DNA of 64,000 nucleotides from NCBI RefSeq assembly GCF_001999285.1, contig NZ_MLHN01000008.1, positions 1-64,000 on the forward strand, in the 5' to 3' direction. The stretch comes from Rodentibacter genomosp. 1 (lineage in GTDB: Bacteria; Pseudomonadota; Gammaproteobacteria; Enterobacterales; Pasteurellaceae). The translations under genes and the position numbers were made by a program. Within the stretch, counting starts at the first letter, position 1. Each line of letters opens with the position of its first letter. The notes under the pieces were generated by a model. It saw only the letters and a list, made by a program, of their open reading frames with translations, did not search any database and was not told the origin of the DNA. Of the stretch, positions 1-64,000 are shown piece by piece.

Positions 1-159
1 ATTTTAACTCAGTCTTATAAACAGCGATTTTAATCAATCTTAAAAACCTCATTGAAATCGACCGCACTTTAATCTCCAATAGACATTGAATATTCGGTGA
101 TTTCTTATCCCTTCACCTATGTTAGAATACGACACAATTTTTCCTGTGATTAAAATTTT
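1..159. other. Upstream region of arcB with an uptake-sequence core
   Basis: No gene is visible here. A reverse Haemophilus-type uptake core (ACCGCACTT) lies at about 61-69. The last 30 bases are AT-rich and may hold the arcB promoter, but no hexamer pair is good enough to name. Confidence 0.5.
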
Positions 160-1992
160 ATGAGACATTTAAAATCTCTTGCTCAACGCTATATTGACTG
201 GCTTATCCGTCTTGGACGGGTTAAATTTTCCTTACTTGGTGTTTTTTTATTAGCTGTTTTTGCTCTTTCTTTGCAAGTATTATTGAGTCTATTTATTATT
301 GGGGATATCTACTGGATTGATATTGCTCGTTCAATTATTTTTGGATTAATGTCAGCTCCTTTTGTCATTTATTTTTTTGCAGTATTGGTTGAACGCCTTG
401 AAACTTCCCGTAGTCAGCTTTCTCGTAGTGTTACTGAGCTTAAAAAAGAAGTTTCGGAACGTAAACAAACAGAGAATAAACTTTCTATTGCACTTGATAA
501 TTTGGAAGAAATTCATCGGGATAAAAGTAACTTAATGGCGACAATAAGCCATGAATTACGAACACCTTTAAATGGCATTATTGGGCTAAGTCGGATTCTC
601 TTGGACGGAGATTTAACGCCAGAACAACAAAGTTATCTCAAAACAATTAATGTGAGTGCTGTCAATTTAGGGCATATTTTTAGTGATATTATTGATTTAA
701 ATAAACTGGATACTAAACGATTAGAATTAAACCTGCAACCTACCAATCTCAATGATCTTTTGAATGATATTCAAAATTTCACTGTGTTAATGGCAGAACC
801 TAAAAATCTCAAATTTTCTTTAGAAATCTCATCAAATTTACCTGATTTACTTTATTTAGATAGTGCAAGATTAAGCCAAATTCTTTGGAATTTGATTGCT
901 AACGCGGTGAAATTTACAGAAAAAGGAGAAATTAGACTGCACGTTTCTGCTTCAGAAAATGATACATATCATTTTAGTGTTTCTGATACAGGGAGCGGTA
1001 TTGCTCAATCTGAATGGGATAACATTTTTAAAATGTATTATCAGGTGAAAGAAAATAAGAACCGTTCTTCAGGGAGTGGAATTGGACTTGCCATATCAAA
1101 AAACCTTGCATTATTAATGAAAGGGGATTTATGGGTTGAAAGCCAAATCGGAAAGGGTTCAACATTTTACCTGAATATACAGGCTAAGGAAGCGCATTCG
1201 GTAGATAGTCATACCTTTTCTCAACCATTGAATTTATCCGTTTTATTGGTTGAAGATATTGAGTTGAATGTTATCGTAGCGAAAAATGTGCTAGAAAAAT
1301 TAGGACATTATGTTGATGTTGCAATGAATGGGAAAGAGGCGATTCAATTATTTGAACGAAATTTCTATGACATTGTTTTGCTTGATATTAAGTTACCGGA
1401 TATGTCCGGTTTTGATATTGCGACACACTTACGCCAAAAATATGAAGAAGGGATTTATGATTTTCTCCCACCGCTTGTCGCATTTACAGCAAATGTAATG
1501 CAAGACGAAAAAGAGTATCAAGCGAGAGGAATGGATGGAGTACTGCGTAAACCGCTTGCACTGAATGAATTACAACAATGTTTTTATCATTTTTTTGGTG
1601 AGGACAATACAATTCATGCTTCTAGTGAGGATAAAAAAACAGAATTTCATCAATCATTAAATATGGAGTTAATTGGGTTATTAGGTAAAACACAAGTAGA
1701 GCAGAATTTAAGATTATTTAAACAGATGATGCCTATTTATCTACAAGAATTGAATAGGGCATTCACGACTTGTTTATCTGATTCTTCTATACAAAAAGAC
1801 TTTGTAGATATTGCACACAAAATTAAAGGCGCCGCAGGCTCTGTTGGCTTAGTCACATTACAGCAACTTGCGGAGAAAATGCAATGTAGTCAGGAAGCAA
1901 ACTGGAAAGATAAAATTGAAACTTGGCTCAATGAACTCAATACCCACTGGCGGACGAATGTAAAAGAGTTGGAAGATTATTTAAAGCTATAG
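160..1992 (+). CDS. arcB: Aerobic respiration control sensor kinase ArcB (short form)
   Basis: Hybrid histidine kinase that in the known Arc system senses the quinone redox state and phosphorylates ArcA through a His-Asp-His relay. Visible order: two membrane segments (about residues 22-48 and 55-77), a coiled-coil linker, the H-box ISHELRTP with His131, the ATPase domain with the G-boxes SDTGSGI and GSGIGLAI, a receiver with phospho-Asp409 (VLLDIKLPDMSG), and a C-terminal HPt domain with His553 (AHKIKGAAGS). At 610 residues it is much shorter than the 778-residue E. coli protein: only about 50 residues separate membrane segment 2 from the H-box, so there is no room for a PAS domain. This matches the compact Haemophilus form. 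A hairpin of two inverted uptake sequences follows the stop. Confidence 0.95.
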   Translation: MRHLKSLAQRYIDWLIRLGRVKFSLLGVFLLAVFALSLQVLLSLFIIGDIYWIDIARSIIFGLMSAPFVIYFFAVLVERLETSRSQLSRSVTELKKEVSERKQTENKLSIALDNLEEIHRDKSNLMATISHELRTPLNGIIGLSRILLDGDLTPEQQSYLKTINVSAVNLGHIFSDIIDLNKLDTKRLELNLQPTNLNDLLNDIQNFTVLMAEPKNLKFSLEISSNLPDLLYLDSARLSQILWNLIANAVKFTEKGEIRLHVSASENDTYHFSVSDTGSGIAQSEWDNIFKMYYQVKENKNRSSGSGIGLAISKNLALLMKGDLWVESQIGKGSTFYLNIQAKEAHSVDSHTFSQPLNLSVLLVEDIELNVIVAKNVLEKLGHYVDVAMNGKEAIQLFERNFYDIVLLDIKLPDMSGFDIATHLRQKYEEGIYDFLPPLVAFTANVMQDEKEYQARGMDGVLRKPLALNELQQCFYHFFGEDNTIHASSEDKKTEFHQSLNMELIGLLGKTQVEQNLRLFKQMMPIYLQELNRAFTTCLSDSSIQKDFVDIAHKIKGAAGSVGLVTLQQLAEKMQCSQEANWKDKIETWLNELNTHWRTNVKELEDYLKL

Positions 1993-1997
1993 AAAAC

Positions 1998-2025
1998 GAC
2001 CGCACTTTGAATGGAAAGTGCGGTC
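1998..2025. terminator. Inverted uptake-sequence pair, probable terminator
   Basis: GACCGCACTTT and AAAGTGCGGTC form a perfect 11-bp inverted repeat with a 6-base loop, 5 bases after the arcB stop and followed by AAAATTTAT. Head-to-head uptake sequences used as terminators are common in this family. Confidence 0.8.
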
Positions 2026-2094
2026 AAAATTTATCATATTTTGTCAGCCTTAAAATTTCGCTAAAATGCCCCGAAATAATGATAAGGATTGCTT

Positions 2095-3948
2095 ATGCTA
2101 AATCGCCAATGCCAAGTGCTTATTTCTGATATGTTACCTGATTCTTTACCGCCACAAGTGCTAATTGTAGGGGAGCAGGGCGTTCACTTTTCTAAAGTAA
2201 CAAATTTACTTGGGCAAGAATTTGAACATATTTTATTTGATGCCAGACATGGTATTCACTTAGAAGCTCTGGCTATTGCAGTCGGCACGCTAAAAATGGG
2301 GGGGACGTTCTGTTTAGTGCTTTCGGCGTGGGAAGATTTAGAAAAACGCCCTGATTTTGATAGCCTTCGTTGGAATAGTGGCACTTCTGTAATTAGAACG
2401 GCAAATTTTATTCATCATTTTAAACAATGTGTGGAACACCACCATTTTCCTATTTTGAGACAAGAAAGTGCGGTTAGTTTTCCGTCCGTTTTTCATTGTG
2501 AAGAAAAGGGCAAATCAGCCACGGTCGAACAGCAACAGATCCTTGAGCAAATCTTGCAACGGAAATGTGATCTGTATTTTCTTACGGCAAAACGCGGACG
2601 TGGAAAATCCGCCTTATTAGGGCTGCTTGTTAATCACATTGATACCCCGATTTATCTCACCGCGCCTAACAAAAATGCGGTCAATTCCTTGTATGATTTT
2701 GCAAAAGAAAGCGTTGAATTTATTGCACCGGATGAATTAAGCCAACGACTGCGACAAAATGCCGCATTTGCTGAAAATGCTTGGCTTTTGGTTGATGAGG
2801 CGGCGATGATTCCGTTGTCTTTGCTACAACAGTTTTCCCAATATTTTCGCCACATTGTTTTTAGTACAACTATTCATAGTTATGAGGGAACAGGGCGCGG
2901 CTTTGAATTAAAATTCAAACAAAAAATGCACCGTACTTTTCAACAATTTGAACTTTATCAACCTCTACGTTGGCAAAAAAATGATGTTCTTGAAGATTTC
3001 ATTGAAGATCTTCTATTGCTGGAGGTTGAAGATAAATTTGAGCAAATTGCGTATAACCCGCAGGAAGAGGTTCAGATTGATGAAATCGCACAATCTCAAC
3101 TTATCCGAGCACCTGAATTTTTTTATGGCTTGATGACCTTGGCACATTATCGCACTTCACCTATTGATTTACGCCGTTTGTTTGATGGTACAGGCCAACG
3201 TTTTTATTTGGCAAAATATCAACGACAGCTTATTGGTGCTATTTGGGCATTGGAAGAGGGTGGAATGGAAGATGAAACTCTGATTGAACAAATCCGACAA
3301 GGAACACGCCGTCCCAAAGGAAATCTTGTGCCACAATCTTTGTGTTTTCACGGCAATTTTCCCCAGGCTTGTAGTTTGAAATCTTTACGAATTTCCCGTA
3401 TTGCCGTACAACCTCATTGGCAACAAAAAGGGATCGGGCAAAGACTGATTAGCTCAATAGATAATGCCAAGGTTGATTTTCTTTCCGTGAGTTTTGGTTA
3501 TACGGAAGAATTAGCACATTTCTGGCAAAAGTGCGGTTTTATTTTGGTTCATTTAGGGGAGCATCAAGAAGCCAGTAGTGGTTGTTATTCAGCTATTGCT
3601 GTGAAAGGAATATCGGAAGAAGGTATAGCCTTTGTAAAAATTGCGCAGCGACAATTTCAACGTAATGTAGCGTTATCAACTCATCCTTTAGTTGAAACAA
3701 TGTTACAGGGGGAAATTGATTGGATGCTTAATGAAGAAGATTGGCAAAGTTTAAAAAACTTTGCCTATTTTAACCGCACTCTATTTTCTTCAATGCCCGC
3801 CATTCAGCGTTTGTTAAGGGCGCAAAATAAAATCAATTTTCCACAACTTTCAAGCTATTTAACGAAAAAACAATTACCCTTTGACAAGAAAAAAAGCGTA
3901 GAATGTTTTCGTTTAGAAATTAAACAATACTTAGAGGAACTTTTATGA
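2095..3948 (+). CDS. tmcA: tRNA(Met) cytidine acetyltransferase TmcA
   Basis: ATP-dependent enzyme that acetylates the wobble cytidine (ac4C34) of elongator tRNA-Met. The protein has an N-terminal DUF1726-type region, a helicase-like ATPase core with the Walker A motif AKRGRGKS and the Walker B-like LLVDEAAMIP, then a GNAT acetyltransferase domain (RISRIAVQPHWQQKGIGQRL) and a C-terminal RNA-binding part. ATG 2095 is chosen over TTG 2089 because AAGGA at 2084-2088 is correctly spaced for it. Length 617 residues fits the family. The stop overlaps the next start as ATGA, so the two genes are translationally coupled. Confidence 0.93.
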   Translation: MLNRQCQVLISDMLPDSLPPQVLIVGEQGVHFSKVTNLLGQEFEHILFDARHGIHLEALAIAVGTLKMGGTFCLVLSAWEDLEKRPDFDSLRWNSGTSVIRTANFIHHFKQCVEHHHFPILRQESAVSFPSVFHCEEKGKSATVEQQQILEQILQRKCDLYFLTAKRGRGKSALLGLLVNHIDTPIYLTAPNKNAVNSLYDFAKESVEFIAPDELSQRLRQNAAFAENAWLLVDEAAMIPLSLLQQFSQYFRHIVFSTTIHSYEGTGRGFELKFKQKMHRTFQQFELYQPLRWQKNDVLEDFIEDLLLLEVEDKFEQIAYNPQEEVQIDEIAQSQLIRAPEFFYGLMTLAHYRTSPIDLRRLFDGTGQRFYLAKYQRQLIGAIWALEEGGMEDETLIEQIRQGTRRPKGNLVPQSLCFHGNFPQACSLKSLRISRIAVQPHWQQKGIGQRLISSIDNAKVDFLSVSFGYTEELAHFWQKCGFILVHLGEHQEASSGCYSAIAVKGISEEGIAFVKIAQRQFQRNVALSTHPLVETMLQGEIDWMLNEEDWQSLKNFAYFNRTLFSSMPAIQRLLRAQNKINFPQLSSYLTKKQLPFDKKKSVECFRLEIKQYLEELL

Positions 3949-4124
3949 CAACAGAAAAAACAGAGAAACCAAAAGGCTGGTTTAAACGGACATTGGAAAA
4001 GTACGATCATTTTCTAAAAACCTACGATCTTGATTCCCCTAGCTGCTGTGGTGTCCCCAAAATGCGCGAAGATGAAAACGGAAATTTATGTAAAGAAGAC
4101 TCACTCTTTAAAAATAAAAAATAA
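3945..4124 (+). CDS. Small conserved protein downstream of tmcA (DUF5363-like)
   Basis: A 59-residue protein that overlaps the tmcA stop by ATGA. It has a charged N-terminus, an amphipathic WFKRTLEKYDHFLKTYDL stretch and three cysteines (CC at 34-35 and C49). The two-gene overlap and good codon use argue that it is translated. It resembles the short DUF5363 family of Pasteurellaceae, recalled rather than checked. Function is unknown; the Cys cluster could bind metal. Confidence 0.75.
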   Translation: MTTEKTEKPKGWFKRTLEKYDHFLKTYDLDSPSCCGVPKMREDENGNLCKEDSLFKNKK

Positions 4125-4214
4125 CCTGTTTTTTTATACAGATTCCAGCTTGAATCCCCTTTTTTAATTCAGTAAACTATGCGTCAATTTTTATCATAAA
4201 TTGACGCATTATTC

Positions 4215-7200
4215 ATGAAAACCTCTTTTTTCCAACTCGATATTCCTTCCACTCCGAATGACCATAAAATTTTAGGTAATGTCTTGCAAGGCGCTGATGC
4301 CCTTGCGATTAGCGAGATTGCCGAACAACACCAACATTTAACTGTCGTAGTCACACCCGATACCAGAAGTGCGGTTCGTTTATCCGGTATTTTATCAGAA
4401 TTAAGCGAGCAAGAAGTGAAACTATTTCCTGATTGGGAAACGCTACCTTATGATACTTTTTCACCTCATCAAGATATTATTTCTTCCCGTCTAAGCGCGC
4501 TTTTTCATCTCCAAAATGCAAAAAAAGGCATTTTTTTGTTGCCGATTGCGACCTTAATGCAGCGCCTTTGCCCGCCGCAGTATTTACAACATAATGTTTT
4601 ATTGATTAAAAAAGGTGATCGCATTGTTATTGATAAAATGCGTTTACAACTGGAATCAGCCGGTTATCGTGCCGTAGAGCAAGTGCTGGAGCATGGGGAA
4701 TATGCCGTGCGGGGGGCATTGCTTGATCTTTTTCCGATGGGAAGTGCGGTGCCTTTTCGATTAGATTTTTTTGATGATGAAATTGACTCTATCCGCACTT
4801 TTGATGTGGATACGCAACGTACGCTGGATGAAATTCAATCCATTAATCTTCTGCCGGCACAGGAATTTCCAACGGATGACAAAGGGATTGAATTTTTCCG
4901 CACACAATTTAGAGAAACCTTTGGCGAAATTCGTCGTGATCCTGAACATATTTATCAGCAAATCAGTAAAGGTACGTTAATTTCCGGTATTGAATATTGG
5001 CAGCCGTTGTTTTTTGCAGAAATGGCAACCTTATTTGACTATCTTCCCCCCCAAACCTTGTTTGTGGATATGGAGGCAAATCAAGCACAAGGGGAGCGTT
5101 TTTATCAAGATGCAAAACAGCGTTATGAACAACGCAAAGTGGATCCAATGCGTCCTTTATTGCCACCGGAACGTTTGTGGTTAAATATTGATGAAGTAAA
5201 TCGCCAATTGAAAGACTACCCGCGTATTACACTGAAAAATGAAAAAGTGCGGTCATCAGTGCGTCAGAAAAATTTACCTCTCACTTCATTGCCGACTATC
5301 ACGATTCAATCACAACAAAAAGAACCTCTCGGGCAACTTCGTCAATTTATTGAACATTTTAACGGCAATATATTGTTTTCCGTGGAAACGGAAGGACGTC
5401 GGGAAACCTTGCTAGATCTGCTTCAACCACTAAAAATTAAGCCGAAACAAATTCAATCTCTCTCTCAAGCAGGGCAAGAAAAATTCAGTTTGCTCGTCAG
5501 TGCTTTTGAGCAAGGCTTTATTATCGAGGAATCTGCCCCCTTAGCTATTATTGGTGAAGCGAATTTACTGGGCGAAAGGGTACAACAGCGTCAGCGTGAT
5601 AAGCGTAAAACCATTAATCCTGATACGCTTGTGCGGAATTTGGCTGAACTTAAAATCGGGCAACCGGTGGTACATTTGGATCATGGGGTCGGGCGTTATG
5701 GAGGTTTGGTAACCCTTGATGCCGGTGGAATTCAAGCAGAATATTTACTCCTGAATTATGCTAATGAATCTAAACTTTATGTGCCGGTAACTTCATTACA
5801 TTTGATTAGTCGATATGTGGGCGGTTCCGATGAAAGTGCGCCGTTACATAAATTGGGTAACGAGGCTTGGGCGAAATCACGTCAAAAAGCCGCAGAAAAA
5901 ATTCGTGATGTGGCGGCGGATCTATTGGATGTTTATGCACAACGTGAAGCGAAAAAAGGCTTTGCCTTTAAATATGATCGTGAAGAATTTCAACAATTTG
6001 CGGCAACCTTTCCTTTTGAAGAAACTCATGATCAAGAAATGGCGATTAATGCCGTGATTTCCGATATGTGTCAGCCAAAAGCGATGGATCGTTTAGTTTG
6101 TGGCGATGTAGGCTTTGGTAAAACAGAAGTAGCGATGCGAGCAGCATTTTTGGCGGTGATGAATCATAAACAAGTGGCGGTTTTAGTGCCTACGACATTG
6201 CTTGCCCAACAACATTATGAAAACTTTAAAGATCGTTTTGCCAATTTACCGGTGAATGTAGAAGTGCTATCGCGTTTTAAAACAGCGAAAGAACAAAAAC
6301 AAATTCTGCAAAATTTGGCAGAAGGTAAAGTGGATATTTTGATCGGCACCCATAAACTGATTCAATCAGATGTGAAATTTCACGATCTTGGTTTGCTGAT
6401 TATTGACGAAGAGCACCGTTTTGGCGTGGGGCAAAAAGAAAAAATTAAACAATTACGTGCCAATATCGATATTCTCACCCTCACGGCAACCCCGATCCCA
6501 CGCACCCTTAATATGGCAATGAATGGTATTCGTGATCTCTCCATTATTTCCACACCGCCGGCCCGCCGTTTAAGCATTAAAACCTTCGTGCGTCAAAAAG
6601 ATGATTTGGTCGTACGCGAAGCCATCTTGCGTGAAATTCTGCGTGGCGGACAGGTCTATTATTTACATAATGATGTGGCGAGTATTGAAAATACGGCAGA
6701 AAAATTGGCCGCACTTGTGCCGGAAGCTCGGGTGATTGTGGGACATGGACAAATGCGGGAGCGTGAACTAGAACGGGTGATGAGCGATTTTTATCACCAA
6801 CATTACAATGTTTTGGTTTGCTCTACCATTATTGAAACGGGCATTGATGTTCCAACTGCCAATACTATTATCATCGAACGGGCGGATCATTTTGGTCTGG
6901 CACAATTACACCAACTGCGTGGTCGGGTAGGGCGTTCTCATCATCAAGCCTATGCCTATTTGCTGACGCCACCACCGAAAATGATGACAAAAGATGCGCA
7001 ACGTCGCCTTGAAGCTTTGGAAAGTTTAGATAATCTTGGCGCGGGCTTTATTCTTGCCACTCATGATTTAGAAATTCGTGGTGCAGGGGAATTGTTGGGG
7101 AATGAACAAAGCGGACAAATTGAAACCATCGGTTTTTCCCTTTATATGGAATTGCTTGATGCGGCGGTGAAAGCCTTAAAAGAAGGACGTGAGCCGTCTT

Positions 7201-7655
7201 TAGAAGAATTAACCCGACAGCACGCTGAAATTGAACTGAGAGTTGCGGCATTATTACCGGATGAATATTTAGGCGATGTGAATATGCGTTTATCCTTCTA
7301 CAAACGTATTGCCGCCGCCGAGACAAAACAAGAATTAGATGAATTAAAAGTCGAATTGATCGACCGTTTTGGCTTGTTACCGGAAGCAACAAAAAATTTA
7401 CTGCAAATTGCCGAACTGCGTTTATTGATCGAGCCTTTAAAAGTACTTCGTATTGATGCCGGCACACAAGGGGGCTTTATTGAATTTTCACCGACAACAC
7501 AAGTCGCACCAGAAAAATTTATTCAGCTTATTCAAAAAGAACCGATTGTTTATCGTTTTGACGAACCATTAAAATTTAAGTTTATGAAGGATCTTTCTGA
7601 TAATAAAGTGCGGTTGGAATTTGTGGTAAATTTAATCAAGTTTTTAGTTGAGTAA
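4215..7655 (+). CDS. mfd: Transcription-repair coupling factor Mfd
   Basis: DNA translocase that removes stalled RNA polymerase at lesions and recruits UvrA. The protein has 1146 residues, the usual length. N-terminal UvrB-like modules are followed by the RNA-polymerase-interacting (CarD-like) domain near the GQPVVHLDHGVGRYGG motif. Next are the RecG-like helicase lobes, with Walker A GDVGFGKTEVA, DEEH box IIDEEHRFGVGQ, motif III TATPIPRT and motif VI QLRGRVGRS. The C-terminal TRCF domain comes last. It is a single intact gene preceded by an AT-rich 90-base gap. Confidence 0.97.
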   Translation: MKTSFFQLDIPSTPNDHKILGNVLQGADALAISEIAEQHQHLTVVVTPDTRSAVRLSGILSELSEQEVKLFPDWETLPYDTFSPHQDIISSRLSALFHLQNAKKGIFLLPIATLMQRLCPPQYLQHNVLLIKKGDRIVIDKMRLQLESAGYRAVEQVLEHGEYAVRGALLDLFPMGSAVPFRLDFFDDEIDSIRTFDVDTQRTLDEIQSINLLPAQEFPTDDKGIEFFRTQFRETFGEIRRDPEHIYQQISKGTLISGIEYWQPLFFAEMATLFDYLPPQTLFVDMEANQAQGERFYQDAKQRYEQRKVDPMRPLLPPERLWLNIDEVNRQLKDYPRITLKNEKVRSSVRQKNLPLTSLPTITIQSQQKEPLGQLRQFIEHFNGNILFSVETEGRRETLLDLLQPLKIKPKQIQSLSQAGQEKFSLLVSAFEQGFIIEESAPLAIIGEANLLGERVQQRQRDKRKTINPDTLVRNLAELKIGQPVVHLDHGVGRYGGLVTLDAGGIQAEYLLLNYANESKLYVPVTSLHLISRYVGGSDESAPLHKLGNEAWAKSRQKAAEKIRDVAADLLDVYAQREAKKGFAFKYDREEFQQFAATFPFEETHDQEMAINAVISDMCQPKAMDRLVCGDVGFGKTEVAMRAAFLAVMNHKQVAVLVPTTLLAQQHYENFKDRFANLPVNVEVLSRFKTAKEQKQILQNLAEGKVDILIGTHKLIQSDVKFHDLGLLIIDEEHRFGVGQKEKIKQLRANIDILTLTATPIPRTLNMAMNGIRDLSIISTPPARRLSIKTFVRQKDDLVVREAILREILRGGQVYYLHNDVASIENTAEKLAALVPEARVIVGHGQMRERELERVMSDFYHQHYNVLVCSTIIETGIDVPTANTIIIERADHFGLAQLHQLRGRVGRSHHQAYAYLLTPPPKMMTKDAQRRLEALESLDNLGAGFILATHDLEIRGAGELLGNEQSGQIETIGFSLYMELLDAAVKALKEGREPSLEELTRQHAEIELRVAALLPDEYLGDVNMRLSFYKRIAAAETKQELDELKVELIDRFGLLPEATKNLLQIAELRLLIEPLKVLRIDAGTQGGFIEFSPTTQVAPEKFIQLIQKEPIVYRFDEPLKFKFMKDLSDNKVRLEFVVNLIKFLVE

Positions 7656-7698
7656 GATTTTTTAACTGTTGTATTACATTTAAGAACTTAGCATTACA

Positions 7699-7734
7699 AA
7701 AATGACGCACTATTTTTATCGTGCGTCATTTTTT
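7699..7734 (+). terminator. Rho-independent terminator after mfd
   Basis: Inverted repeat AAAATGACGCAC / GTGCGTCATTTT with a 10-base loop and a run of T at 7729-7734. Confidence 0.85.
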
Positions 7735-7787
7735 ACTTCAGTTTTTCTTTTTGAATAAAAAGCACTATTTATAATTGAATTTATTTG

Positions 7788-7825
7788 TCAGGATGGATTT
7801 GCTGAATATATGGATTATTTTGCAA
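7788..7825 (-). promoter_or_regulatory. Tandem AraC half-sites upstream of araF
   Basis: On the minus strand two half-sites read TTGC-N7-TCCATA (7825-7809) and CAGC-N7-TCCTGA (7804-7788). Their starts are 21 bp apart, the spacing of E. coli araI1-araI2, and both fit TAGC-N7-TCCATA with few changes. They point away from araF and lie just upstream of a CRP site. The AraC family regulator encoded at 46321-47178 is the expected ligand. The operator role is inferred. Confidence 0.7.
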
Positions 7826-7836
7826 TAAATTCATAC

Positions 7837-7852
7837 TGTGATCCAGATCTCA
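7837..7852 (+). promoter_or_regulatory. CRP-cAMP site upstream of araF
   Basis: TGTGA-N6-TCTCA, one mismatch from the CRP core TGTGA-N6-TCACA. It sits 12 bp downstream of the AraC half-sites and 116 bp before the araF start. It fits catabolite control of an arabinose transporter operon. Confidence 0.7.
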
Positions 7853-7968
7853 GTTTAATCATTAATAAATAAAGTATTATGCAGTCATCGGACGGTAAGC
7901 TCGTTAAATAAGCTGTTTCGAAGGTGGTAACATTCATTTATTGGTGCATTTATATTGAGGATCTCGCG

Positions 7969-8970
7969 GTGAATAAACGAAATTTCTTAAAAACATTGAT
8001 AGCTGTTTCGGTATTGGTTACGACTGGCTCTATCTCTATTTCCGGCCAGGCTGCGGAGACTACTAAGTTAGGCTTTTTGGTTAAACAGCCGGAAGAACCT
8101 TGGTTCCAAACAGAATGGGCATTTGCGGATAAAGCCGCCAAAGATCTTGGTGATGTTCAAATTATAAAAATGGCAATTCCTGACGGCGAAAAAACATTGA
8201 ATGCTATAGATAATTTAGCAGCAAGCGGTGCAAAAGGTTTTGTTATTTGTACACCTGATCCTAAATTGGGACCGGCCATTATGGCAAAGGCGCGTTCTTA
8301 TGATCTGAAAGTAATTACTGTTGATGATCAATTTTTAAATGCCGCTGGGGAACCTATGAATAATGTGCCGATTATCATGATGGCTGCAACGGAAATTGGT
8401 GAACGTCAAGGTTTAGAATTGTATAAAGAAATGCAAAAACGTGGTTGGAATGTCAATGAGACAGCAGTATTAGCTATCACCGCAGACGAATTGGATACTG
8501 CACGTCGCCGTACGGATGGATCTATTTCCGCGTTAATCAAAGCAGGCTTCCCTGAAAAACAAATCTATAAATCACCAACCAAAAGTAATGATATTCCGGG
8601 AGCGCTAGATGCCGCTAATGCCATGTTAGTACAGCACCCCGAAGTGAAAAATTGGTTAATTGTCGGGATGAATGATAATACCGTGTTAGGGGGCATTCGG
8701 GCTACGGAAGGACAGGGCTTTAAAGCTGAAAATGTTGTCGGTATCGGTATCAATGGGACGGATGCCGTGAGTGAACTTTCAAAGCCTAAGATGACCGGTT
8801 TTATCGGATCATTACTGCCAAGCCCCGATGTACACGGCTATCGTAGCACGGAAATGCTTTATAAATGGGTTAAAGAAGGGGTTGAGCCGCCAAAATATAC
8901 ACCAATTGGTGATCCTGTATTATTGACCCGAGAAAACTTTAAATTGGAACTGGAGAAAAAAGGGCTTTAA
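7969..8970 (+). CDS. araF: L-arabinose ABC transporter, periplasmic binding protein AraF
   Basis: High-affinity arabinose receptor feeding the AraGH importer. The GTG at 7969 is chosen because GAGG at 7957-7960 is well placed and because it begins a normal signal peptide (NKRNFLKTLIAVSVLVTTG, cleavage probably after SGQAA). The mature part starts KLGFLVKQPEEPWFQTEW, nearly identical to E. coli AraF, and keeps the periplasmic sugar-binding fold motifs CTPDPKLG and VGMNDNTVLGG. Length 333 residues. It is the first gene of araFGH, under the AraC and CRP sites upstream. Confidence 0.95.
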   Translation: MNKRNFLKTLIAVSVLVTTGSISISGQAAETTKLGFLVKQPEEPWFQTEWAFADKAAKDLGDVQIIKMAIPDGEKTLNAIDNLAASGAKGFVICTPDPKLGPAIMAKARSYDLKVITVDDQFLNAAGEPMNNVPIIMMAATEIGERQGLELYKEMQKRGWNVNETAVLAITADELDTARRRTDGSISALIKAGFPEKQIYKSPTKSNDIPGALDAANAMLVQHPEVKNWLIVGMNDNTVLGGIRATEGQGFKAENVVGIGINGTDAVSELSKPKMTGFIGSLLPSPDVHGYRSTEMLYKWVKEGVEPPKYTPIGDPVLLTRENFKLELEKKGL

Positions 8971-9008
8971 TTGAATGTAATTAAAATATCAGTAAGGAGG
9001 AAATATTT

Positions 9009-10526
9009 ATGCAAATTCCTTATTTAGAATTTGACCAAATTAGCAAATCTTTTCCTGGTGTTAAAGCATTACAAAATGTTTCGTTTAAATGTTATGAAGG
9101 AAAAGTACATGCCCTCATGGGGGAAAATGGTGCCGGTAAATCTACCTTACTGAAAATTTTAAGTGGTAATTATTTGCCGACGGAAGGGAAAATGCATATC
9201 GGGGGGCGCTCTCTTACATTTCGCACTACAAAAGATGCTTTACTCGCCGGAGTTGCCATTATTTATCAAGAATTAAATATCGTACCGGACATGACGGTTG
9301 CAGAAAATCTTTGTTTAGGGCAGCTCCCCCATTCTTTTGGGCTGGTTAATCGGAAAGAATTAGTCATCCGTACGCAAAAATACTTGGATAAATTAGCTTT
9401 AAATATTTCCCCAAATACTCCTTTGAGAGAACTTTCCATTGGTCAATGGCAAATGATTGAAATTGCAAAAGCATTGAGCCGAGGAGCGAAAATTATTGCG
9501 TTTGATGAACCGACTAGCAGCTTGTCTGCACCTGAAATCGAAAAGTTGTTTGCAGTGATTGAAGAATTGAAAGCAGAAGGAAAAGTTATTCTGTATGTTT
9601 CTCACCGAATGGAAGAAATTTTCCGTATTAGTGATGAAATTACCGTATTGAAAGACGGTCAATTTGTTGAAACATTTTCGGATCTGTCAAAGATTAATAA
9701 TGACACGTTGGTACGTAGTATGGTTGGGCGTAATTTGGGCGATATTTATCATTATCGTTCAAGAGAAATTGGAAAAACACGGTTAAAACTGACCACTCTT
9801 TCAAGTAAAAAGTTGCCGGGAAATTTTAATCTTGAAGTGAAGGTGGGAGAGATTCTCGGATTATTTGGATTGGTTGGTGCCGGTCGTTCGGAGTTATTTA
9901 AAATTATTTTTGGTGCGGATCCGATGACTCAAGGAAATATTGAGTTAGACGGAAAAAGTATCAATATAACCTGCCCCAAAGATGCTATTGAGCAAGGCAT
10001 AGTACTATGCCCAGAGGATCGAAAAAAAGAAGGAATTATTCCTTTGGCGAGCGTGGCAGAAAACATTAATTTAAGCGCAAGACGCTCCCATAATTTCTTT
10101 AAATTCATCATTAATGAATTTTGGGAAAAACAAAATGCAGAGAAACAATGCCGACAAATGAATGTGAAAACGCCTTCCATTAATCAACTTATTATGAATT
10201 TATCCGGTGGAAATCAACAAAAAGTCATTTTAGGGCGATGGTTGTCCGAGGATATTAAAGTACTCCTATTGGATGAGCCGACACGAGGTATTGATGTGGG
10301 AGCAAAATCCGAAATCTATGATCTGATTTTTAAACTGGCTGATGAAAAGATAGCAATCATTGTGATTTCAAGTGATTTACCTGAGGTTATCGGTTTATCC
10401 GATCGCATTGTGGTAATGAGAAATCGACAAATTACAGGTGTTGTAGAACGTGAAGAGGCAACGGAAGAGCGTGTTTTGAAACTTGCTATGGTGGAAGCCG
10501 ATAGCATTGAAACCGGAGCTAAGTAA
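9009..10526 (+). CDS. araG: L-arabinose ABC transporter, ATP-binding protein AraG
   Basis: Cytoplasmic ATPase that powers arabinose import; 505 residues with two ABC domains as in all monosaccharide importers of this type. First domain: Walker [10 protein letters not shown], signature [12 protein letters not shown], Walker [10 protein letters not shown]. Second domain: degenerate P-loop [10 protein letters not shown], signature [12 protein letters not shown], Walker [13 protein letters not shown] strong AAGGAGG lies 8 bases before the ATG. It is followed by the interrupted araH, so its permease partner is missing in the current state. Confidence 0.96.
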
Positions 10527-10542
10527 TATAAGGAGAATTTTT

Positions 10543-10580
10543 ATGACTTCAGCAACTTCTCAAACTCACAATATGAGCAG
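10543..10580 (+). pseudogene. araH: araH 5' fragment, interrupted by the prophage
   Basis: First 38 bases of the arabinose permease gene, starting at the ATG 10 bases after an AGGAG box. The encoded residues MTSATSQTHNMS run directly into prophage DNA and stop at 10594-10596. The last five bases, AGCAG (10576-10580), are the target repeat that reappears at 45250-45254. The rest of the gene is at 45255-46185 in the matching frame. Confidence 0.93.
10576..10580. repeat. Target-site duplication, left copy (AGCAG)
   Basis: Five-base direct repeat bordering the element, the duplication length made by Mu transposition. The right copy is at 45250-45254. Confidence 0.9.
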
Positions 10581-10607
10581 TGTAAAAACCCACTAAAACT
10601 AAGAAAT
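10581..10607 (+). other. Left terminus and L1-type transposase site
   Basis: After TGTAAA the sequence AACCCACTAAAACTAAGAAA aligns, at the same 6-base offset from the end, with the reverse complement of the right-end site GAGCCAAAAAAACTGCGAAA. It is the presumed terminal transposase A binding site. Inner partners are at 11109-11163, unusually far away. Confidence 0.65.
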
Positions 10608-10663
10608 AAAAAGAAACAATGGATTGGCGGAATTTTGTTGTAATAAACGGAATTAACTTGACC

Positions 10664-10691
10664 TTGAACAAAAATAAAAATGGAATATAAT
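10664..10691 (+). promoter_or_regulatory. Promoter of the left-end cargo gene
   Basis: TTGAAC (10664-10669), a 16-bp spacer and a perfect TATAAT (10686-10691). Transcription should start near 10698. This rules out the upstream ATG at 10680 and supports the start at 10725. Confidence 0.7.
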
Positions 10692-10724
10692 GGGATTGAG
10701 CGAAATAAAAAAAAGGGAAAGAAA

Positions 10725-11054
10725 ATGGCAAGAAAATCGTTTATTACAGCTTTGCCGAAAGAAATAGTGGAAGCGTTGCACGAGCGAATCAGAGCGGCGG
10801 AATATGGTGACCATATGGCAATGGTGGAGTGGGTAAAGCAGCAAGGCTATCATGCTTCTAAATCGGCAATGTGCCGCTATACGTTGGAATTAAAGGCAAG
10901 AGATGGGTATGAGGGCGGAGCGGGGTCATTTAAGTTACACACCCAAATGCACAGCAAAGACAGCAACCTTGAAATGCTTTATAAAGAACTGGGTGAACTC
11001 GAATATCGCCGGCAAGAAATTTTAAACAGAATTCGGGATTTAATGGGAAAATAA
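10725..11054 (+). CDS. Left-end cargo protein related to DUF3486 (Mu gp27-like N-terminus)
   Basis: A 109-residue protein with its own promoter, ribosome site (AAGGGA) and terminator. Residues 1-55 (ALPKEIVEALHERI ... SKSAMCRYTLEL) resemble the N-terminal helix-turn-helix-like part of the DUF3486 protein encoded later at 21257 (LLPPNIKTTLTMML ... SKTGLNRFASKM). The remainder is a coiled-coil tail (ELGELEYRRQEILNRIRDL). It lies outside the repressor and should be expressed in the lysogen. The role is unknown; a DNA-binding or exclusion function is possible but only inferred. Confidence 0.75.
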   Translation: MARKSFITALPKEIVEALHERIRAAEYGDHMAMVEWVKQQGYHASKSAMCRYTLELKARDGYEGGAGSFKLHTQMHSKDSNLEMLYKELGELEYRRQEILNRIRDLMGK

Positions 11055-11063
11055 CCAAACACA

Positions 11064-11084
11064 GGGGCAACACGCCCCTTTTTT
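11064..11084 (+). terminator. Terminator after the left-end cargo gene
   Basis: GGGGC-N5-GCCCC followed by TTTTTT. Confidence 0.85.
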
Positions 11085-11101
11085 ATTGCCCGAAATCCGG
11101 C

Positions 11102-11163
11102 AAAAAGCAAAACTGCGAAAAAATCTCCAAAAACCACTACTTGAGCCATTAAAACCACGAAAA
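11102..11163 (+). other. Inner left-end transposase sites (L2/L3-type)
   Basis: Two copies of the motif that recurs at the right end: AAAACTGCGAAAA at 11109-11121 and GAGCCATTAAAACCACGAAAA at 11143-11163 (20 of 21 bases as in the copy at 45165-45185). They lie 520-580 bp from the terminus, with a gene between them and L1. Confidence 0.65.
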
Positions 11164-11174
11164 CGCACGGCACG

Positions 11175-11222
11175 TTTAAACGCGTTTAAATTTTGTTTAA
11201 ATGGCGTTTAGCTGTGTTTAAA
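11175..11222. repeat. Phased TTTAAA array 1
   Basis: Starts at 11175, 11185, 11196, 11207 (variant TTTAGC) and 11217: spacings of 10, 11, 11 and 10 bp. It fills the gap between the inner end sites and the 3' end of the repressor gene. Confidence 0.8.
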
Positions 11223-11882
11223 TTAATCCCACTGCACTGTGTGGGCGTACCAGCGCACTTGCCCGATAATCATTGTAGGGTCGATTTGATCTGCGGTGAG
11301 ATGAATCGGATGGTAGTCAGGGTTGTCCGATAGCACATAAAGCCCTTTAGGTAAGTCAAACTGCAAGCGACGAATGGTTAACCTATTATTGATACGCACC
11401 ACATAAAGCCCTTCTTTAAGCCGCCACACGTCTTCTAACGTTGCCAGCCCACGTTTCACCTTGTCGTGGAAGAATAGCGTTATCAAAGCCCTATCACCCT
11501 TGTAAATAGTGCGTTCCATTGCATTATCTGGCATTTTGAAGAACGTGCTGTGCGCAATGCTTATCGCCATTTTTTTTAACCAATCCGTGCGGAAGTGGAA
11601 GTATTTTCGCATCACGCCGCTTTCTGTTACGGAGAGATCCGGTATTTGTTCAAACTCATCGCCCTTTTGAGTAAAGCCATCTTGGCTTACATCAAAGCCC
11701 AACGCCGCTTGCACGCTTGGCGGCATATCGCCCACATAATACTCAAACACTTTTCCTTTGACGCCTGTAATGCGTCTTCTTTGCCAATTTTCTAATTTAG
11801 CCTTTTTGGTAATTCCTTGAACAGTGGTAGGTAATCCCCCCACTCCTGTTAGTTCTTTTAATTCAAACCATTCTTGGATCAT
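11223..11882 (-). CDS. Mu-type repressor (c) with inactive-looking S24 domain
   Basis: Lysogeny repressor, the only leftward gene of the early region. Residues 1-60 form the Mu-type winged helix (FELKELTGVGGLP ... ITKKAKLENWQRRR), closely matching the N-terminus of transposase A, so both should recognise related sites. The C-terminal half resembles LexA/S24 dimerisation-autocleavage domains (RTIYKGDRALI ... GLYVVRINNRL ... LYVLSDNPDYHPI). In that alignment the catalytic Ser of the usual DSM triplet is Ala121 (NAM) and the catalytic Lys is Arg171. ATG 11882 is preferred over GTG 11888 because AAAGGGG lies just upstream. 219 residues. Confidence 0.85.
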   Translation of the reverse strand: MIQEWFELKELTGVGGLPTTVQGITKKAKLENWQRRRITGVKGKVFEYYVGDMPPSVQAALGFDVSQDGFTQKGDEFEQIPDLSVTESGVMRKYFHFRTDWLKKMAISIAHSTFFKMPDNAMERTIYKGDRALITLFFHDKVKRGLATLEDVWRLKEGLYVVRINNRLTIRRLQFDLPKGLYVLSDNPDYHPIHLTADQIDPTMIIGQVRWYAHTVQWD

Positions 11883-11891
11883 ATCCACCCC

Positions 11892-11920
11892 TTTAGTTTT
11901 AATCTTGGATTAAAACTAAA
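11892..11920. promoter_or_regulatory. Repressor operator, perfect 13-bp palindrome
   Basis: TTTAGTTTTAATC and GATTAAAACTAAA are exact inverted copies separated by TTG. The site touches the repressor ribosome site and covers its probable -10. The half-site AGTTTTAATCT recurs at 11996-12006 and 12019-12029. It is the likely target of repressor and Ner. Confidence 0.75.
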
Positions 11921-11943
11921 TTGAAAGAAGTTTTTACACTCAA
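11915..11943 (-). promoter_or_regulatory. Probable repressor promoter (leftward)
   Basis: On the minus strand TTGAGT (11943-11938), a 17-bp spacer, then TTTAGT (11920-11915) inside the palindrome. Repressor bound there would shut off its own gene. Confidence 0.45.
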
Positions 11944-12007
11944 CCTATTGAAAATAAAGGGAATTAAAAGAGGTTGCATAAAAGCTCGAAAAAATAGTTT
12001 TAATCTC

Positions 12008-12037
12008 TTGTTGACTTTAGTTTTAATCTTGTATTAA
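12008..12037 (+). promoter_or_regulatory. Early promoter region (rightward, towards ner-A-B)
   Basis: TTGTTG (12008-12013) with TATTAA (12032-12037), spacer 18 bp; TTGACT at 12011-12016 is an alternative -35 with a 15-bp spacer. An operator half-site AGTTTTAATCT lies inside the spacer, as expected for a repressed early promoter. Confidence 0.5.
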
Positions 12038-12125
12038 ACTCTAGATTAAACCAAAGGCTAACGCTAAGGATTTACACCAGAGTTTAACCTAAAGCAAGTT
12101 TGATTTAAATGTAGGAGTTTAATTT

Positions 12126-12356
12126 ATGGCTAAAAAAGATTGGAGCAGAAAGCGAATTGTGTATGAGCTGCACGAGCGAAATATCACATTGCATTCGCTT
12201 TCTGTGAAATCGGGACTTGCCCCCTCCACGCTAAAAAATGCATTGCGGGTAAGTTATCCGAAAGGGGAAAAGATCATCGCTGAAGCGATTGGCGTGCCTC
12301 CTCAAGAAATTTGGGCAACACGCTATGCGGAACGGGAGAGCCGCTTATGTGGGTAG
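12126..12356 (+). CDS. ner: Ner-type transcriptional regulator
   Basis: A 76-residue helix-turn-helix protein of the Ner/Nlp family (DWSRKRIVYELHERN ... LAPSTLKNALRVSYPKGEKIIAEAIGVPPQEIWATRYA). In Mu, Ner dampens early and repressor transcription after infection. It is the first early gene, behind a GGAG box, and overlaps the start of transposase A by 10 bases. Confidence 0.92.
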   Translation: MAKKDWSRKRIVYELHERNITLHSLSVKSGLAPSTLKNALRVSYPKGEKIIAEAIGVPPQEIWATRYAERESRLCG

Positions 12357-14316
12357 AACTGAAAGATATATTGGGAGTCGGTGGATTACCCAAAACTGTT
12401 GGGGGAATAACTAAAAAAGCTAAATTAGAGAATTGGGAGCGGAGACGAAAAGAAAGTCCAGTTGGAAAAGTATTTGAATACCACCTCCACAGCCTTCCCC
12501 CCGAAACCCAAAAGCAATTAAGGCTTAACGCCGCTTTGGCGGCAATGCCACCGCCTACAACGGCACAACCGATGGATGACCCCGAGCTGATTTATCGGCT
12601 CACCAGTGCCACCGACAAGGCAAGGGAAAAGGCGAAAAACAAAGCAGAAGCCTGTATGCAACTGCAAGCCTTTTTAGACCAAGGGTTCAATTATCAAGAG
12701 GCAGAAGCGGGGGCGGCAACCGCAAAAAACGTGTCGCAAGGTTCTTTAAAAAATTGGTATTACAAAGTGAAAGGCTACCCCGTCCACCTGTGGCAAGCGA
12801 TTTTAGTGTCAGGCTCGGGCAAATCCGCCAAGCCCGGTAAAAAAGCCCACATCACCGAAGAAGCGTGGGACACCTTCCTTGCTGATTATCTCCGCCCTGA
12901 AAAGCCCGATTTACGAGCCAGTTACCGCCGCATTGAGGCAATGGCGAAAGAATACGGCTGGCAGATGGCAAGTTTTAAAACCTTCCAACGTCGCTTAATC
13001 AAAGAAGTGCCATACGAGGTGCTACTGCTTCAGCGAGAGGGCAAAAATGCGGTGGCGAAATTAGTGCCAGCGTTGCAACGCACGGTAAAAGATATTCTCG
13101 CAGGCGAATGGATCAACGGCGACGGTTATCAACACAACGTCTTTGTGAAATGGCACACGGGCGAGATTATCCGCCCAAAAACGTGGTTCTGGCAAGATGT
13201 GCGAACCCGCAAAATTCTTGCTTATCGCACCGCACTTTCGGAAAACACCGACAGCATACGTCACGCCTTAATGGACGTGATATTCCGCTACGGCATACCG
13301 AAAACCATCACGCTGGACAACACCCGAGCCGCAGCCAATAAAGCGATGACAGGCGGCGTAGCAAACCGCTACCGCTTTAAAGAAAACGAACTCGACCCGA
13401 AAGGCATTATGCCGATTTTAGGCATCGAAGTGCATTTCACTAGCGGCTTTATGGCGAAGGACACGGGCAAGCCAAGCCGATTGAACGCGCCTTCGGGCGA
13501 GGCGGCATAGGCGAGAAAGTGGATAAACGCCCCGAACTGTCGGGCTTCTACACGGGCAAAAACGTGCTAGAAAAACCCGACAACTACAACGGCGGTAAGG
13601 CTGGCGTGGAATATGACATCTTTCTGCAAGCCCTTGCAGCAGGCGTGAAAGAGTACAACGAACAACTGGAACGAGACACCGAACTTTGCCGAGGCAAGTT
13701 CAGTTTTGAACAGATTTGGGAACGGGATTACCACCCCACCAATATACGCCAAGCTACGCCAGAGCAGCTGCTGTTGCTGTTCTTGCAAGCGGAAACGGTG
13801 AGCATTAAACGTAACGGGGCATTCACCCTGAAAGCGGCAGGCAAACTGTACGGCTTAACCAACATTTACTGGGAGGAAAGTTTAATCGGCATCACCGATA
13901 AAAAAGTGGTGGCACGGTTCGACCCCGACAACCTACACGGCAATGTGTATGTGTACGACTTAGAAGGACGATACCTTGCCGAAGCGATTTGCCGAGAAGC
14001 GAAAGGCTTTGGCGACACAATCGCTTCTCGCGAGCAAGGCAGATTGTACAAGAAAGTGGTGAAATCGGCACAACAACAAGCCGAAGCCTTGCAGTTGTTA
14101 GACCAACACGAACTGGCAGCCCTCGCACCAAAAGTGGAGGTGCCAGAACCGATTGAAAAACGAGTGAAAGAAGTGCTGATTGAAGAAGAAGTGATCCACC
14201 AAAACCTCCGAATGAAAGTTCACAAAAAAGTGGAAATAGAAGAGGCAGAAGTGGAAGAAATCAGCGAATTTGAACAGGCATTTATGAATGCCGTCGCAAT
14301 GAAACGCAAGATTTAA
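12347..14316 (+). pseudogene. muA: Transposase A (MuA), frameshifted before the third catalytic residue
   Basis: DDE transposase that joins the phage ends to target DNA. From ATG 12347 (GGGAG box upstream) it shows the Mu-type N-terminal DNA-binding domain, then the integrase core with Asp259 (INGDGYQ) and Asp324 (ITLDNTR). The first frame stops at 13510 after 387 residues. The -1 frame opens at 13444 and continues GHGQAKPIERAFGRGGIG to 14316. Glu of AKPIER would be residue about 380. Spacings 65 and 56 match MuA Asp269-Asp336-Glu392, and the rejoined length of about 656 residues matches Mu A. One missing A in GCGAAGG (13454-13460) explains the shift. No slippery heptamer is present, so I treat it as a disabling mutation or a sequencing error. 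Confidence 0.9.
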
Positions 14317-14379
14317 ACGTAATTTAAACGTTTAAACGCCAATTTAAACATTTAAACGCACATTTAAACGAGGTTTAAA
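14312..14379. repeat. Phased TTTAAA array 2
   Basis: Seven copies starting at 14312, 14323, 14331, 14343, 14351, 14363 and 14374, between the end of A and the start of B. The last copies flank the B ribosome site (CGAGG). Confidence 0.8.
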
Positions 14380-14380
14380 A

Positions 14381-15298
14381 ATGAACTTAGTCAATCAAAT
14401 CAAACAACACTTAACCGACAGCCAAATCACTCAAGCCCAGCTTGCCCGCGAAGCAGGCGTAAATGCAGGTGCATTGTCGGCATACCTTAACGACAACTAT
14501 AAAGGCAACATTGCAGATGTGGAAGCAAAACTAACTGCTTACCTTGAGAAAAAAGCGGTGCAAGCCCGTGAGTTTGTAGAGGCACCAGCCTTTATCGAAA
14601 CAGCGACTTCTCGTCAAATTTTCAAAACGCTGGAATTTGCTCAAATCGCCAACTGTATGGCGACCGTTTACGGCATGAGCGGGGTCGGTAAAACCAAAGC
14701 AATCCAAGAATTTGCCAAAAACCACGCTAACGTGTGGCTGGTAACCGCAAGCCCAAGCCGTTCAAGTTTAAGCGAAATTTTGTATGAAATCGCCCTTGAG
14801 CTAGGCATCAGCGATGCCCCACGTAGAAAAGGCACACTCTCACGCCTGATTGCTCGCAAAATCAAAGGCACAGAAGGCTTGCTGATTGTGGACGAAGCCG
14901 ACCACCTTCCTTATGAGGCACTCGAAGAACTCCGTATTATGCAAGAAGAAGCCGGCATTGGCTTAGTGTTGGTAGGCAACGACAAAGTTTACACCCGCAT
15001 GAAAGGTGGTATTAGCCCAAGTCACGAATATGCAAGATTGTGGAGCCGTGTGGCAAAAAACACCAGCATCCAGAAAACCAAAAAGGCAGACACACAGGCA
15101 GTTGCCGCAGCGTGGGGGTTAGAAACCGACGAAGATGCTTTAAAAGTGATGCAAAGCATTACCGAAACAGGCGGCGGCTTACGCATTTTAACCCAAACCT
15201 TGCGATTGGCAGCAATGGTGGCAAAAGGCTCAGGCAAGCTGATTGATGCCGACTTAATCATCAAAGCACGCCAAGAATTATTAGGCAAAAACGAATAA
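14381..15298 (+). CDS. muB: Transposition target-capture ATPase B (MuB)
   Basis: AAA-type ATPase that binds target DNA, stimulates transposase A and gives target immunity. Residues 1-60 hold a helix-turn-helix (TQAQLAREAGVNAGALSAYL). Walker A is GMSGVGKT at 98-105 and Walker B is LLIVDEAD around Asp171. Length 305 residues, close to Mu B (312). It is intact although its partner A is broken. Confidence 0.93.
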   Translation: MNLVNQIKQHLTDSQITQAQLAREAGVNAGALSAYLNDNYKGNIADVEAKLTAYLEKKAVQAREFVEAPAFIETATSRQIFKTLEFAQIANCMATVYGMSGVGKTKAIQEFAKNHANVWLVTASPSRSSLSEILYEIALELGISDAPRRKGTLSRLIARKIKGTEGLLIVDEADHLPYEALEELRIMQEEAGIGLVLVGNDKVYTRMKGGISPSHEYARLWSRVAKNTSIQKTKKADTQAVAAAWGLETDEDALKVMQSITETGGGLRILTQTLRLAAMVAKGSGKLIDADLIIKARQELLGKNE

Positions 15299-15308
15299 GG
15301 AAAACGGT

Positions 15309-15626
15309 ATGAAAAAAATCTACAACGAAATGGCAGGCGAAATGATGATCCCTAAAAACGCCATTATTCACACTCAGCTAGCAATGCTTGAAATCGCCAC
15401 CCTTGAATGCGAAGCACTAGGGCTTGAGGTGGAAACAGTGGAATGGTTCGACAACAGTCGCCCTCGCTTAGTGGTAAAAGACTGTGCCACCTTACGCCAC
15501 TTAATGAAACAAAACAAAGCATTTAATTACGGCTCAGAAGTCAAAAACGGCACCCGTTTTTACCTCAACCAAATGATGCTCAAAGGCGTGAAAATCATTT
15601 GGAAATCCGATTCCCTTAAACATTAA
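15309..15626 (+). CDS. Early-region hypothetical protein
   Basis: A 105-residue protein, 10 bases after B and with AAGGA before its ATG, in the early operon between B and gam. No membrane segment or known motif; it looks like a small mixed alpha/beta protein. I do not recognise a family. Its position suggests an accessory early function, not essential in Mu. Confidence 0.7.
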   Translation: MKKIYNEMAGEMMIPKNAIIHTQLAMLEIATLECEALGLEVETVEWFDNSRPRLVVKDCATLRHLMKQNKAFNYGSEVKNGTRFYLNQMMLKGVKIIWKSDSLKH

Positions 15627-15640
15627 CCACAGGAGAAACT

Positions 15641-16159
15641 ATGAAAAAACCAACCCGCACCAAATCAGCTACGCTCACTATTCGCGCCCAAAGTCGTGAA
15701 GAAACGGAGTTACTGATTAAAGAATTAGGTGATGCCCAGCGTGAACTGCAACGACTAACCACCGAGCAGAATGATGAAATCGGTGCCATTACCGAGCGTT
15801 ATTCGCCTGCAATTCAATCGGCAAAAGAAGCAGTAGATATGCGACATAAAGCCATTCAAGCGTGGTGCGAAAGCCACCGTGATGAGCTGACCAAAAACGG
15901 AAAGCAAAAAACAGGCTATTTCAACACAGGCGAAGTGCAATGGCGACAAAGTCCACCAAGTGTGCGAGTTACCAAAGCTGATGAAGTGATTAAAAAACTA
16001 CGGGCATTAGGCTTGACGCAATTTATCCGCACCAAAGAAGAAATCAACAAAGATGCGATTTTGTTAGACCCAGCCACCGCTTCTGCTGTATCGGGTATTG
16101 CGATTAAAGCAGGCGTGGAAGAATTTAACGTAAAACCATTTGAGCAGGAGGCGAGATGA
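15641..16159 (+). CDS. gam: Host-nuclease inhibitor Gam
   Basis: DNA-end-binding protein, the phage counterpart of Ku, which shields phage DNA from exonucleases. The 172 residues show the long N-terminal helices (ETELLIKELGDAQRELQRL), the TGYFNTGEVQWRQSPPSVRV core and the typical end KAGVEEFNVKPFE. It has an AGGAGA box 5 bases upstream. Its stop overlaps the next start as ATGA. Confidence 0.93.
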   Translation: MKKPTRTKSATLTIRAQSREETELLIKELGDAQRELQRLTTEQNDEIGAITERYSPAIQSAKEAVDMRHKAIQAWCESHRDELTKNGKQKTGYFNTGEVQWRQSPPSVRVTKADEVIKKLRALGLTQFIRTKEEINKDAILLDPATASAVSGIAIKAGVEEFNVKPFEQEAR

Positions 16160-16452
16160 GAAAGCCAAAACAAAAGCTCTGCACGATGCCGAATATCTGC
16201 CTATTTATGCTGATGATAAGCAGTATATCAGGCATGACATTGGTCTGGTTTTTCCCTGTTATCGATCAAGCACTAATTTGGAACTCCATCGTGTTTTTAT
16301 GCTGGGTGGTTTATTTCGAGGTTCGTGGCTTAAAAGATTGGGGCGAACACAATCTTGAGCAATTAGTGAAGATGGCTGAAGTTTCCGCAGCAGCAGCTTA
16401 CAAAATTAATCAACATGGTGGCAAAGTGATAATGAATGGTAAGGAGATGTAA
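16156..16452 (+). CDS. Small membrane protein of the early region
   Basis: A 98-residue protein coupled to gam (ATGA). Two hydrophobic segments (about residues 11-33 and 39-55) are followed by a soluble tail (WGEHNLEQLVKMAEVSAAAAYK). No family recognised. Its stop overlaps the next micro-gene (TAATG). Confidence 0.7.
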   Translation: MRKPKQKLCTMPNICLFMLMISSISGMTLVWFFPVIDQALIWNSIVFLCWVVYFEVRGLKDWGEHNLEQLVKMAEVSAAAAYKINQHGGKVIMNGKEM

Positions 16453-16526
16453 TGAGTGCCCCCGTAATTTGCTTAATCGTTGCCAGCGTACTATCGCTTA
16501 TCGTGCTGTATTTAGAGCAAGACTAA
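16452..16526 (+). CDS. 24-residue single-pass membrane micropeptide
   Basis: Starts inside the stop of the preceding gene (TAATG), with AAGGAG upstream. It encodes MSAPVICLIVASVLSLIVLY followed by LEQD: one hydrophobic helix with an acidic end. The coupling, the ribosome site and the membrane-like composition support translation. Function unknown. Confidence 0.55.
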   Translation: MSAPVICLIVASVLSLIVLYLEQD

Positions 16527-16532
16527 AGCCTA

Positions 16533-16604
16533 TTTAAAAGCCCTTTAAATCTCCCCTAACCCCTCTTTACAAAAGAGGGGGACGGATTGAGGGGCTTTCA
16601 AAAT
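16533..16604. repeat. TTTAAA pair and CCCCTCTTT hairpin
   Basis: TTTAAA at 16533 and 16544 (11 bp apart) precede a stem-loop whose arms are CCCCTCTTT and AAAGAGGGG. Outer CCCCT and AGGGG repeats extend it. It may act as a terminator or a small palindromic repeat. Confidence 0.6.
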
Positions 16605-16630
16605 ATGTTTTAACCCACAGGAGAAAACCG

Positions 16631-16843
16631 ATGAAAACCAAACGACCATACGCCAAAAGCGTGGAAAACTTCAACCGATACCGCTTTTATGCGGAAAAAG
16701 CGGCAAAAGAAGAACAAGCCGGCAATTACAAAGAAGCCGAAACCCATTGGGATTTAGCAATGCTTTCTGCCAGCCCCGAAAACAAAGAATGGGCAATCCG
16801 CCGTCGTGATTTCTGCCAATGTATGCATCAACGTCCGTTTTAG
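16631..16843 (+). CDS. ANR-family regulator
   Basis: A 70-residue protein with the ANR signature: YRFYAEKAAKEEQAGNYKEA, then WDLAMLSA, then WAIRRRDFCQC. Characterised ANR proteins bind AraC/XylS-family activators and block them. It has AGGAGA upstream. The family call is from motif memory. The target here is unknown, but the element sits in an arabinose locus with its own araC. Confidence 0.75.
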   Translation: MKTKRPYAKSVENFNRYRFYAEKAAKEEQAGNYKEAETHWDLAMLSASPENKEWAIRRRDFCQCMHQRPF

Positions 16844-16851
16844 GAGGAACA

Positions 16852-17070
16852 ATGACAACCCAAACCTTAAATTTAGATGATGTTATGCGTGAAGTCGCTG
16901 ATGTGATTAGCAATTTTGAACTGGTGCAATCTTGCGTATTAGACGGTGATATTGAAACGGCAAAAACAATGTATGCCAGAACATTAGAACAGGCAAAAAA
17001 ATTCGGTCGCCGTTTAGCTTATAGTGAAATCAAAATGGAATTCGGAGCTGTGTTTGATCCGAATTGTTAA
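16852..17070 (+). CDS. Early-region hypothetical protein
   Basis: A 72-residue acidic helical protein starting MTTQTLNLDDVMREVADVIS. ATG 16852 is chosen because a perfect AGGAGG at 16842-16847 precedes it. No known motif. It sits among the small early genes before gemA. Confidence 0.7.
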   Translation: MTTQTLNLDDVMREVADVISNFELVQSCVLDGDIETAKTMYARTLEQAKKFGRRLAYSEIKMEFGAVFDPNC

Positions 17071-17146
17071 AGCAGATTTACAGCCTATTTTAACCGCACT
17101 TTGAGTAGGCTGAATAATGTGTTTTAAACTAAATAATGGAGTAAAA

Positions 17147-17380
17147 ATGCTAAAAGAAAGTGATTTAATTGTAGATCATTATTACATAGCCAAAAATCCC
17201 AAAAAGATAAATGGATTTATTCCCAAGAGATGTATTATCAAGCTAGATAATAGTGAAGGGTATGTTGTTTATGTTGAATTAAAAGCACTTAAGAATGGAG
17301 CGAAAGGGACGCTAAAAACTGTATCTATTCCATCATTTTTAAGATGGGCAGGAAAAGATATAACAGGTAAGGAGCAATAA
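17147..17380 (+). CDS. Early-region hypothetical protein
   Basis: A 77-residue lysine-rich protein (MLKESDLIVDHYYIAKNPKK). ATG 17147 follows GGAG; the upstream ATG 17117 lacks a ribosome site. The DNA is more AT-rich than its neighbours, and a Haemophilus-type uptake core (ACCGCACTT) sits at about 17094. Its stop overlaps the gemA start (TAATG). No family recognised. Confidence 0.65.
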   Translation: MLKESDLIVDHYYIAKNPKKINGFIPKRCIIKLDNSEGYVVYVELKALKNGAKGTLKTVSIPSFLRWAGKDITGKEQ

Positions 17381-17937
17381 TGACTGACAAAGCCAAACTA
17401 ATCCAGCTGCTCCATATTGGCAAACAGCAGCTTAATATGGACGAATTCAGCTACCGCGAAATGGTCAAACGGCTGACCAATAAAACCAGCTCGACCAAAT
17501 GCACTATCGTAGAGTTGCACAAAATCTTACATGAGCTGCAACAAAAAGGGGCTAAAGTAAAATGGTTCGCAAAACGCAGCACAAAACCGACCGCTTACAG
17601 CCCAGCCACAGGCGAGGTCAAAGTCAAAAGTGAAATTGCCCACAAAATCCGTGCTGTGTGGATTCAAATGGGCAAGCACGGCTTCTTGCGAGATGGCAGC
17701 GAAAAAGCCTTAAACACCTATATGCGTAAAGTGATGAACCAAGGCAAAACGGTGCTGGCGCTAAATGTCGGGGCGTTAAAAGGCGAGGAAGCCAGCCGAT
17801 TTCTGGAAATCTTGAAAAAATGGCACAAGCGTGTAATGCTCAAAACCCTTGCTGAAAAATACGGCTGTATTGTGAGCAAAGAAACCAGCTATGATAAACT
17901 TTGTTTAGTCTTTCAACGCTATCAGGGGGTGGTATGA
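17380..17937 (+). CDS. gemA: GemA regulatory protein (Mu gp16 family, DUF1018)
   Basis: 185 residues with the GemA pattern: KLIQLLHIGKQQLNMDEFSYREM, then TKCTIVELHKIL, then HKIRAVWIQMGKHGFLRDGSE. In Mu it alters host gene expression and DNA topology late in the early phase. It is coupled at both ends (TAATG upstream, ATGA downstream). Confidence 0.9.
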   Translation: MTDKAKLIQLLHIGKQQLNMDEFSYREMVKRLTNKTSSTKCTIVELHKILHELQQKGAKVKWFAKRSTKPTAYSPATGEVKVKSEIAHKIRAVWIQMGKHGFLRDGSEKALNTYMRKVMNQGKTVLALNVGALKGEEASRFLEILKKWHKRVMLKTLAEKYGCIVSKETSYDKLCLVFQRYQGVV

Positions 17938-18488
17938 AATTATGCCGTTGCCCCATTTGCCACAGCGATATTCACTTGGAGGGTTTAATCGAAGACGATG
18001 CAGGGCGTGAACTGCTTGGCAAAATTAGCCAACTTACCCACGGTTGTGCACAACCGATGGTTGGTTACTTAGGCTTATTTAAGCCAGCCAAAAGTAACCT
18101 CAACAACGCCCGTGCGTTAAAAATTGTCAGCGATGTATTAGAACTTTACCCTTGCTCGTTGTTACTGGCACAGGCATTATCCGAAACGGTGGCAAGCCTG
18201 CGTAAAAAACGCCAACAAGCCTTGCAAGCGGGGCAAAAAATCGAACCGCTTACCAATCATAACTACCTCAAATCGGTGTATGAAACGCAAAAGCCGCACT
18301 TTGCTGTCATTCGCACCGATAAAAATCGGTCGGAAGCGGTCAAAGCCCAACAAGCGGAAGAGAAGAAAACGCAAGATGCGATTTTATACGTTGAACGTTT
18401 TGTACAACTCGGACAGGAAGAATTTGTGAAAAGCAGCCCCGAATATCAAATCTGGCTGCAACACAAACAGCAAAAACAAGCCCTTTAA
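17934..18488 (+). CDS. Hypothetical protein with an N-terminal Cys motif, end of the early operon
   Basis: 184 residues beginning MKLCRCPICHSDIHLEGL; the Cys/His cluster may bind zinc. The rest is helical and basic, ending in a Gln/Lys-rich coiled coil. ATG 17934 overlaps the gemA stop. No named family recalled with confidence. A terminator follows at 18509. Confidence 0.75.
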   Translation: MKLCRCPICHSDIHLEGLIEDDAGRELLGKISQLTHGCAQPMVGYLGLFKPAKSNLNNARALKIVSDVLELYPCSLLLAQALSETVASLRKKRQQALQAGQKIEPLTNHNYLKSVYETQKPHFAVIRTDKNRSEAVKAQQAEEKKTQDAILYVERFVQLGQEEFVKSSPEYQIWLQHKQQKQAL

Positions 18489-18508
18489 ACTCTCTTTAAA
18501 CTTTCCCC

Positions 18509-18532
18509 AAGGCGGTTCACGCCGCCTTTTTT
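18509..18532 (+). terminator. Terminator of the early operon
   Basis: AAGGCGG / CCGCCTT with a 6-base loop and six T. Two TTTAAA copies 11 bp apart (18484, 18495) precede it. Confidence 0.88.
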
Positions 18533-18691
18533 CTTGCCTTAAATCTCCCTTTTCAAACTTTTTTATTTTTCGCTAAGCCTTGCTATATCAGGCTTTAAGC
18601 CACTTTTTACCTTACGTTAAGAAAAATTGTGCTAGTGGGAAATTTTAGTTTTTGTACAATAGTCACATTGATAAATTGAATTGGGTACGCT

Positions 18692-19126
18692 ATGTCGCAA
18701 ACATTACAACAAACAGGCTTATTTGATGATGAACACGCCAATATTGGAGCGTTGTTCGACCATTTAGACCAAATTCCAAGTGTAGAATTAGAAAATCGCT
18801 GGCCGTCACTATTGGTGGAAGTCATAGATGTAATGCAAGCGGAGCTATTACGCCAAAATTTTGCAGAAGATAAAGCAAAAACGACCGCTTCCAAGCTCGT
18901 GGGCGTAATGGCACACTATTTTGGTGGCAAATCGTTTTATCTACCGGCCGGTGATAAAATCAAAGAAGCCTTGCGAGATGGACAAATTTACCAAGAATTT
19001 AACGGCAAGAACGTGCCGGAGCTTGTGAAAAAATATCGTTTGTCAGAAAGCACAATTTATGCGATCTTACGCCAACAACGTATGCTGCAGAGAAAGCGGC
19101 ATCAAATGGATTTTAATTTTAGTTAG
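18692..19126 (+). CDS. mor: Mor/C-family middle-late transcription activator
   Basis: 144 residues with the Mor fold: N-terminal dimer part (RWPSLLVEVIDVMQAELLRQNF), then GGKSFYLPAGD, and a C-terminal helix-turn-helix (VPELVKKYRLSESTIYAILRQQRM). In Mu, Mor and C switch on middle and late promoters. Only one such gene is visible here, so it may serve both steps. It stands alone between a terminator and the lysis genes, so it needs its own promoter; TACAAT at 18655-18660 is a possible -10 without a good -35. Confidence 0.9.
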   Translation: MSQTLQQTGLFDDEHANIGALFDHLDQIPSVELENRWPSLLVEVIDVMQAELLRQNFAEDKAKTTASKLVGVMAHYFGGKSFYLPAGDKIKEALRDGQIYQEFNGKNVPELVKKYRLSESTIYAILRQQRMLQRKRHQMDFNFS

Positions 19127-19168
19127 GTTTGATAATCCGCAAACACCACCTAAATACTTTTCCTCCTA

Positions 19169-19206
19169 AACTCCAGTTATCAAGGCAATGATAACTGGAG
19201 TTTTTT
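19169..19206 (+). promoter_or_regulatory. Hairpin that contains the endolysin ribosome site
   Basis: AACTCCAGTTATCA (19169-19182) and its exact reverse complement (19189-19202) form a 14-bp stem with loop AGGCAA, followed by T to 19206. The GGAG at 19197-19200, the only ribosome site for the ATG at 19207, lies in the 3' arm. The structure can act as a terminator for mor and as a translation block for the endolysin. Confidence 0.75.
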
Positions 19207-19749
19207 ATGTCTTTACCTATCTACAAAATCATCGTGCATTGCTCGGCAACACGCAATGGCAAATCCCTTAAACAAGCTGGCAAAACTGCTGCACAAGTCA
19301 TTGATGGCTGGCACAAAAAACGTGGCTTTAAACGTCAGCCTGCGGCACAACGTGCATTTAATCCACACCTATCCTCTATTGGTTATCACTTTGTGATTGA
19401 CGTGGACGGCTTGGTCGAAAGTGGTCGTCAAGTGGGGGAAATTGGCGCACACGTTAAAGGACACAACCAAAACTCGGTAGGCATTTGCTTGGTCGGTGGC
19501 ATTACCGCAAGTGGCAAAAACCACGCTGAATATACCGAAGCACAATGGCAATCACTGCATAAACTCTTGCGTGATTTAGAAGCATTCAACCCGGAAGCCC
19601 TTACTTATGGTCACCGTGATTTATCGCCCGACCTCAATGGCGATGGCACGATCACCCCAAATGAATGGCTGAAAGATTGCCCGTGTTTTGATGTGTGGGC
19701 GTGGCTGGATTCGGGAGAAGTGGTGAATGTAGAACACCTTTATAAATAA
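19207..19749 (+). CDS. N-acetylmuramoyl-L-alanine amidase endolysin
   Basis: Zinc amidase (Amidase_2, T7 lysozyme-like) that cuts the peptide stem from muramic acid for lysis. 180 residues, no signal peptide. Probable zinc ligands are His11 (IIVHCSAT), His136 (YGHRDLSP) and Cys158 (KDCPCFD). Between the last two lies an insertion with a perfect EF-hand-like loop, Asp142-x-Asn144-x-Asp146-Gly-x-Ile149-x3-Glu153. It is the first late gene, directly after a strong hairpin. Confidence 0.93.
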   Translation: MSLPIYKIIVHCSATRNGKSLKQAGKTAAQVIDGWHKKRGFKRQPAAQRAFNPHLSSIGYHFVIDVDGLVESGRQVGEIGAHVKGHNQNSVGICLVGGITASGKNHAEYTEAQWQSLHKLLRDLEAFNPEALTYGHRDLSPDLNGDGTITPNEWLKDCPCFDVWAWLDSGEVVNVEHLYK

Positions 19750-19762
19750 GGAGTAACAAGCA

Positions 19763-19999
19763 GTGCGATTTACAGAACTTTTTACCAATGCCGATGGGCG
19801 ACTTTCTACCACCGCAAGCATTCAGTTTTGGGGTTTTATTGCAGCCACCGGCGTGCTGCTTTATTCCGTCTATTTAGACAAGCCCTATGTGCCTGAAATG
19901 TTCAGCACCTTTTTATTTGCGTGTGTAGGCACTGCTGCCACTAAAGGCGTGGCAAATGCTTTATCACGCCAACGAGAAAACAGGAGAGAAAGCGAATGA
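19763..19999 (+). CDS. Holin-like membrane protein (DUF2644-like)
   Basis: 78 residues from GTG 19763 with AAGGAG upstream. Two hydrophobic segments (about residues 20-38 and 44-65) and a charged tail RQRENRRESE. Placed between endolysin and spanins, it is the best holin candidate. DUF2644 is recalled from FluMu-type prophages. The stop overlaps the next start. Confidence 0.75.
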   Translation: MRFTELFTNADGRLSTTASIQFWGFIAATGVLLYSVYLDKPYVPEMFSTFLFACVGTAATKGVANALSRQRENRRESE

Positions 20000-20250
20000 T
20001 GCATTTAATTTTAGTAGGTGTGGGCGTGGTGACATTATGGGGCGGTTACTTGCTTTTCCGCCTACGTCAAAGCCGTAAACAGGCACAAGCCTTACAAAAG
20101 CAAAACGAACAGCTACAAGCCCAAAAAGCCGTAGCCGAAACCAAAGTGAAAAATTACCAAGTTAAACAGAAAAATGAAGAAAATCTTATTAGCCGTAGCC
20201 GTACTAGCCTGCTTGAACGGTTGTACAACGACGGCGACCTCCGTGATTAA
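19996..20250 (+). CDS. Inner-membrane spanin, Rz-like (DUF2681-like)
   Basis: 84 residues: one N-terminal membrane segment (LILVGVGVVTLWGGYLLF) then a coiled coil (RKQAQALQKQNEQLQAQKAV). This is i-spanin architecture. The outer-membrane partner gene overlaps its 3' third in another frame, as with lambda Rz/Rz1. Confidence 0.8.
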   Translation: MMHLILVGVGVVTLWGGYLLFRLRQSRKQAQALQKQNEQLQAQKAVAETKVKNYQVKQKNEENLISRSRTSLLERLYNDGDLRD

Positions 20251-20368
20251 CCCAAGCTGTGCGGGCTTTAGCTTAATCAAAGCCAGTCGCCAAGATACCA
20301 CCGAAACGCTCAGGCAGGTTGCCGTGCATAATGCTACCTACCGTCAAATTTGTGAGGGACAAGAGTAA
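20174..20368 (+). CDS. Outer-membrane lipoprotein spanin, Rz1-like
   Basis: 64 residues. The lipoprotein signal KKILLAVAVLACLNGC ends at lipid-Cys17; the mature part is about 48 residues. It begins 77 bases before the end of the Rz-like gene in a different frame. Together they should fuse inner and outer membranes at lysis. The TAATG overlap couples it to the next gene. Confidence 0.8.
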   Translation: MKKILLAVAVLACLNGCTTTATSVINPSCAGFSLIKASRQDTTETLRQVAVHNATYRQICEGQE

Positions 20369-20574
20369 TGGCTGATGAATTAGATCGCACAAATGAGCGG
20401 GAAGAAGCCTTTTTGCAACAATGTCTTGCTCCACACCTTGATACTAAGCTCAGTGATGATGAAGTTGAAGCGATTGCAGAAGCTGGCAGACAATGTAGCG
20501 AATGTGGCTTACCTATTCCCAGCGCACGATTGCGTGCCAATCCTTACGCCCACCGTTGTGTGAGTTGTCAGTAA
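20368..20574 (+). CDS. TraR/DksA-family C4 zinc-finger protein
   Basis: 68 residues ending in a four-cysteine finger, CSECGLPIPSARL ... HRCVSC, after an acidic helix (LSDDEVEAIAEAG). Short phage TraR/DksA proteins bind the RNA polymerase secondary channel. In Mu-like phages this gene lies between the lysis and packaging genes. Confidence 0.88.
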   Translation: MADELDRTNEREEAFLQQCLAPHLDTKLSDDEVEAIAEAGRQCSECGLPIPSARLRANPYAHRCVSCQ

Positions 20575-20591
20575 GATTGGGAGGACGGACG

Positions 20592-20921
20592 ATGATTAGC
20601 GAATTTTGGGAATTTGTGCGAGCCAATTTTGGCGTAATTTCGACCATTATCGCCATTATTGCAGGGGCGTTTTGGCTCAAACTCGACAGCAAATACGCCA
20701 AAAAGCACGATTTAAGCCAGCTTGCCGAAATTGCCCGCAGTCACGATAACCGCTTGGCAACGCTTGAAAGCAAGGTGGAAAACCTCCCCACAGCGGTGGA
20801 CGTGGAACGCCTTAAAACCTTGGTGACCGATGTAAAAGGCGATACCAAAGCCACCAGTCGCCAAGTAGACGCAATGAGCCACCAAATGGGCTTGTTATTA
20901 GAAGCAAAATTAAAGGAATGA
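20592..20921 (+). CDS. DUF2730-like membrane-anchored coiled-coil protein
   Basis: 109 residues: N-terminal membrane helix (FGVISTIIAIIAGAFWLKL) followed by a coiled coil (SHDNRLATLESKVENL). ATG 20592 follows GGAGG. It matches Mu gp25-type proteins by position. The stop overlaps the next ATG (ATGA). Confidence 0.75.
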   Translation: MISEFWEFVRANFGVISTIIAIIAGAFWLKLDSKYAKKHDLSQLAEIARSHDNRLATLESKVENLPTAVDVERLKTLVTDVKGDTKATSRQVDAMSHQMGLLLEAKLKE

Positions 20922-21223
20922 TGAAAATGTCGTTAAAAGATTTAATTAAACAAGACCAGCGTTTAGTGATTTTACGCTCGCTTGTTGACACAGGCTACGA
21001 TGCCAACGAATCTATTTTAGATGATTGTCTTGCCCTTTACGGGCATAAAATCAGCCGTGATTTGGTGCGTAACCACCTCAACTGGCTAGAAGAACAAGAC
21101 CTCGTGAAAATTGAACGCCTGGGTAACGGCTTTATGATTGCCAAAATTACCCAGCGTGGACTTGATGTGGCAAATGGCGAAGCTGTGGTTGATGGCGTAA
21201 AAAAGCCCTCCCCTAAAATTTAA
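20918..21223 (+). CDS. Mu gp26-like winged-helix protein
   Basis: About 100 residues with a winged-helix outline (QRLVILRSLVDTGYDANESILDDCLALYG ... RDLVRNHLNWLEEQDLVKIERL). Members recalled as the VpaChn25_0724 family precede DUF3486 in Mu-like phages. ATG 20918 overlaps the upstream stop; ATG 20927 is an alternative. Confidence 0.8.
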   Translation: MMKMSLKDLIKQDQRLVILRSLVDTGYDANESILDDCLALYGHKISRDLVRNHLNWLEEQDLVKIERLGNGFMIAKITQRGLDVANGEAVVDGVKKPSPKI

Positions 21224-21257
21224 GCTGAGTTTAAAGCCAATTTAAAGGAGGTTTAAA
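21219..21257. repeat. Phased TTTAAA array 3
   Basis: TTTAAG at 21219 and TTTAAA at 21230, 21241 and 21252, exactly 11 bp apart. The ribosome site AGGAGG lies between the last two. Confidence 0.8.
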
Positions 21258-21826
21258 TGAGTGAAAAAAACACCCGAGGGCGTGCCAGCAAGGTCGATTT
21301 ACTACCACCGAATATCAAAACCACTCTCACAATGATGTTGCGAGATAAACAATACTCGCAAGCTGAAATCCTTGAGGAAATTAACAACATCATTGCAGAC
21401 AGTGGCTTAGATGAATCAATGCAGCTTTCTAAAACGGGGCTAAATCGTTTTGCATCAAAAATGGAACGGTTCGGCAAAAAAATCCGCGAAGCCCGTGAAG
21501 TGGCAGAAGTGTGGACAAAGCAACTAGGCGAAGCCCCGCAAAGTGATATTGGCAAATTGTTGATGGAAGCGGTAAAAACAATGGCATTTGATTTAACCTT
21601 AAATGCCGATGAAGCTATTGCCAATGATCCTAAATTTTTAAATCAACTGGCTTTAATCGCCAACCGCATTGAGCAAGCCCAAAGCGTGAGCTATGAACGT
21701 GAACGTAAAGTGCGAAAAGAAGTCGCATTACAAGCCGCCGAAACCGCAGAAAAAGCCGTCGCACAAGCAGGACTTTCTGCCGATACCGTCGCACAAATCA
21801 AGCAACAAATTCTAGGAATTGCCTAA
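21257..21826 (+). CDS. DUF3486 protein, small-terminase candidate (Mu gp27)
   Basis: 189 residues. N-terminal DNA-binding-like region GRASKVDLLPPNIKTTLTMM ... SKTGLNRFASKM, then helices and a coiled-coil tail. Located directly before the large terminase, where a small terminase is expected. The left-end cargo protein at 10725 shares its N-terminal pattern. Confidence 0.9.
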   Translation: MSEKNTRGRASKVDLLPPNIKTTLTMMLRDKQYSQAEILEEINNIIADSGLDESMQLSKTGLNRFASKMERFGKKIREAREVAEVWTKQLGEAPQSDIGKLLMEAVKTMAFDLTLNADEAIANDPKFLNQLALIANRIEQAQSVSYERERKVRKEVALQAAETAEKAVAQAGLSADTVAQIKQQILGIA

Positions 21827-23352
21827 TGCAAGCCTTACCCGACTTAATCCCCTTTGACCCAAACGCCTTACTGCTTGGCTATCAAAAACGCTGGGTGGCA
21901 GATACCAGTCAGCTCAAAATTGCCGAAAAATCCCGACGCACCGGTTTAACGTGGGCAGAAGCGGCTGATGACGTGATGATAGCGAGCCTTGCCAAATCGG
22001 AGGGCGGTTCAGATGTGTTTTATATCGGCTCGAACAAAGAGATGGCACGAGAATTTATTGATGCTTGTGCGATGTGGGCAGCCCAATTTAACCGTGCAGC
22101 CGGGCAAATCCAAGAAGAACTCTTTGAAGACGAAGACAAAGACATTCTCACCTATGTGATCTACTTTGCTTCAGGCTTTAAAATCAAAGCCCTTTCCTCC
22201 AACCCGAAAAACTTGCGCGGTATGCAAGGGGTGGTGTGCATTGATGAAGCGGCATTCCACGAAAAATTAGCCGAAGTGCTAAAAGCTGCCTTGGCACTCA
22301 CGATGTGGGGTGCGAAAGTGCGGTTGATTTCCACCCATAATGGTGTGGATAACCTCTTCAATCAACTGATTCAAGACAGCCGTGCAGGTCGAAAAAGCTA
22401 TTCGGTGCATACCATCACCCTTGATGATGCCTGTGCAGAAGGCTTATATCAGCGTATTTGCCAAGTCAGCAAACAGCCTTGGACGCCTGAAAAAGAAGCG
22501 GCGTGGAAAGCTGGTCTGTTGCGTGAAACCGCCACTGAAGACGATGCACTGGAAGAATACTACTGCGTGCCAAAAGCCAGTTCTGGGGCGTATATCCCAC
22601 GCCCAATGATTGAGCGTGCAGCGACAGAAGGCAAGGTCAAACTGCGTTTTGAGTGCGACACCAAATTTATGGAATGGACAGAAGACGAACGCACGGTCAT
22701 CACCAGTGAATTTTGCCTTACTCAATTACTACCGCACTTGCAAGCCTTCAACCCTGACCGCCGACACGCCTTTGGGGTGGACTTTGCCCGCAGTGCCGAC
22801 TTGAGTGTGTATGCCGTTTGTGCCGTGCAACCCGACACCGCCCGGCATTTTGAACTGACACTTGAAATCAAAAACTGTCCGTACAACCAGCAAAAGCAAA
22901 TAATGCTGTTTATGTTAGCAAACCTGCCTCGTTTTATTGGAGCCGCATTCGATGCCACGGGGAATGGTGGCTATTTAGCAGAGGCGGCACTTATTCGCTA
23001 TGGTAGCAGTATGATCGAAGCCGTGCAGTTAAATGATAAGTGGTATCGGGAATGGATGCCGAAATATAAAGCCTTGTATGAATCGGGCTATATTCAAATT
23101 CCGAAAGATGAAGAGATCATCTTAGACCACGGGCATATTCAGGTAATTAACGGCGTGCCGAAAATTGACAAATCACGCTCAAAAGACAAATCGGGCAAAC
23201 GCCACGGCGATAGTGCGGTGGCGTATTGTATGGCGGTGCGTGCGAGTTATATGACAGGCGGTGAAATTGATTTCATTCCACTGCCTGACAAACATTCCGA
23301 CCGCAACAATGATGAATTTGATGACTTAATGTCCAGCGATTGGGACTGGTAA
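21826..23352 (+). CDS. Terminase large subunit (Mu gp28)
   Basis: Packaging ATPase and nuclease; 508 residues. Walker A-like motif EKSRRTGLTW near residue 33, Walker B VVCIDEAAFH near 139, coupling motif RLISTHNG, and nuclease-domain acidic residues FGVDFARSAD and AAFDATGNGG. The 5' end overlaps the preceding stop (TAATG). Confidence 0.94.
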   Translation: MQALPDLIPFDPNALLLGYQKRWVADTSQLKIAEKSRRTGLTWAEAADDVMIASLAKSEGGSDVFYIGSNKEMAREFIDACAMWAAQFNRAAGQIQEELFEDEDKDILTYVIYFASGFKIKALSSNPKNLRGMQGVVCIDEAAFHEKLAEVLKAALALTMWGAKVRLISTHNGVDNLFNQLIQDSRAGRKSYSVHTITLDDACAEGLYQRICQVSKQPWTPEKEAAWKAGLLRETATEDDALEEYYCVPKASSGAYIPRPMIERAATEGKVKLRFECDTKFMEWTEDERTVITSEFCLTQLLPHLQAFNPDRRHAFGVDFARSADLSVYAVCAVQPDTARHFELTLEIKNCPYNQQKQIMLFMLANLPRFIGAAFDATGNGGYLAEAALIRYGSSMIEAVQLNDKWYREWMPKYKALYESGYIQIPKDEEIILDHGHIQVINGVPKIDKSRSKDKSGKRHGDSAVAYCMAVRASYMTGGEIDFIPLPDKHSDRNNDEFDDLMSSDWDW

Positions 23353-23363
23353 GGACAAGCCAA

Positions 23364-24926
23364 ATGCAAAGTAAAATTTTAGATATTCACGGCAACCCAT
23401 TCCGCTTTGAAGCCGATATGCAAACCGAAAGCGAAAGCCGGTTAATGCCGCTGCAATACCATTACAGCGACCACCCGGCCAGTGGGCTAACCCCTGCCAA
23501 AGCTGCACGCATTCTGCGAGCAGCCGAGCAAGGCGATTTAGTCGCACAAGCAGAGCTTGCCGAAGATATGGAGGAAAAAGATACCCATATTTTATCAGAA
23601 CTGGGCAAACGCCGTGGGGCAATTACCGCTGTGGATTGGCAAATTAAGCCCCCACGCAATGCCACACCTGAAGAACAACGTGATGCGGAAATGCTGCAAG
23701 AAATGCTGGAAGATGCCGTATGGTTAGACGATTGCATTTTTGATGCCACCGATGCCATTTTAAAAGGCTTATCTTGCCAAGAAATTGAGTGGGAACAAAA
23801 TTTAGTCGGTGGCTTGAAGTTGATAAAAAACGTGCATTGGCGTGACCCGGCGTGGTTTATGACCCCCGCTTATCAACGTAACAGCCTTCGCCTGCGTGAT
23901 GGCACGCTTGAGGGTGCAGAAATGCAACAGTTCGGCTGGGTGAAACACGTTGCACGAGCCAAAACAGGCTATTTAAGCCGTATTGGGTTAGTTCGCACTT
24001 TAGTCTGGCCGTTCATCTTTAAAAACTATTCCGTGCGTGATTTTGCCGAGTTTTTAGAAATCTACGGCTTACCACTGCGTTTGGGCAAATACCCCGAAGG
24101 GGCAACCGACAAGGAAAAACAAACCCTACTGCGTGCGGTAATGAGTATCGGACACAACGCTGGTGGGATTATTCCGCGTGGTATGGAACTCGAATTTGAA
24201 AAAGCGGCAGACGGCTCAGACAGCACCTTTATGGCAATGATTGAGTGGGCAGAAAAATCAGCCAGCAAAGCCATTTTAGGCGGCACGCTCACCAGCCAAG
24301 CAGATGGGGCAACAAGCACCAACGCCCTTGGCAATGTGCATAATGATGTGCGGTTAGAAATTCGCAATGCCGACCTAAAACGCCTTGCAGCCACACTCAC
24401 CCGTGACTTGGTGTATCCGCTCTATGCCTTAAATTGCAAATCGTTCAACGACGCACGCCGAATTCCACGTTTTGAATTTGATGTGGCAGAAAGTGAGGAT
24501 TTAAACGCCTTTGCTGACGGACTAAATAAATTGGTGGATATTGGCTTCCGTATTCCGAAACAGTGGGCGCACGATAAATTGCAAGTGCCAATCGCAGCGG
24601 AAAACGAGGAAGTGTTGGCAAAATCTTTCCAAAATCCGACCGCTTATATGCACGGCAAAACAGACGGTAAAATGGCAGTATTATCGGTGCAACCCGACCC
24701 CGAAGATCTACTGGATAACTTAGAACCCACAGCAGAAGATTATCAAGCCGTTATCGACCCACTATTAAAACCAGTGGTCGAAGCCTTGCAAAAAGGCGGT
24801 TATGAGTTCGCCCAAGAAAAACTGGCAACCCTTTATGCCGAAATGAACGATGAAGGGCTGGAAACCTTGCTCACCCGCGCCATTTTTGTCAGCGATTTAT
24901 TAGGACGAGCCAATGCCAAACGATAA
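23364..24926 (+). CDS. Portal protein (Mu gp29, DUF935)
   Basis: 520 residues from ATG 23364, which follows AAGGA. DUF935 pattern: RGAITAVDWQIKPP, then QEIEWEQNLVGGLKLIKNVHWRDP, then RDFAEFLEIYGLPLRLGKYP. It forms the dodecameric vertex through which DNA passes. The stop overlaps the next gene by 14 bases. Confidence 0.93.
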   Translation: MQSKILDIHGNPFRFEADMQTESESRLMPLQYHYSDHPASGLTPAKAARILRAAEQGDLVAQAELAEDMEEKDTHILSELGKRRGAITAVDWQIKPPRNATPEEQRDAEMLQEMLEDAVWLDDCIFDATDAILKGLSCQEIEWEQNLVGGLKLIKNVHWRDPAWFMTPAYQRNSLRLRDGTLEGAEMQQFGWVKHVARAKTGYLSRIGLVRTLVWPFIFKNYSVRDFAEFLEIYGLPLRLGKYPEGATDKEKQTLLRAVMSIGHNAGGIIPRGMELEFEKAADGSDSTFMAMIEWAEKSASKAILGGTLTSQADGATSTNALGNVHNDVRLEIRNADLKRLAATLTRDLVYPLYALNCKSFNDARRIPRFEFDVAESEDLNAFADGLNKLVDIGFRIPKQWAHDKLQVPIAAENEEVLAKSFQNPTAYMHGKTDGKMAVLSVQPDPEDLLDNLEPTAEDYQAVIDPLLKPVVEALQKGGYEFAQEKLATLYAEMNDEGLETLLTRAIFVSDLLGRANAKR

Positions 24927-26253
24927 CACGCAAGAAGAAAGCAATGCCATTGATATGGGCTATGTGCTACGCCTAGAGCCAAAACTAGCTGTCGATTACC
25001 TCAAATCGAAAGGCGTGAATATCACTTGGAACTGGCACGAGCAGTTAGAATCTGCCCACGCCCGAGCTTTTACCGTGGCAAAAGCCACCAAAGCGGAAGT
25101 GTTAGACACCATTCGCTGGGCAACTGAAAAAGCCATTAGCGAAGGCACGCCTGAACGGGTTTACATTAAAGAGCTTGAACCGATGCTCAAAGTCTTGGGC
25201 TGGTGGGGCAAAGCGGTGGACGAAAACGGCAACACGGTGCAACTCGGCAGCCCACGCCGTTTACGCACTATTTTACGCACTAATAAATCCACTGCTTACC
25301 ACGCAGCACGCTACGTCCAGCAAATGAAAAATGTGGACGAACAACCCTACTGGCGTTATGTGGCAGTGAAAGATAGTCGCACTCGCACTAGCCACCTTGC
25401 CTTGCACGGTAAAATTTATCGTGCAGACGATCCGATTTGGCAGACGATGTATCCGCCCAATGATTGGGGCTGTCGTTGCCGAGTGGAAGCCTTAAGCGAA
25501 TTTGCCGTAAAAAGCCGAGGTTTTACTATCTCCAGCAGTCAAGGCGAAATTGAAACCGAAGAAGCGGTGGCAGGCATTGACAAGGAAACAGGCGAAGAAA
25601 TCCGCACCAAGGTCAGCAAAATCAAAACCGACCAAGGCGAAATGAAAGTTGGTGCAGGTTGGAATTACAATGTGGGGTCAGCTGCATTTGGCACGGATAT
25701 TGCCGTACTGCGTAAATTGCAACAGGTCAAGAACCGAGAATTGAGACAGCAGACGATTCAGGCGATAAACAATAGCGAAGCACGGCATAAAGCCTTTGCG
25801 GATTGGGTTTTTGCCCATCTTGGCAAACGTGGGGCGAGTGAGCGGTATATTTCGGCGGGTATCATTTCTCCAGATATTGCAGAAAAAGTCACACAGTTTT
25901 CCGATGGTAAAAAGTATTCTGAACGTATTTTGGTAATGACAGAAAAAAACCTAGCTCACGCTAATAGTGATAAACACCATAAATCGGGCGTAGGTTTAAC
26001 CGCAGAAGAATACGCTCAAATTTCTCGTATTATTGCAAACCCAAGCCTTGTCATATGGGATATGCAAACAGGTAATTTGATTTATTTTAATCAAGATAGA
26101 ACAATTAAAGTTATGGTTGATGCACCAGGCAAACTGAAAAAAACGCGTGAAAAACTTGACGCGATTATCAATGCTTATAGACAAAAAGATTTCGCTGATA
26201 TTAAAGCCGCTATTAAAGGTGGGAACTATAAAATCATTCTGGGAGAATTATAA
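24913..26253 (+). CDS. Head morphogenesis protein F (Mu gp30) with a probable C-terminal nuclease toxin domain
   Basis: 446 residues. The conserved MuF part has RTILRTNKSTAYHAARYVQQM and the usual end DPIWQTMYPPNDWGCRCRVEAL (about residues 110-200). From about residue 276 a different region follows: AT-richer, with GKRGASERYISAGII, then a block with His349 (LAHANSDKHHKSG), then LTAEEYAQISRIIANPSLVIWD and a beta-rich end KVMVDAP. This fits the PBECR (barnase-EndoU-colicin E5/D-RelE-like) nuclease domains described at the end of MuF proteins. The domain call rests on pattern only. Confidence 0.85.
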   Translation: MPNDNTQEESNAIDMGYVLRLEPKLAVDYLKSKGVNITWNWHEQLESAHARAFTVAKATKAEVLDTIRWATEKAISEGTPERVYIKELEPMLKVLGWWGKAVDENGNTVQLGSPRRLRTILRTNKSTAYHAARYVQQMKNVDEQPYWRYVAVKDSRTRTSHLALHGKIYRADDPIWQTMYPPNDWGCRCRVEALSEFAVKSRGFTISSSQGEIETEEAVAGIDKETGEEIRTKVSKIKTDQGEMKVGAGWNYNVGSAAFGTDIAVLRKLQQVKNRELRQQTIQAINNSEARHKAFADWVFAHLGKRGASERYISAGIISPDIAEKVTQFSDGKKYSERILVMTEKNLAHANSDKHHKSGVGLTAEEYAQISRIIANPSLVIWDMQTGNLIYFNQDRTIKVMVDAPGKLKKTREKLDAIINAYRQKDFADIKAAIKGGNYKIILGEL

Positions 26254-26254
26254 A

Positions 26255-26345
26255 ATAGGGTAGCCTATTTGCTACCCTATCTATCGTGTGGTGGGGGTCG
26301 AACGCCACAGTGATAGGAATTATTCCTATTGGTTTACCATTAACC
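26255..26345. other. Structured intergenic region with three hairpins
   Basis: Perfect 10-bp stem ATAGGGTAGC / GCTACCCTAT (26255-26280), 8-bp stem ATAGGAAT / ATTCCTAT with a 1-base loop (26313-26329), and GGTT / AACC around 26331-26345. No T-run follows the first stem, so it is a weak terminator at best. It lies between the F gene and a small gene with its own strong ribosome site. Confidence 0.55.
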
Positions 26346-26410
26346 GACACACTATCTTTGAATGAGAATATGCTTTTATTGTGACAAAGTCAAACAAAAC
26401 AGGAGGAAAT

Positions 26411-26614
26411 ATGATTGAATTTGATGCGAGTAAATTTCGTGGAATGCACGTTGGCTTTTTAACCCCAGAACAAAAAGCTGAAATCTGTGATGATTTACGT
26501 TTTAATTTACGAAATACCACAGATCCAGCTTTTACTTTACGCTCTTATTTAGAAGCCTTGTATTTATTGGCTATTTACCCTGAGAGCGAAGCAGATAGTC
26601 CAGATGTGGAGTAA
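26411..26614 (+). CDS. Small acidic protein after the MuF toxin-like gene
   Basis: 67 residues, strongly acidic, starting at ATG 26411 behind a perfect AGGAGG. Sequence features: FLTPEQKAEICDDLRFNLRN and YLEALYLLAIYPESEADSP; all helical in appearance. Position and charge suit an immunity protein for the preceding nuclease-like domain, but this is inference. Its 3' end overlaps a leftward gene by 44 bases. Confidence 0.7.
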   Translation: MIEFDASKFRGMHVGFLTPEQKAEICDDLRFNLRNTTDPAFTLRSYLEALYLLAIYPESEADSPDVE

Positions 26615-26774
26615 GCTGTTTTTCTCTGATTTGCTCAGACAGAGCGACAAGTAAATCAGCTAGATATTCTGCTTGTTTTGAGGGTTCTGAGAAAACAGGA
26701 AGAAGATTGGCGTTTTGGCTTAATTGTGCAACAAGCCAAAATGCTAATGTTTCCGAATTTTGTTTATTTATCAT
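26571..26774 (-). CDS. Small leftward gene inside the late operon
   Basis: 67 residues (MINKQNSETLAFWLVAQLSQ ... LADLLVALSEQIREKQL), helical. It has its own AAGGA 8 bases before the ATG and a TATAAT on the minus strand at 26821-26816. It is the only leftward gene besides the repressor, so it is probably transcribed in the lysogen. Role unknown: immunity, exclusion or antitoxin are all possible. Confidence 0.65.
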   Translation of the reverse strand: MINKQNSETLAFWLVAQLSQNANLLPVFSEPSKQAEYLADLLVALSEQIREKQLTPHLDYLLRSQGK

Positions 26775-26815
26775 TTGGATTTCCTTTTAAATTACGGGCA
26801 ACCTTACCCAAGGCT

Positions 26816-26821
26816 ATTATA
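26816..26821 (-). promoter_or_regulatory. -10 element for the leftward small gene
   Basis: Perfect TATAAT on the minus strand, about 42 bases before the ATG at 26774. No good -35 is visible at 16-18 bp. Confidence 0.4.
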
Positions 26822-27255
26822 TGCATTTAGATTACAAATTTGACACCCGCGAAATTCAGAACAAATTTAACCGCTTGGCAAAGGTAATGGACGGTCGGGA
26901 TATTACCCACAAGGTGGCGGGCGTATTACGTCAAGAAGCGGAAAAAGCCTTTGACCAAGAAAAAACGCCCGAGGGCGAAAGCTGGGAGGTTTTAAACGAA
27001 GATTACAAAAAACGCCGAGACGCGGCAGGACACACGGGCAAAATGTTGCAGATTACGGGCGATTTGGTAACAAGCCTCAATATCGACTATGGCGACAGCT
27101 TTGCGGTGATCGGTGCATCTGAACCTTACGGGCAATACCACCAAATGGGCACAGAGAAAATGCCTGCCCGTCCATTCTTAGGGTTAGGCAAAGACGGTAT
27201 CGACGAAATTAAAGCGATTTTAAATCGAGAGTTGTCGAAATTAACCCAAGAATAG
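26821..27255 (+). CDS. Virion morphogenesis protein G (Mu gp31)
   Basis: 144 residues of the phage virion morphogenesis family: NRLAKVMDGRDITHKVAGVL, then GKMLQITGDLVTSL, then YGQYHQMGTEKMPARPFLG. In Mu G is associated with head assembly or head-tail joining. Its start overlaps the -10 of the leftward gene. Confidence 0.9.
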   Translation: MHLDYKFDTREIQNKFNRLAKVMDGRDITHKVAGVLRQEAEKAFDQEKTPEGESWEVLNEDYKKRRDAAGHTGKMLQITGDLVTSLNIDYGDSFAVIGASEPYGQYHQMGTEKMPARPFLGLGKDGIDEIKAILNRELSKLTQE

Positions 27256-27334
27256 GCTAAAATCGCAAATATCGCCACAGAGCCACGCTAAGGGCGTTTG
27301 AAAATCAATTTATATCATTTTACGTCTCAAAAAA

Positions 27335-27388
27335 TTTAAACTCGCTTAAACGCATTTAAACGGCATTTAAACGCTATTCTGATTTAAA
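27335..27388. repeat. Phased TTTAAA array 4
   Basis: Copies at 27335, 27345 (CTTAAA), 27355, 27366 and 27383, spacing 10-11 bp apart from the last. The whole gap 27256-27485 holds no gene. Confidence 0.78.
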
Positions 27389-27405
27389 GCTTTCTTAAAT
27401 TCTCC

Positions 27406-27430
27406 ACCGCTGATCCTTCAGCGGTTTTTT
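27406..27430 (+). terminator. Terminator before the protease-scaffold gene
   Basis: ACCGCTGA / TCAGCGGT with a 4-base loop and six T. A new promoter for the head genes should lie in 27431-27485, but none is clear. Confidence 0.85.
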
Positions 27431-27485
27431 ATTAGTCTAGTCCACCGCAAACTCCCCTGTTTCTGCTTTCAGCCAAAATAGCCTT

Positions 27486-28553
27486 ATGAAAGCAAAAAGA
27501 ACCCCTTTAGCGGTACTCACCGCCCAACTCACCAGCCCCGACGGTTGGCAGCAACTGTTACCTAAAGGCGAATTTCGCTCACGGGACGGTTCGCCCAAAG
27601 ACGTAGCGCACTGGTACATCGACGAAACCATAGCGCAAACGCTTATCGAAAAAGCCCGTGGGCTTAAGCAAGATTTGCTGGTTGATTACGATCACGAAAC
27701 CATACTCAAAGCCAAAAACGGCATTGATGCAGGCAACGTGGTCGCCGCTGGCTGGTTTAACGCCGATGAAATCAAATGGTTTGATGATGACGAACGCCAA
27801 GGGCTTTACATTAAGCCACGCTGGACACCGAAAGCCTATCAACAAATCAAAGACGGGGAATTTGCTTATCTGAGTGCTGTGTTTCCTTACGATGACAACG
27901 GCACGCCTCTTGAACTCCGAATGGCAGCCCTAACCAATGACCCGGGTATTACTGGTATGCAACGGTTAGCCGTGCTTTCGGCAACCCTTAACCCACAGGA
28001 GAACGTCAAAATGCCTGAATCCTTACGCAAATTACTGGCAAAACTGGGTGTAGAAATCGCAGAAGGTGTAGAGCTAACCGAAGAGCAAGCCAACACCGCT
28101 TTAAATGCCCTTGAAACCTTACAAACCGACAAAACCAAAGCCGATGAGCAAGTGGCAACTTTAAGTGCAAAAAATACTGAAGTGGATCTTTCCCAATATG
28201 TGCCAAAAGCGACTTATGACGCGGTAATGAGCCAAGTGGCGGTGTTATCAGCAAAAACCGATGATGTAGAAATCGACAACCACATTTCCAAAGCCCGTAA
28301 CGAAGGGCGTGCAGTGGAAGCCGAAGTGGAATACCTCAAACAATTTGGCAAACAACAAGGTGTGGCAGCTTTGTCTGCAATGTTGGAAAAACGCCCACAA
28401 ATTGCCGTGCTATCAGCGCAACAAACCCAAACCACCAAGGTGGAAAAGCACGTTGAAAAAGGCACAGCGGTGTTAAGTGCTGCCGATAAAGAAGCAGCAA
28501 AATTATTGGGTATTTCTGAACAAGATTACGCAAAAGAACTGGAGGCGAAATAA
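27486..28553 (+). CDS. Prohead protease I with in-frame scaffold Z (Mu gp32/gp33)
   Basis: 355 residues. The N-terminal half is the phage protease: WYIDETIAQTLIEKA, DLLVDYDHETI, DGEFAYLSAVFPY. The C-terminal half is helical and Gln/Glu-rich like scaffolding proteins. An internal ATG at 28011 in the same frame has AGGAG at 27997-28001, giving a separate 180-residue scaffold as in Mu I/Z. The motif [AT]-x-L-[ST]-A occurs eight times (AVLTA, AYLSA, AVLSA, ATLSA, AVLSA, AALSA, AVLSA, AVLSA). Confidence 0.93.
   Translation: MKAKRTPLAVLTAQLTSPDGWQQLLPKGEFRSRDGSPKDVAHWYIDETIAQTLIEKARGLKQDLLVDYDHETILKAKNGIDAGNVVAAGWFNADEIKWFDDDERQGLYIKPRWTPKAYQQIKDGEFAYLSAVFPYDDNGTPLELRMAALTNDPGITGMQRLAVLSATLNPQENVKMPESLRKLLAKLGVEIAEGVELTEEQANTALNALETLQTDKTKADEQVATLSAKNTEVDLSQYVPKATYDAVMSQVAVLSAKTDDVEIDNHISKARNEGRAVEAEVEYLKQFGKQQGVAALSAMLEKRPQIAVLSAQQTQTTKVEKHVEKGTAVLSAADKEAAKLLGISEQDYAKELEAK
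28011..28553 (+). CDS. Scaffold protein Z from an internal start
   Basis: Starts MPESLRKLLAKLGVEI at an ATG with its own AGGAG 9 bases upstream, in frame inside the protease gene. The 180-residue product is almost entirely helical, with the repeated LSA motifs. This nested expression is known for Mu I and Z. Confidence 0.7.
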   Translation: MPESLRKLLAKLGVEIAEGVELTEEQANTALNALETLQTDKTKADEQVATLSAKNTEVDLSQYVPKATYDAVMSQVAVLSAKTDDVEIDNHISKARNEGRAVEAEVEYLKQFGKQQGVAALSAMLEKRPQIAVLSAQQTQTTKVEKHVEKGTAVLSAADKEAAKLLGISEQDYAKELEAK

Positions 28554-29479
28554 TGGCAAATGTCACCCCTGATCTCGTCAAAGCCCTGTTTGTCGGCTTT
28601 GGCAAAAACTTTAAAGACGGCTTGGCAAAAGCTCCAAGCCAATATACCGAAATCGCCACCTTGGTGAAATCGACCACGGCAAGCAACACCTATGCGTGGC
28701 TCGGTCAAATGCCAGGGCTAACCGAATGGATTGGTGAACGTACTTTAACTGCGATTCAAAGTCACGGTTATTCAATCACCAATAAAAAATGGGCAAATGG
28801 CGTAGAAATTCAACGCACCGACATCGAAGACGACAACGTGGGCGTATATAGTCCGCTCATTGAAGAACTCGGTCGTTCCGCAGGTGAAAAAGCCGATGAA
28901 CTCGTGTTTGGCGCATTAACCGCAGGCTTTAAAACCGCTTGCTATGACGGACAATACTTCTTCGACACCGACCACCCTGTAGGCGCAAACGTGGACGGCA
29001 CCAACCCGAAATCGGTCAGCAATATCACCGATGACGGCGCGGGAGTCACCGAAGCTGAAGCGTGGTACTTGTTAGACTGCTCACGCAGCTTAAAACCGAT
29101 TATCTACCAAGAACGTAAAGCCCCAACACCGGCACAGATTACCGATGCCAACGATGAAAAAGTCTTTATGAAAGACGTGTTTACCTACGGTGTCGATTCT
29201 CGCTCGAACGTGGGCTACGGCTTCTGGCAAATGGCACACGCGGTGAAAGGTAAACTCACAGCTGAGAACCTCTGGAAAGCCATTGAAGCGATGCGTGCCG
29301 TGCGTGGTGATGGCGACAAACGCTTGGCAATTCGTCCAACCCACATTGTGGTGCCACCGTCATTAGAACAAGCGGCAACCAAATTACTTGAACGTGAATT
29401 GCGTGCCGAAGACGGTGTAGCAGTCGATAACGAGTTTAAACGTATGAACCTCAAATTGATTGTGGGCGATTACCTCTAA
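28553..29479 (+). CDS. Major head subunit T (Mu gp34)
   Basis: Major capsid protein, 308 residues, HK97-type in Mu: NTYAWLGQMPGLTEWIGERTL, then KKWANGVEIQRTDIEDDNVG, then YFFDTDHPV and RPTHIVVPPSLEQAATKLL. No N-terminal scaffold domain, consistent with the separate Z. The stop-start overlap TAATG couples it to the protease gene. Confidence 0.95.
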   Translation: MANVTPDLVKALFVGFGKNFKDGLAKAPSQYTEIATLVKSTTASNTYAWLGQMPGLTEWIGERTLTAIQSHGYSITNKKWANGVEIQRTDIEDDNVGVYSPLIEELGRSAGEKADELVFGALTAGFKTACYDGQYFFDTDHPVGANVDGTNPKSVSNITDDGAGVTEAEAWYLLDCSRSLKPIIYQERKAPTPAQITDANDEKVFMKDVFTYGVDSRSNVGYGFWQMAHAVKGKLTAENLWKAIEAMRAVRGDGDKRLAIRPTHIVVPPSLEQAATKLLERELRAEDGVAVDNEFKRMNLKLIVGDYL

Positions 29480-29489
29480 ACTCACCTGT

Positions 29490-29559
29490 AAGCGGTCGAT
29501 TTCGGCAAAACTTTTGCAAAATTGACCGCACTTTAAACCTGATTTAAAGAGGATTTAAA
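29490..29559. repeat. Mixed-type uptake-sequence hairpin followed by TTTAAA array 5
   Basis: TAAGCGGTC (left arm, Actinobacillus pleuropneumoniae-type core) and GACCGCACTTT (right arm, Haemophilus-type core) flank GCAAAAC and TTTTGCAAAAT, an imperfect hairpin after gene T. TTTAAA copies at 29532, 29543 and 29554 follow at exact 11-bp spacing. Confidence 0.7.
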
Positions 29560-29563
29560 TGCG

Positions 29564-29950
29564 ATGGATAAAACATTTTGTGTTGTGGTGCAAAACCGCA
29601 TTAAAGAAGGCTATCGCCGTGCTGGTTTCAGTTTCCACCTTGGGGACAATTCGCTTGCAACTGTGTCGGCAAGCCATCTCGCCCAGCTTAAAGCAGACCC
29701 ACGCTTGGTGGTACAAATCACCGAAACAGGCAGTCAAGATAGTGGCGAAGGGTTATCAAAAGAGCCTGCGAGTGGTGACGAACAGAAACAACTTCGTACT
29801 GAGCCACCACCAGCCGATTTAAACAGCTTCACGGCGGAACAACTCAAAGCGCAACTGACAGAACAAGGCATTGCGTTTAAGAAAAGTGCCACTAAAGCGG
29901 AATTGATTGCGTTATTTGCTCCCGCCGATGGTGGAAAAAGCGAGGCATAA
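29564..29950 (+). CDS. Mu gp35-like / HI1506-type protein with HeH domain
   Basis: 128 residues. The N-terminal part (TFCVVVQNRIKEGYRRAGFSF) resembles the FluMu HI1506 family. After a flexible Ser/Glu/Pro linker the C-terminus has a helix-extended-helix motif (LNSFTAEQLKAQLTEQGIAF, KSATKAELIALF). Possibly a head decoration or DNA-contacting protein. The start is ATG 29564; ATG 29559 is out of frame. Confidence 0.8.
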   Translation: MDKTFCVVVQNRIKEGYRRAGFSFHLGDNSLATVSASHLAQLKADPRLVVQITETGSQDSGEGLSKEPASGDEQKQLRTEPPPADLNSFTAEQLKAQLTEQGIAFKKSATKAELIALFAPADGGKSEA

Positions 29951-29952
29951 CC

Positions 29953-30378
29953 ATGGTGCTATATGCCAACCGCGAAAGCCTGATTAAGCGTTACACCCTC
30001 AAGGTGCTAGAGCAAATAGCTTGGCTACCCGAAGCACAAACGCTAGACGAAGCCAAGGTGCAAGAAGCCTTGGAAGATGCCAGCCAAACCATTGACAGCT
30101 ATTTGGGCGGTCGTTATGCGTTGCCTCTCAAAACCGTGCCAGCCGTGTTAGAATGCCATTGTTGTTACATTGCCCGTTATTTCCTTGAGAAAAACCGTGC
30201 CACTGACCAAGCCCGTCAGGACTATGAAGACACGCTCCGCTTTTTAGAAAAAGTTGCCAGTGGTGCGATTTCGCTCGGTTTATCCGACGATGACGAAACG
30301 GTGGAAAGCGAAAACGGGGCGATGATGGAAAGTGCCGGCAGCGTATGGGGACGTAACAACTCAAAAGGGTTTATCTAA
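29953..30378 (+). CDS. Head-tail connector protein (Mu gp36, DUF1320)
   Basis: 141 residues of the DUF1320 family: YANRESLIKRYTLKVLEQIA, then SQTIDSYLGGRYALPL, then CHCCYIARYFL. Members act as head completion proteins. The stop overlaps the next ATG. Confidence 0.9.
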   Translation: MVLYANRESLIKRYTLKVLEQIAWLPEAQTLDEAKVQEALEDASQTIDSYLGGRYALPLKTVPAVLECHCCYIARYFLEKNRATDQARQDYEDTLRFLEKVASGAISLGLSDDDETVESENGAMMESAGSVWGRNNSKGFI

Positions 30379-30929
30379 TGAGTGTGATTGCTGAAACCAA
30401 CGAGGAACTGCTTGCCAAAATCAACGCCCTGTGTGGTGATTATCTGCGGGAAGTCGATACTCACCCGGGGCAATGGGACGATAGCTCGGTGCGTCGTTTA
30501 GTGCGTAATCCGCCAGCGGTGTATGTGGCGTGGCTCGGGCAACAGCCCAACAATAACCCTCACACCGTCACCGCCCGTTGGGGCGTGTTTGTGGTGGCTG
30601 AGGTACTCAACGGGCAACGGCGCAATGCGGTGGGCATTTACCAAATCGTGGAAACCCTCACCGCAGGGCTACATAAACAACGCATTGCACCCAGCGGAAT
30701 GTTTGAACTGCAAACGGTGCAAAACCTCTGGTCGGATACCCAAAGCGGAATGGGGGTTGCGGTTTATGGTATGTACTTCAACGCTGTGCAACCTCTGCCG
30801 GATATGACAAGCGATGACACCTTGTGTGATTTCAAGATTTACGATCACACCTTCAACCAAGACAAAGATGAACACACGATTGACGGCAAAACCCGTTTAA
30901 CGGTCGAGCTGCCCACCCAATCGGATTAA
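30378..30929 (+). CDS. Mu gp37-like protein (DUF1834)
   Basis: 183 residues with ARWGVFVVAEVLNGQRRNAVG and IYQIVETLTAGLH motifs; probable tail terminator or connector by position between gp36 and the sheath. Confidence 0.87.
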   Translation: MSVIAETNEELLAKINALCGDYLREVDTHPGQWDDSSVRRLVRNPPAVYVAWLGQQPNNNPHTVTARWGVFVVAEVLNGQRRNAVGIYQIVETLTAGLHKQRIAPSGMFELQTVQNLWSDTQSGMGVAVYGMYFNAVQPLPDMTSDDTLCDFKIYDHTFNQDKDEHTIDGKTRLTVELPTQSD

Positions 30930-30941
30930 ACAGGGGGCAAA

Positions 30942-31133
30942 ATGCCAACATTTAAAATTAAGCCCAAAGCAGGGTTGCTGATTCGAGACCCAGAGACCTT
31001 TGAGCTGTTAAGCGAAAGCGGTGAAGAGAAGCCAAAAATCAGCTACTGGCTCAATCATCTTAAAAATGGCGACGTGGAACTGGTGAATGATACCACCACA
31101 AAAGCCAAAAATAGCAACAAGGAGCAAGCCTAA
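30942..31133 (+). CDS. DUF2635 protein (Mu gp38)
   Basis: 63 residues: MPTFKIKPKAGLLIRDPETF, then YWLNHLKNGDVELV. Short family always found just before the sheath gene. Function unknown. The stop overlaps the sheath start (TAATG). Confidence 0.85.
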   Translation: MPTFKIKPKAGLLIRDPETFELLSESGEEKPKISYWLNHLKNGDVELVNDTTTKAKNSNKEQA

Positions 31134-32596
31134 TGTCGATTTCCTTCAATGATATTCCGTCCGCCTTGCGTGTGCCGCTCACTTATATTGAGTTTGACAA
31201 TACCAAAGCCGTCAGCGGTACACCCACTGCCTTGCACAAAGTGTTGATGTTAGGCACAAAACTTGCCACAGGCACTGCCAAAGCTGGCGAAGCCGTACGT
31301 GTGTCTGCTTATGCACAGGCGAAAAGCTTATTTGGTCGTGGCTCACAGCTTGCCGAAATGGTGAAAACCTTTAAAGCCCACAATAGCGAGCTGGATTTAT
31401 GGGTACTCCCTCTTGATGAATCCTCAAGTGGGGCAAAAGCCGCAGGCTCGGTCAAAATCACCGGCACAGCCACCCAATCAGGCACATTTAGCCTAATGAT
31501 TGCAGGTAACAATTACAAAACTGCGGTAATCAGTGGTGATACTGCCGAAACCATTGCGGGAAAATTGCAAAAATTGGTTGAAGCCGACCAAGATGTGCCC
31601 GTGGTGCCAACCTTATCGGGCAGTACCATTACTCTCACTTGTCGCTTTAAAGGCGACTCAGGAAACGATGTGGATCTTCGCTGCAACTACTACTCGGGCG
31701 AATCCTTCCCGGAAGGGATTTCGGCAACCATTACCGAAATGAACGGCGGTTCGGTCAATCCTGATATGTCTGTGGCGATGACAGGCTTTGGTGCGGAATG
31801 GTGGAACTACATTATCAACCCATTCACCGATACGGAAAGCCTGAACCTGTTGCGCACGGAATTAGTGAAACGTTGGGGGCCATTAAAACAGATTGATGGT
31901 ATCTGCTTTATGGCAAAACGTGGCACACACGCAGAACTCACGACCTTTGCAGAACAGCGCAACGATTACTTATTCAGCGTAATGGCAACCCATAAAGTAC
32001 CGCAACCCGCCTACCTTTGGGCAGCGGCTTATGCCGCGGTGGTGGCAGGTTCTTTATCCATCGACCCTGCTCGCCCTGTGCAAACCTTGGTGATGGATTT
32101 ATTACCGCCTGCAATGAGTGACCGTTGGGATTTATCCGAGCGTAACACCTTACTTTATAGCGGCGTGAGTACTTATACCGTAAACGCAGGCAGCCAACCG
32201 CAAGTGGAAGCAGCGATTACGATGTATCGTAAGAACGCTTTTGGCGATAACGACGAAAGCTATCTCTATGTGGAAACCATTGCTACCTTGAGTTATTTAC
32301 GCTATGCCATTCGCACTCGAATTTCGCAAAAATTCCCACGCCATAAATTGGCAAACGATGGCACCCGCGTAAGCCCTGGGCAAGCGATTGTGACCCCGAA
32401 GGTGATCCGTAATGAATTGCTGGCACTTTTCACCGAATTAGAGTTCACTGGCTTGGTGGAAAACTTCGATGAATTCAACCGCACTTTATTAGTGGAACGA
32501 GATAGCAATAACCCGTGCCGCGTGAATGTGTTATCCAACGAAAACTTGGTAAACCAATTCCGCATTTATGCACACGCCATTCAGTTTATTTTGTAA
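31133..32596 (+). CDS. Tail sheath protein L (Mu gp39)
   Basis: Contractile sheath subunit, 487 residues. Typical features: TALHKVLMLGTKLATGTA start, an inserted beta-domain (TGTATQSGTFSLMIAGNNYK), and the conserved C-terminal YLYVETIATLSYLRYAIRTRISQKFPRHKLANDGTRVSPGQ core shared by sheaths (split here by no frame change). Shows that the virion is a myovirus. Confidence 0.94.
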   Translation: MSISFNDIPSALRVPLTYIEFDNTKAVSGTPTALHKVLMLGTKLATGTAKAGEAVRVSAYAQAKSLFGRGSQLAEMVKTFKAHNSELDLWVLPLDESSSGAKAAGSVKITGTATQSGTFSLMIAGNNYKTAVISGDTAETIAGKLQKLVEADQDVPVVPTLSGSTITLTCRFKGDSGNDVDLRCNYYSGESFPEGISATITEMNGGSVNPDMSVAMTGFGAEWWNYIINPFTDTESLNLLRTELVKRWGPLKQIDGICFMAKRGTHAELTTFAEQRNDYLFSVMATHKVPQPAYLWAAAYAAVVAGSLSIDPARPVQTLVMDLLPPAMSDRWDLSERNTLLYSGVSTYTVNAGSQPQVEAAITMYRKNAFGDNDESYLYVETIATLSYLRYAIRTRISQKFPRHKLANDGTRVSPGQAIVTPKVIRNELLALFTELEFTGLVENFDEFNRTLLVERDSNNPCRVNVLSNENLVNQFRIYAHAIQFIL

Positions 32597-32606
32597 GGAG
32601 TGAGAG

Positions 32607-32960
32607 ATGGCAACACAATTTCAAGGGACGGCTATTATCCGTGTAAACGGGAAAGAATATCCGTCTGACAATGATGGCACGCTCACCCCAGGCGGCAAAG
32701 AGCGTGAAACGGTAAAAGGCTCCCGTGTGTATGGCTATTCTGAAAAGCCGACCGAAGCAATGGTAGAAGTGACAGTGTTTAACTGTGCCGAAACCGATGT
32801 AATGGCGCTACAAAACGTGACCAACGCCACGGTGGAGTTTGAAACCGATATTGGGCAGGTGTACTTGTTACCGGGCGCCTGGACTGTGGAAGCCGGCACC
32901 TTGAGTGCCGACGGTAAAATCAAGCTAAAAATGGCTGCTATTGAATGTAAACGTGTGTAG
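32607..32960 (+). CDS. Tail tube protein M (Mu gp40)
   Basis: 117 residues of the phage tail tube family (GTAIIRVNGKEYPSDNDGTL, GYSEKPTEAMVEVTVFN). Forms the inner tube inside the sheath. GGAG lies before the ATG. Confidence 0.92.
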   Translation: MATQFQGTAIIRVNGKEYPSDNDGTLTPGGKERETVKGSRVYGYSEKPTEAMVEVTVFNCAETDVMALQNVTNATVEFETDIGQVYLLPGAWTVEAGTLSADGKIKLKMAAIECKRV

Positions 32961-32970
32961 GGGAAACAAG

Positions 32971-33448
32971 ATGAAAGTAATGCTACAAACAGGCTTAATG
33001 TTTGGCGAAGAAGCGCAGTTAGAAGTCACGATGCGTGAACCCACCACCGGTGATTTACTTGATGCCGAAATGGCGGCAGAACGTTTAGTGATGACCCCCG
33101 AAGGCGAGGCGGTACTAGCCAAATCCCCTGCGTTATTCGGTTATGAACTGCTCCGCCGTCAAATTGCTTCAGTGGGCAAAATTAACGGCCCGATTTCGAT
33201 GCGCCAATTGCGTTCGCTCACGACCGAAGATTTAAACCGCATCAGCCTTTATGCGCAAAGCTGGGAGGCAGCCAAAGCAGAACAGGTGGTCTCGCGGGGG
33301 CGATTGGATACGGCAGATCAGGAAACTGGAAAAGACCTGTCTGCTGTTAGCTAAGCATTATCAGTGCAACCCTGCGTGGTTGCTTTCTCAACCTATCTTT
33401 AACTTACCACGCTATATTGGCTACATAGGAGGCAATGATGGCAAATAA
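32971..33448 (+). CDS. Tail assembly chaperone gp41 with a -2 frameshift extension
   Basis: Zero-frame product 32971-33354, 127 residues (LMFGEEAQLEVTMREPTTGDLLDAEM). A second reading frame, entered by a -2 slip at GGGGG (33296-33300), continues GDWIRQIRKLEKTCLLLAKHYQCN to 33448 and gives a fusion of about 159 residues. The extension (AKHYQCNPAWLLSQPIFNLP) is typical of chaperone 'GT' tails. Frame arithmetic requires -2 (or +1), as reported for Mu rather than the -1 of lambda. Confidence 0.88.
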
Positions 33449-35320
33449 CTCTACCTCGTTTTTTGTCAATCTAGCGGGCAACGTCTCACAACAAGCGGCA
33501 CGATTTGGCAATTCAATTGCCAATATGGCAAACAAAAATGTGAGCAGCCTTAACAAGGTCAGTCGTGCTATTTCTGCCGTATCCAAGGGCTTTAATGGAC
33601 TTGGGAACATCACTATCCCCATCGTGGGTGTCGGTGTAGCTGCCGGCACGGCGATGGTGGGTAAATCTATGCTCCGCACCGCTGCCGATTTCGAGATGGC
33701 AAAAATCCGAATGAAGCAGACCTTTGGTGAGCAAGGCGAAGCCGCTGATGCGTGGCTGAAAAAATTCGCTACCGATACCCCGATGGCATTTGCCGACACC
33801 CAAGATGCAATGATGCGCTTAAAAACCGCAGGTATTGACCCGATGGGCGGTGCATTGCAAGCCTTAGTGGACTATAACGCCAAAGTGGGGGGCGATAAAG
33901 CCAACCTTGATGGCTATATTTCTGCAATCAGTAAAGGTTTCATCAAAGGCAAGCTTTCAATGGAGGAGATCAACCCTTTACTAGAACGTAACGTCAAAGT
34001 ATTTGAAATCCTTGCCAAGGAAACGGGCGGCAAATACACCGCCGACCAAATGCAGAGAATGTTACAGGAAGGCAAACTCGGGCGTAAATCTATCCACGCC
34101 TTGTTGCGTGGTATGGGGCGAGATGCCGCAGGTGCAGCCAAAGAGCAGATGAAAACCTGGGACGGTTTGGTATCTAACCTTGAAGATACTTGGACATCGA
34201 TGCAGGCACGCTTTATGGAACACGGAGCATTTGATGCCTTGAAAAGGGAGTTAGGCGACTTTGTTGAGTGGTTAAACGAGAAAATTGATGATGGCACGCT
34301 TGATGAATTTGCGAAAACCGTCAGCGATACGCTGATTGAAGCCCTAAAAGACCTCAAGGAAATGGCAAAAGACGTGAAGCCTATTTTGGAGCGTATCGGC
34401 TCGGTAATGAGCTGGATCTCTGAAAAAGCAGGCGGTTATGGCAATCTTGCTAAATTTATGGGGGCATTATATGTCGGCAACAAATTCTGGCGTAGCGAAA
34501 AAGTACGAACCGTTGCAGGCTGGAGCTGGTCGGCAGGTAAATGGGGTGCCAATAAGCTATTCCGCCGAAAAAAGGCGGTGCAGGTGGCTTGGCTGATGGT
34601 GTGGCGGGTGCGTTGGGGGCAACTGCAGGCGTTACCCCTGTTTATGTGACCAATTTCCCGATGGGTTTTGGTAGCAGCGGTGGTTATGGTTACGATGCCA
34701 TCGAAGATGGGCGTGATAAAGACAAGAAAAGCAAAAAGAAAAACAAAACACCGAAAACGAAACGAGGACGTGGTGGCGTGCGTTCCCCTGTTGCTGCGGT
34801 GGCTACTTCCGCTACTGTGCCTAAGGTTGCACCACCTGTTGCAACCCCATCGGGTGGCGTGGGGCGTTCCGTTGGCAATGGCGTGAAATCTGTAGGGCGT
34901 GGCGCTTCAAAAGCCGTCCCTTACTTAGGCACAGGCTTGGCAGTGGCAGAAGGTGTTACGGTATTGATGGACGATACCACCGACACCAAAGAGAAATCAG
35001 AGGCGATTGGTTCTATCGCAGGTGCAACTGCAGGGGCGATTGTAGGGCAAGCCCTGATTCCAATTCCCGTGGTAGGGGCGGCAGTCGGTTCTTATGTAGG
35101 AGGTTGGTTGGGCGAATGGCTAGGCTCCGAGGTGGGCGAATATCTTTCAGACCCAGAGCCGATTAAAAACGAGCTGAACGGTAAAATCCAAGTGGAAGTA
35201 AAAGCCTCCGACCAACTGATTGCCACTGCAACACAAGCCAAAATGCAAACCAACCAGCAACGAGATCAGGTTGAAATGGCAGTACAAATGGGTACCTTAG
35301 GCTTTGGGGGAATGTGGTAG
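33438..35320 (+). CDS. Tail tape measure protein (Mu gp42) with a frame change at A AAA AAG
   Basis: Sets tail length. ATG 33438 is 5 bases after AGGAGG. The zero frame runs to 34649 (about 403 residues): TMP core FEMAKIRMKQTFGEQGEAADAW and LSMEEINPLLERNVKVFEIL. The rest of the protein (GGAGGLADGVAGALGATAG ... glycine-rich segments ... NGKIQVEVKASDQL) is in the -1 frame to 35320. The switch falls on A-AAA-AAG (34568-34574), correctly phased for -1 slippage. A full product is about 627 residues, the expected size. Either programmed frameshifting or a one-base loss in the A run explains it. Confidence 0.88.
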
Positions 35321-35323
35321 CGT

Positions 35324-36688
35324 ATGGCAAAAATAACGGGTAAAGGCAGCTTCCGCGGCGTGCCTTTTTTAATCGAAGAAGAACAAGGTTTAGACGGCGG
35401 TCGGCGTATTGTCTCACACGAATATCCGTTGCGAGATAACGGCTTAACCGAAGATATGGGTAAACGCCTGCGTCGTTATCAAGTCGGCTGCTTAGTGATT
35501 GGCGACGACCATTTAGACCAAGCAGAAAAGCTGATTGAGGCATTAGAAGCCAGCGGTGCAGGCACACTCAAACACCCGTATTTCGGCACGATTGAAGTGC
35601 GGGTAGATGATTACCGTGCTAAGCATTCAACCTCGCATCAGCGTGTTACTCGCTTTGATATTACCTTTCTGCCAGCGGAAGAAAGCAATGCCCCCGAAAT
35701 TGCTGAAGATACCGCCTATTCGGTGTTGTCGGAATATAGTGCCACCTTAGATGGGATTGCCAGTGAATTTGCTGAAATGGTGGAAGATGTATCGGGCTTT
35801 ATTGAGTCGATGGTAGATAACCCACTTTTCCGGTTGGCGGATACCACGGCAGCCTTTATTGAGAATATTTTCGATGGCGTGGCGAATACGGTGAGTGGTT
35901 TAACCGAGGTGAAAGATAAAGCCTTATCTATTAAAAACCGTTTGAGTAATTTGTTGCTTACGCCCAAAGTATTGGCAAGGGAATTGCAAGATTTAACCAA
36001 GTTAAATGTGCGAAGTGCGGTCAATTCGCAACGCCAATTTGTGCAGCATATTGTGATCACCGATTCCATCAGCGCAGCCTTGGGCGATTTAACAGCAAGC
36101 AAAAACGAAATTACCAAAAGCACCCTTGATGAGATGGTGACAGCGAAAATCAACAACGTGGCAGAAGCGGATATTTTATCCCGTCAGTTCCGAAACTTGC
36201 ACGAACAAGAAATTTTTGATGCCTTGATGAATAAAACTACTTTCTTGCTGAAACGCTTGGTGCTTTCCACCCTTGCGGTGGAATATGGCAAGGCGATTTC
36301 TGATGCAGTGACCGAATCCGTGGCACAGAAAACCGTCACGGAAGAAACTATTGCCACTTTGATTGAATCGAAGGCAGACGTGCAACGCTATATTGCTGAA
36401 GTTGATGAGCAATTGGAAGCGGTGATTTTAGACAATGCCGATGCAGAGCAATGGGAAAGTTACACCGCCCTTGAGCAATATCGCCTGACCTTAATGCGAG
36501 ATTTGCAAATTCGTGGGGAACGATTGGCAAATGCCCGTGAAGTCAAGCTCAACGACACTTACCCAGCCATTTTGCTGGAATATCAGCACACGGGCAATGC
36601 GAAAACGTGGAAGCGGTTAGCATTGCGTAATGGTATCTCACACCCACTTTTCTGCTTAGGTGGAACCACTTTAGAGGTGTTGCAATAA
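35324..36688 (+). CDS. DNA circulation / tail protein N (Mu gp43)
   Basis: 454 residues. N-terminal DNA-circularisation-protein domain (GSFRGVPFLIEEEQGLDGGRR, YRAKHSTSHQRVTRFDITFLP), then long helical coiled regions. In Mu N belongs to the baseplate or tail and joins the ends of injected DNA. The stop overlaps the next ATG. Confidence 0.9.
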   Translation: MAKITGKGSFRGVPFLIEEEQGLDGGRRIVSHEYPLRDNGLTEDMGKRLRRYQVGCLVIGDDHLDQAEKLIEALEASGAGTLKHPYFGTIEVRVDDYRAKHSTSHQRVTRFDITFLPAEESNAPEIAEDTAYSVLSEYSATLDGIASEFAEMVEDVSGFIESMVDNPLFRLADTTAAFIENIFDGVANTVSGLTEVKDKALSIKNRLSNLLLTPKVLARELQDLTKLNVRSAVNSQRQFVQHIVITDSISAALGDLTASKNEITKSTLDEMVTAKINNVAEADILSRQFRNLHEQEIFDALMNKTTFLLKRLVLSTLAVEYGKAISDAVTESVAQKTVTEETIATLIESKADVQRYIAEVDEQLEAVILDNADAEQWESYTALEQYRLTLMRDLQIRGERLANAREVKLNDTYPAILLEYQHTGNAKTWKRLALRNGISHPLFCLGGTTLEVLQ

Positions 36689-37446
36689 TGAGCGAAACCA
36701 ACAATCAAACCAATAACCAAGTAAACAAGATTGAGCTTTATCTCAACGGTAAAATTTTTTCGGGTTGGAAAAGCCTTAACGTGCAACGCTCGCTCGAATC
36801 AATGAGCGGTCGTTTTGATTTAGGCATTGCGGTACGTCCTGAAGATGATGTGTCAGTGTTAGCCACTGGTTCTGCCCTTGTATTAAAAATGGGTGGGCAA
36901 ACGGTGATCACGGGCTTTTTGGACGAACTCAAGCAAAGCATCGGTGGGCAAGATAAAACCATCACCATTAGCGGTCGAGATAAAACCTGCGACTTGGTGG
37001 ACTGTGCCATTGTGCATCATTCTTATCAGTTTAAAAACCAAACCGCAAAGCAGATTGCCGAAGCCATTTGTAAACCGTTTGGCATTAGTGTGGTGTGGCA
37101 GGTGCAAACGCCTGAAGCCAACGAACGAATCCCTGTGTGGCAGGTAGAGCCAGGCGAAACTGCATTTGATAACTTAAGCAAAATTGCTCGCCACAAAGGC
37201 GTATTAGTGACCAGCGATGTGGACGGCAATTTGTTGTTTACAGAGCCAAGCAGCAAACAAGTGGGCAATTTAACTTTGGGCGAAAATTTGTTGGAATTGG
37301 AACAAACCGACAGCTGGTTGGAACGCTTTTCGCTTTACCGTGTGATTGGCGATGCCGAACAAGGTGGCGCTAAAGGCGATACCAAAACCAAGAACAAAGG
37401 GGCGAAAGGCGAAACCACGGTTGCCGATGATATTTACGGAGACTAA
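36688..37446 (+). CDS. Baseplate hub protein P, N-terminal part (Mu gp44)
   Basis: 252 residues: gpD/gp27-like hub (LYLNGKIFSGWKSLNVQRSLESMSGRF-type start, PVWQVEPGETAFDNLSKIARHKGVL core). It ends in a hydrophilic tail (KGDTKTKNKGAKGETTV) and two in-frame stops, TAA TGA. The C-terminal part of P follows as a separate gene in the same frame 12 bases later. Confidence 0.88.
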   Translation: MSETNNQTNNQVNKIELYLNGKIFSGWKSLNVQRSLESMSGRFDLGIAVRPEDDVSVLATGSALVLKMGGQTVITGFLDELKQSIGGQDKTITISGRDKTCDLVDCAIVHHSYQFKNQTAKQIAEAICKPFGISVVWQVQTPEANERIPVWQVEPGETAFDNLSKIARHKGVLVTSDVDGNLLFTEPSSKQVGNLTLGENLLELEQTDSWLERFSLYRVIGDAEQGGAKGDTKTKNKGAKGETTVADDIYGD

Positions 37447-37458
37447 TGAGGACAAACA

Positions 37459-37920
37459 ATGAGTGCAAGCGGTTTAAAAGTTGAAGTAAATGACGAAGCG
37501 ATCAATCGTTATCGCCCGATGATTATTATCGCCGATGACAATATGACAGGCTCAAGCGGTTATCAGCGTGCCGACTGGGAACGCAAACGCCGTCAAGCCG
37601 AAGGACAAAAAGCCACAGCACGGGTGCAAGGTTGGTTTAAGCCTGATGGCACCTTGTGGCTGCCGAATGAATTAGTGGTACTTGACGCCCCCGCATTGGG
37701 GATACACAAAGCAGAACGGCTGATTATTGATTGCACCTACACGCTGGACGAAAACGGCACCATTACCGAAATGACCCTAATGCACCGTGATGCCTTTGAT
37801 GAGCCAGCCGATGACACTTTAGATGATGTGAAAGATGGCAAAGGCAAGAAAGGCAAATCGAAAAAGGCGAAAAAATCCAGCAAGGATAACGTTACCGAAT
37901 TTTCAGATTTTGTGGAATAA
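37459..37920 (+). CDS. Baseplate hub protein P, C-terminal part
   Basis: 153 residues starting MSASGLKVEVNDEAINRYRP with GAGGA (37448-37452) before the ATG. It continues the hub domain (WERKRRQAEGQKATARVQGW, LGIHKAERLIIDCTYTLDENG) and ends in a Lys/Gly-rich tail. Mu P is one chain of about 380 residues; here 252 plus 153 residues cover it as two proteins. Confidence 0.85.
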   Translation: MSASGLKVEVNDEAINRYRPMIIIADDNMTGSSGYQRADWERKRRQAEGQKATARVQGWFKPDGTLWLPNELVVLDAPALGIHKAERLIIDCTYTLDENGTITEMTLMHRDAFDEPADDTLDDVKDGKGKKGKSKKAKKSSKDNVTEFSDFVE

Positions 37921-37921
37921 A

Positions 37922-37946
37922 TTTAAATGCCATTTAAAGAGGATTT
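37922..37946. repeat. Phased TTTAAA array 6
   Basis: TTTAAA at 37922 and 37933 and TTTATG at 37944, 11 bp apart, with AGAGG between the last two. Confidence 0.7.
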
Positions 37947-38495
37947 ATGCAGGCTTTAAATCGTATGCTTGCCCCGATTAAACGAGGGTTACAACTGTTA
38001 GTCAGCCGTGCGGTGGTTTCGGTGGTCAATGATGCCTATGCACGCCAAAATTTACAACTACGGCTACAATCAGACGAAGTCGCCGATGATGTAGAACGCT
38101 TTCAAAATTATGGGCATTACTCTGTGCCAAAAGCAGGCGAAGCCATTGTGGTATCGGTCGGTGGTAAGCGTTCGCACTTGGTTGCGGTGGTGGTTGATGA
38201 TAAAAGTGTTCGCCCCGCTGGCTTGCAGGCAGGCGATTCGGTGTTGTATCATTTAGAAGGCCACCAACTTCTTCTCACCGAAAATGGCGAAGCCATTCTC
38301 TCCTGTAAAAAATTCACGATTGAAACTGAAACCCTTGACTGCAAAGCCCGGTCGGTTACGTTTGATAGTCTGCAAACAACGTTCAAAGGCAATGTTGATA
38401 TTATGGGAACATCAACAGCAACCGACCACAAGTCAAGCGGAATCAGTGCAAAAGACCACGACCACGAACAACGTGTGGGTAAACCTGTTCCGTAA
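37947..38495 (+). CDS. Baseplate central spike gp45 (V)
   Basis: 182 residues. OB-fold start (RFQNYGHYSVPKAGEAIVVSVGG), beta-helical part with repeated short strands (TIETETLDCKARSVTFDSL), and the tip motif DHDHEQR: an H-x-H pair that binds iron in the Mu spike. It pierces the outer membrane. Confidence 0.92.
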   Translation: MQALNRMLAPIKRGLQLLVSRAVVSVVNDAYARQNLQLRLQSDEVADDVERFQNYGHYSVPKAGEAIVVSVGGKRSHLVAVVVDDKSVRPAGLQAGDSVLYHLEGHQLLLTENGEAILSCKKFTIETETLDCKARSVTFDSLQTTFKGNVDIMGTSTATDHKSSGISAKDHDHEQRVGKPVP

Positions 38496-38503
38496 GGAGC
38501 AGT

Positions 38504-38911
38504 ATGTCAGATTTAGCCTTAACGTGGCACGATAGCGAAGGCGACTTAGTGTTAGGCACTGAGTCGCTTTTGCTTGATGATACCCTTACCAACGCCATTA
38601 TCATTAGCCTGTTCACCGATTTGCGTGTCGAAGGTGAACGTGGCTGGTGGGGCGATTCCTTTAATGGCGGCTATCAAACAGGCTCCAAACTTTGGACGTT
38701 AAGCCGCTCCAAGCAACTTACTGAGGTGCTTGATGATGCACAACTCTACGCCACTCAAGCCTTGCAATGGCTGGTTGATGATGGCGTGGTGCAACGCTAT
38801 CAAGTAACCGCTTCCAACCCTAAACCGTCGGTCTTGTTGTTAGATATTCTTGTGGTGTTGCCCGATGGCAGCACCGAGCAACGCACTTTTAGTGCTAACT
38901 GGAGTCTCTGA
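38504..38911 (+). CDS. Baseplate wedge protein gp46 (W, gp25-like)
   Basis: 135 residues: LTNAIIISLFTDLRVEGERGWWGDSF and LWTLSRSKQLTEVLDDAQLYATQALQWL in the Mu gp46 pattern. Stop and next ATG overlap. Confidence 0.9.
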   Translation: MSDLALTWHDSEGDLVLGTESLLLDDTLTNAIIISLFTDLRVEGERGWWGDSFNGGYQTGSKLWTLSRSKQLTEVLDDAQLYATQALQWLVDDGVVQRYQVTASNPKPSVLLLDILVVLPDGSTEQRTFSANWSL

Positions 38912-39978
38912 TGGCATTTAATACCCCGACACTCTCAAGCCTGATTAAACAAGGTGAGCAGCAGTTTCAATATCGTTTCCCAACACTTAAACGCAACAAT
39001 GTGATCACGGTGATTAACCGTATTTGTGCTGCATTAAGCGCGGGCGAACATATGCACCTTGATTGGCTTGCTCGTCAAATTATCCCTACCACCGCTGAAG
39101 AAAATTATTTGGTTGAATACTGCCTTTACAAAGGCATTGTACGCAAACAAGCCTCAACTGCCACGGGCTGGGTGACCATTACCGCAGCAAATGAAGCAAC
39201 AATCCCAGAAGGCACGGTATTTGAAGACGCCAACAGCGGACTGACCTTTATTGCTACTCAAGACACGGTGGTAAAAGCGGGTCAATCCGATATTGCCGTG
39301 AAATGCGAAACTGTGGGGGCGGCAGGCAATTTGAAAGCGGGCGAGAGCCTCTCACTCACCACTGCTATTTTGGGCGTATTGCCTAACGCAACAGTAAAAG
39401 CAATGAGCGGCGGTGCGGATATTGAATCCCTCTCACGCCTATTGGCTCGCTTGATTTATCGGGTGCAAAATCCGCCCGCAAATGGCGCACCGCACGACTA
39501 TGTGCGCTGGGCAACCGAAGTATCGGGTGTTACCCGTGCTTGGTGTTTTGAGCGTTACTTAGGCGGTGGCTCGGTGGGGGTGGCATTTGCTTGTGATGAC
39601 CGAGAAGATATTTTACCCACAAGCGAAGATATTGCCCGCGTGCGTGCTTATATCACGGGGCATAAGAATGAAGCCACAGGACAATTTGAAGGAATGCCTG
39701 CTAACGTAGAGCTTTATGTGTTTGCGCCACAGTTTCAAGCGGTCAATTTTAAGATCCGTCTTGCACCTGATACACCAACGTTACGCCAAGCCGTACGCAA
39801 AAGCCTTGCGGCATACCTTGCCAACGCAGGAGTGGGCGCATTGCTTTATCTCTCACAAATTCGTGCGACCGTCTCCAATACCGCAGGCGAGGTAGATAAC
39901 AGTGTGATGTATCCGACTGCCGATGTGCAACTGCTTACCGATAACATTGCAACGCTAGGGGAAATCGAATGGCTATGA
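38911..39978 (+). CDS. Baseplate protein gp47 (J-like wedge)
   Basis: 355 residues of the baseplate J family: [21 protein letters not shown]-type N-terminus, [37 protein letters not shown] and [15 protein letters not shown] motifs. Overlaps gp48 by 10 bases. Confidence 0.92.
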
Positions 39979-40535
39979 CCCATCAGCAGTATTTAGATGC
40001 TGCGGTGAAATTGCTTCCTGTAGGGCTTGCCTGGAAACGTGCCTTAAATAGCAACTTGGCGAAGGTGCTGGCGGTGCGGTGCGATCAACTGGTCGAAGTC
40101 AACGGCAAAGCCCACACACTGATTAAAGAACGAATGCCAGGGCAAGCCACGCTATTGCTTGAAGAATGGGAAAGTTTTTTTGGACTGCCTGAAGCAGGGC
40201 GACAAATTGAGGGCAAAAGCATTGCCGAGCGACAAGCACAGGTAAAAGAAAAAGAGGAAGAACTCGGCTCAAGCAGCAAAATCTACCTTGAAGAAGCGGC
40301 AAAGCGAGCAGGTTATCAAATTGAGATTGTGAACTACTATCCTCACCACGGTTTGCGAGATTGCTTATACCCTCTCTATGAATATGAAAACGCTTGGCGC
40401 ATTTTTATCTACACAGAAAAGCTGCCGACCAAGCCGACCGAAGCAGTCGATAAAAACGAAGAGCTACAACAAATTTTAAAACGTTACTGCAACGCCGATA
40501 TTGAAATGGTGTTTATTTATAAGGATAGGGCTTAA
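39969..40535 (+). CDS. Tail protein gp48 (DUF2313)
   Basis: 188 residues: [19 protein letters not shown], then [14 protein letters not shown] and [20 protein letters not shown]. The family links the baseplate wedge to the tail fibres. Directly adjoins the tailspike gene. Confidence 0.88.
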
Positions 40536-42968
40536 ATGTACGCATTAGACAATAAATCGGGCATTGAACAGATGCCTGAAATCCCTGAAGTATTTAGTAA
40601 AAATCCACTTTGGTTTACCGAAGGACGTGATGGTAACGCCCCAAGTTACCCAGGTGCGCACTGGTTTAACATTGTGCAAGCCGAGCTTTTGAATGTATTG
40701 AAAGAAGCAGGCATTGAGCCAGAGAAAGCCGATTTAACCCAGTTGGCACAAGCGTTTCGTGTTATGGCAGGTCAAGTGGACTCTATCGCCGCTTTGCGTG
40801 AATTTGAGCCCGTGCGTGATCGTCAGATGGTGTACGTCAAAGGCTACTACGCCAACAGCACCAAAGGCGGAGGGTATTTTGTGGCGGATTTGACCGATAC
40901 GGCGAGTGCGGATAATGGCGGGACGGTGATTGTGACGGCAAACGGTAACCGCTGGAAACGTATTCTTGGACACACCTTAGGCTTAGAACAATTCGGTGCA
41001 ATCGGAGATGGAGAGTCAGACGACACGCAAGCCATCAAAAACGCTTTGCAAGCTGCATATGATACAGGTTGTTTATTGCATATAAGTAACAACACTTATC
41101 TGATTTCGGAATCTTTAGAATTTAAACGTCATTTTTCGATTGCAACAAGCGTTGTTTTTAAAGCGCCTGAAAATCCACGAGATGTGGCAGCTAGTGTCAA
41201 TTTATATTTTTCTCGCCCTTGTCATCTTGAGCGAGTACGATTTATTTACGTCAATGTCTATTTATCTGGACAAGGGACAGAAGATTTAATTCATCACCCA
41301 ACCATTGTTAAAATGTGTACGTTTAACGATAGTAAGTTGGTAATTGGTTCAGAGCATTCTATTACGCAACATTATGAAATTGCTTTCAACCATTTCAATA
41401 CAACTAAAAGCCGTTTCTTTGATGCGATTGCTGTAAAAAACTGTAACCACGTCAAAATTGTACACAATAACATTCAAGAGTATGGTACGGGTATTTTTAT
41501 TCGTCCGACACGCTCATTTGCGGCACAACATATCAAAATTGAAAATAATGCCATTCAGTCAGTAATGCGCCCGATTTACTTGGTCGGCACATCAATGCAC
41601 CGCTTAGCAAATGTATCAGTGGTTGGCAATACCGTCACCCGTAGCTTGCGAGATAAAACTGCCGCTGTACAGGCACTCTATGTTTCTTATTGCTGTGGCT
41701 TGTATGTTGAGCGCAACACGCTTACTTCATTTGGTGATGTCATTAAAATTGATGCCTGCATTGACTCAGTCATCACTCAAAATAAAACTCAATGTTTAGA
41801 TATTTATGCAGGCATTCGGGTGTTAGGTTGTGTTGCGACTCGTATTTTGGCTAACACATTCTATAACTGGGAGCCATTATCCTATGGTGTGTTGGTGCTG
41901 GATAACAAAACCAATACAAGCGTTAGAAAAAACCTCTATGGTTCTTATGATTTAACGGTGCGGGACAATTTTTTCTATGTAAATAATCGTGGGTTAAAAA
42001 TCGAAAACACAACACTTGCAGATATTAAAAACAACAAGTTTTATGCGTTAAAAACGCCTGATGCTGATGCACGATTACTAACTTTTTCCAAAAGTGCCAC
42101 GTTCTGCAATGAATCAGACAATTTATTTTTTGCACCTGACGGCACAGCTTTAAGATACACCAAAACGTTATCCGCTGGCACAGTACACGCAACAACCACT
42201 AAAAAAACGACTATCTCCGAGCCTATTATTACTGAGTCAGATGTGGAATTAAATAGGGCAAAAAGCTATGTGGTGACGTTTGAATTAGGACACGTCACAG
42301 ATTTAAAACAACACGCGGGGGCATTCAAAACGATGTCTCAATGGATGCAAGGTAGCTCAGCTGCTCTTGCTTTCAACGCCTCGGCGTGGAATACCTCCAC
42401 AAGAAAAACCGCCGATATTGTGGTTGATGGTTTTATTAATGATACCTATGGCATTGAGAATGTATGGTGGGCGAAATCTTGCTTATTTATAGATAAATTT
42501 AACGTGCTTTCTTGCCGTGATTTTACTGCGAATACCGCAGCAAGCGTGCCTTTTATGTTAGGCACTGCGGCGATGGCTGAAATGGCGTGGCAAACGGCGG
42601 TTTTCCGCTCTCCGCTGATTGTTGATGGGAATTTATACGACCCACTTAGCACAGGCATTATCAGCCAAAATGGTTACGAGCGGGATATTTCTGCACGCAC
42701 GGCATTAGGACAAAAAGAGGACGGCACTTATGTGTTATTAGTGGTTGATGGCAGAACAGGCGAACGTGGCTGCACAATGAAGCAAGCCGCGGAAAAGCTA
42801 TTAAGACTAGATTGCGTAAATGCATTTAACCTTGATGGTGGCGGTTCCGTAACGCTTTGGTATAAAGGGCAAATTATCAACGCACCAAGTGATGATAAGG
42901 GCGAGCGAGAAGTGCCATCAATCTTTTATGTACAAGGCGAAACTCAAGGAGAAGCAAATGTACTTTGA
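40536..42968 (+). CDS. Tailspike: beta-helix plus phosphodiester-glycosidase-like C-terminus
   Basis: 810 residues replacing the Mu fibre gene S. Residues 1-100 attach to the tail (PEVFSKNPLWFTEGRDGNAP). From about 150 a pectate-lyase-like right-handed beta-helix begins (FGAIGDGESDDTQAIKNAL) and continues with N-rich turns to about 530. From about 590 a NAGPA/DUF2233-type domain follows: ARTALGQKEDGTYVLLVVDGR near 719-737, then NLDGGGSVTLWY near 764-775 and GEREVPSIFYV. Such domains cleave phosphodiester-linked sugars, so a capsule or teichoic-like glycan is a likely receptor. The helix DNA is AT-rich, suggesting exchange. Confidence 0.88.
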   Translation: MYALDNKSGIEQMPEIPEVFSKNPLWFTEGRDGNAPSYPGAHWFNIVQAELLNVLKEAGIEPEKADLTQLAQAFRVMAGQVDSIAALREFEPVRDRQMVYVKGYYANSTKGGGYFVADLTDTASADNGGTVIVTANGNRWKRILGHTLGLEQFGAIGDGESDDTQAIKNALQAAYDTGCLLHISNNTYLISESLEFKRHFSIATSVVFKAPENPRDVAASVNLYFSRPCHLERVRFIYVNVYLSGQGTEDLIHHPTIVKMCTFNDSKLVIGSEHSITQHYEIAFNHFNTTKSRFFDAIAVKNCNHVKIVHNNIQEYGTGIFIRPTRSFAAQHIKIENNAIQSVMRPIYLVGTSMHRLANVSVVGNTVTRSLRDKTAAVQALYVSYCCGLYVERNTLTSFGDVIKIDACIDSVITQNKTQCLDIYAGIRVLGCVATRILANTFYNWEPLSYGVLVLDNKTNTSVRKNLYGSYDLTVRDNFFYVNNRGLKIENTTLADIKNNKFYALKTPDADARLLTFSKSATFCNESDNLFFAPDGTALRYTKTLSAGTVHATTTKKTTISEPIITESDVELNRAKSYVVTFELGHVTDLKQHAGAFKTMSQWMQGSSAALAFNASAWNTSTRKTADIVVDGFINDTYGIENVWWAKSCLFIDKFNVLSCRDFTANTAASVPFMLGTAAMAEMAWQTAVFRSPLIVDGNLYDPLSTGIISQNGYERDISARTALGQKEDGTYVLLVVDGRTGERGCTMKQAAEKLLRLDCVNAFNLDGGGSVTLWYKGQIINAPSDDKGEREVPSIFYVQGETQGEANVL

Positions 42969-43545
42969 TATTGACCGCAACAGCTTTTTGATTGAAGGGG
43001 TTGATGAAATCCCAAGTAATGCTATTAAAGTCGATGATGCACAGGCCGAAGAAATAATGCGACAACTAGAACAAGGTGCAACTATTTCTATCAACAATGG
43101 GCAACTTAAAATCACTACAAATACTTATCAGCTGAATGCATCAAAAAATGAACGGATTGAAGAAGAGCGTGAGCAAATCCGCCAAGCAATCAACGCCAAG
43201 CGAGACCAAACCGATGCAAGCGGTGTGTTTGTGGCACAAATTGGCAAATGGGTTGATTCGGACGATAAGGCTTACCAAAACATTTTAGGTTTTAAAGCCA
43301 GTCTTGACCTGCTCGGCGATATGGAGATTGAGTGGACGTGGGCAGATAATACTAGCAGCACTATCAACCGCCAAACGTTAGCCGTGATTGTGGGCGCATT
43401 GCTGCAAGCCAAACAAGCCAACCACGCCAACGCCATTAAGCATAAAGAGGCTGTGATGTTGGTTGATAATCCGTTGGAGTATGACTACTCAACTGGCTGG
43501 ACTAAAACCTATGTGGATTATGTTGCTGAGGTTAGCAATGAGTAA
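42958..43545 (+). CDS. Tail fibre assembly-like protein (DUF4376)
   Basis: 195 residues from ATG 42958 (AAGGAG upstream), overlapping the tailspike end by 11 bases. Coiled region ASKNERIEEEREQIRQAINAKRD followed by the DUF4376 core (TWADNTSSTINRQTLAVIVGALLQAKQ). Corresponds in place to Mu U. Confidence 0.82.
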   Translation: MYFDIDRNSFLIEGVDEIPSNAIKVDDAQAEEIMRQLEQGATISINNGQLKITTNTYQLNASKNERIEEEREQIRQAINAKRDQTDASGVFVAQIGKWVDSDDKAYQNILGFKASLDLLGDMEIEWTWADNTSSTINRQTLAVIVGALLQAKQANHANAIKHKEAVMLVDNPLEYDYSTGWTKTYVDYVAEVSNE

Positions 43546-43972
43546 AGTTTATCTAGCAATGTACAAAGCCAAAGGCAACTGGGTGGATAAGGTTATCCGA
43601 CTATTTACAGGTAAACCGTATTCACACTGCGAGCTTGCGGTGGCAAATGGCGATAAATATCTCTGCTACTCAAGCTCGCCCCGTGACGGTGGTGTACGTG
43701 TAAAAACAATGCGACTACCAACGGATAAGTGGGATTTAATCCCGGTACACACAGATTCAGATATTGTGGACTTTTTTCAGCGCACTGGTGGCAAAAAATA
43801 CGATTTTATCGGGGCAATTGGTTGCGTGTTACCGGTCCGACAAAAGGCTAGTCGCTATTACTGCTCGGAGTGGTGTTATGAGGCAATTTGGGGCGTAGCA
43901 CCGAAAAAGGCGTTAAGCCCGAATAAACTAGCTGAGTTGATAAAAGGAGGGTTTACCTCGCACAAAGTTTAA
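43538..43972 (+). CDS. Permuted NlpC/P60-like (YiiX type) cysteine peptidase
   Basis: 144 residues starting at ATG 43538 inside the previous gene. His in KPYSHCELAVANG and Cys in SRYYCSEWCYEAIWG form the probable catalytic pair, in the His-before-Cys order of permuted papain-like hydrolases. Not part of Mu; probably accessory. Substrate (peptidoglycan or lipid) unknown. Confidence 0.75.
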   Translation: MSKVYLAMYKAKGNWVDKVIRLFTGKPYSHCELAVANGDKYLCYSSSPRDGGVRVKTMRLPTDKWDLIPVHTDSDIVDFFQRTGGKKYDFIGAIGCVLPVRQKASRYYCSEWCYEAIWGVAPKKALSPNKLAELIKGGFTSHKV

Positions 43973-44105
43973 AAGACGGCGATAATAACGGCACGGCAAT
44001 GCGCGTTATTACCAGCTACGCAGAACATGCCTGCATATAGCCATACGCCGCCTACCTTGCGCAAGGCGGGCGGATTGTAACAAATCTTTTAATTATGGAG
44101 AATAT
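43973..44105. other. Leader with two hairpins before com
   Basis: Stem TAATAACG / CGTTATTA (43983-43990, 44004-44011) and a stronger stem CCGCC-TA-CCTT/AAGG-CG-GGCGG (44048-44073). No T-run. In Mu the com-mom transcript is regulated just here. No gene seen. Confidence 0.55.
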
Positions 44106-44225
44106 ATGCAGTCAATTAAAACAATCCGTTGCACATTTTGTAACAAATTATTGGCGAAAGTGGGTACAGTTGTTTATTTAGAAATCAAATGCCCACGTTG
44201 CAAAGTCATTAACTTTACTAAATAA
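44106..44225 (+). CDS. com: Com-like zinc-finger translational regulator
   Basis: 39 residues: MQSIKTIRCTFCNKLLAKVG followed by EIKCPRCKVINFTK. Cys9, Cys12, Cys29 and Cys32 form the zinc site of Mu Com, an RNA-binding protein that opens the mom start region. GGAG lies before the ATG. The downstream gene is an adenine methylase instead of mom. Confidence 0.85.
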   Translation: MQSIKTIRCTFCNKLLAKVGTVVYLEIKCPRCKVINFTK

Positions 44226-44233
44226 CTTTATTT

Positions 44234-44265
44234 GAGTGTCAGAATACCTTGAGTATCAGAACGCC
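44234..44265 (+). repeat. 15-base direct repeat in the methylase leader
   Basis: GAGTGTCAGAATACC (44234-44248) and GAGTATCAGAACGCC (44251-44265), 12 of 15 bases the same, starts 17 bases apart. It directly precedes the start-codon hairpin. Candidate Com binding sites in RNA. Confidence 0.6.
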
Positions 44266-44285
44266 ATAGAAGGAAAAACTATGGC
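44263..44285 (+). promoter_or_regulatory. Start-codon hairpin of the methylase gene
   Basis: GCCATAG (44263-44269) pairs exactly with CTATGGC (44279-44285). The ATG (44281-44283) is in the 3' arm and the ribosome site AAGGA (44270-44274) is in the loop AAGGAAAAA. This is the layout of the Mu mom translation-inhibitor stem. Confidence 0.75.
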
Positions 44286-45126
44286 AAACAAAAAAACTTT
44301 TAAACAAGCCCCGCTACCGTTTATCGGGCAAAAAAGAATGTTTTTGAAACACGTGGAAATTGTGTTAAACAAACACATTGATGGAGAAGGTGAAGGTTGG
44401 ACGATTGTGGACGTATTTGGTGGCAGTGGTTTATTAAGCCATACAGCCAAACAACTAAAGCCAAAAGCAACTGTAATTTATAACGATTTTGATGGCTACA
44501 CCGAGCGATTAAATCACATTGACGACATCAACCGATTACGCCAAATTATCTTCAATTACTTACACGGTATTATACCAAAAAATGGACGATTAAGCAAAGA
44601 AATTAAAGCGGAAATCATCAATAAAATCAATAATTTCAATGGTTATAAAGACCTAAACTGTTTAGCTTCTTGGTTATTATTTTCTGGTCAGCAAGTTGGC
44701 AGTGTTGAGGCGTTATTTGCCAAAGATTTTTGGAATTGTGTGCGTCAAAGCGATTACCCAACGGCTGAGGGCTATTTAGATGGTATTGAAGTTATAAGTG
44801 AGTCGTTCCACAAGCTAATCCCACGCTATCAAAATCAAGAAAAGGTATTATTACTACTTGATCCGCCTTACTTATGTACGCGTCAAGAGAGTTATAAACA
44901 AGCTACTTACTTTGATTTGATTGATTTTCTACGCTTAATCAATCTAACCAAACCTCCTTATATCTTCTTCAGCAGCACGAAAAGCGAATTTATCCGATAT
45001 TTGAACTATATGCAGGAGAGTAAAATCAATAACTGGGAGACATTTGAGGGTTACGAGCGAATTACGGTTAAAGCATCTACTTCCAAAGATGGGGTTTATG
45101 AGGATAATATGATTTATAAATTCTAA
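44281..45126 (+). CDS. Dam-type N6-adenine DNA methyltransferase
   Basis: 281 residues. Motif X PLPFIGQKRMF near 12-22, S-adenosylmethionine motif DVFGGSG at 44-50, and catalytic DPPY at 194-197 (LLLDPPYLCT), the D12-class order. It stands where Mu has mom and follows com. It may protect phage DNA against host restriction; the recognition site cannot be read from the sequence. The DNA is AT-rich relative to the structural genes. Confidence 0.88.
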   Translation: MANKKTFKQAPLPFIGQKRMFLKHVEIVLNKHIDGEGEGWTIVDVFGGSGLLSHTAKQLKPKATVIYNDFDGYTERLNHIDDINRLRQIIFNYLHGIIPKNGRLSKEIKAEIINKINNFNGYKDLNCLASWLLFSGQQVGSVEALFAKDFWNCVRQSDYPTAEGYLDGIEVISESFHKLIPRYQNQEKVLLLLDPPYLCTRQESYKQATYFDLIDFLRLINLTKPPYIFFSSTKSEFIRYLNYMQESKINNWETFEGYERITVKASTSKDGVYEDNMIYKF

Positions 45127-45127
45127 A

Positions 45128-45155
45128 TTTAAACACTCTTTAAATCCCGTTTAAA
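45128..45155. repeat. Phased TTTAAA array 7
   Basis: TTTAAA at 45128, 45139 and 45150, exactly 11 bp apart, immediately after the methylase stop and before the right-end sites. Confidence 0.75.
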
Positions 45156-45164
45156 CATACAAAT

Positions 45165-45249
45165 GAGCCATTAAAACAACGAAAAAATCTCAAGGTTTTA
45201 TTTTCGCAGTTTTAATGGCTTTTTTTCGCAGTTTTTTTGGCTCGCTACA
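45165..45249. other. Right end with three transposase-type sites
   Basis: GAGCCATTAAAACAACGAAAA (forward, 45165-45185) and two reverse copies: TTTTCGCAGTTTTAATGGCT (45201-45220) and TTTTCGCAG with TTTTTTTGGCTC (45223-45243). The last two are 22 bp apart, as for Mu R1 and R2. Then comes GCTACA, the end. Confidence 0.7.
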
Positions 45250-45254
45250 AGCAG
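45250..45254. repeat. Target-site duplication, right copy (AGCAG)
   Basis: Matches 10576-10580 exactly; araH coding resumes at the next base. Confidence 0.9.
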
Positions 45255-46185
45255 ATTTAATAAAATTTGGAATGCCTATGGTATGTTGTTAATTTTTGCT
45301 GTTATTTTTATTTCTGCTTGTTTATTTATTCCCAATTTTGCAACTGTTATTAATATGAAAGGTTTAGGGCTAGCCATTTCAATGAGCGGTATGGTTGCTT
45401 GCGGTATGTTATTTTGTCTTGCTGCCGGTGAAATTGATTTATCTGTCGCTTCTGTAATTGCGTGCGCTGGTGTTGTCACTGCAACAGTGATTAATCTTAC
45501 TCAAAGTGTCACGTTAGGTGTTTTGTCAGGCGTTTCACTAGGAGCTTTAATCGGTTTAATAAATGGTTTTGTTATTGCGAAATTAAAAATTAATTCCTTA
45601 ATTACAACATTGGCAAGTATGCAAATTGCACGTGGCTTCGGTTATATTATTTCTGACGGTAAAGCAGTAGGTATTACAAAAGAAGAATTTTTTGAATTGG
45701 GATATCAAAATTTATTTGGAATTCCCCTACCAATTCTATTTACCGTTATTTGTGTTGCTATCTTTGGTTTTTTATTAAGTAAAACTACCTACGGACGTAA
45801 TACTTTGGCAATCGGTGGTAATGAGGAAGCGGCACGATTAGCCGGCATTAATGTAGATCGCACGAAATTAATTATTTTTGTTGTATCCGGAGCAATTTCT
45901 GCGCTAGCCGGTGTTATTCTTGCTGCTAGAATGACAAGCGGACAACCCATGACTTCCATTGGTTTTGAATTAGTGGCAATTTCAGCTTGCGTACTTGGCG
46001 GCGTATCTTTGAACGGTGGCGTAGCTAAAATTTCATTTATCATAGCAGGAGTATTAATTCTAGGTACCATTGAAAATGCGATGAATTTATTAAATATCTC
46101 GCCGTTTTCTCAATATGTTGTAAGAGGTCTGATTCTATTAATTGCCGTCATATTTGATAGATACAAACAGAAACTAATAAAGTAA
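45255..46185 (+). pseudogene. araH: araH 3' fragment, L-arabinose permease
   Basis: Continues RFNKIWNAYGMLLIFAVIF, then NFATVINMKGLGLAISMSGM, closely matching E. coli AraH, through about eight membrane helices to VIFDRYKQKLIK. Restored length is 322 residues with the 5' piece. The first internal ATG (45283) has no clear ribosome site. Without the N-terminal piece and promoter continuity the transporter is presumably off while the prophage stays. Confidence 0.93.
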
Positions 46186-46202
46186 AAATGTGAATAGGCA
46201 AT

Positions 46203-46235
46203 AATGCGGATGGTTTATTCTCCGCATTTTGCTTT
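46203..46235 (+). terminator. Terminator after araH
   Basis: AATGCGGA / TCCGCATT with a 10-base loop followed by TTTGCTTT. Confidence 0.75.
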
Positions 46236-46320
46236 ATCTTCATCTGTATTATATCTATGTTGATGAACTAATTTTTGTTAGAACAATACCTTAAGTAGTA
46301 TGTGCAATTTAAAAGATAGT

Positions 46321-47178
46321 ATGAAAATAAGAAATAAAAATAATGTTCAACAGAATCCATTATTACCCGGCTATAACTTTAACGCCTATTTAGTTGCCGG
46401 TTGTACACCGATTGAAGAAAATAGTGAGTTGGATTTTACGATTAACCGTCCTCATGGAATGAGGGGATATATCATTAATCTCACAACAAAAGGAGAGGGG
46501 CGAATATTTCAAGGGAAAGAGGCATTTCATTGCCAAGTCAGGGATTTGCTTTTATTTCCGCCAAATGCTGTTCATTATTACCATCGAGCCAATAATTCGC
46601 CAAGTTGGCACCATCAATGGATTTATTTTCGCCCGAGAGCATTTTGGCTGGATTGGGTTAAATGGACTGATACGGTTAATAATGTAGGAAGACTGACCAT
46701 TCCCGATGAACAACGCTATCAAGAGATTCTCTCTTTATTTTTACAGATTGAAGCGGAATATAATTCTGATGATCCACTTTCGGAAGCTATCTCAATGTGT
46801 TTGTTGGAACAGTTATTAATTCGTTGTTTTCGATTTGACCCGGCAAATAAACAAAGAATGCTTGATCCCCGAATACTCGAAACTTGCCATTTTATTTCCG
46901 ATAATATTGATAAAAACTATACGATTAATGAAATAGCCAAGCAGGCTTGTATGTCCACCTCTCGACTCACCCACTTATTTGCCCAGCAAATTGGCACAAG
47001 TATCGTAAAATGGCGGGAAGAGCAAAGAATGATTAAAGCAAAACATTTATTACATGCTTCCGGTGAACCGATTTATCATATTGCCCGCCAACTAGGTTAT
47101 GATGATCAACTCTATTTTTCACGGATCTTTAAACGTTACACAGGTTTAAGCCCTTCTAGCTTTCGGGATTCAAGATAA
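46321..47178 (+). CDS. araC: Arabinose regulator AraC
   Basis: 285 residues from ATG 46321 (ATG 46300 is also possible; neither has a strong ribosome site). The N-terminal cupin keeps the arabinose-pocket and arm sequence NPLLPGYNFNAYLVAGCTPIE. Two C-terminal helix-turn-helices follow (INEIAKQACMSTSRLTHLF, IYHIARQLGYDDQLYFSRIF). Very similar to E. coli AraC throughout. It should control the half-sites before araF and the kinase gene. Confidence 0.94.
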   Translation: MKIRNKNNVQQNPLLPGYNFNAYLVAGCTPIEENSELDFTINRPHGMRGYIINLTTKGEGRIFQGKEAFHCQVRDLLLFPPNAVHYYHRANNSPSWHHQWIYFRPRAFWLDWVKWTDTVNNVGRLTIPDEQRYQEILSLFLQIEAEYNSDDPLSEAISMCLLEQLLIRCFRFDPANKQRMLDPRILETCHFISDNIDKNYTINEIAKQACMSTSRLTHLFAQQIGTSIVKWREEQRMIKAKHLLHASGEPIYHIARQLGYDDQLYFSRIFKRYTGLSPSSFRDSR

Positions 47179-47208
47179 AATTTGATCGAGTTCTCATATT
47201 TTCTTATG

Positions 47209-47246
47209 CGACTGTTTTGTCCATATTTGTAGCCTATCATTGTCTA
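47209..47246 (+). promoter_or_regulatory. Tandem AraC half-sites before the kinase gene
   Basis: CGAC-N7-TCCATA (47209-47225) and TAGC-N7-TGTCTA (47230-47246), start to start 21 bp, forward orientation as araI1-I2 of araBAD. Possible -10 CATTAA at 47265-47270. Confidence 0.65.
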
Positions 47247-47310
47247 ACAATTAATAAAAAAAATCATTAATCTACTTCTAATCCATTTAAGGAATTTAAA
47301 GGAGGTAGTA

Positions 47311-48912
47311 ATGAAAAAGACTAAACAAATAATTGAAGAGGGCAATGTTTCTATCGGTATTGAATTCGGTTCAACAAGGATTAAATCGGTTTTAATCGAT
47401 ACCAAAGGAAATATTTTAGCCAAAGGTGAATTTGAATGGGAAAATCATCTTATTGATGGTATTTGGACTTATCCCCAAGAAGAAATTTGGCAAGGATTAC
47501 AACAGGCTTATGCTACGCTCTCTGCATCCGTAAAAAAACAATACGATACCGTTATTAGTCGTGCGAAAGCAATTGGCATTAGTGGCATGATGCATGGTTA
47601 TATGCCATTCGATAAAGAAGGTAATCAGCTAACCTTTTTCCGCACATGGCGCAATAATATTACATCAAAATCCTCTGAAAAACTGACCGCACTTTTTCAA
47701 TATAACATTCCACAACGTTGGAGTATTTCCCATCTATATCAAGCCATTTTAAATAAAGAGGAGCATGTACCGAATATTGATTTTTTAACAACGTTAGCAG
47801 GTTACATTCATTGGAAATTAACCGATGAGAAAGTCTTAGGCGTTGGTGAGGCTTCCGGGATGTTTCCTATTGATATTCAAACGCATGATTTTAATCAAAA
47901 GATGTTAGATCAATTTGAGCGGCTTATTGATGAATTAGATTATCCCTGGACGATTCGTCATATTTTACCCAAAGTAGTCAATGCCGGAGGCTATGCCGGT
48001 GTATTGACGGAATCCGGTGCTAAATTGATTGATCCAAGTGGTAGGTTACAAGCAGGCATTCCGCTTTGCCCGCCGGAAGGGGATGCCGGGACTGGTATGG
48101 TGGCAACTAACAGTATTAAGGAAAAAAGCGGAAATATTTCAGCGGGAACATCGGCTTTTGCCATGATTGTATTGGAAAAGGCACTATCAAAAGTATATGA
48201 ACAATTAGATATGGTGATGACACCAAACGGTAAATTAGTTGCAATGGCACATGCTAATAATTGTACATCGGATATTAATGCTTGGGTTAGCTTATTCGGT
48301 GAATGTCTTGCTACGTTTGGGGTAAATATCAGTCAATCTAAACTTTATGAAACGCTATTTACAAAGGCGTTAGAAGGTGAGAATAACTGTGGAAATTTGC
48401 TTGCTTATGGCTTTTATTCCGGGGAACACGGTGTTGGCTTAAATGAAGGATGCCCGATGTTCTTACATCCGATGAAGGCAAATTTTAATTTAGCCAATTT
48501 CATTCGAGTTCATCTTTATACCGCCTTTGGTGCAATGAAGCTTGGCATGGATATTTTATTGCAACAGGAACAGGTCAAAATCCAACAAATTTTAGCCCAC
48601 GGCGGTATTTTTAAAACAAAAGGTGTCGCCCAAAAAATTTTGGCTTCTGCACTCAATGTCCCTATTGCTGTAACAGAATCGGCGACTGAAGGGGGCGCAT
48701 GGGGAATTGCATTATTAGCCAACTATCTTTCATATAATCATAAACCTCTTGAAACCTATTTAGACGAGGATATTTTTGGTGATTGCAATAAAGATATTGT
48801 TTATCCGGATATTGAGATGATGCAAGGTTATAACGTATTCATTAAACGTTATTCTCAGGGGCTTTCTATTGTTCAAGAAGCCATTAATACAAAAATTGTA
48901 ACGATATCATAG
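47311..48912 (+). CDS. FGGY-family kinase in the araB position
   Basis: 533 residues; FGGY carbohydrate kinase with phosphate-1 motif IGIEFGSTRIKSVLID, GISGMMHGYMPF, and C-terminal ILAHGGIFKTKGVAQKILAS and ATEGGAWGIALLA. Expected to phosphorylate L-ribulose from AraA. It does not look like the 566-residue E. coli AraB and is closer to the ~530-residue kinases found next to araA in Bacteroides and Firmicutes (recalled). AAGGAGG precedes the ATG; araA follows after 9 bases. Confidence 0.85.
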   Translation: MKKTKQIIEEGNVSIGIEFGSTRIKSVLIDTKGNILAKGEFEWENHLIDGIWTYPQEEIWQGLQQAYATLSASVKKQYDTVISRAKAIGISGMMHGYMPFDKEGNQLTFFRTWRNNITSKSSEKLTALFQYNIPQRWSISHLYQAILNKEEHVPNIDFLTTLAGYIHWKLTDEKVLGVGEASGMFPIDIQTHDFNQKMLDQFERLIDELDYPWTIRHILPKVVNAGGYAGVLTESGAKLIDPSGRLQAGIPLCPPEGDAGTGMVATNSIKEKSGNISAGTSAFAMIVLEKALSKVYEQLDMVMTPNGKLVAMAHANNCTSDINAWVSLFGECLATFGVNISQSKLYETLFTKALEGENNCGNLLAYGFYSGEHGVGLNEGCPMFLHPMKANFNLANFIRVHLYTAFGAMKLGMDILLQQEQVKIQQILAHGGIFKTKGVAQKILASALNVPIAVTESATEGGAWGIALLANYLSYNHKPLETYLDEDIFGDCNKDIVYPDIEMMQGYNVFIKRYSQGLSIVQEAINTKIVTIS

Positions 48913-48921
48913 GAGATTATT

Positions 48922-50409
48922 ATGGAATTTATCAAAAATCTGGAAGTTTGGTTTGTTGTGGGTAGTCAACATTTATATGGTAATGACGCATTACAGCAGG
49001 TGAAACAAAATGCAGAGCAAATCACCGAGCATTTGAATCAACAAAATCCATTTATCAACATTAAGCTAAAAGAATTGGCTACTTCACCGGAAGAAATTTT
49101 ATCAATTTGCCAAGCGGCGAATAACCAAGATCACTGCGTCGGAATTATTGCATGGATGCATACGTTTTCTCCTGCCAAAATGTGGATTGCCGGTTTAACT
49201 CAGTTAAATAAACCATTATTACAATTTCATACTCAATTTAATCAATTGATTCCTTGGAATGAGATTGACATGGATTACATGAATCTTCATCAAACCGCAC
49301 ATGGTGATCGTGAATTTGGTTTCTTATTATCCCGTTTACGTAAAGCTAGAACCATTGTTGTGGGACACTGGAAAAATGCGACTGTGCTAGAAAAAATTAA
49401 TCGCTGGCAACGTGTTTTAGCCGCAATTTATGATCAAAAAAATTTACGTATTGCGCGTTTTGGCGACAATATGCGGCAAGTTGCTGTAACTGAAGGAGAT
49501 AAAGTTGAAGCTCAAATTAAATTTGGTTATAGCGTTAACGGCTATGGTGTTTATCAATTGGTTGAAAGCATTAATACGGTTACGGATGAAGATGCAGAGG
49601 CATTGGTTAAAGAATACGAAAAAGAATACCGAATCAGTGCTAAATTACAAAAAAATGGTGAAAAACGCACCGCACTTTTTGATACAGCGAAAATTGAATT
49701 GGGTCTAAAACGTTTCTTAGATAGCGGTGGTTTCAAAGCCTTTACGGATACATTTGAAAATCTACATAACATGAAACAATTACCGGGATTGCCGGTGCAA
49801 CGTTTAATGCAACAAGGCTATGGATTTGGTGCTGAAGGAGACTGGAAAACCGCAGCGTTGGTTCGGGCAATAAAAGTAATGGGGTATGGATTGCCAGAAG
49901 GCAGTTCCTTTATGGAAGATTATACCTACCATTTAGCCGAAAATAATGAAGTGGTACTTGGTGCACATATGTTGGAAGTTTGTCCTTCCATTACTGATGA
50001 TAAGCCTTTTTTAGAGATAAAATCGCTTGGCATTGGCGGAAAAGAAGATCCAACCCGTTTGATTTTTACTGCAAAAACGGGGCGTGCGGTAAATGCAACC
50101 ATTGTAGATATGGGAAATCGATTCCGTATGGTTGTCGCTGATTTGGATGTCGTGGAAAAACCACAAGAAATGCCTAAATTGCCGGTTGGACACGCTTTTT
50201 GGCAGCTTAAGCCTAATTTTGATATAGGGACTCAAGCTTGGATTTTAGCCGGCGGGGCGCACCATAGTGCATTTAGTTTAGATGTGGATGCCGATATGTT
50301 ACGCATGTTTGCAGAATATTTTGAGATTGAATTTATTCATATCAATGACAATACAGATCTTTCTCAATTAAAAAATGAGTTGCGTTGGAATGAATTAAGT
50401 TACAAATAA
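48922..50409 (+). CDS. araA: L-arabinose isomerase AraA
   Basis: 495 residues, near-collinear with E. coli AraA: LEVWFVVGSQHLYG start, LLQFHTQFNQLIPW, FGFLLSRLRKAR, RLMQQGYGFGAEGDWKTAAL with the catalytic Glu, FMEDYTYHL and AWILAGGAHHSAFS. Converts L-arabinose to L-ribulose, manganese-dependent. No araD follows in this window. Confidence 0.96.
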   Translation: MEFIKNLEVWFVVGSQHLYGNDALQQVKQNAEQITEHLNQQNPFINIKLKELATSPEEILSICQAANNQDHCVGIIAWMHTFSPAKMWIAGLTQLNKPLLQFHTQFNQLIPWNEIDMDYMNLHQTAHGDREFGFLLSRLRKARTIVVGHWKNATVLEKINRWQRVLAAIYDQKNLRIARFGDNMRQVAVTEGDKVEAQIKFGYSVNGYGVYQLVESINTVTDEDAEALVKEYEKEYRISAKLQKNGEKRTALFDTAKIELGLKRFLDSGGFKAFTDTFENLHNMKQLPGLPVQRLMQQGYGFGAEGDWKTAALVRAIKVMGYGLPEGSSFMEDYTYHLAENNEVVLGAHMLEVCPSITDDKPFLEIKSLGIGGKEDPTRLIFTAKTGRAVNATIVDMGNRFRMVVADLDVVEKPQEMPKLPVGHAFWQLKPNFDIGTQAWILAGGAHHSAFSLDVDADMLRMFAEYFEIEFIHINDNTDLSQLKNELRWNELSYK

Positions 50410-50435
50410 TTTTTTGTTCCTGTTTTCTTAAAAGA

Positions 50436-50469
50436 AATCCTATCTCCCATTTGGGATATAGGATTTTTT
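50436..50469. terminator. Terminator between araA and mnmC
   Basis: AATCCTAT-C-TCCCA / TGGGA-T-ATAGGATT with a 2-base loop and T run. It can serve both converging genes. Confidence 0.85.
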
Positions 50470-50477
50470 GAAAAACA

Positions 50478-52487
50478 TTATTTCACTTCCGAACCCTTCA
50501 ACCATTTTCTCACCCAAGCACGATTGGCGGATAAGTTTTGCATAATCTCTTCTCCTAAAGGCAAAGGTTCGCCATAGATGAGCGAGGCCAGCGTTTCGCC
50601 GAGCAGAGGGGCGGAGGTGAGACCTCGTGATCCTAGTGCGGCGGACAGAAAAAGATTCGGAAAATTGACCGCACTTTGAATAGCTTGTTTGCGGCGGCGG
50701 AGGTTAAAAAGATTCTGATAATTTTCACATTGTTGGGTGAAATTCGGTACGTTTCCTACCATAGGAGCAAGATCCCGTACGGAGCAACGAATCCCAACTC
50801 TCGCAAGATTGCTTGAGGTATCAACCTCTTGTGTCCAACTTTGTGCAATATTTTGCTGCAGTTTTTGTTGGTTTTCCTGTTGTTCCTGTTCGCTAAAGGT
50901 GCGATCCGTATTATCACGAATATGGCTTGCGCCAATACAGTGGCTGGTTTTGGCGTGATCGACAGGGGTAAGATAGCCATCGTAGCAAAGCACGGATTTT
51001 AATTTTCGTAAATTTTCACCGGTGGGAATTTGGCTGACTTGCCCTCGAATCGGGTAAAGGGGGAGTTTTTCCGTTTGAGAAAAATCGGTAATTTTATAGC
51101 CGTTGGCGAGAATGACGACTTCGTGTTCTATGACTTCGTGATGGGTGTTGATCAGCTGCCAACCTTGTTCCGTTTGCGAAAGTGCGGTAATTTTTTGCGA
51201 AGTTTTGATTTTCACACCGCATTTTTCAAGTAGCGAAAAGGTGTTTTGCACAAATTGACGGGGCGCAAGCCATCCGCCTTGAGCAATAAATCCCCCTCCG
51301 CAAGAAAGAGGCAACCCCACTTTTTCGCTTAATGCCTCCGCATCCAGCATTTCAAAGATTTCATTAGGCAAACCCAATTGAGAAATCTTTTCTAATTTGG
51401 CCGCACTTTTTTCGTTATAGGCACATAATGCTACGCCACAAAATTCGTGTTCAAATTCAATGCCTTGTTTCATTGCCCAATCAAGCAATTGTTTGCCATA
51501 GGAAAAAGCGTGAAGGTAAAAATGGATGGTGAGAGGATTATCATCGCTGAGCTGCGGATAAAACGCCCCCTGTTTATTGCCGGAAGCATTGAGTGCAGGT
51601 TGTTCATCTTCACAATAAAGGGTAATTTTCGCCCCTCGTTTGAGCAATGAAATAGCGGTGCATAATGAGGCGATCCCTCCGCCAATAATGGCAATATCTT
51701 GTTTTTCCATCTTTGCCGATTGAGGAAGATACCAAGGGGCGGAAAGTGCTGTCGGTTTTGGCTGGTTTTTTTGTCCGCTCAAACATTCCCGTTTTTTACC
51801 AAATCCTTTACGTTTGCTTACCTCAAACCCTACGAATTCTAACCCTTTTCTGACCGCACTTGCTGCTGTGAAGGTAGCGAATGTACCGTTAGGTTTGGTG
51901 AAGCGATACATTTGGTTGTATAAGTTTTCATTCCACATATCCGGATTTTTACTAGGCGCAAAACCGTCTAAAAACCAAGCATCAATGCCTTCGTTCATAT
52001 AATCGCCAAGTCGCGGTAAATTGTCCTTCACATCACCAAACCATAAATCAAGGGTGGTTTCATCAAAATGAATGCGTTGACAGCCTTTAATCGGTGAGCG
52101 CCAGTAGCATTGCAAATGTTGGCTTAATTCGACAAATTGCGGATATGCCGAATGGGCTTGCTGAAGAGCGGTCGGTTTTAGCGGATATTTTTCAAAAGAA
52201 ATAAAATAGAGGCGTTTGAGAGGTGCATTGACATATTTTTTGCGAAATTCTCGAAATAATTGGATAGTGGTAAAAAAATTTAACCCTGTACCAAAACCGG
52301 TTTCTGCAATGGTGAAGTGAGTATGTTGATGATCTTGCCAACGTTCCCATAATTGATTGCCCTGTAAAAATACATAATCCGTTTCTGCCAATCCATCGTA
52401 ATTGGAAAAATAAACATCATCAAATTGGTTGGAAACGGGGGTATGTTGTTCATTAAAATGAATGTCTGCATACTGAACGGCGAGCAT
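50478..52487 (-). CDS. mnmC: Bifunctional tRNA modification enzyme MnmC
   Basis: 669 residues. N-terminal SAM methyltransferase ([38 protein letters not shown]) and C-terminal FAD oxidase ([21 protein letters not shown]). It finishes mnm5(s2)U at tRNA wobble position 34. Start at the ATG with AAGGA upstream; divergent from fabB as in E. coli. Confidence 0.95.
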
Positions 52488-52580
52488 TTTTATTCCTTTC
52501 TTGCATTATTGAATTGACTTATAATAACGGAATTTTCCGGCTTATTGAAATTTGTTGGCGGTATGAATTTTACAGTCTCT

Positions 52581-52597
52581 AACTGGTCGAACAAATG
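52581..52597. promoter_or_regulatory. Possible FadR site upstream of fabB
   Basis: AACTGGTCGAACAAATG: strong left half of the FadR box (CTGGTC) with AC in the right half. FadR activates fabB in E. coli. The right half is weak. Confidence 0.45.
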
Positions 52598-52675
52598 AAT
52601 TATTACTTGAAATATTTTTATTTCGTAGTAGTTTTGAGCCGTTATTTTGACATATGAAACAAAAAGGAAGAAGCA

Positions 52676-53896
52676 ATGAGAAGAGCTGTCATTACAGGCT
52701 TTGGTATTATTTCCAGTATCGGTAACAATAAACAGGAAGTGCTTGCATCATTAAAAGCAGGAAAATCGGGTATTGAAATTGTGCCTGAATTTGTTGAGAT
52801 GAAAATGCGTAGTCATGTTGCAGGCACGATTAAATTAGATCCAAGTGAACATATTGATCGTAAAGTATATCGTTTTATGGGTGATGCGGCAGCTTATGCT
52901 TATCTTTCCATGCGTGAGGCCATTGAAGATGCGGGGTTAACGGAAGAACAGGTTTCCAATGATCGTACAGGTTTAGTCATTGGGGCAGGAACAGGATCGG
53001 CACATAATCAATTAATTGCTTGCGATGCGGCACGTGGTCCTCGTGGTGTGAAGGCAATAGGGCCTTATGCCGTAACGAAAACCATGGCATCAAGTGTTTC
53101 TGCCTGTCTTGCAACGCCTTATAAAATTCGTGGCGTAAACTATTCTATCAGCTCTGCTTGTGCGACGTCGGCACATTGTATTGGACATGCTGTTGAGTTA
53201 ATTCAGTTAGGAAAACAAGATATTGTCTTTGCAGGTGGTGCGGAAGAGTTATCTTGGGAATGTGCGACCGAGTTTGATGCAATGGGAGCGGTTTCTACCA
53301 AATACAATGATACGCCGGAAAAAGCCTCCCGTGCTTACGATGCGAACCGTGATGGCTTCGTGATTGCCGGTGGTGGTGCTGTTGTTGTAGTGGAAGAATT
53401 AGAACACGCCCTTGCTCGCGGTGCAAAAATTTATGCGGAAATCGTGGGTTATGGCGCGACTTCGGATGGCTATGATATGGTTGCACCAAGCGGTGAAGGG
53501 GCAGAACGTTGTATGAAACAAGCGATGGCGACAGTGGATACCCCAATTGATTACATTAATGTTCACGGCACTTCAACACCGGTTGGGGACGTGAAAGAAT
53601 TGGGGGCAATCAAAAATGTGTTTGGTGCTAATGTGCCGGCAATTTCATCGACAAAATCTATGACCGGCCACTCTTTAGGTGCAGCAGGCGCTCACGAAGC
53701 CATTTATACCTTATTAATGTTGGATAATGATTTTATTGCGCCAAGCATTAATATTGAAACCTTAGATGAAGCGGCGGAAGGTTGCAATATTGTGACCGAA
53801 ACGAGAGAAAATGCCGGTTTGCAAACGGTGATGTCAAATAGCTTCGGTTTTGGTGGTACGAATGCGACGCTAATCTTTAAACGTTACAATGGTTAA
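52676..53896 (+). CDS. fabB: 3-oxoacyl-ACP synthase I FabB
   Basis: 406 residues, KAS I. Catalytic Cys in [10 protein letters not shown], His in [10 protein letters not shown] and in [12 protein letters not shown], plus the terminal [14 protein letters not shown]. Needed for unsaturated fatty acid elongation. GGAAG before the ATG. Confidence 0.96.
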
Positions 53897-53921
53897 TCGA
53901 GTGTACCAATAATAAAAAGAA

Positions 53922-53956
53922 AAATCGCACGGTAGCAATATCGTGCGATTTTTTTA
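53922..53956 (+). terminator. Terminator after fabB
   Basis: AAATCGCACG / CGTGCGATTT with a 10-base loop and seven T. Confidence 0.88.
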
Positions 53957-53997
53957 TGGGTAAAATGCACTGAAAAATGACCGCACTTTATCTATAA

Positions 53998-54023
53998 AAA
54001 AGCCCTGAATTTTCAGGGCTTTT
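53998..54023 (-). terminator. Terminator after prlC
   Basis: AAAGCCCTGAA / TTCAGGGCTTT, loop of 4 bases, followed on the minus strand by further T. Serves the leftward prlC gene. Confidence 0.85.
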
Positions 54024-54031
54024 GATTATGC

Positions 54032-56071
54032 TTAATTAGCGATACCTTTGTGTCTTAACAGGGCATCTAACTGGGGTTCACGCCCACGGAAACGTTTGAA
54101 AAGTTCCATTGGTTCTTCTGAACCGCCACGGGTTAAGATTTCGTCCAAGAAAGATTTTCCGGTAATTGGGTTAAAGATACCTTCTTCTTCAAAGCGTGAG
54201 TAGGCGTCGGCGGAGAGCACTTCTGCCCATAAGTAGCTGTAATAGCCTGCAGCATAGCCGCCTGCGAAAATATGGCTGAAGCTATGCGGTGTTCTTGCCC
54301 AATCAACCCCTTTAATGACCGCAACCTGTGATTTCACTGCTTTGAGGGTATCAAGAATTTGATTCATTTTTTCCGGATCAAACGTGTGATGTAAACGGAA
54401 ATCGAAAATGCCAAATTCCAGTTGGCGTAAAACAAACATGGCAGCTTGGAAGTTTTTTGCTTTCAATAGTTGTACTAATTTTTCTTTTGGCAAAGGTTCG
54501 CCCGTTTCGTAGTGACAGGAAATAAATGCCAGTGCCTCTTCTTCCCAGCACCAATTTTCCATAAATTGGCTTGGTAATTCCACCGCATCCCAAGACACGC
54601 CGTTAATGCCAGCCACATCAGATACATCAATTTGTGTGAGCATATGGTGAATACCATGACCAAATTCGTGGAAAAGGGTGGTGACTTCATCGTGGGTAAA
54701 TAATGCCGGTTTATCGCCAATAGGCGCATTAAAGTTACAAGTTAAATATGCCACCGGTGTTTGAATAGAACCATCAAGTTTACGTTTTCTGCCGACACAA
54801 TCATCCATCCAAGCACCGCCACGTTTGTTTTCTCGGGCATAAAGGTCGAGATAAAAACTACCACGTAACTGATCGTTTTCATCAATAAGATCAAAGAAAC
54901 GTACATCTTTGTGCCACGTATCCACAGCAAAACGTTCTACCGCACGGATGTTGAAAATACGTTTAATCAGTTCAAATAAACCGGATAGCACACGATCTTC
55001 AGGGAAATAAGGACGTAGTTCTTCATCATTGATGGTGTAGAGATGTTGTTTTTGCTTTTCGCTGTAGAAAGCGATATCCCAAGGTTCAAGTTCTGTGACA
55101 CCAAATTCTTTTTCGCAGTAGGCTTTGAGTTCAGCCAATTCTTTTTCACCCTGTGGTTTGGCGCGTTTCGCCAAATTATCTAAGAAATCCAGCACTTGTT
55201 GTGGATTTTCCGCCATTTTAGTTGCAAGGGAAAGTTCGGTGTAAGTATTAAAACCGAGTAATTTCGCCAATTCTACACGCAAGGTGAGAATTTCTTCCAT
55301 GATTTTACTGTTATCCCATTTGCCGGCATTAGGGCCTTGCTCTGATGCACGAGTGGTGTAAGCACGGTACATTTCTTCACGTAGTGCTTGGTTTTCACAG
55401 TAAGTCATGAGCGGTAAATAGCTTGGAATTTCAAGGGTAAAACGGTAGCCTTTTAAACCTTTACTTTCGGCAGATTGTTTTGCCGCTTGCAATGAAGATT
55501 CAGGCAGTCCTTTTAGTTCTGTTTCATTTTCAATCACCTTTTCCCAGCCCATTGTTGCATCAAGCACATTATTGCTGAATTGAGAACTGAGTTCGGATAA
55601 TCTTGCTGAAATTTCACCATAGCGTTTTTGTTTTTCTTCCGATAAAGCAATACCGGAAAGATCAAAATCCCGTAAGGCATTTTCAATTGCCTTTTTTTGA
55701 GCCACGGAATAAGCGGCAAATTCAGGACTGTTTTTGAGTGCTAAATACGCATTATAAAGCCCTTTGTGCTGACCCACCCAGGTGCTGTATTCAGAAAGCA
55801 GAGGCAAGCAAGCCTGATAGGCTTCGCGTAACTCAGGACTGTTTTTTACTGAATTTAAATGGGAAACCGGCGACCAAGCACGACTGAGACGATCGCTTAC
55901 TTCCGTTAAAGGTAAAATGAAATTTTCCCAAGTAAAGTGCGGTTGATTTAACACCTGTTCTATTGTATCACGGCAATCTTGGATAAGTGTTTTAACAGCA
56001 GGTTGAATGTGTTCCGGTTTGATTTGTGAGAAAGGCGGCAAGCCTTGAATGTTAAGTAATGGATTTGACAT
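54032..56071 (-). CDS. prlC: Oligopeptidase A (M3 family)
   Basis: 679 residues. Zinc motif FHEFGHGIHHM (HEXXH), and downstream WDAVELPSQFMENWCWE carrying the third ligand. Degrades cleaved signal peptides and other short peptides in the cytoplasm. Leftward, single gene. Confidence 0.96.
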   Translation of the reverse strand: MSNPLLNIQGLPPFSQIKPEHIQPAVKTLIQDCRDTIEQVLNQPHFTWENFILPLTEVSDRLSRAWSPVSHLNSVKNSPELREAYQACLPLLSEYSTWVGQHKGLYNAYLALKNSPEFAAYSVAQKKAIENALRDFDLSGIALSEEKQKRYGEISARLSELSSQFSNNVLDATMGWEKVIENETELKGLPESSLQAAKQSAESKGLKGYRFTLEIPSYLPLMTYCENQALREEMYRAYTTRASEQGPNAGKWDNSKIMEEILTLRVELAKLLGFNTYTELSLATKMAENPQQVLDFLDNLAKRAKPQGEKELAELKAYCEKEFGVTELEPWDIAFYSEKQKQHLYTINDEELRPYFPEDRVLSGLFELIKRIFNIRAVERFAVDTWHKDVRFFDLIDENDQLRGSFYLDLYARENKRGGAWMDDCVGRKRKLDGSIQTPVAYLTCNFNAPIGDKPALFTHDEVTTLFHEFGHGIHHMLTQIDVSDVAGINGVSWDAVELPSQFMENWCWEEEALAFISCHYETGEPLPKEKLVQLLKAKNFQAAMFVLRQLEFGIFDFRLHHTFDPEKMNQILDTLKAVKSQVAVIKGVDWARTPHSFSHIFAGGYAAGYYSYLWAEVLSADAYSRFEEEGIFNPITGKSFLDEILTRGGSEEPMELFKRFRGREPQLDALLRHKGIAN

Positions 56072-56186
56072 AATGATTTCCTTTTTGAAAACTGTTTCTT
56101 ATGTGACGGCAGATTCTATAATATCAAGGTTGAAAAATCTAAAAAATCGGTAATAATGGCTCGCCTTTAAACAATTTAGGAACATT

Positions 56187-56591
56187 ATGAAGTACATTTA
56201 TATTTTATTAGGGCTTCTTTCCCTTGTGCTCGGTATTGTGGGGATTTTTCTTCCGATTTTACCTACTACGCCATTTCTTTTATTGACATTATTTTTCTTT
56301 GCGAAAGGTTCTAAGCGTTTGGAAACTTGGTTTCTTGGTACGTCTATCTATCAAAAACATTTGAAGTCTTTTAATGAACGCCGAGCGATGACGAAAAAAA
56401 CAAAGCGTTCAATTTTAACATTTGCAACGTTAATATTACTAATCGGCTTCTATTTTACGCCTAGTCTGATAGGACGCAGTGTTATTGTTGTCTTGATTAT
56501 TGTGAAATATTGGTTCTTCTTCTTTTGGGTTAAAACTGAAGAGGAAACTAAAATGAAAGATACACAGAAAGATGATATAAAAAATGAATAG
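56187..56591 (+). CDS. DUF454 (YbaN-like) membrane protein
   Basis: 134 residues: hydrophobic N-terminus with LGIVGIFLPILPTTPFLLLTLFF (split motif LPTTPFLL typical of DUF454), then FFAKGSKRLETWF, and two more membrane segments. Function unknown. Its end overlaps the next start by 8 bases. Confidence 0.85.
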   Translation: MKYIYILLGLLSLVLGIVGIFLPILPTTPFLLLTLFFFAKGSKRLETWFLGTSIYQKHLKSFNERRAMTKKTKRSILTFATLILLIGFYFTPSLIGRSVIVVLIIVKYWFFFFWVKTEEETKMKDTQKDDIKNE

Positions 56592-58149
56592 TGCTTTATT
56601 AACAGGCTTAAAAAGTGCGGTTGTTTTCTCTGTTATTTTAGCTTTGAATGGCTGTGATAAGCTAAATAGCCAAAAATCTAATCAAGATCAAGTTGTCTCT
56701 TCTGTTTTAAAAGAAGAGCACTCTCTACAAAAAAATACAGAATATGATCGTGAGAAACTGACACGTGGAATGAAATATCAACCCATTTTAGATCCGTGGC
56801 AAGTGAAAGAGATGGAACAAATTTCTTTAATTCGTGATCTTTTTGAAGGATTAACAGCTTATGATGCACAAGGTCATATTGTATCGGGGGCGGCAGAAAG
56901 TTGGGAAACGAAAGATAATAAAAATTGGAAGTTTGTTTTACGTGAAGGGTTGGTATGGTCGAATGGGATGCCTCTAACTGCGCAAGATTTTGTGCTTTCT
57001 TGGCAAGCGCTTTCTCAATCTGAAAGCCCGCTGAGATTTTATTTATTGTATTTAAATTTGAAAGAGGCGAAAGCCGTATTAGAGAAAAAATTGCCATCTG
57101 AAAGTCTTGGCATTGTAGCTAAAAACGACCGCACTTTGTTGATCTCATTGGATAAACCTACGCCTTATTTACCTGAAATGTTGGCGCATATTGCCTTATT
57201 GCCACGATATCATGACTCAAATCTATGGGTATCAAACGGTGCTTATCGTCTTTCATCACATGATGAAAACGGGGTACATTTAATTAAAAATTCACAGTAT
57301 TGGCAAAAAGAGCTAGTCTCATTTAAAACCGTGGATTATGTGCTTTATAACACAACCCCAATGTCGAAATTAGATGTGCTTTGGTCACCTGTTCAAACAA
57401 CAGAGAATATTCAATACTTTCCTCAATTATGTGGCTATTTCTACGAATTTAACTTGCGAGAGGAAAAGTTAAAGAATCCTTTGATAAGAAAGGCGATTGT
57501 TTCATTGCTGTCTGTCACAGGTATCACGGATAATGAAATGCCTAATGCGATTCCGAGTTCTTACTTTTTACCAAAAGCAATGTTACATGGGATAGATTCT
57601 CGTTGGGAACCCGTGGTGGCGGAGCCGTTGTTAGCACAAGCTCGTATTACAGAGAAACAGCCATTGGTTTTGCAGATAAGTTATGATGATACATTCGTTC
57701 ATCGAAACATTGCGAACCGTCTAGCTCGTCAGCTATCGGAATCAGATTTGTTACGTATTGAAAACCATGAGATGAGCTGGCAGGCTTTACAAGAAAAGCG
57801 TACGAAAGGTGAGTTCCAACTAATTCGTTCGGGCTGGTGTGGTGATTTTAACCATCCGGCAGCATTTTTAGGACTGTTTTATTCAAAAAGCCCCGATAAT
57901 AAGAGCGGATATTCCAATCAACAATATGATCAGCTGTTTGAACAGGCATTAAAAAGTACATCAGAAAAAGAGCGGTCGGAAATTTACTTAAAATTAAGTG
58001 AAATTATTCAGCAAGAAAATTTGGTTCTTCCAATATTCCAATACACTACACCGGTTTATATTTCCTCTTCTTTAATGGGCTGGCAAAAGAATCCGGTTGG
58101 GACGATTTATAGTAAAGATTTATGGCGAAAAGTGAATATCGCTCAATAG
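56584..58149 (+). CDS. Peptide-binding lipoprotein (SBP family 5, OppA-like)
   Basis: 521 residues. Lipoprotein signal ending ILALNGC; family 5 pattern RDLFEGLTAYDAQGHIVSGAAESWE, then FVLREGLVWSNGMPLTAQDFVLSW. No permease or ATPase genes nearby, so it must use a transporter encoded elsewhere or act alone. Resembles the HI0213-type orphan OppA homologue (recalled). Confidence 0.85.
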   Translation: MNSALLTGLKSAVVFSVILALNGCDKLNSQKSNQDQVVSSVLKEEHSLQKNTEYDREKLTRGMKYQPILDPWQVKEMEQISLIRDLFEGLTAYDAQGHIVSGAAESWETKDNKNWKFVLREGLVWSNGMPLTAQDFVLSWQALSQSESPLRFYLLYLNLKEAKAVLEKKLPSESLGIVAKNDRTLLISLDKPTPYLPEMLAHIALLPRYHDSNLWVSNGAYRLSSHDENGVHLIKNSQYWQKELVSFKTVDYVLYNTTPMSKLDVLWSPVQTTENIQYFPQLCGYFYEFNLREEKLKNPLIRKAIVSLLSVTGITDNEMPNAIPSSYFLPKAMLHGIDSRWEPVVAEPLLAQARITEKQPLVLQISYDDTFVHRNIANRLARQLSESDLLRIENHEMSWQALQEKRTKGEFQLIRSGWCGDFNHPAAFLGLFYSKSPDNKSGYSNQQYDQLFEQALKSTSEKERSEIYLKLSEIIQQENLVLPIFQYTTPVYISSSLMGWQKNPVGTIYSKDLWRKVNIAQ

Positions 58150-58156
58150 TAAAATA

Positions 58157-58186
58157 CCCGCTTCATATGAAAGCGGGCACTTTTTA
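58157..58186. terminator. Convergent terminator
   Basis: CCCGCTT / AAGCGGG with a 7-base loop, T-rich on both sides; shared by the lipoprotein gene and fur. Confidence 0.75.
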
Positions 58187-58190
58187 CAGA

Positions 58191-58643
58191 CTATTTTTTA
58201 TCATCTTTCTTTGTAATTTCTTCGCATTTTTCTATATCGCTACATTTTCCATAAAGATATAGGCTGTGAGCTTTTAATTTTATGCCATATTGTTCGCTAA
58301 TTTCTTTTTGACGTTGCTCAATGAGATTATCGGAAAACTCAAAGACTTTACCACAGTCTTCACAAATAATGTGATCATGGTGTTCCGTCGGAGCAAGTTC
58401 AAAAACTGATTTATTTCCTTCAAAATTGTGGCGAATTAAAATATGTGCTTCATCAAATTGATTCAGTACACGATAAACGGTAGCAAGACCAATATCGCTA
58501 CCTTGTTCTAATAAAATTTTATATACATCTTCTGCAGAAAAATGTTCGTTTTTGTGACTTTGCATTAAAGCTAAAATAGTCAAACGAGGCTCGGTAATTT
58601 TTAACCCGGCTTTTTTGAGCAATTTAATATTTTCTTCAGACAT
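58191..58643 (-). CDS. fur: Ferric uptake regulator Fur
   Basis: 150 residues from the ATG of MSEENIKLLKKAGLKITEPR, which follows AAAGGAAAC; longer upstream starts would lie inside fldA. Winged helix with GLATVYRVLNQF, metal site HHDHIICEDCGKVFEF and a C-terminal Cys pair (CSDIEKC). Iron-dependent repressor. Confidence 0.96.
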   Translation of the reverse strand: MSEENIKLLKKAGLKITEPRLTILALMQSHKNEHFSAEDVYKILLEQGSDIGLATVYRVLNQFDEAHILIRHNFEGNKSVFELAPTEHHDHIICEDCGKVFEFSDNLIEQRQKEISEQYGIKLKAHSLYLYGKCSDIEKCEEITKKDDKK

Positions 58644-58663
58644 AAAGTTTCCTTTCATGATAG

Positions 58664-59188
58664 TTAAGCGAGCTCGGCTACACACATTTCTTCATAAATT
58701 TGTTTACACCATTTTTCCACGCGTTCAGCGGTGAGTTCAGGCTGGCGATCTTCATCAATACACAAACCGATAAAGGTTCCATCTTCTAAGAGTGCCTTAG
58801 AGGCTTCAAAAGTATAGTTTTCAGTCGGCCAGTTGCCCACAACGATAGCCCCTCGAGGTTCGACAATATCACGTACTGTACCAATTGCATCGCAGAAATA
58901 ATCAGCGTAGTCTTCTTGGTCACCACAGCCGAAAATTGCGACTAATTTATCAGTAAAATCGATTTCTTCTAAGGTTGGGAAAAAATCATCCCAATCCGCT
59001 TGGGCTTCACCATAGTACCAAGTTGGAATCCCGAAAAGTAAAAAATCGTAGGCTTCAATATCCTCTTTTGAGGTTTTGGCGATATCACGAATATCTACTA
59101 ATTCACTGCCTAACTGTTTTTGAATCATTTTTGCGATATTCTCGGTATTGCCTGTATCGCTGCCATAAAATAGACCCACTACTGCCAT
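58664..59188 (-). CDS. fldA: Flavodoxin FldA
   Basis: 174 residues with FMN phosphate loop GLFYGSDTGNTENIA and isoalloxazine loops FGIPTWYYGEAQADW and GCGDQEDYADYFCD. Electron donor for MetH, BioB and others. Upstream of fur, co-directional as in E. coli. Confidence 0.96.
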   Translation of the reverse strand: MAVVGLFYGSDTGNTENIAKMIQKQLGSELVDIRDIAKTSKEDIEAYDFLLFGIPTWYYGEAQADWDDFFPTLEEIDFTDKLVAIFGCGDQEDYADYFCDAIGTVRDIVEPRGAIVVGNWPTENYTFEASKALLEDGTFIGLCIDEDRQPELTAERVEKWCKQIYEEMCVAELA

Positions 59189-59261
59189 TTTTCTTTCCTT
59201 TAAATAAATACTTAATCACTATAAAACTTAGGGGCAAAGCCCTGCGAGTTGGGCGAACTAT

Positions 59262-59301
59262 AGCATAAATCAATTCTCATTTGAATCAATTAATTCTTAT
59301 T
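59262..59301 (-). promoter_or_regulatory. Possible Fur box upstream of fldA
   Basis: On the minus strand AATGAGAATTGATTT and the neighbouring AATAAGAATTAATTGATT resemble the overlapping GATAAT-type units of Fur boxes. Part lies over the end of ybfF. Confidence 0.4.
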
Positions 59302-60075
59302 TAAAAATCGATTGATTGCTCGGATAACAAAGTCTGGTTTTTCAGCATGAACCCAGTGTCCACAGCCGTTTATCGTGAATGATGTCGCATGAGGAAATTG
59401 TACCAAAATAGTGTCGGTGTTTTCCGGTTTTATATAGGCTGAATTGCCTCCTCGAATAAATAGAGTGGGGATAGACACCTCCACATTTTGCCAATCCATT
59501 AAATGATGATATTGGTTAAAAAGCGCACTTAAGTTAAAACGAAAAAATTCAGGTGAAGTGGGATCAAAAGATTTCAGCATAAATTGTACAACGGCAGGAT
59601 CTTGAATATTTTTTTCCAAAATGGGTTTGGCTTCTTGGCGATTTTGTGGTGCAGCATTTTTTACAGCGAATAAACCTTGAAATACATCTTGATGCCCGTT
59701 ATGTCCATAGATGATAGGCGCAATATCAATGACGATCAATTTTTCTACAATCTCGGCATGAAGTGCGGTCAATTTCATGGCCGTTTTCCCACCCATAGAA
59801 TGGCCGATCAGAATCACTTTATCTAACTTAAGATGTTGAATAAGTGCGAATACGTCTCTTGCCATCAGTTCGTAATTCATTGAGTCTGAATGAAAACTTT
59901 GTCCGTGATTGCGGAGATCAATCCGTAAAATATTGTAATCATCACTAAAGGCTCGGGCGATAACACCAAGGTTATTCATATCGCCAAATAAACCGTGGAT
60001 GAACACTAAGGTAGGATGTTTACTTACTTGTTTTGGTTGATGAAATTGATAGTTTAATAATTGAGAGCTTGGCAT
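59290..60075 (-). CDS. ybfF: Alpha/beta hydrolase, YbfF esterase
   Basis: 261 residues. Oxyanion FIHGLFGDMNNLG, nucleophile elbow GHSMGGKTAMK, acid in FIRGGNS region and His in NGCGHWVHAEKPD. Cytosolic acyl esterase. Divergent from seqA, as in E. coli. Confidence 0.92.
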   Translation of the reverse strand: MPSSQLLNYQFHQPKQVSKHPTLVFIHGLFGDMNNLGVIARAFSDDYNILRIDLRNHGQSFHSDSMNYELMARDVFALIQHLKLDKVILIGHSMGGKTAMKLTALHAEIVEKLIVIDIAPIIYGHNGHQDVFQGLFAVKNAAPQNRQEAKPILEKNIQDPAVVQFMLKSFDPTSPEFFRFNLSALFNQYHHLMDWQNVEVSIPTLFIRGGNSAYIKPENTDTILVQFPHATSFTINGCGHWVHAEKPDFVIRAINRFLNKN

Positions 60076-60144
60076 AATTTTCGCGTGAGAATTCGTTGAG
60101 AAATCGTTATAATGGCAAGAATTTTAGCAAAGGGAGAAATAAAA

Positions 60145-60795
60145 ATGAAGATTATTGAAGTTGATGAAGAGTTATACCAATACATTGCAAAACAAACCCA
60201 GTCTATTGGTGAAAGTGCTTCCGATATTCTTCGCCGTTTGCTGAATTTACCTGCAAATCCAAGCCGTACCTTGGATTTTGTTTCCTTTGATGAAACAAAT
60301 AAAAGTGCGGTTAAATCTGATGTTGTTTTACCCAAAGAGATGAAACAGGCTAATGTACCTCAAATCCAGCCTGAGCCGACATCGAAAGATCTAACACAGT
60401 TGAAAACAGCGAGAAAACAGTCGGAGACAGCGATTAGCCGGATCTCAGATAATGTTCGTGCTTTATTAAGTTCTTCAGAATTTAAGGAAGAAACAAAAGC
60501 TGTTGTGCGTTTTTTAGCGGTTTTACGCGTGCTTTACCGCACCAATCCGGAAAGTTTTGCACAGGCGACAGAATCCTTACAAGGTCGTACCCGTGTTTAC
60601 TTTGCACGTGATGAAGCAACATTGTTAATGGCGGGGAATCATACCAAGCCGAAACAAATTCCGGATACGCCCTATTGGGTTATAACTAATACGAATAGTG
60701 GTCGGAAAATGTTGATGTTAGAGGGGGCGATGCAATCCATGGATTTGCCGGAAAGCTTGATTGATGAAGTGCGAACCTATTTTGTCAGTAACTAA
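60145..60795 (+). CDS. seqA: Replication negative regulator SeqA
   Basis: 216 residues from ATG 60145 (AAGGGAG upstream). N-terminal oligomerisation part MKIIEVDEELYQYIAKQTQ and ESASDILRRLLN; C-terminal GATC-binding domain with RVYFARDEATLLMAGNHTKPKQIP-type motif and PYWVITNTNSGRK. Binds hemimethylated GATC, so a phage Dam-type enzyme in the same cell is relevant. Confidence 0.95.
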   Translation: MKIIEVDEELYQYIAKQTQSIGESASDILRRLLNLPANPSRTLDFVSFDETNKSAVKSDVVLPKEMKQANVPQIQPEPTSKDLTQLKTARKQSETAISRISDNVRALLSSSEFKEETKAVVRFLAVLRVLYRTNPESFAQATESLQGRTRVYFARDEATLLMAGNHTKPKQIPDTPYWVITNTNSGRKMLMLEGAMQSMDLPESLIDEVRTYFVSN

Positions 60796-62161
60796 ATTTT
60801 TTCCTTGGCAACGACTTGCCAATACACTTCAATACCGAGATAAAATCGCCTTGCGTTCATCGCAGGGTGATGTTTTTACTTGGGGAGAGATTAGGGAAAA
60901 GATCGATCAAACAGCGGTATTTTTACAATCTCGGGGGCTGACATCAGAAAGTGCAGTTGCTTTTTGTAGCAAAAATACTGAATCGATCCTTTTTCTTTAT
61001 CTTGCAACAATTCAGATTGGTGCCAAAATTCTGGGGTTAAATCCTGCATTTCCAAAAGATAAAATTAATGAATTATGCCGTGAATACGACATTGATTTAT
61101 GTTTATTTGATGAGGATTTATTGGATATTCCTGATGGACATTCATCGGTAGAATTTCCTCAGGCTGATTTTTTTCGCCCGGCAACTATGACCTTGACATC
61201 AGGATCGAGTGGATTGCCTAAGGCGGTCGTGCATCATATTCAATCGCATTTGGATAATGCTCGTGGCGTGTGTCAATTAATGCACTTTGATTCATCGCAA
61301 TCTTGGTTATTGTCATTACCTTTATATCACGTTTCAGGGCAGGGGATTGTTTGGCGTTGGTTACTTTGTGGTGGGGAATTACATTTTCCACAAAGCGATT
61401 TTTATCAATCATTATTACAAACAACCCATGTGTCATTAGTGCCAACACAGCTTCAACGTTTGCTTGATTATCTCGTTCAGCACCCCCAATCCCATTTTAA
61501 AACCTGCCATATCTTATTAGGTGGGGCGCATATTCCACTAACGTTGACTCAATCAATTCGTGCATATGGTATCCAAGCTTACAGCGGATATGGTATGACG
61601 GAAATGGCATCAACAATTTGTGCTAAATTGTCGGATCATTTACCCGGTGTTGGGCAACCACTTTTAGGACGTGAATTTCAACTGGTGAATGAGGAAATTT
61701 GGTTGAAAGGTGCAGGGCTGGCATTAGGTTATTGGAAGATGGGGGAAATTATTCCTCTCACGAATCAACAAGGTTGGCTACAAACAAAAGATAAGGGGAT
61801 TTGGCAAAATAATGAATTAGTCGTTGTGGGGCGTTTAGATAATATGTTCATTTCCGGTGGCGAAAATATTCAGCCGGAAGAAATTGAAGGTGTGATATTG
61901 CAATCAAATTGGGTGAAACAAGTATTTGTTTTGCCAAAAAAGGATTCAGAGTTTGGCGCAAGACCGATTGCTGTCCTTGAATTTTATGAACACTTCACGG
62001 AAAGTGCGGTCGAAAAACTACGCATTTTTTTACAAGAACATTTAGCACGATTTAAGCAACCGATCGCTTATTATCCATTGCCTCAAAATTTACAATCGGG
62101 GGCAATTAAAATTTCCCGTAAGGTGCTGACTCAATGGTTTAGCACAGAAAACTATGAATAG
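60764..62161 (+). CDS. menE: O-succinylbenzoate-CoA ligase MenE
   Basis: 465 residues of the AMP-forming acyl-CoA synthetase family: MTLTSGSSGLPKAVVHH (P-loop-like), YSGYGMTEMAS, GRLDNMFISGGENIQPEEIE and the C-terminal ISRKVL lysine. Menaquinone synthesis. ATG 60764 overlaps seqA by 32 bases; TTG 60782 is an alternative start. Confidence 0.92.
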   Translation: MKCEPILSVTKFFPWQRLANTLQYRDKIALRSSQGDVFTWGEIREKIDQTAVFLQSRGLTSESAVAFCSKNTESILFLYLATIQIGAKILGLNPAFPKDKINELCREYDIDLCLFDEDLLDIPDGHSSVEFPQADFFRPATMTLTSGSSGLPKAVVHHIQSHLDNARGVCQLMHFDSSQSWLLSLPLYHVSGQGIVWRWLLCGGELHFPQSDFYQSLLQTTHVSLVPTQLQRLLDYLVQHPQSHFKTCHILLGGAHIPLTLTQSIRAYGIQAYSGYGMTEMASTICAKLSDHLPGVGQPLLGREFQLVNEEIWLKGAGLALGYWKMGEIIPLTNQQGWLQTKDKGIWQNNELVVVGRLDNMFISGGENIQPEEIEGVILQSNWVKQVFVLPKKDSEFGARPIAVLEFYEHFTESAVEKLRIFLQEHLARFKQPIAYYPLPQNLQSGAIKISRKVLTQWFSTENYE

Positions 62162-62168
62162 GAAGAAT

Positions 62169-64000
62169 ATGAAATTACCACGTTTTTTAACCGCACTTTC
62201 TGTAAGCCTTGTAATGGGATTGGCTTTGCCTCATTCTGTTATGGCGGAACAGGCAAAATCTTCGCCAACTGAGCAAAGTTTAAAATTGGATTTGGAGGCA
62301 GCACAAAAAATTGATGATGCGGAGCTTAAAAAAGCACGCATTGAGCAATTGCAAACCTCTCTTGATTTGCTAGAGCAAATTCAAACACAGCAAAAAACGA
62401 ATGACACACTCGATGATACGCTTAATCAAGCCGATGCGGAAATTCAAAAAAATAATACGGATTTACAGAACCTTAAGAAAAATTTAGGGCAGGAGAAACC
62501 TGATAATTATAAGGAAACCTCATTAGATAATTTACAGGAAACACTGAGTAAACTTAGTGCCCAACAGCAAGATACTCAAAGCGAGTTAAATGCTGCGAAT
62601 GCCTTGGTGGCGGGACAGAGTGCTGTGTCAGAACGAGCACAAACTGCATTGGCGGATAATTTAAAACGTAGCCAAACGTTAAATCAGAAACTTTCCGATA
62701 GTTCGTTAGATAGTGTATTACAACAGCAATACCAGCTGGAATTACAGCTGATTGAACTTAAAAATAATTATAGTCAAACGTTGTTAAAAAACAGTGATCA
62801 GCTTTCCTTACTTTATCAAAGCCGTTATGACTTATTGAGTGTGAAACAGCAACTTCAGCAACAGCAAATTGCGGCAGTACAAGAGGCGATTAATCAAAAA
62901 AATCTTGAACAAACGCAAGATAAAGTGGAACAGGCTCAACAACAGCAGCAAAGTGCGGTTAAAAATGATTATATTCAGAAAGTATTGGAGCTTAATGCTC
63001 AGTTAAGTCAATTTTTATTAGAACAGACGGAAAAAACAAATACCTTAACGCAAGATGAGCTTAGAATGCGTAATGTGTTAGATAATTTGACACAAACGCA
63101 ACGCACCATTAATGAGCAAATTAGTGCGTTACAAGGGACATTAGTGCTTTCTCGTATTATTCAACAACAGAAACAAAAATTACCCACTAATCTAAATATT
63201 CAAGGTTTATCAAAGCAAATAGCAGATTTACGTGTACAGATTTTTGATATTACGCAACGTCGTAATGAGCTGTATGATCTTGATACTTATATTAAAAAAG
63301 TTGAGTCGGATGAAAACCAAACTTTTACGGCAGCGGAAAAAACACAGTTAATAACTTTATTAACCGAACGCCGTAAAATGGGTTCAGATCTCATTAAGTC
63401 ATTAAATAACCAACTCAATTTAGCGATTTCTTTAGAATTAACCCAGCAACAAATTACACAAATTAGTGATCAAATTGGATCAAAATTGGAGCAGCAAAGT
63501 TTTTGGGTGAAAAGTAACAATCCGATTAATTTGAGTTGGTTGGAAATGTTGCCAAAATCGTTAAGTGCACAGTTTAACGGAATGGTAAAGCATTTAGGAT
63601 TTCCCACTAATTATGACAATTTACCTTCTCTATTGACTTATGCATTTATCCTTTTAGTCATTGGCGGTGCAATTTTTAAATTCAAACCAAGAATTAAACA
63701 ACGCTTGGCGATGATTAACGGTGAAATCAATACGCTTCGATCCGATACACAATGGCATACGCCGATGGCGTTGATATTAACTGTTTTGTTAAATTTGTCC
63801 GGCACACTTTGGTTTTTAGCAATCTGCCAATTAATTGGATTTTTCTTCTTTCGTAATCCGCAAGAATTCTGGGATTGGTCATTCCGAATGGCCGGTTATT
63901 GGTGGTTCTTTAATGTATGGTTCGCAATTTTTCGTCCAAATGGTATTTTTGTACGTCATTTTGGTTTTGCCCAAGAGGATGCGGAAAAGTTTCGCGGTGT
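62169..64000 (+). CDS. mscK: Mechanosensitive channel MscK (KefA), 5' part
   Basis: 610 codons to the window edge with no stop. Signal peptide KLPRFLTALSVSLVMGLALP, cleaved after VMA; then a long periplasmic coiled-coil region rich in Gln. Membrane segments begin near LPSLLTYAFILLVIGGAIFKF (split over about residues 485-505). The pore region lies beyond the window. GGAAG before ATG; 7 bases after menE. Confidence 0.9.
   Translation, partial: MKLPRFLTALSVSLVMGLALPHSVMAEQAKSSPTEQSLKLDLEAAQKIDDAELKKARIEQLQTSLDLLEQIQTQQKTNDTLDDTLNQADAEIQKNNTDLQNLKKNLGQEKPDNYKETSLDNLQETLSKLSAQQQDTQSELNAANALVAGQSAVSERAQTALADNLKRSQTLNQKLSDSSLDSVLQQQYQLELQLIELKNNYSQTLLKNSDQLSLLYQSRYDLLSVKQQLQQQQIAAVQEAINQKNLEQTQDKVEQAQQQQQSAVKNDYIQKVLELNAQLSQFLLEQTEKTNTLTQDELRMRNVLDNLTQTQRTINEQISALQGTLVLSRIIQQQKQKLPTNLNIQGLSKQIADLRVQIFDITQRRNELYDLDTYIKKVESDENQTFTAAEKTQLITLLTERRKMGSDLIKSLNNQLNLAISLELTQQQITQISDQIGSKLEQQSFWVKSNNPINLSWLEMLPKSLSAQFNGMVKHLGFPTNYDNLPSLLTYAFILLVIGGAIFKFKPRIKQRLAMINGEINTLRSDTQWHTPMALILTVLLNLSGTLWFLAICQLIGFFFFRNPQEFWDWSFRMAGYWWFFNVWFAIFRPNGIFVRHFGFAQEDAEKFRG

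Follow-up and report, generated by a model that had tools for sequence, protein, structure and literature searches.

A Mu-type prophage repressor of Rodentibacter genomosp. 1 with an S24-like domain that lacks the catalytic Ser and Lys

A Mu-like prophage of Rodentibacter genomosp. 1 encodes a repressor with a LexA-like C-terminal domain, in which other residues stand at the positions of the Ser and Lys of self-cleavage. This raises the question whether such a repressor is still cleaved upon RecA activation and, if it is not, whether the prophage is insensitive to DNA damage, as the original prediction had concluded. The window is the whole stretch of DNA that was analysed, 64,000 nucleotides of contig NZ_MLHN01000008.1, and the following features define the prophage and its repressor region.

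10581..45249, no strand: Mu-like prophage, delimited by eye, within a gene which we take to be araH
10576-10580 and 45250-45254: 5-bp direct repeat AGCAG flanking the prophage
11223..11888, minus strand: c-type repressor gene, starting with ATG at 11882 or possibly with GTG at 11888; stop codon 11223-11225
11697..11858, minus strand: Mu-type winged HTH of the repressor, residues 9-62 (Pfam HTH_Tnp_Mu_1, E 4.7e-11)
11256..11606, minus strand: S24-like domain (LexA/CI C-terminal fold), residues 93-209 (Pfam Peptidase_S24, AlphaFold2 model, PDB fold hits)
12126..12356, plus strand: ner-like regulator, divergent from the repressor gene (HTH_35; phrog_769)
12311..13510, plus strand: Mu A-type transposase, first ORF, with an N-terminal HTH 62% identical to the repressor HTH
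13519..14316, plus strand: second ORF of the split Mu A-type transposase gene, in a different frame
14381..15298, plus strand: Mu B-type transposition protein

As the AGCAG repeat shows, the prophage has inserted close to the beginning of the sugar-transporter gene. Gam-like and late-activator genes are also present in the prophage. At its left end, beyond the repressor gene, lies an ORF (10680-11054) with an N-terminal match to Mu gp27, the gene of which is found among the head genes in Mu, and the right end (44106-45126) holds a short ORF, by eye presumably a Mu Com, together with a DNA methyltransferase gene (phrog_56, E 2.3e-41). DNA searches found no close relative of the prophage in E. 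coli genomes and none among phages, where nine records were returned, the best covering 8% of the query. The same genome harbours on contig C2 a second Mu-like locus (L003/L191), whose repressor has an intact AG segment, Ser and Lys and adjoins ner- and B-like matches.

The repressor ORF of the window is uninterrupted from end to end and comprises 219 amino acids from the ATG at 11882 or 221 from the GTG at 11888. For its HTH the PDB sequence matches are MuA (1tns) and Mu c (1g4d/1qpm), while the Peptidase_S24 match (E 1.1e-8) reaches 35.2 bits against a cut-off of 23.3. An AlphaFold2 model, built from a hand-picked input alignment of 26 sequences, has a mean pLDDT of 86.7 and a pTM of 0.64. 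When this model was compared with the PDB by Foldseek, the top match was LexA (best E 1.9e-5); the C-domain of 186 CI (E 2.0e-3), UmuD' and the lambda CI C-domain were found too, as were the HTH domains of MuA and Mu c, and the search against viral models returned CI- and LexA-like repressors. Because of the place of the gene in a Mu-like prophage, divergent from ner and the Mu A and B genes with operator-like repeats in between, and because of its make-up with an N-terminal Mu-type HTH, we regard the protein as the c-type immunity repressor.

That Ala121 and Arg171 occupy the positions of the catalytic Ser and Lys had been proposed from the sequence of the repressor, and an alignment with 67 further distinct S24 proteins, the host LexA among them, confirms both positions as well as their numbering.

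11520..11522, minus strand: codon of Ala121, at the catalytic Ser position in the alignment with S24 proteins
11370..11372, minus strand: codon of Arg171, at the catalytic Lys position in the same alignment
11421..11459, minus strand: insert of about 13 residues (about 142-154) between the Ser and Lys positions, seen from their spacing; about 9 residues in Pasteurella testudinis

For this comparison 181 loci were used, with 87 ORFs representing 68 distinct proteins that match an S24 profile built for this analysis; 36 of the 68 also have a Mu-type HTH. The Ser and Lys columns are anchored because the host LexA (L072) falls in the Ser/Lys class. Both residues are kept in 62 of the 68 proteins and both are lost in only two, the window repressor (Ala/Arg) and a repressor of P. 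testudinis (L007; Gly/Arg). Two proteins have lost the Ser alone (L064 and L047; Ala/Lys) and one the Lys alone (L048; Ser/Arg), and the remaining protein (L070) is truncated before the Lys position. An order-wide search added eight loci with seven S24 proteins, five with Ser/Lys and two with Asn/Lys (L199, L200); the eighth, L198, has a stop within the match and gave no S24 protein. The four phage repressors that were read separately all keep Ser and Lys, among them those of MuM16-1 and of 3927AP2, the latter identical to L140 over the stretch used for the tree. Three of 16 loci fetched (L057, L066, L071) encode no S24 protein; two have transposase-like ORFs, judged by eye, and one a short-tailed repressor. 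The window repressor is thus a member of the S24 (LexA/CI) fold family by profile match and fold, and it has neither the catalytic Ser nor the catalytic Lys of the self-cleaving S24 peptidases.

The further claim that the fold motifs are otherwise kept was right for the fold and the profile match, but not for the region of the cleavage segment, which is missing, nor for the spacing, which is altered by the insert. None of the dipeptides AG, CG or AA occurs 15-50 residues before the Ser position in the window repressor, where a single SG is found; this stretch contains one of them in 58 of the 68 S24 proteins and in 28 of the 36 with a Mu-type HTH. The eight exceptions with a Mu-type HTH are the window repressor, L007, L024, L059-L062 and L064. 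The missing dipeptide is not specific to dead domains, because five of these eight have an intact Ser and Lys and the repressor of MuM16-1, a phage released by mitomycin C, has Thr-Gly in this stretch. L059-L062 are Mu-HTH S24 repressors with Ser and Lys kept and no AG-type dipeptide in the usual stretch. The distance from Ser to Lys position is 36-39 residues in most of the proteins (usually 37), whereas the insert increases it to 50 in the window repressor and to 46 in L007; spacings of 41 or 45 are found in four members with an intact dyad. As both dyad residues and the Ala-Gly segment are missing, and a relative has the same double loss, the comparison supports well the prediction that the window repressor is not cleaved when RecA is active.

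This relative, from P. testudinis DSM 23072 (L007 and L045 are the same protein), is about 43% identical to the window repressor. It has the Gly/Arg pair, an insert and no Ala-Gly segment, and its S24 domain falls under the Pfam cut-off with 19.9 against 23.3 bits. Its gene is not part of a Mu prophage; L045 adjoins two tyrosine integrases as well as portal, terminase and GPO scaffold genes of the P2 type. The differing surroundings indicate that repressors of this kind occur in more than one type of phage.

How the dead domain arose can be approached by a quick tree, in which the two repressors form a clade of two (SH-aLRT 99), apart from a group of 32 rows holding most S24 domains of the same family with a Mu-type HTH. 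As 29 of 68 inner branches of this tree are open, the two trait columns were kept in it and the joining of the pair with L052 carries a long-branch warning, we rely on the pair only. In the order-wide search with a profile of the two C-domains the best non-self match is L193 (E 2.8e-18), an S24 protein that does not match the Mu-HTH profile, possesses AG, Ser and Lys and has FRTDWLKK and RLQFD in common with the window repressor. This likeness suggests that the dead domain probably came in as a module and became inactive in that lineage, and that it does not go back to point mutations in a sibling Mu repressor.

The dead C-domain was found only in the window phage and P. testudinis when genomes of the family, class and order, viral contigs, genome contigs, plasmids and phages were searched. 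P0001 was compared with 140 genomes of the family, and the two-row C-domain profile with 369 genomes of the class and 394 of the order, both even samples that partly overlap; the searches of viral and genome contigs preselect candidates by short peptide patterns, by which distant members can be missed. For the window phage, several of the loci recovered belong to a single identical IMG/VR contig (IMGVR_UViG_2791354953_000009).

For the DNA-binding part, the operator region between the repressor and ner genes has to be considered.

11892..11920, no strand: perfect inverted repeat with 13-bp arms and a 3-bp spacer, likely operator, just upstream of the repressor start
11995..12006, no strand: further copy of a 12-nt stretch of the operator, from the repeat search
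12015..12038, no strand: second operator copy, 96% identical to 11891-11914 over 24 nt

A perfect repeat with 13-bp arms arose in 1 of 1000 single-base shuffles of this 256-bp region, and five half-sites, the number found there, or more in 1 of 2000. Four relatives (L008, L037, L039, L009) have an HTH 81-86% identical to that of the window repressor, and their ORFs of 164-190 amino acids end in a short tail with no S24 match. They are thus built like Mu c, the HTH of which is a PDB match of the window repressor and the tail of which the host protease ClpXP targets. L187, which holds the repressor L008 (HTH 84%), has four half-sites at offsets nearly as in the window, and L189, with an active S24 domain in its repressor (L010; HTH 68%), has three half-sites of the same form. 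One half-site is present in L190 (repressor L011; short tail, HTH 68%) and none of that exact form in L188 (repressor L009; short tail, HTH 82.5%). The likeness to the operators of the window is thus clear for L187 and partial for L189, but not evident for L190 and L188. One type of HTH thus occurs with three different C-terminal parts, and the C-terminal module has accordingly been exchanged. The repressor of 3927AP2 from Mannheimia, L010 and L003 have the same domain order as the window repressor and are likewise divergent from ner, but they differ in keeping the AG segment, Ser and Lys.

Taken together, we consider it probable that the protein is the c-type immunity repressor of the Mu-like prophage and that its dead S24 domain most likely serves oligomerisation only and stays uncleaved. 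Through its Mu-type winged HTH the repressor would bind the inverted repeats of the c-ner region and in this way keep the transposition operon silent. Since the dyad and the Ala-Gly segment are both missing, the S24-fold domain most likely oligomerises, presumably forming dimers, and would not be cleaved under RecA. Release from lysogeny, if there is any, may then take another route such as an antirepressor, host proteolysis, temperature or fluctuation of the repressor level. It speaks against this explanation that only one full-length relative has the double loss.

Self-cleavage could in principle be restored by another Ser/Lys pair or by unusual chemistry, as five Ser and nine Lys residues are present in the window repressor from residue 77 on. 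However, Ser84, which lies in the linker ahead of the core, is the only Ser of this region that P. testudinis has as well, so a substitute dyad is not suggested, although four Lys (93, 104, 116, 156) are in common; as the usual cleavage segment is missing too, we regard this as highly improbable. A loss of the dyad by decay of the prophage, with the domain drifting without a maintained function, is also quite unlikely. The transposase gene is split, whereas in many relatives a single open frame of about 650-700 codons is found at this position, so parts of the prophage are decaying; the prophage may for this reason be unable to transpose or propagate, and induction into phage may be moot. Against this stand the full-length open frame of the repressor and the double loss together with an insert in P. 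testudinis, where the C-domain has about 44-45% identical residues (HTH 43%). In the C-domain the codon positions 1, 2 and 3 differ by 43, 30 and 68%, a comparison that stands in place of a formal dN/dS because the synonymous sites are saturated (NG86), and the conservation of second against third positions speaks for a dead domain that is being maintained, its role probably being oligomerisation. The double loss common to P. testudinis likewise points to a probably maintained state and not to a fresh mutation.

It is another matter whether an uncleaved repressor makes the prophage blind to DNA damage. The conclusion of a DNA-damage-insensitive prophage does not follow from non-cleavage alone, because the Gifsy repressors, described as uncleaved, answer the SOS response through LexA-controlled antirepressors (PMC3121763), and phage 186 is reported to be induced through the LexA-controlled antirepressor Tum (PMC7708051). 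The window prophage could respond by the same logic. In the host, lexA and recA are each preceded by a perfect CTGT-N8-ACAG box. In the prophage, an SOS-like site with one mismatch (16605-16620) is found 10 bp ahead of an early ORF of 70 amino acids, yet it is not kept before the two homologues found (L188, L189). In the prophage (10581-45249) no perfect box and five one-mismatch sites were found, and the 14 sites with at most one mismatch in the whole window compare with 14.95 expected by chance. The single perfect box among these 14 (4126-4141) lies outside the prophage, upstream of an ORF of 1146 codons (4215-7655). No known antirepressor or DinI family was matched by Pfam and PHROGs among 22 prophage ORFs, four of them scanned by Pfam only and some others by PHROGs only; these ORFs are mostly early genes and include only a minority of the late ORFs. 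A further point for such a response is the 186 CI protein (PDB 2fjr, 2fkd), the C-domain of which is among the fold hits and shows Gly and Arg in place of the dyad, like the P. testudinis repressor beside its P2-type genes, a lead only given the weak alignment (hhalign 5.2% probability; 6.2 bits in a one-sequence hmmsearch). Judging from the box search and the 22 ORFs scanned, we consider an SOS-controlled antirepressor of the Gifsy or Tum type unlikely in the window prophage. The missing perfect SOS box and the missing antirepressor match in these ORFs fit insensitivity to DNA damage, which is thus plausible but unproven.

Several known systems come close to the preferred reading, an uncleaved repressor with a dead oligomerisation domain. 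The N-terminal domain of 186 CI is not known to be of the Mu type. Phage 186 differs also in belonging to the P2 group and in carrying tum with a putative LexA site, whereas neither a tum-like gene in the 22, mostly early, ORFs scanned nor a perfect SOS box was found in the window prophage. The Gifsy repressors resemble the window repressor in not being cleaved on induction, here a prediction, but are described as small proteins (136 amino acids) without a cleavage signature and not with a dead S24 domain (PMC3121763), and the N15 repressor is also reported to be non-cleaved (PMC10432266). Concerning Mu-like phages with an S24 repressor, 3927AP2 is reported to be released by mitomycin C, and the Mu-like prophages of two other strains are not (PMC4553209). 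MuM16-1 is likewise described as released by mitomycin C, and its authors suggest that Mu-like repressors with an S24 domain are associated with mitomycin C induction and recommend this inducer where the domain is present (PMC8541194). Among the matches listed in the literature we found no Mu-type repressor with a dead S24 domain, which is a weak absence. Repressors that are not cleaved are therefore already known; the novelty lies in a Mu-type HTH combined with a dead S24 domain, and in C-terminal modules being exchanged behind a common DNA-binding domain.

Although the window repressor passes the S24 profile, it has lost the Ser/Lys dyad and the Ala-Gly segment, so that a prediction of its behaviour from the domain annotation alone would probably be wrong. 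If the repressor is uncleaved, DNA damage should not wake the prophage by the usual route. Together with the repressor of L003, which has an intact Ser/Lys pair and is encoded in the same genome, it offers a natural paired test of whether the C-terminal module determines the cue for induction. As a possible wider picture, which we put forward tentatively, Mu-like phages of the Pasteurellaceae may keep the type of HTH, and partly the operator layout, and swap the C-terminal module that decides what wakes them up. This module would be a short tail as in Mu, an S24 domain that is active and cleaved on DNA damage, or an inactive S24 domain that does not respond to damage. In that case the dead form in the window would have evolved as a means of remaining silent, and of silencing related phages, during the induction of an SOS-sensitive Mu-like prophage in the same cell.

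Follow-up and report, generated by a model that had tools for sequence, protein, structure and literature searches.

The pairing of a com gene with a gene for a D12-class DNA methylase at the right end of a Mu-like prophage raises the question of whether, and through which RNA element, the small Com protein might control translation of the enzyme. The window (the whole 64,000-nucleotide stretch of DNA analysed here) is part of a contig of 214,532 bases in a Pasteurellaceae genome of 2.35 Mb, and its prophage carries repressor, MuA- and MuB-type transposition, terminase, head, sheath, baseplate and tail fibre genes. The transposase may be split, as two open reading frames in the window match different parts of one MuA-type transposase family, 12311-13510 the front and 13519-14316 the back. 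The tail fibre gene (40536-42968) specifies a beta-helix and a C-terminal phosphodiester glycosidase domain (NAGPA, PF09992, 101 bits).

The com gene

The com gene (44106-44225, + strand) encodes a 39-amino-acid CCCC zinc-ribbon protein that is predicted to bind RNA (PF10122; phrog_6417 'translational regulator'). Its score of 38.5 bits against PF10122, with a cut-off of 22.9, bore out the initial annotation, which had described a 39-residue Com-like zinc finger. The protein is identical at 38 of 39 residues to a Com of Haemophilus sputorum (L010/L075), which may not be the exact protein used in PMC6483171. Matches to com (E up to 0.001) were found at 57 places in 39 of 140 Pasteurellaceae genomes, with 38 genomes over the curated cut-off. 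In the other families of the class Com was rare: of 369 genomes of the class, 5 had it, that of the window included.

A second com of the same genome (G000:C2:1805-1906, L002) likewise has a box, and its partner is a C5-like methylase. Upstream of the com gene of the window, at 44047-44073, lies a hairpin with a variable palindromic tip. Similar hairpins recur in many of 38 distinct upstream regions of com in Pasteurellaceae, and may belong to the leader or promoter of com.

Four heptamers form two nested helices

Between com and the methylase gene, the initial annotation had noted a 15-base direct repeat, and the repeat is indeed present as GAGTGTCAGAATACC (44234-44248) and GAGTATCAGAACGCC (44251-44265), 15 nt with three differences. 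It is also conserved and co-varying in relatives, and all three differences fall on paired positions of the co-varying structure. The sequence comparison indicates that this 'direct repeat' is better read as four heptamers forming nested helices (1 with 4, 2 with 3) that would display C-N-GA loops. We refer to this element as the Com box (44234-44265, + strand). It consists of H1 (44234-44240, GAGTGTC), H2 (44242-44248, GAATACC), H3 (44251-44257, GAGTATC) and H4 (44259-44265, GAACGCC), separated by A, TT and A, and the heptamer consensus is GARYRYC. Positions 3-6 of heptamer 2 pair with positions 3-6 of heptamer 3 to form the inner helix P2 (44244-44256, + strand; 44244-44247 with 44253-44256), and heptamers 1 and 4 pair likewise in the outer helix P1 (44236-44264, + strand; 44236-44239 with 44261-44264). 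P2 closes a C-UU-GA loop between 4-bp arms upstream of the methylase gene, and thus has the form of a C(N)2-3GA target hairpin.

The 54 com leaders were reduced to 45 distinct ones. A regular expression recognised the four-heptamer array in 43 of these (34 D12, 9 C5-like); the pairing counts exclude L054 and L006, the latter being one letter away from the pattern. Since leaders and boxes are related by descent, shuffle figures are not probabilities: P1 was paired in 171 of 172 cells against a shuffle maximum of 161, and P2 in 169 of 172 against a maximum of 148. Wrong heptamer pairings gave 119 (3-4), 113 (2-4) and 157 (1-2) paired cells. The alternative H1-H3 pairing reached 169 of 172 cells, mostly through G-U, a value attained by 2 of 1000 shuffles. 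The second pair of P1 is itself mostly U-G (36 of 43 leaders).

We then aligned 35 distinct boxes with a 2-nt spacer, 34 of them from Pasteurellaceae leaders and one from the Haemophilus parasuis phage SuMu. RNAalifold recovered P1 and P2 unprompted, together with two nearly invariant pairs. In these 35 boxes 98.6% of cells were paired and seven of the eight pairs showed two-sided changes. Two-sided-change cells numbered 62 against 19.7 in shuffles, and the covariation score was 0.676 against at most 0.263 in slid versions. At gathering scores, Rfam gave no match within the window.

This structure can be set beside published work on Com. The available text of PMC6483171 reports RNA binding by Com in the form of a selection and a footprint motif. 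There, in vitro selection with Haemophilus sputorum Com yielded two GAG(N)2CC copies around a 3-4 nt stem, and CC(N)2-3GAG within a hairpin loop is proposed as the Com site; the main text never uses the word 'methyltransferase'. The P2 loop of the window matches the CC(N)2-3GAG motif as given in that text. The paired heptamers are therefore, judging from this match and the co-variation, likely to be the Com-binding element, and the box would put the published in vitro motif into a natural context. A 32-nt element with such strong compensatory change also provides a searchable definition of a Com target.

The box occurs with com

A covariance model (R1) was built from the 35 boxes, those of the window and of SuMu included. 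On the window it identified the com leader at 51.7 bits (E 4.1e-12), with the next best match, located within a tail-region gene, at 14.5 bits; the weak additional matches were regarded as chance. Over the 140 Pasteurellaceae genomes, R1 found 59 boxes in 37 genomes, all within the 39 that bear com, and no box in any of the 101 com-less genomes. A box was present within 200 nt of 54 of the 57 com genes, while R1 found none at the remaining three (L028, L037 and L054), and five boxes lay away from any com. In non-Pasteurellaceae phages R1 found no box above chance, which limits the evidence for the two-tier form to Pasteurellaceae.

IMG/VR was scanned with an IUPAC pattern that imposes purine/pyrimidine classes and not pairing, giving 58 stretches with 59 boxes in a set that partly overlaps the genome set. 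Of these boxes 45 stood behind com (37 with D12 partners, 6 with C5-like partners, 2 too near a fragment end to classify), 5 before AntA genes and 9 in other settings. The 28 distinct boxes formed 222 of 224 pairs, against a shuffle maximum of 200. Box-like arrays antisense to neighbouring genes were seen in four records (L240, L250, L252 and L254), and L250 has a strong com elsewhere (52.9 bits).

A stem over the methylase start codon

A perfect 7-bp stem with the ribosome site in its loop and the ATG in its 3' arm had also been proposed from the sequence, and our analysis agrees. This stem, P3 (44263-44285, + strand; 44263-44269 with 44279-44285, GCCATAG/CTATGGC), has a 9-nt loop containing AGGA (44271-44274, + strand), the likely ribosome-binding site, and its 3' arm holds the methylase ATG (44281-44283), which is thus sequestered. 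A 7-bp stem with a Shine-Dalgarno-like loop occurs at 2 of the 1951 ATGs of the window (both strands), the com-leader ATG included. In the 43 leaders 290 of 344 P3 cells were paired, compared to 72-132 (of 323-344) in slid versions, and the sixth pair co-varies, being G-C in 20 and A-U in 18 leaders. The check for conservation and compensatory change that had been suggested for stem and repeat thus came out positively in Pasteurellaceae relatives, as both are conserved and both co-vary.

A canonical P3 of 5 bp or more was absent in five of the 43 leaders. One of these is L036, where an extra heptamer causes the register used to miss the stem. In L019, L041, L047 and L053, which have no canonical P3, the 5' flank pairs with post-start codons over 6-7 bp, and L048 combines a short P3 with a helix between 5' flank and codons. 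A further helix, P0, in which the 5' flank pairs with codons 2-5, was considered as a general element and rejected as only optional: it reaches 8-9 bp in 8 of 43 leaders and 4 bp at best in the window, and its mean was attained by 2 of 500 shuffles. In three of four Moraxella leaders tested (L113, L115 and L117, not L114), a Com heptamer forms 9-10 bp with the start region, which would make Com binding and the lock mutually exclusive.

A proposed translational switch

The box and the start-codon stem have two nucleotides in common (44263-44264): H4 is shared, and the last two P1 pairs would use two bases of the P3 foot. A box held in its folded form by Com would for this reason weaken P3 and free the ribosome site. 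We consider it highly probable that the leader is a translational ON-switch, in which Com binds the folded box before the methylase gene and opens the start-codon hairpin. When Com is absent, P3 would hide the Shine-Dalgarno sequence and the AUG of the methylase; once made from the gene just upstream, Com would bind the C-N-GA loops displayed by the four heptamers. From sequence comparison we infer that Com binds the leader of the window, that it activates, that P1 and P3 compete and that the switch acts late.

The minimum-energy fold of the leader (-15.0 kcal/mol, z -2.47; 4 of 200 shuffles equally good) contains P3 and lacks P1 and P2 as drawn, and reliance on it as a guide to the structure was rejected on this ground. 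Predicted energies in the window were -9.5 kcal/mol for P3, -2.8 for P3 minus the pairs shared with P1, and a weak -3.3 for P1 plus P2; the corresponding medians of 38 leaders were -10.6, -4.6 and -5.3 kcal/mol. P3 alone, at its predicted -9.5 kcal/mol, would be enough to lower translation, and the hairpin could then be a stand-alone brake or thermosensor, with Com acting elsewhere or nowhere. This is highly improbable given that the box is found at 54 of 57 com genes and in 0 of 101 com-less genomes, that it fits the motif obtained by selection with a Com of this kind, and that it overlaps P3.

Partner genes are exchanged at the start codon

If Com opens the start-codon hairpin as proposed, which genes stand behind it? 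At the 57 com loci the partner had a D12 signature in 41 cases and a C5-like signature in 13, L030 has a D12 partner without an ATG, and no partner was seen at two loci (L028 and L037). An early label of ours for the second partner type, 'HIA', was wrong: it is C5-methylase-like, with 28.2 bits against PF00145 (cut-off 22), and 26.5 bits against TIGR00675, far under the cut-off of 100.65. Two com genes of one Avibacterium paragallinarum genome are identical over 120 nt and have leaders that match at all but 1 of 66 nt. The enzymes that follow are unrelated (87 mismatches in 120), which places the join at the start codon. Tandem com-box cassettes in one prophage were seen at L018 and L041 (G048), where the first partner is C5-like and the second is a D12 gene with an apparently broken frame.

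Beyond the family, 28 phage records had a Com match, and ten of these were examined in addition to Mu. The partner is Mom in PAN70, Baskent_P5 and, by annotation, Mu; a D12 enzyme in SuMu, Mcat2, B3 and Phipami28; and an N4/N6 methylase in Chuche, Smp131 and PhAER-1. In DVM-2008 the gene after com has no Pfam match. A set of 21 loci was made up of these eleven phages (SuMu being of Pasteurellaceae) and ten chromosomal loci from outside the family. At 19 of the 21 a C-N2/3-GA hairpin with a 4-bp stem was found within 120 nt of the partner, against 1.2 expected from shuffles, and eight loci had two such hairpins. Chuche and Alysiella L106 had none within this distance. Outside the 21, the hairpin is present at the com-bearing loci L120 (upstream the same as L119) and L132, and was not found at the com-less L108. 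It had been suggested that the regulatory half of the com-mom switch was kept while the enzyme was swapped. The sequences are well in line with this suggestion, in that the start-codon hairpin of the window precedes an enzyme unrelated to Mom and the box stands before unrelated enzymes. Phages appear to retain the switch while exchanging the enzyme.

The methylase and its likely specificity

The partner gene of the window (44281-45126, + strand) encodes a predicted D12-class N6-adenine DNA methylase of 281 amino acids, with 24.9 bits against PF02086 (cut-off 22) and both the FGGSG and DPPY motifs. Among 30 aligned relatives FGGSG is found in 29, DPPY in 29 and YNDFDGY in 30, and the window protein has all three. 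The solved folds nearest to its AF2 model (mean pLDDT 89.8) are those of E. coli Dam and DpnM (TM about 0.5). The NCBIfam dam model TIGR00571 gave no match to the window protein at E up to 0.01, and phmmer against PDB sequences returned no relative, only one chance match (E 0.82). The earlier label 'Dam-type' is accordingly right as a description of the fold, not of a demonstrated specificity.

The enzyme is 68% identical to the com-linked D12 protein of H. aegyptius NCTC8502, which, judging from the history of the strain, is probably Hia5. Hia5 is a laboratory tool; together with Hin1523 and NMA1821 it is reportedly a non-specific adenine methylase encoded at the mom position, in work said to have been done by Drozdz in 2012. 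The com-linked HI1523 of FluMu belongs to the same reportedly non-specific set. This assignment, like the missing NCBIfam dam match, argues against a GATC (Dam-like) enzyme whose timing would protect SeqA and mismatch-repair signals, a rationale offered by the initial annotation and favoured by E. coli Dam and DpnM being the nearest solved folds. The accessible part of PMC4996451 has evidence on both sides: the cloned Bibersteinia trehalosi group G enzyme, described as highly similar to Hia5, methylates practically every adenine, and a separate B. trehalosi prophage enzyme (group H), which may be of another family, methylates GATC plus off-target sites. Because relatives are reported there as non-specific adenine methylases, the Dam/SeqA/mismatch-repair argument is left unsupported and protection from restriction becomes the likelier role; we hold a GATC enzyme to be unlikely. 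Our best guess from sequence relationships is a broad-specificity, tightly silenced anti-restriction adenine methylase, which would shield phage DNA from restriction and be off in the lysogen.

We next considered how relatives of this enzyme are controlled. D12 relatives were found at 69 loci, 64 of which were examined (L116, L118, L124, L125 and L137 were left out). A four-heptamer box was present at 24 of the 64, including L123, where com has its first cysteine changed; L132, a loose expression match, lacks such pairing and was not counted as a 25th. Eleven further loci have com with another leader form, and L117 has a Com hairpin and no com by the expression used. Seven D12 genes (L076 and L100-L105) have no box of their own and start at or within the end of the C5-like gene that follows com. 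At nine com-less loci (L070, L072, L077, L081, L083, L084, L087, L088 and L112) the 5' end of the D12 gene carries 5 to 23 tetranucleotide repeats, AAGC/CAAG or CAAA; L077 begins where its contig ends. Another nine are com-less loci of Bacteroidota, where an apparent match at L134 is a long unrelated frame, and for the last three (L091, L108 and L135) no control element was detected. The repeats in com-less genes suggest phase variation instead of Com control. According to the available text of PMC4996451, a Hia5-like prophage enzyme is not expressed in its native host, and CAAG repeats lie close to its start. Promiscuous methylases appear to need tight silencing in the lysogen, by Com in some prophages and by tetranucleotide repeats in others.

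Com boxes before AntA antirepressor genes

Four of the boxes distant from com (L168, L169, L170 and L172, with R1 scores of 47.8, 47.0, 46.9 and 32.8 bits) lie at 1501-1532 in box orientation, just upstream of an sRNA-Xcc1-like RNA (RF02221). The sRNA-Xcc1 match is over the gathering score in three of the four, L168 scoring 49.4 against 53 bits. An AntA gene follows, confirmed by Pfam in L168 and L172, and the proteins of L169 and L170 are alike by eye. The L172 box has different stem letters with the pairing kept. Boxed AntA cassettes lie on the same prophage and strand as com in G064 (28 kb away) and G048 (18 kb away), and both boxes occur together with com in one IMG/VR record. As sRNA-Xcc1 occurs in 69 of the 140 genomes, most such leaders are without a Com box. 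Of five further sRNA-Xcc1/AntA cassettes near com, L209 has a single Com hairpin and L207, L208, L210 and L211 have none.

Several additional boxes were observed. In the five IMG/VR AntA leaders (L229, L231, L239, L258 and L263), as in the four above, the box lies next to sRNA-Xcc1 and forms the tip of a longer stem; L231 is probably the same as L169, and L239 the same as L168. No com or D12 gene was found on L229 and L258 (35 and 37 kb), which may be fragments, and com is absent from the short records L231 and L263. The fifth com-distant box (L171) follows a gene resembling a capsid gene by eye, and no gene start lies behind it. Four-heptamer boxes before prohead-like genes (by eye) were seen in L224 (reverse complement; 1222-1253) and L221 (1194-1225). 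A zinc-ribbon frame lies just upstream of both, scoring 21.1 bits against PF10122 in L224 (cut-off 22.9) and 13.7 in L221, and the L224 protein has no relative but itself among the viral contigs. Heptamer 4 of L224 doubles as the 5' arm of an apparent intrinsic terminator, hinting at antitermination.

The AntA boxes, about 200 nt from the start codon, and the metagenomic record in which H4 is the 5' arm of an apparent terminator, could be taken to mean that the heptamers act on DNA or transcription, as an operator or attenuator, and not as a translational switch. We judge this very unlikely, since the changes preserve RNA pairing, G-U included, since the box at methylases has a fixed position beside the AUG stem, and since RNA binding by Com is reported in the available text of PMC6483171.

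With the translational switch retained at the methylase genes, the AntA boxes raise the possibility, which we put forward tentatively and as somewhat less than an even chance, that a small RNA regulon centres on Com, whose portable box would control spliced-in DNA-modifying genes and AntA leaders. This reading covers D12- and C5-type enzymes in Pasteurellaceae and, elsewhere, Mom and N4/N6 enzymes that follow single or tandem Com hairpins. Within one prophage a single late zinc-finger protein would then coordinate DNA modification and antirepression, through translation control at the modification gene and possibly leader refolding or antitermination at AntA. The AntA leaders make such a wider role of Com directly testable.

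Comparison with known systems

To our knowledge, com-mom is known essentially from one phage. Com beside a D12 adenine methylase is already known from FluMu and SuMu, and the replacement of mom is thus prior knowledge. The two-tier co-varying Com box, the partner exchange at the start codon and the AntA placement appear to be new, as apparently are the com-less relatives with tetranucleotide repeats instead. The literature searched, with most subscription papers outside reach, did not describe a Com box in front of D12 or AntA genes, and the sources consulted gave no RNA structure for the com-D12 pair of FluMu or SuMu.

In the accessible text of PMC3877243, HI1522.1 of FluMu is Com and HI1523 a D12 methylase. 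The HI1522.1-HI1523 pair and the pair of SuMu share with the window the order of com followed by a D12 adenine methylase gene; the SuMu box scored 51.2 bits with R1, of which it is one of the 35 building sequences. Nothing essential separates these pairs from the window, which is another member of the group. A Mannheimia Mu-like phage is described in the available part of PMC4553209 as being without a typical com-mom module. The window enzyme resembles Hia5, Hin1523 and NMA1821 in being a prophage enzyme, and it shares the 68% identity noted above with the com-linked enzyme of H. aegyptius NCTC8502.

The likeness to com-mom of Mu, as far as the accessible text of PMC6483171 describes it, lies in the Com zinc finger, in a C-N3-GA hairpin just upstream of the start-codon stem, and in a DNA-modifying target; the Com hairpin of Mu mom is the counterpart of P2. 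The two systems differ in three respects: the enzyme of the window is a D12 protein (PF02086) and not Mom (PF25680), its box forms two nested helices whereas one hairpin is described for Mu, and its com gene ends before the box whereas com of Mu overlaps the target gene.
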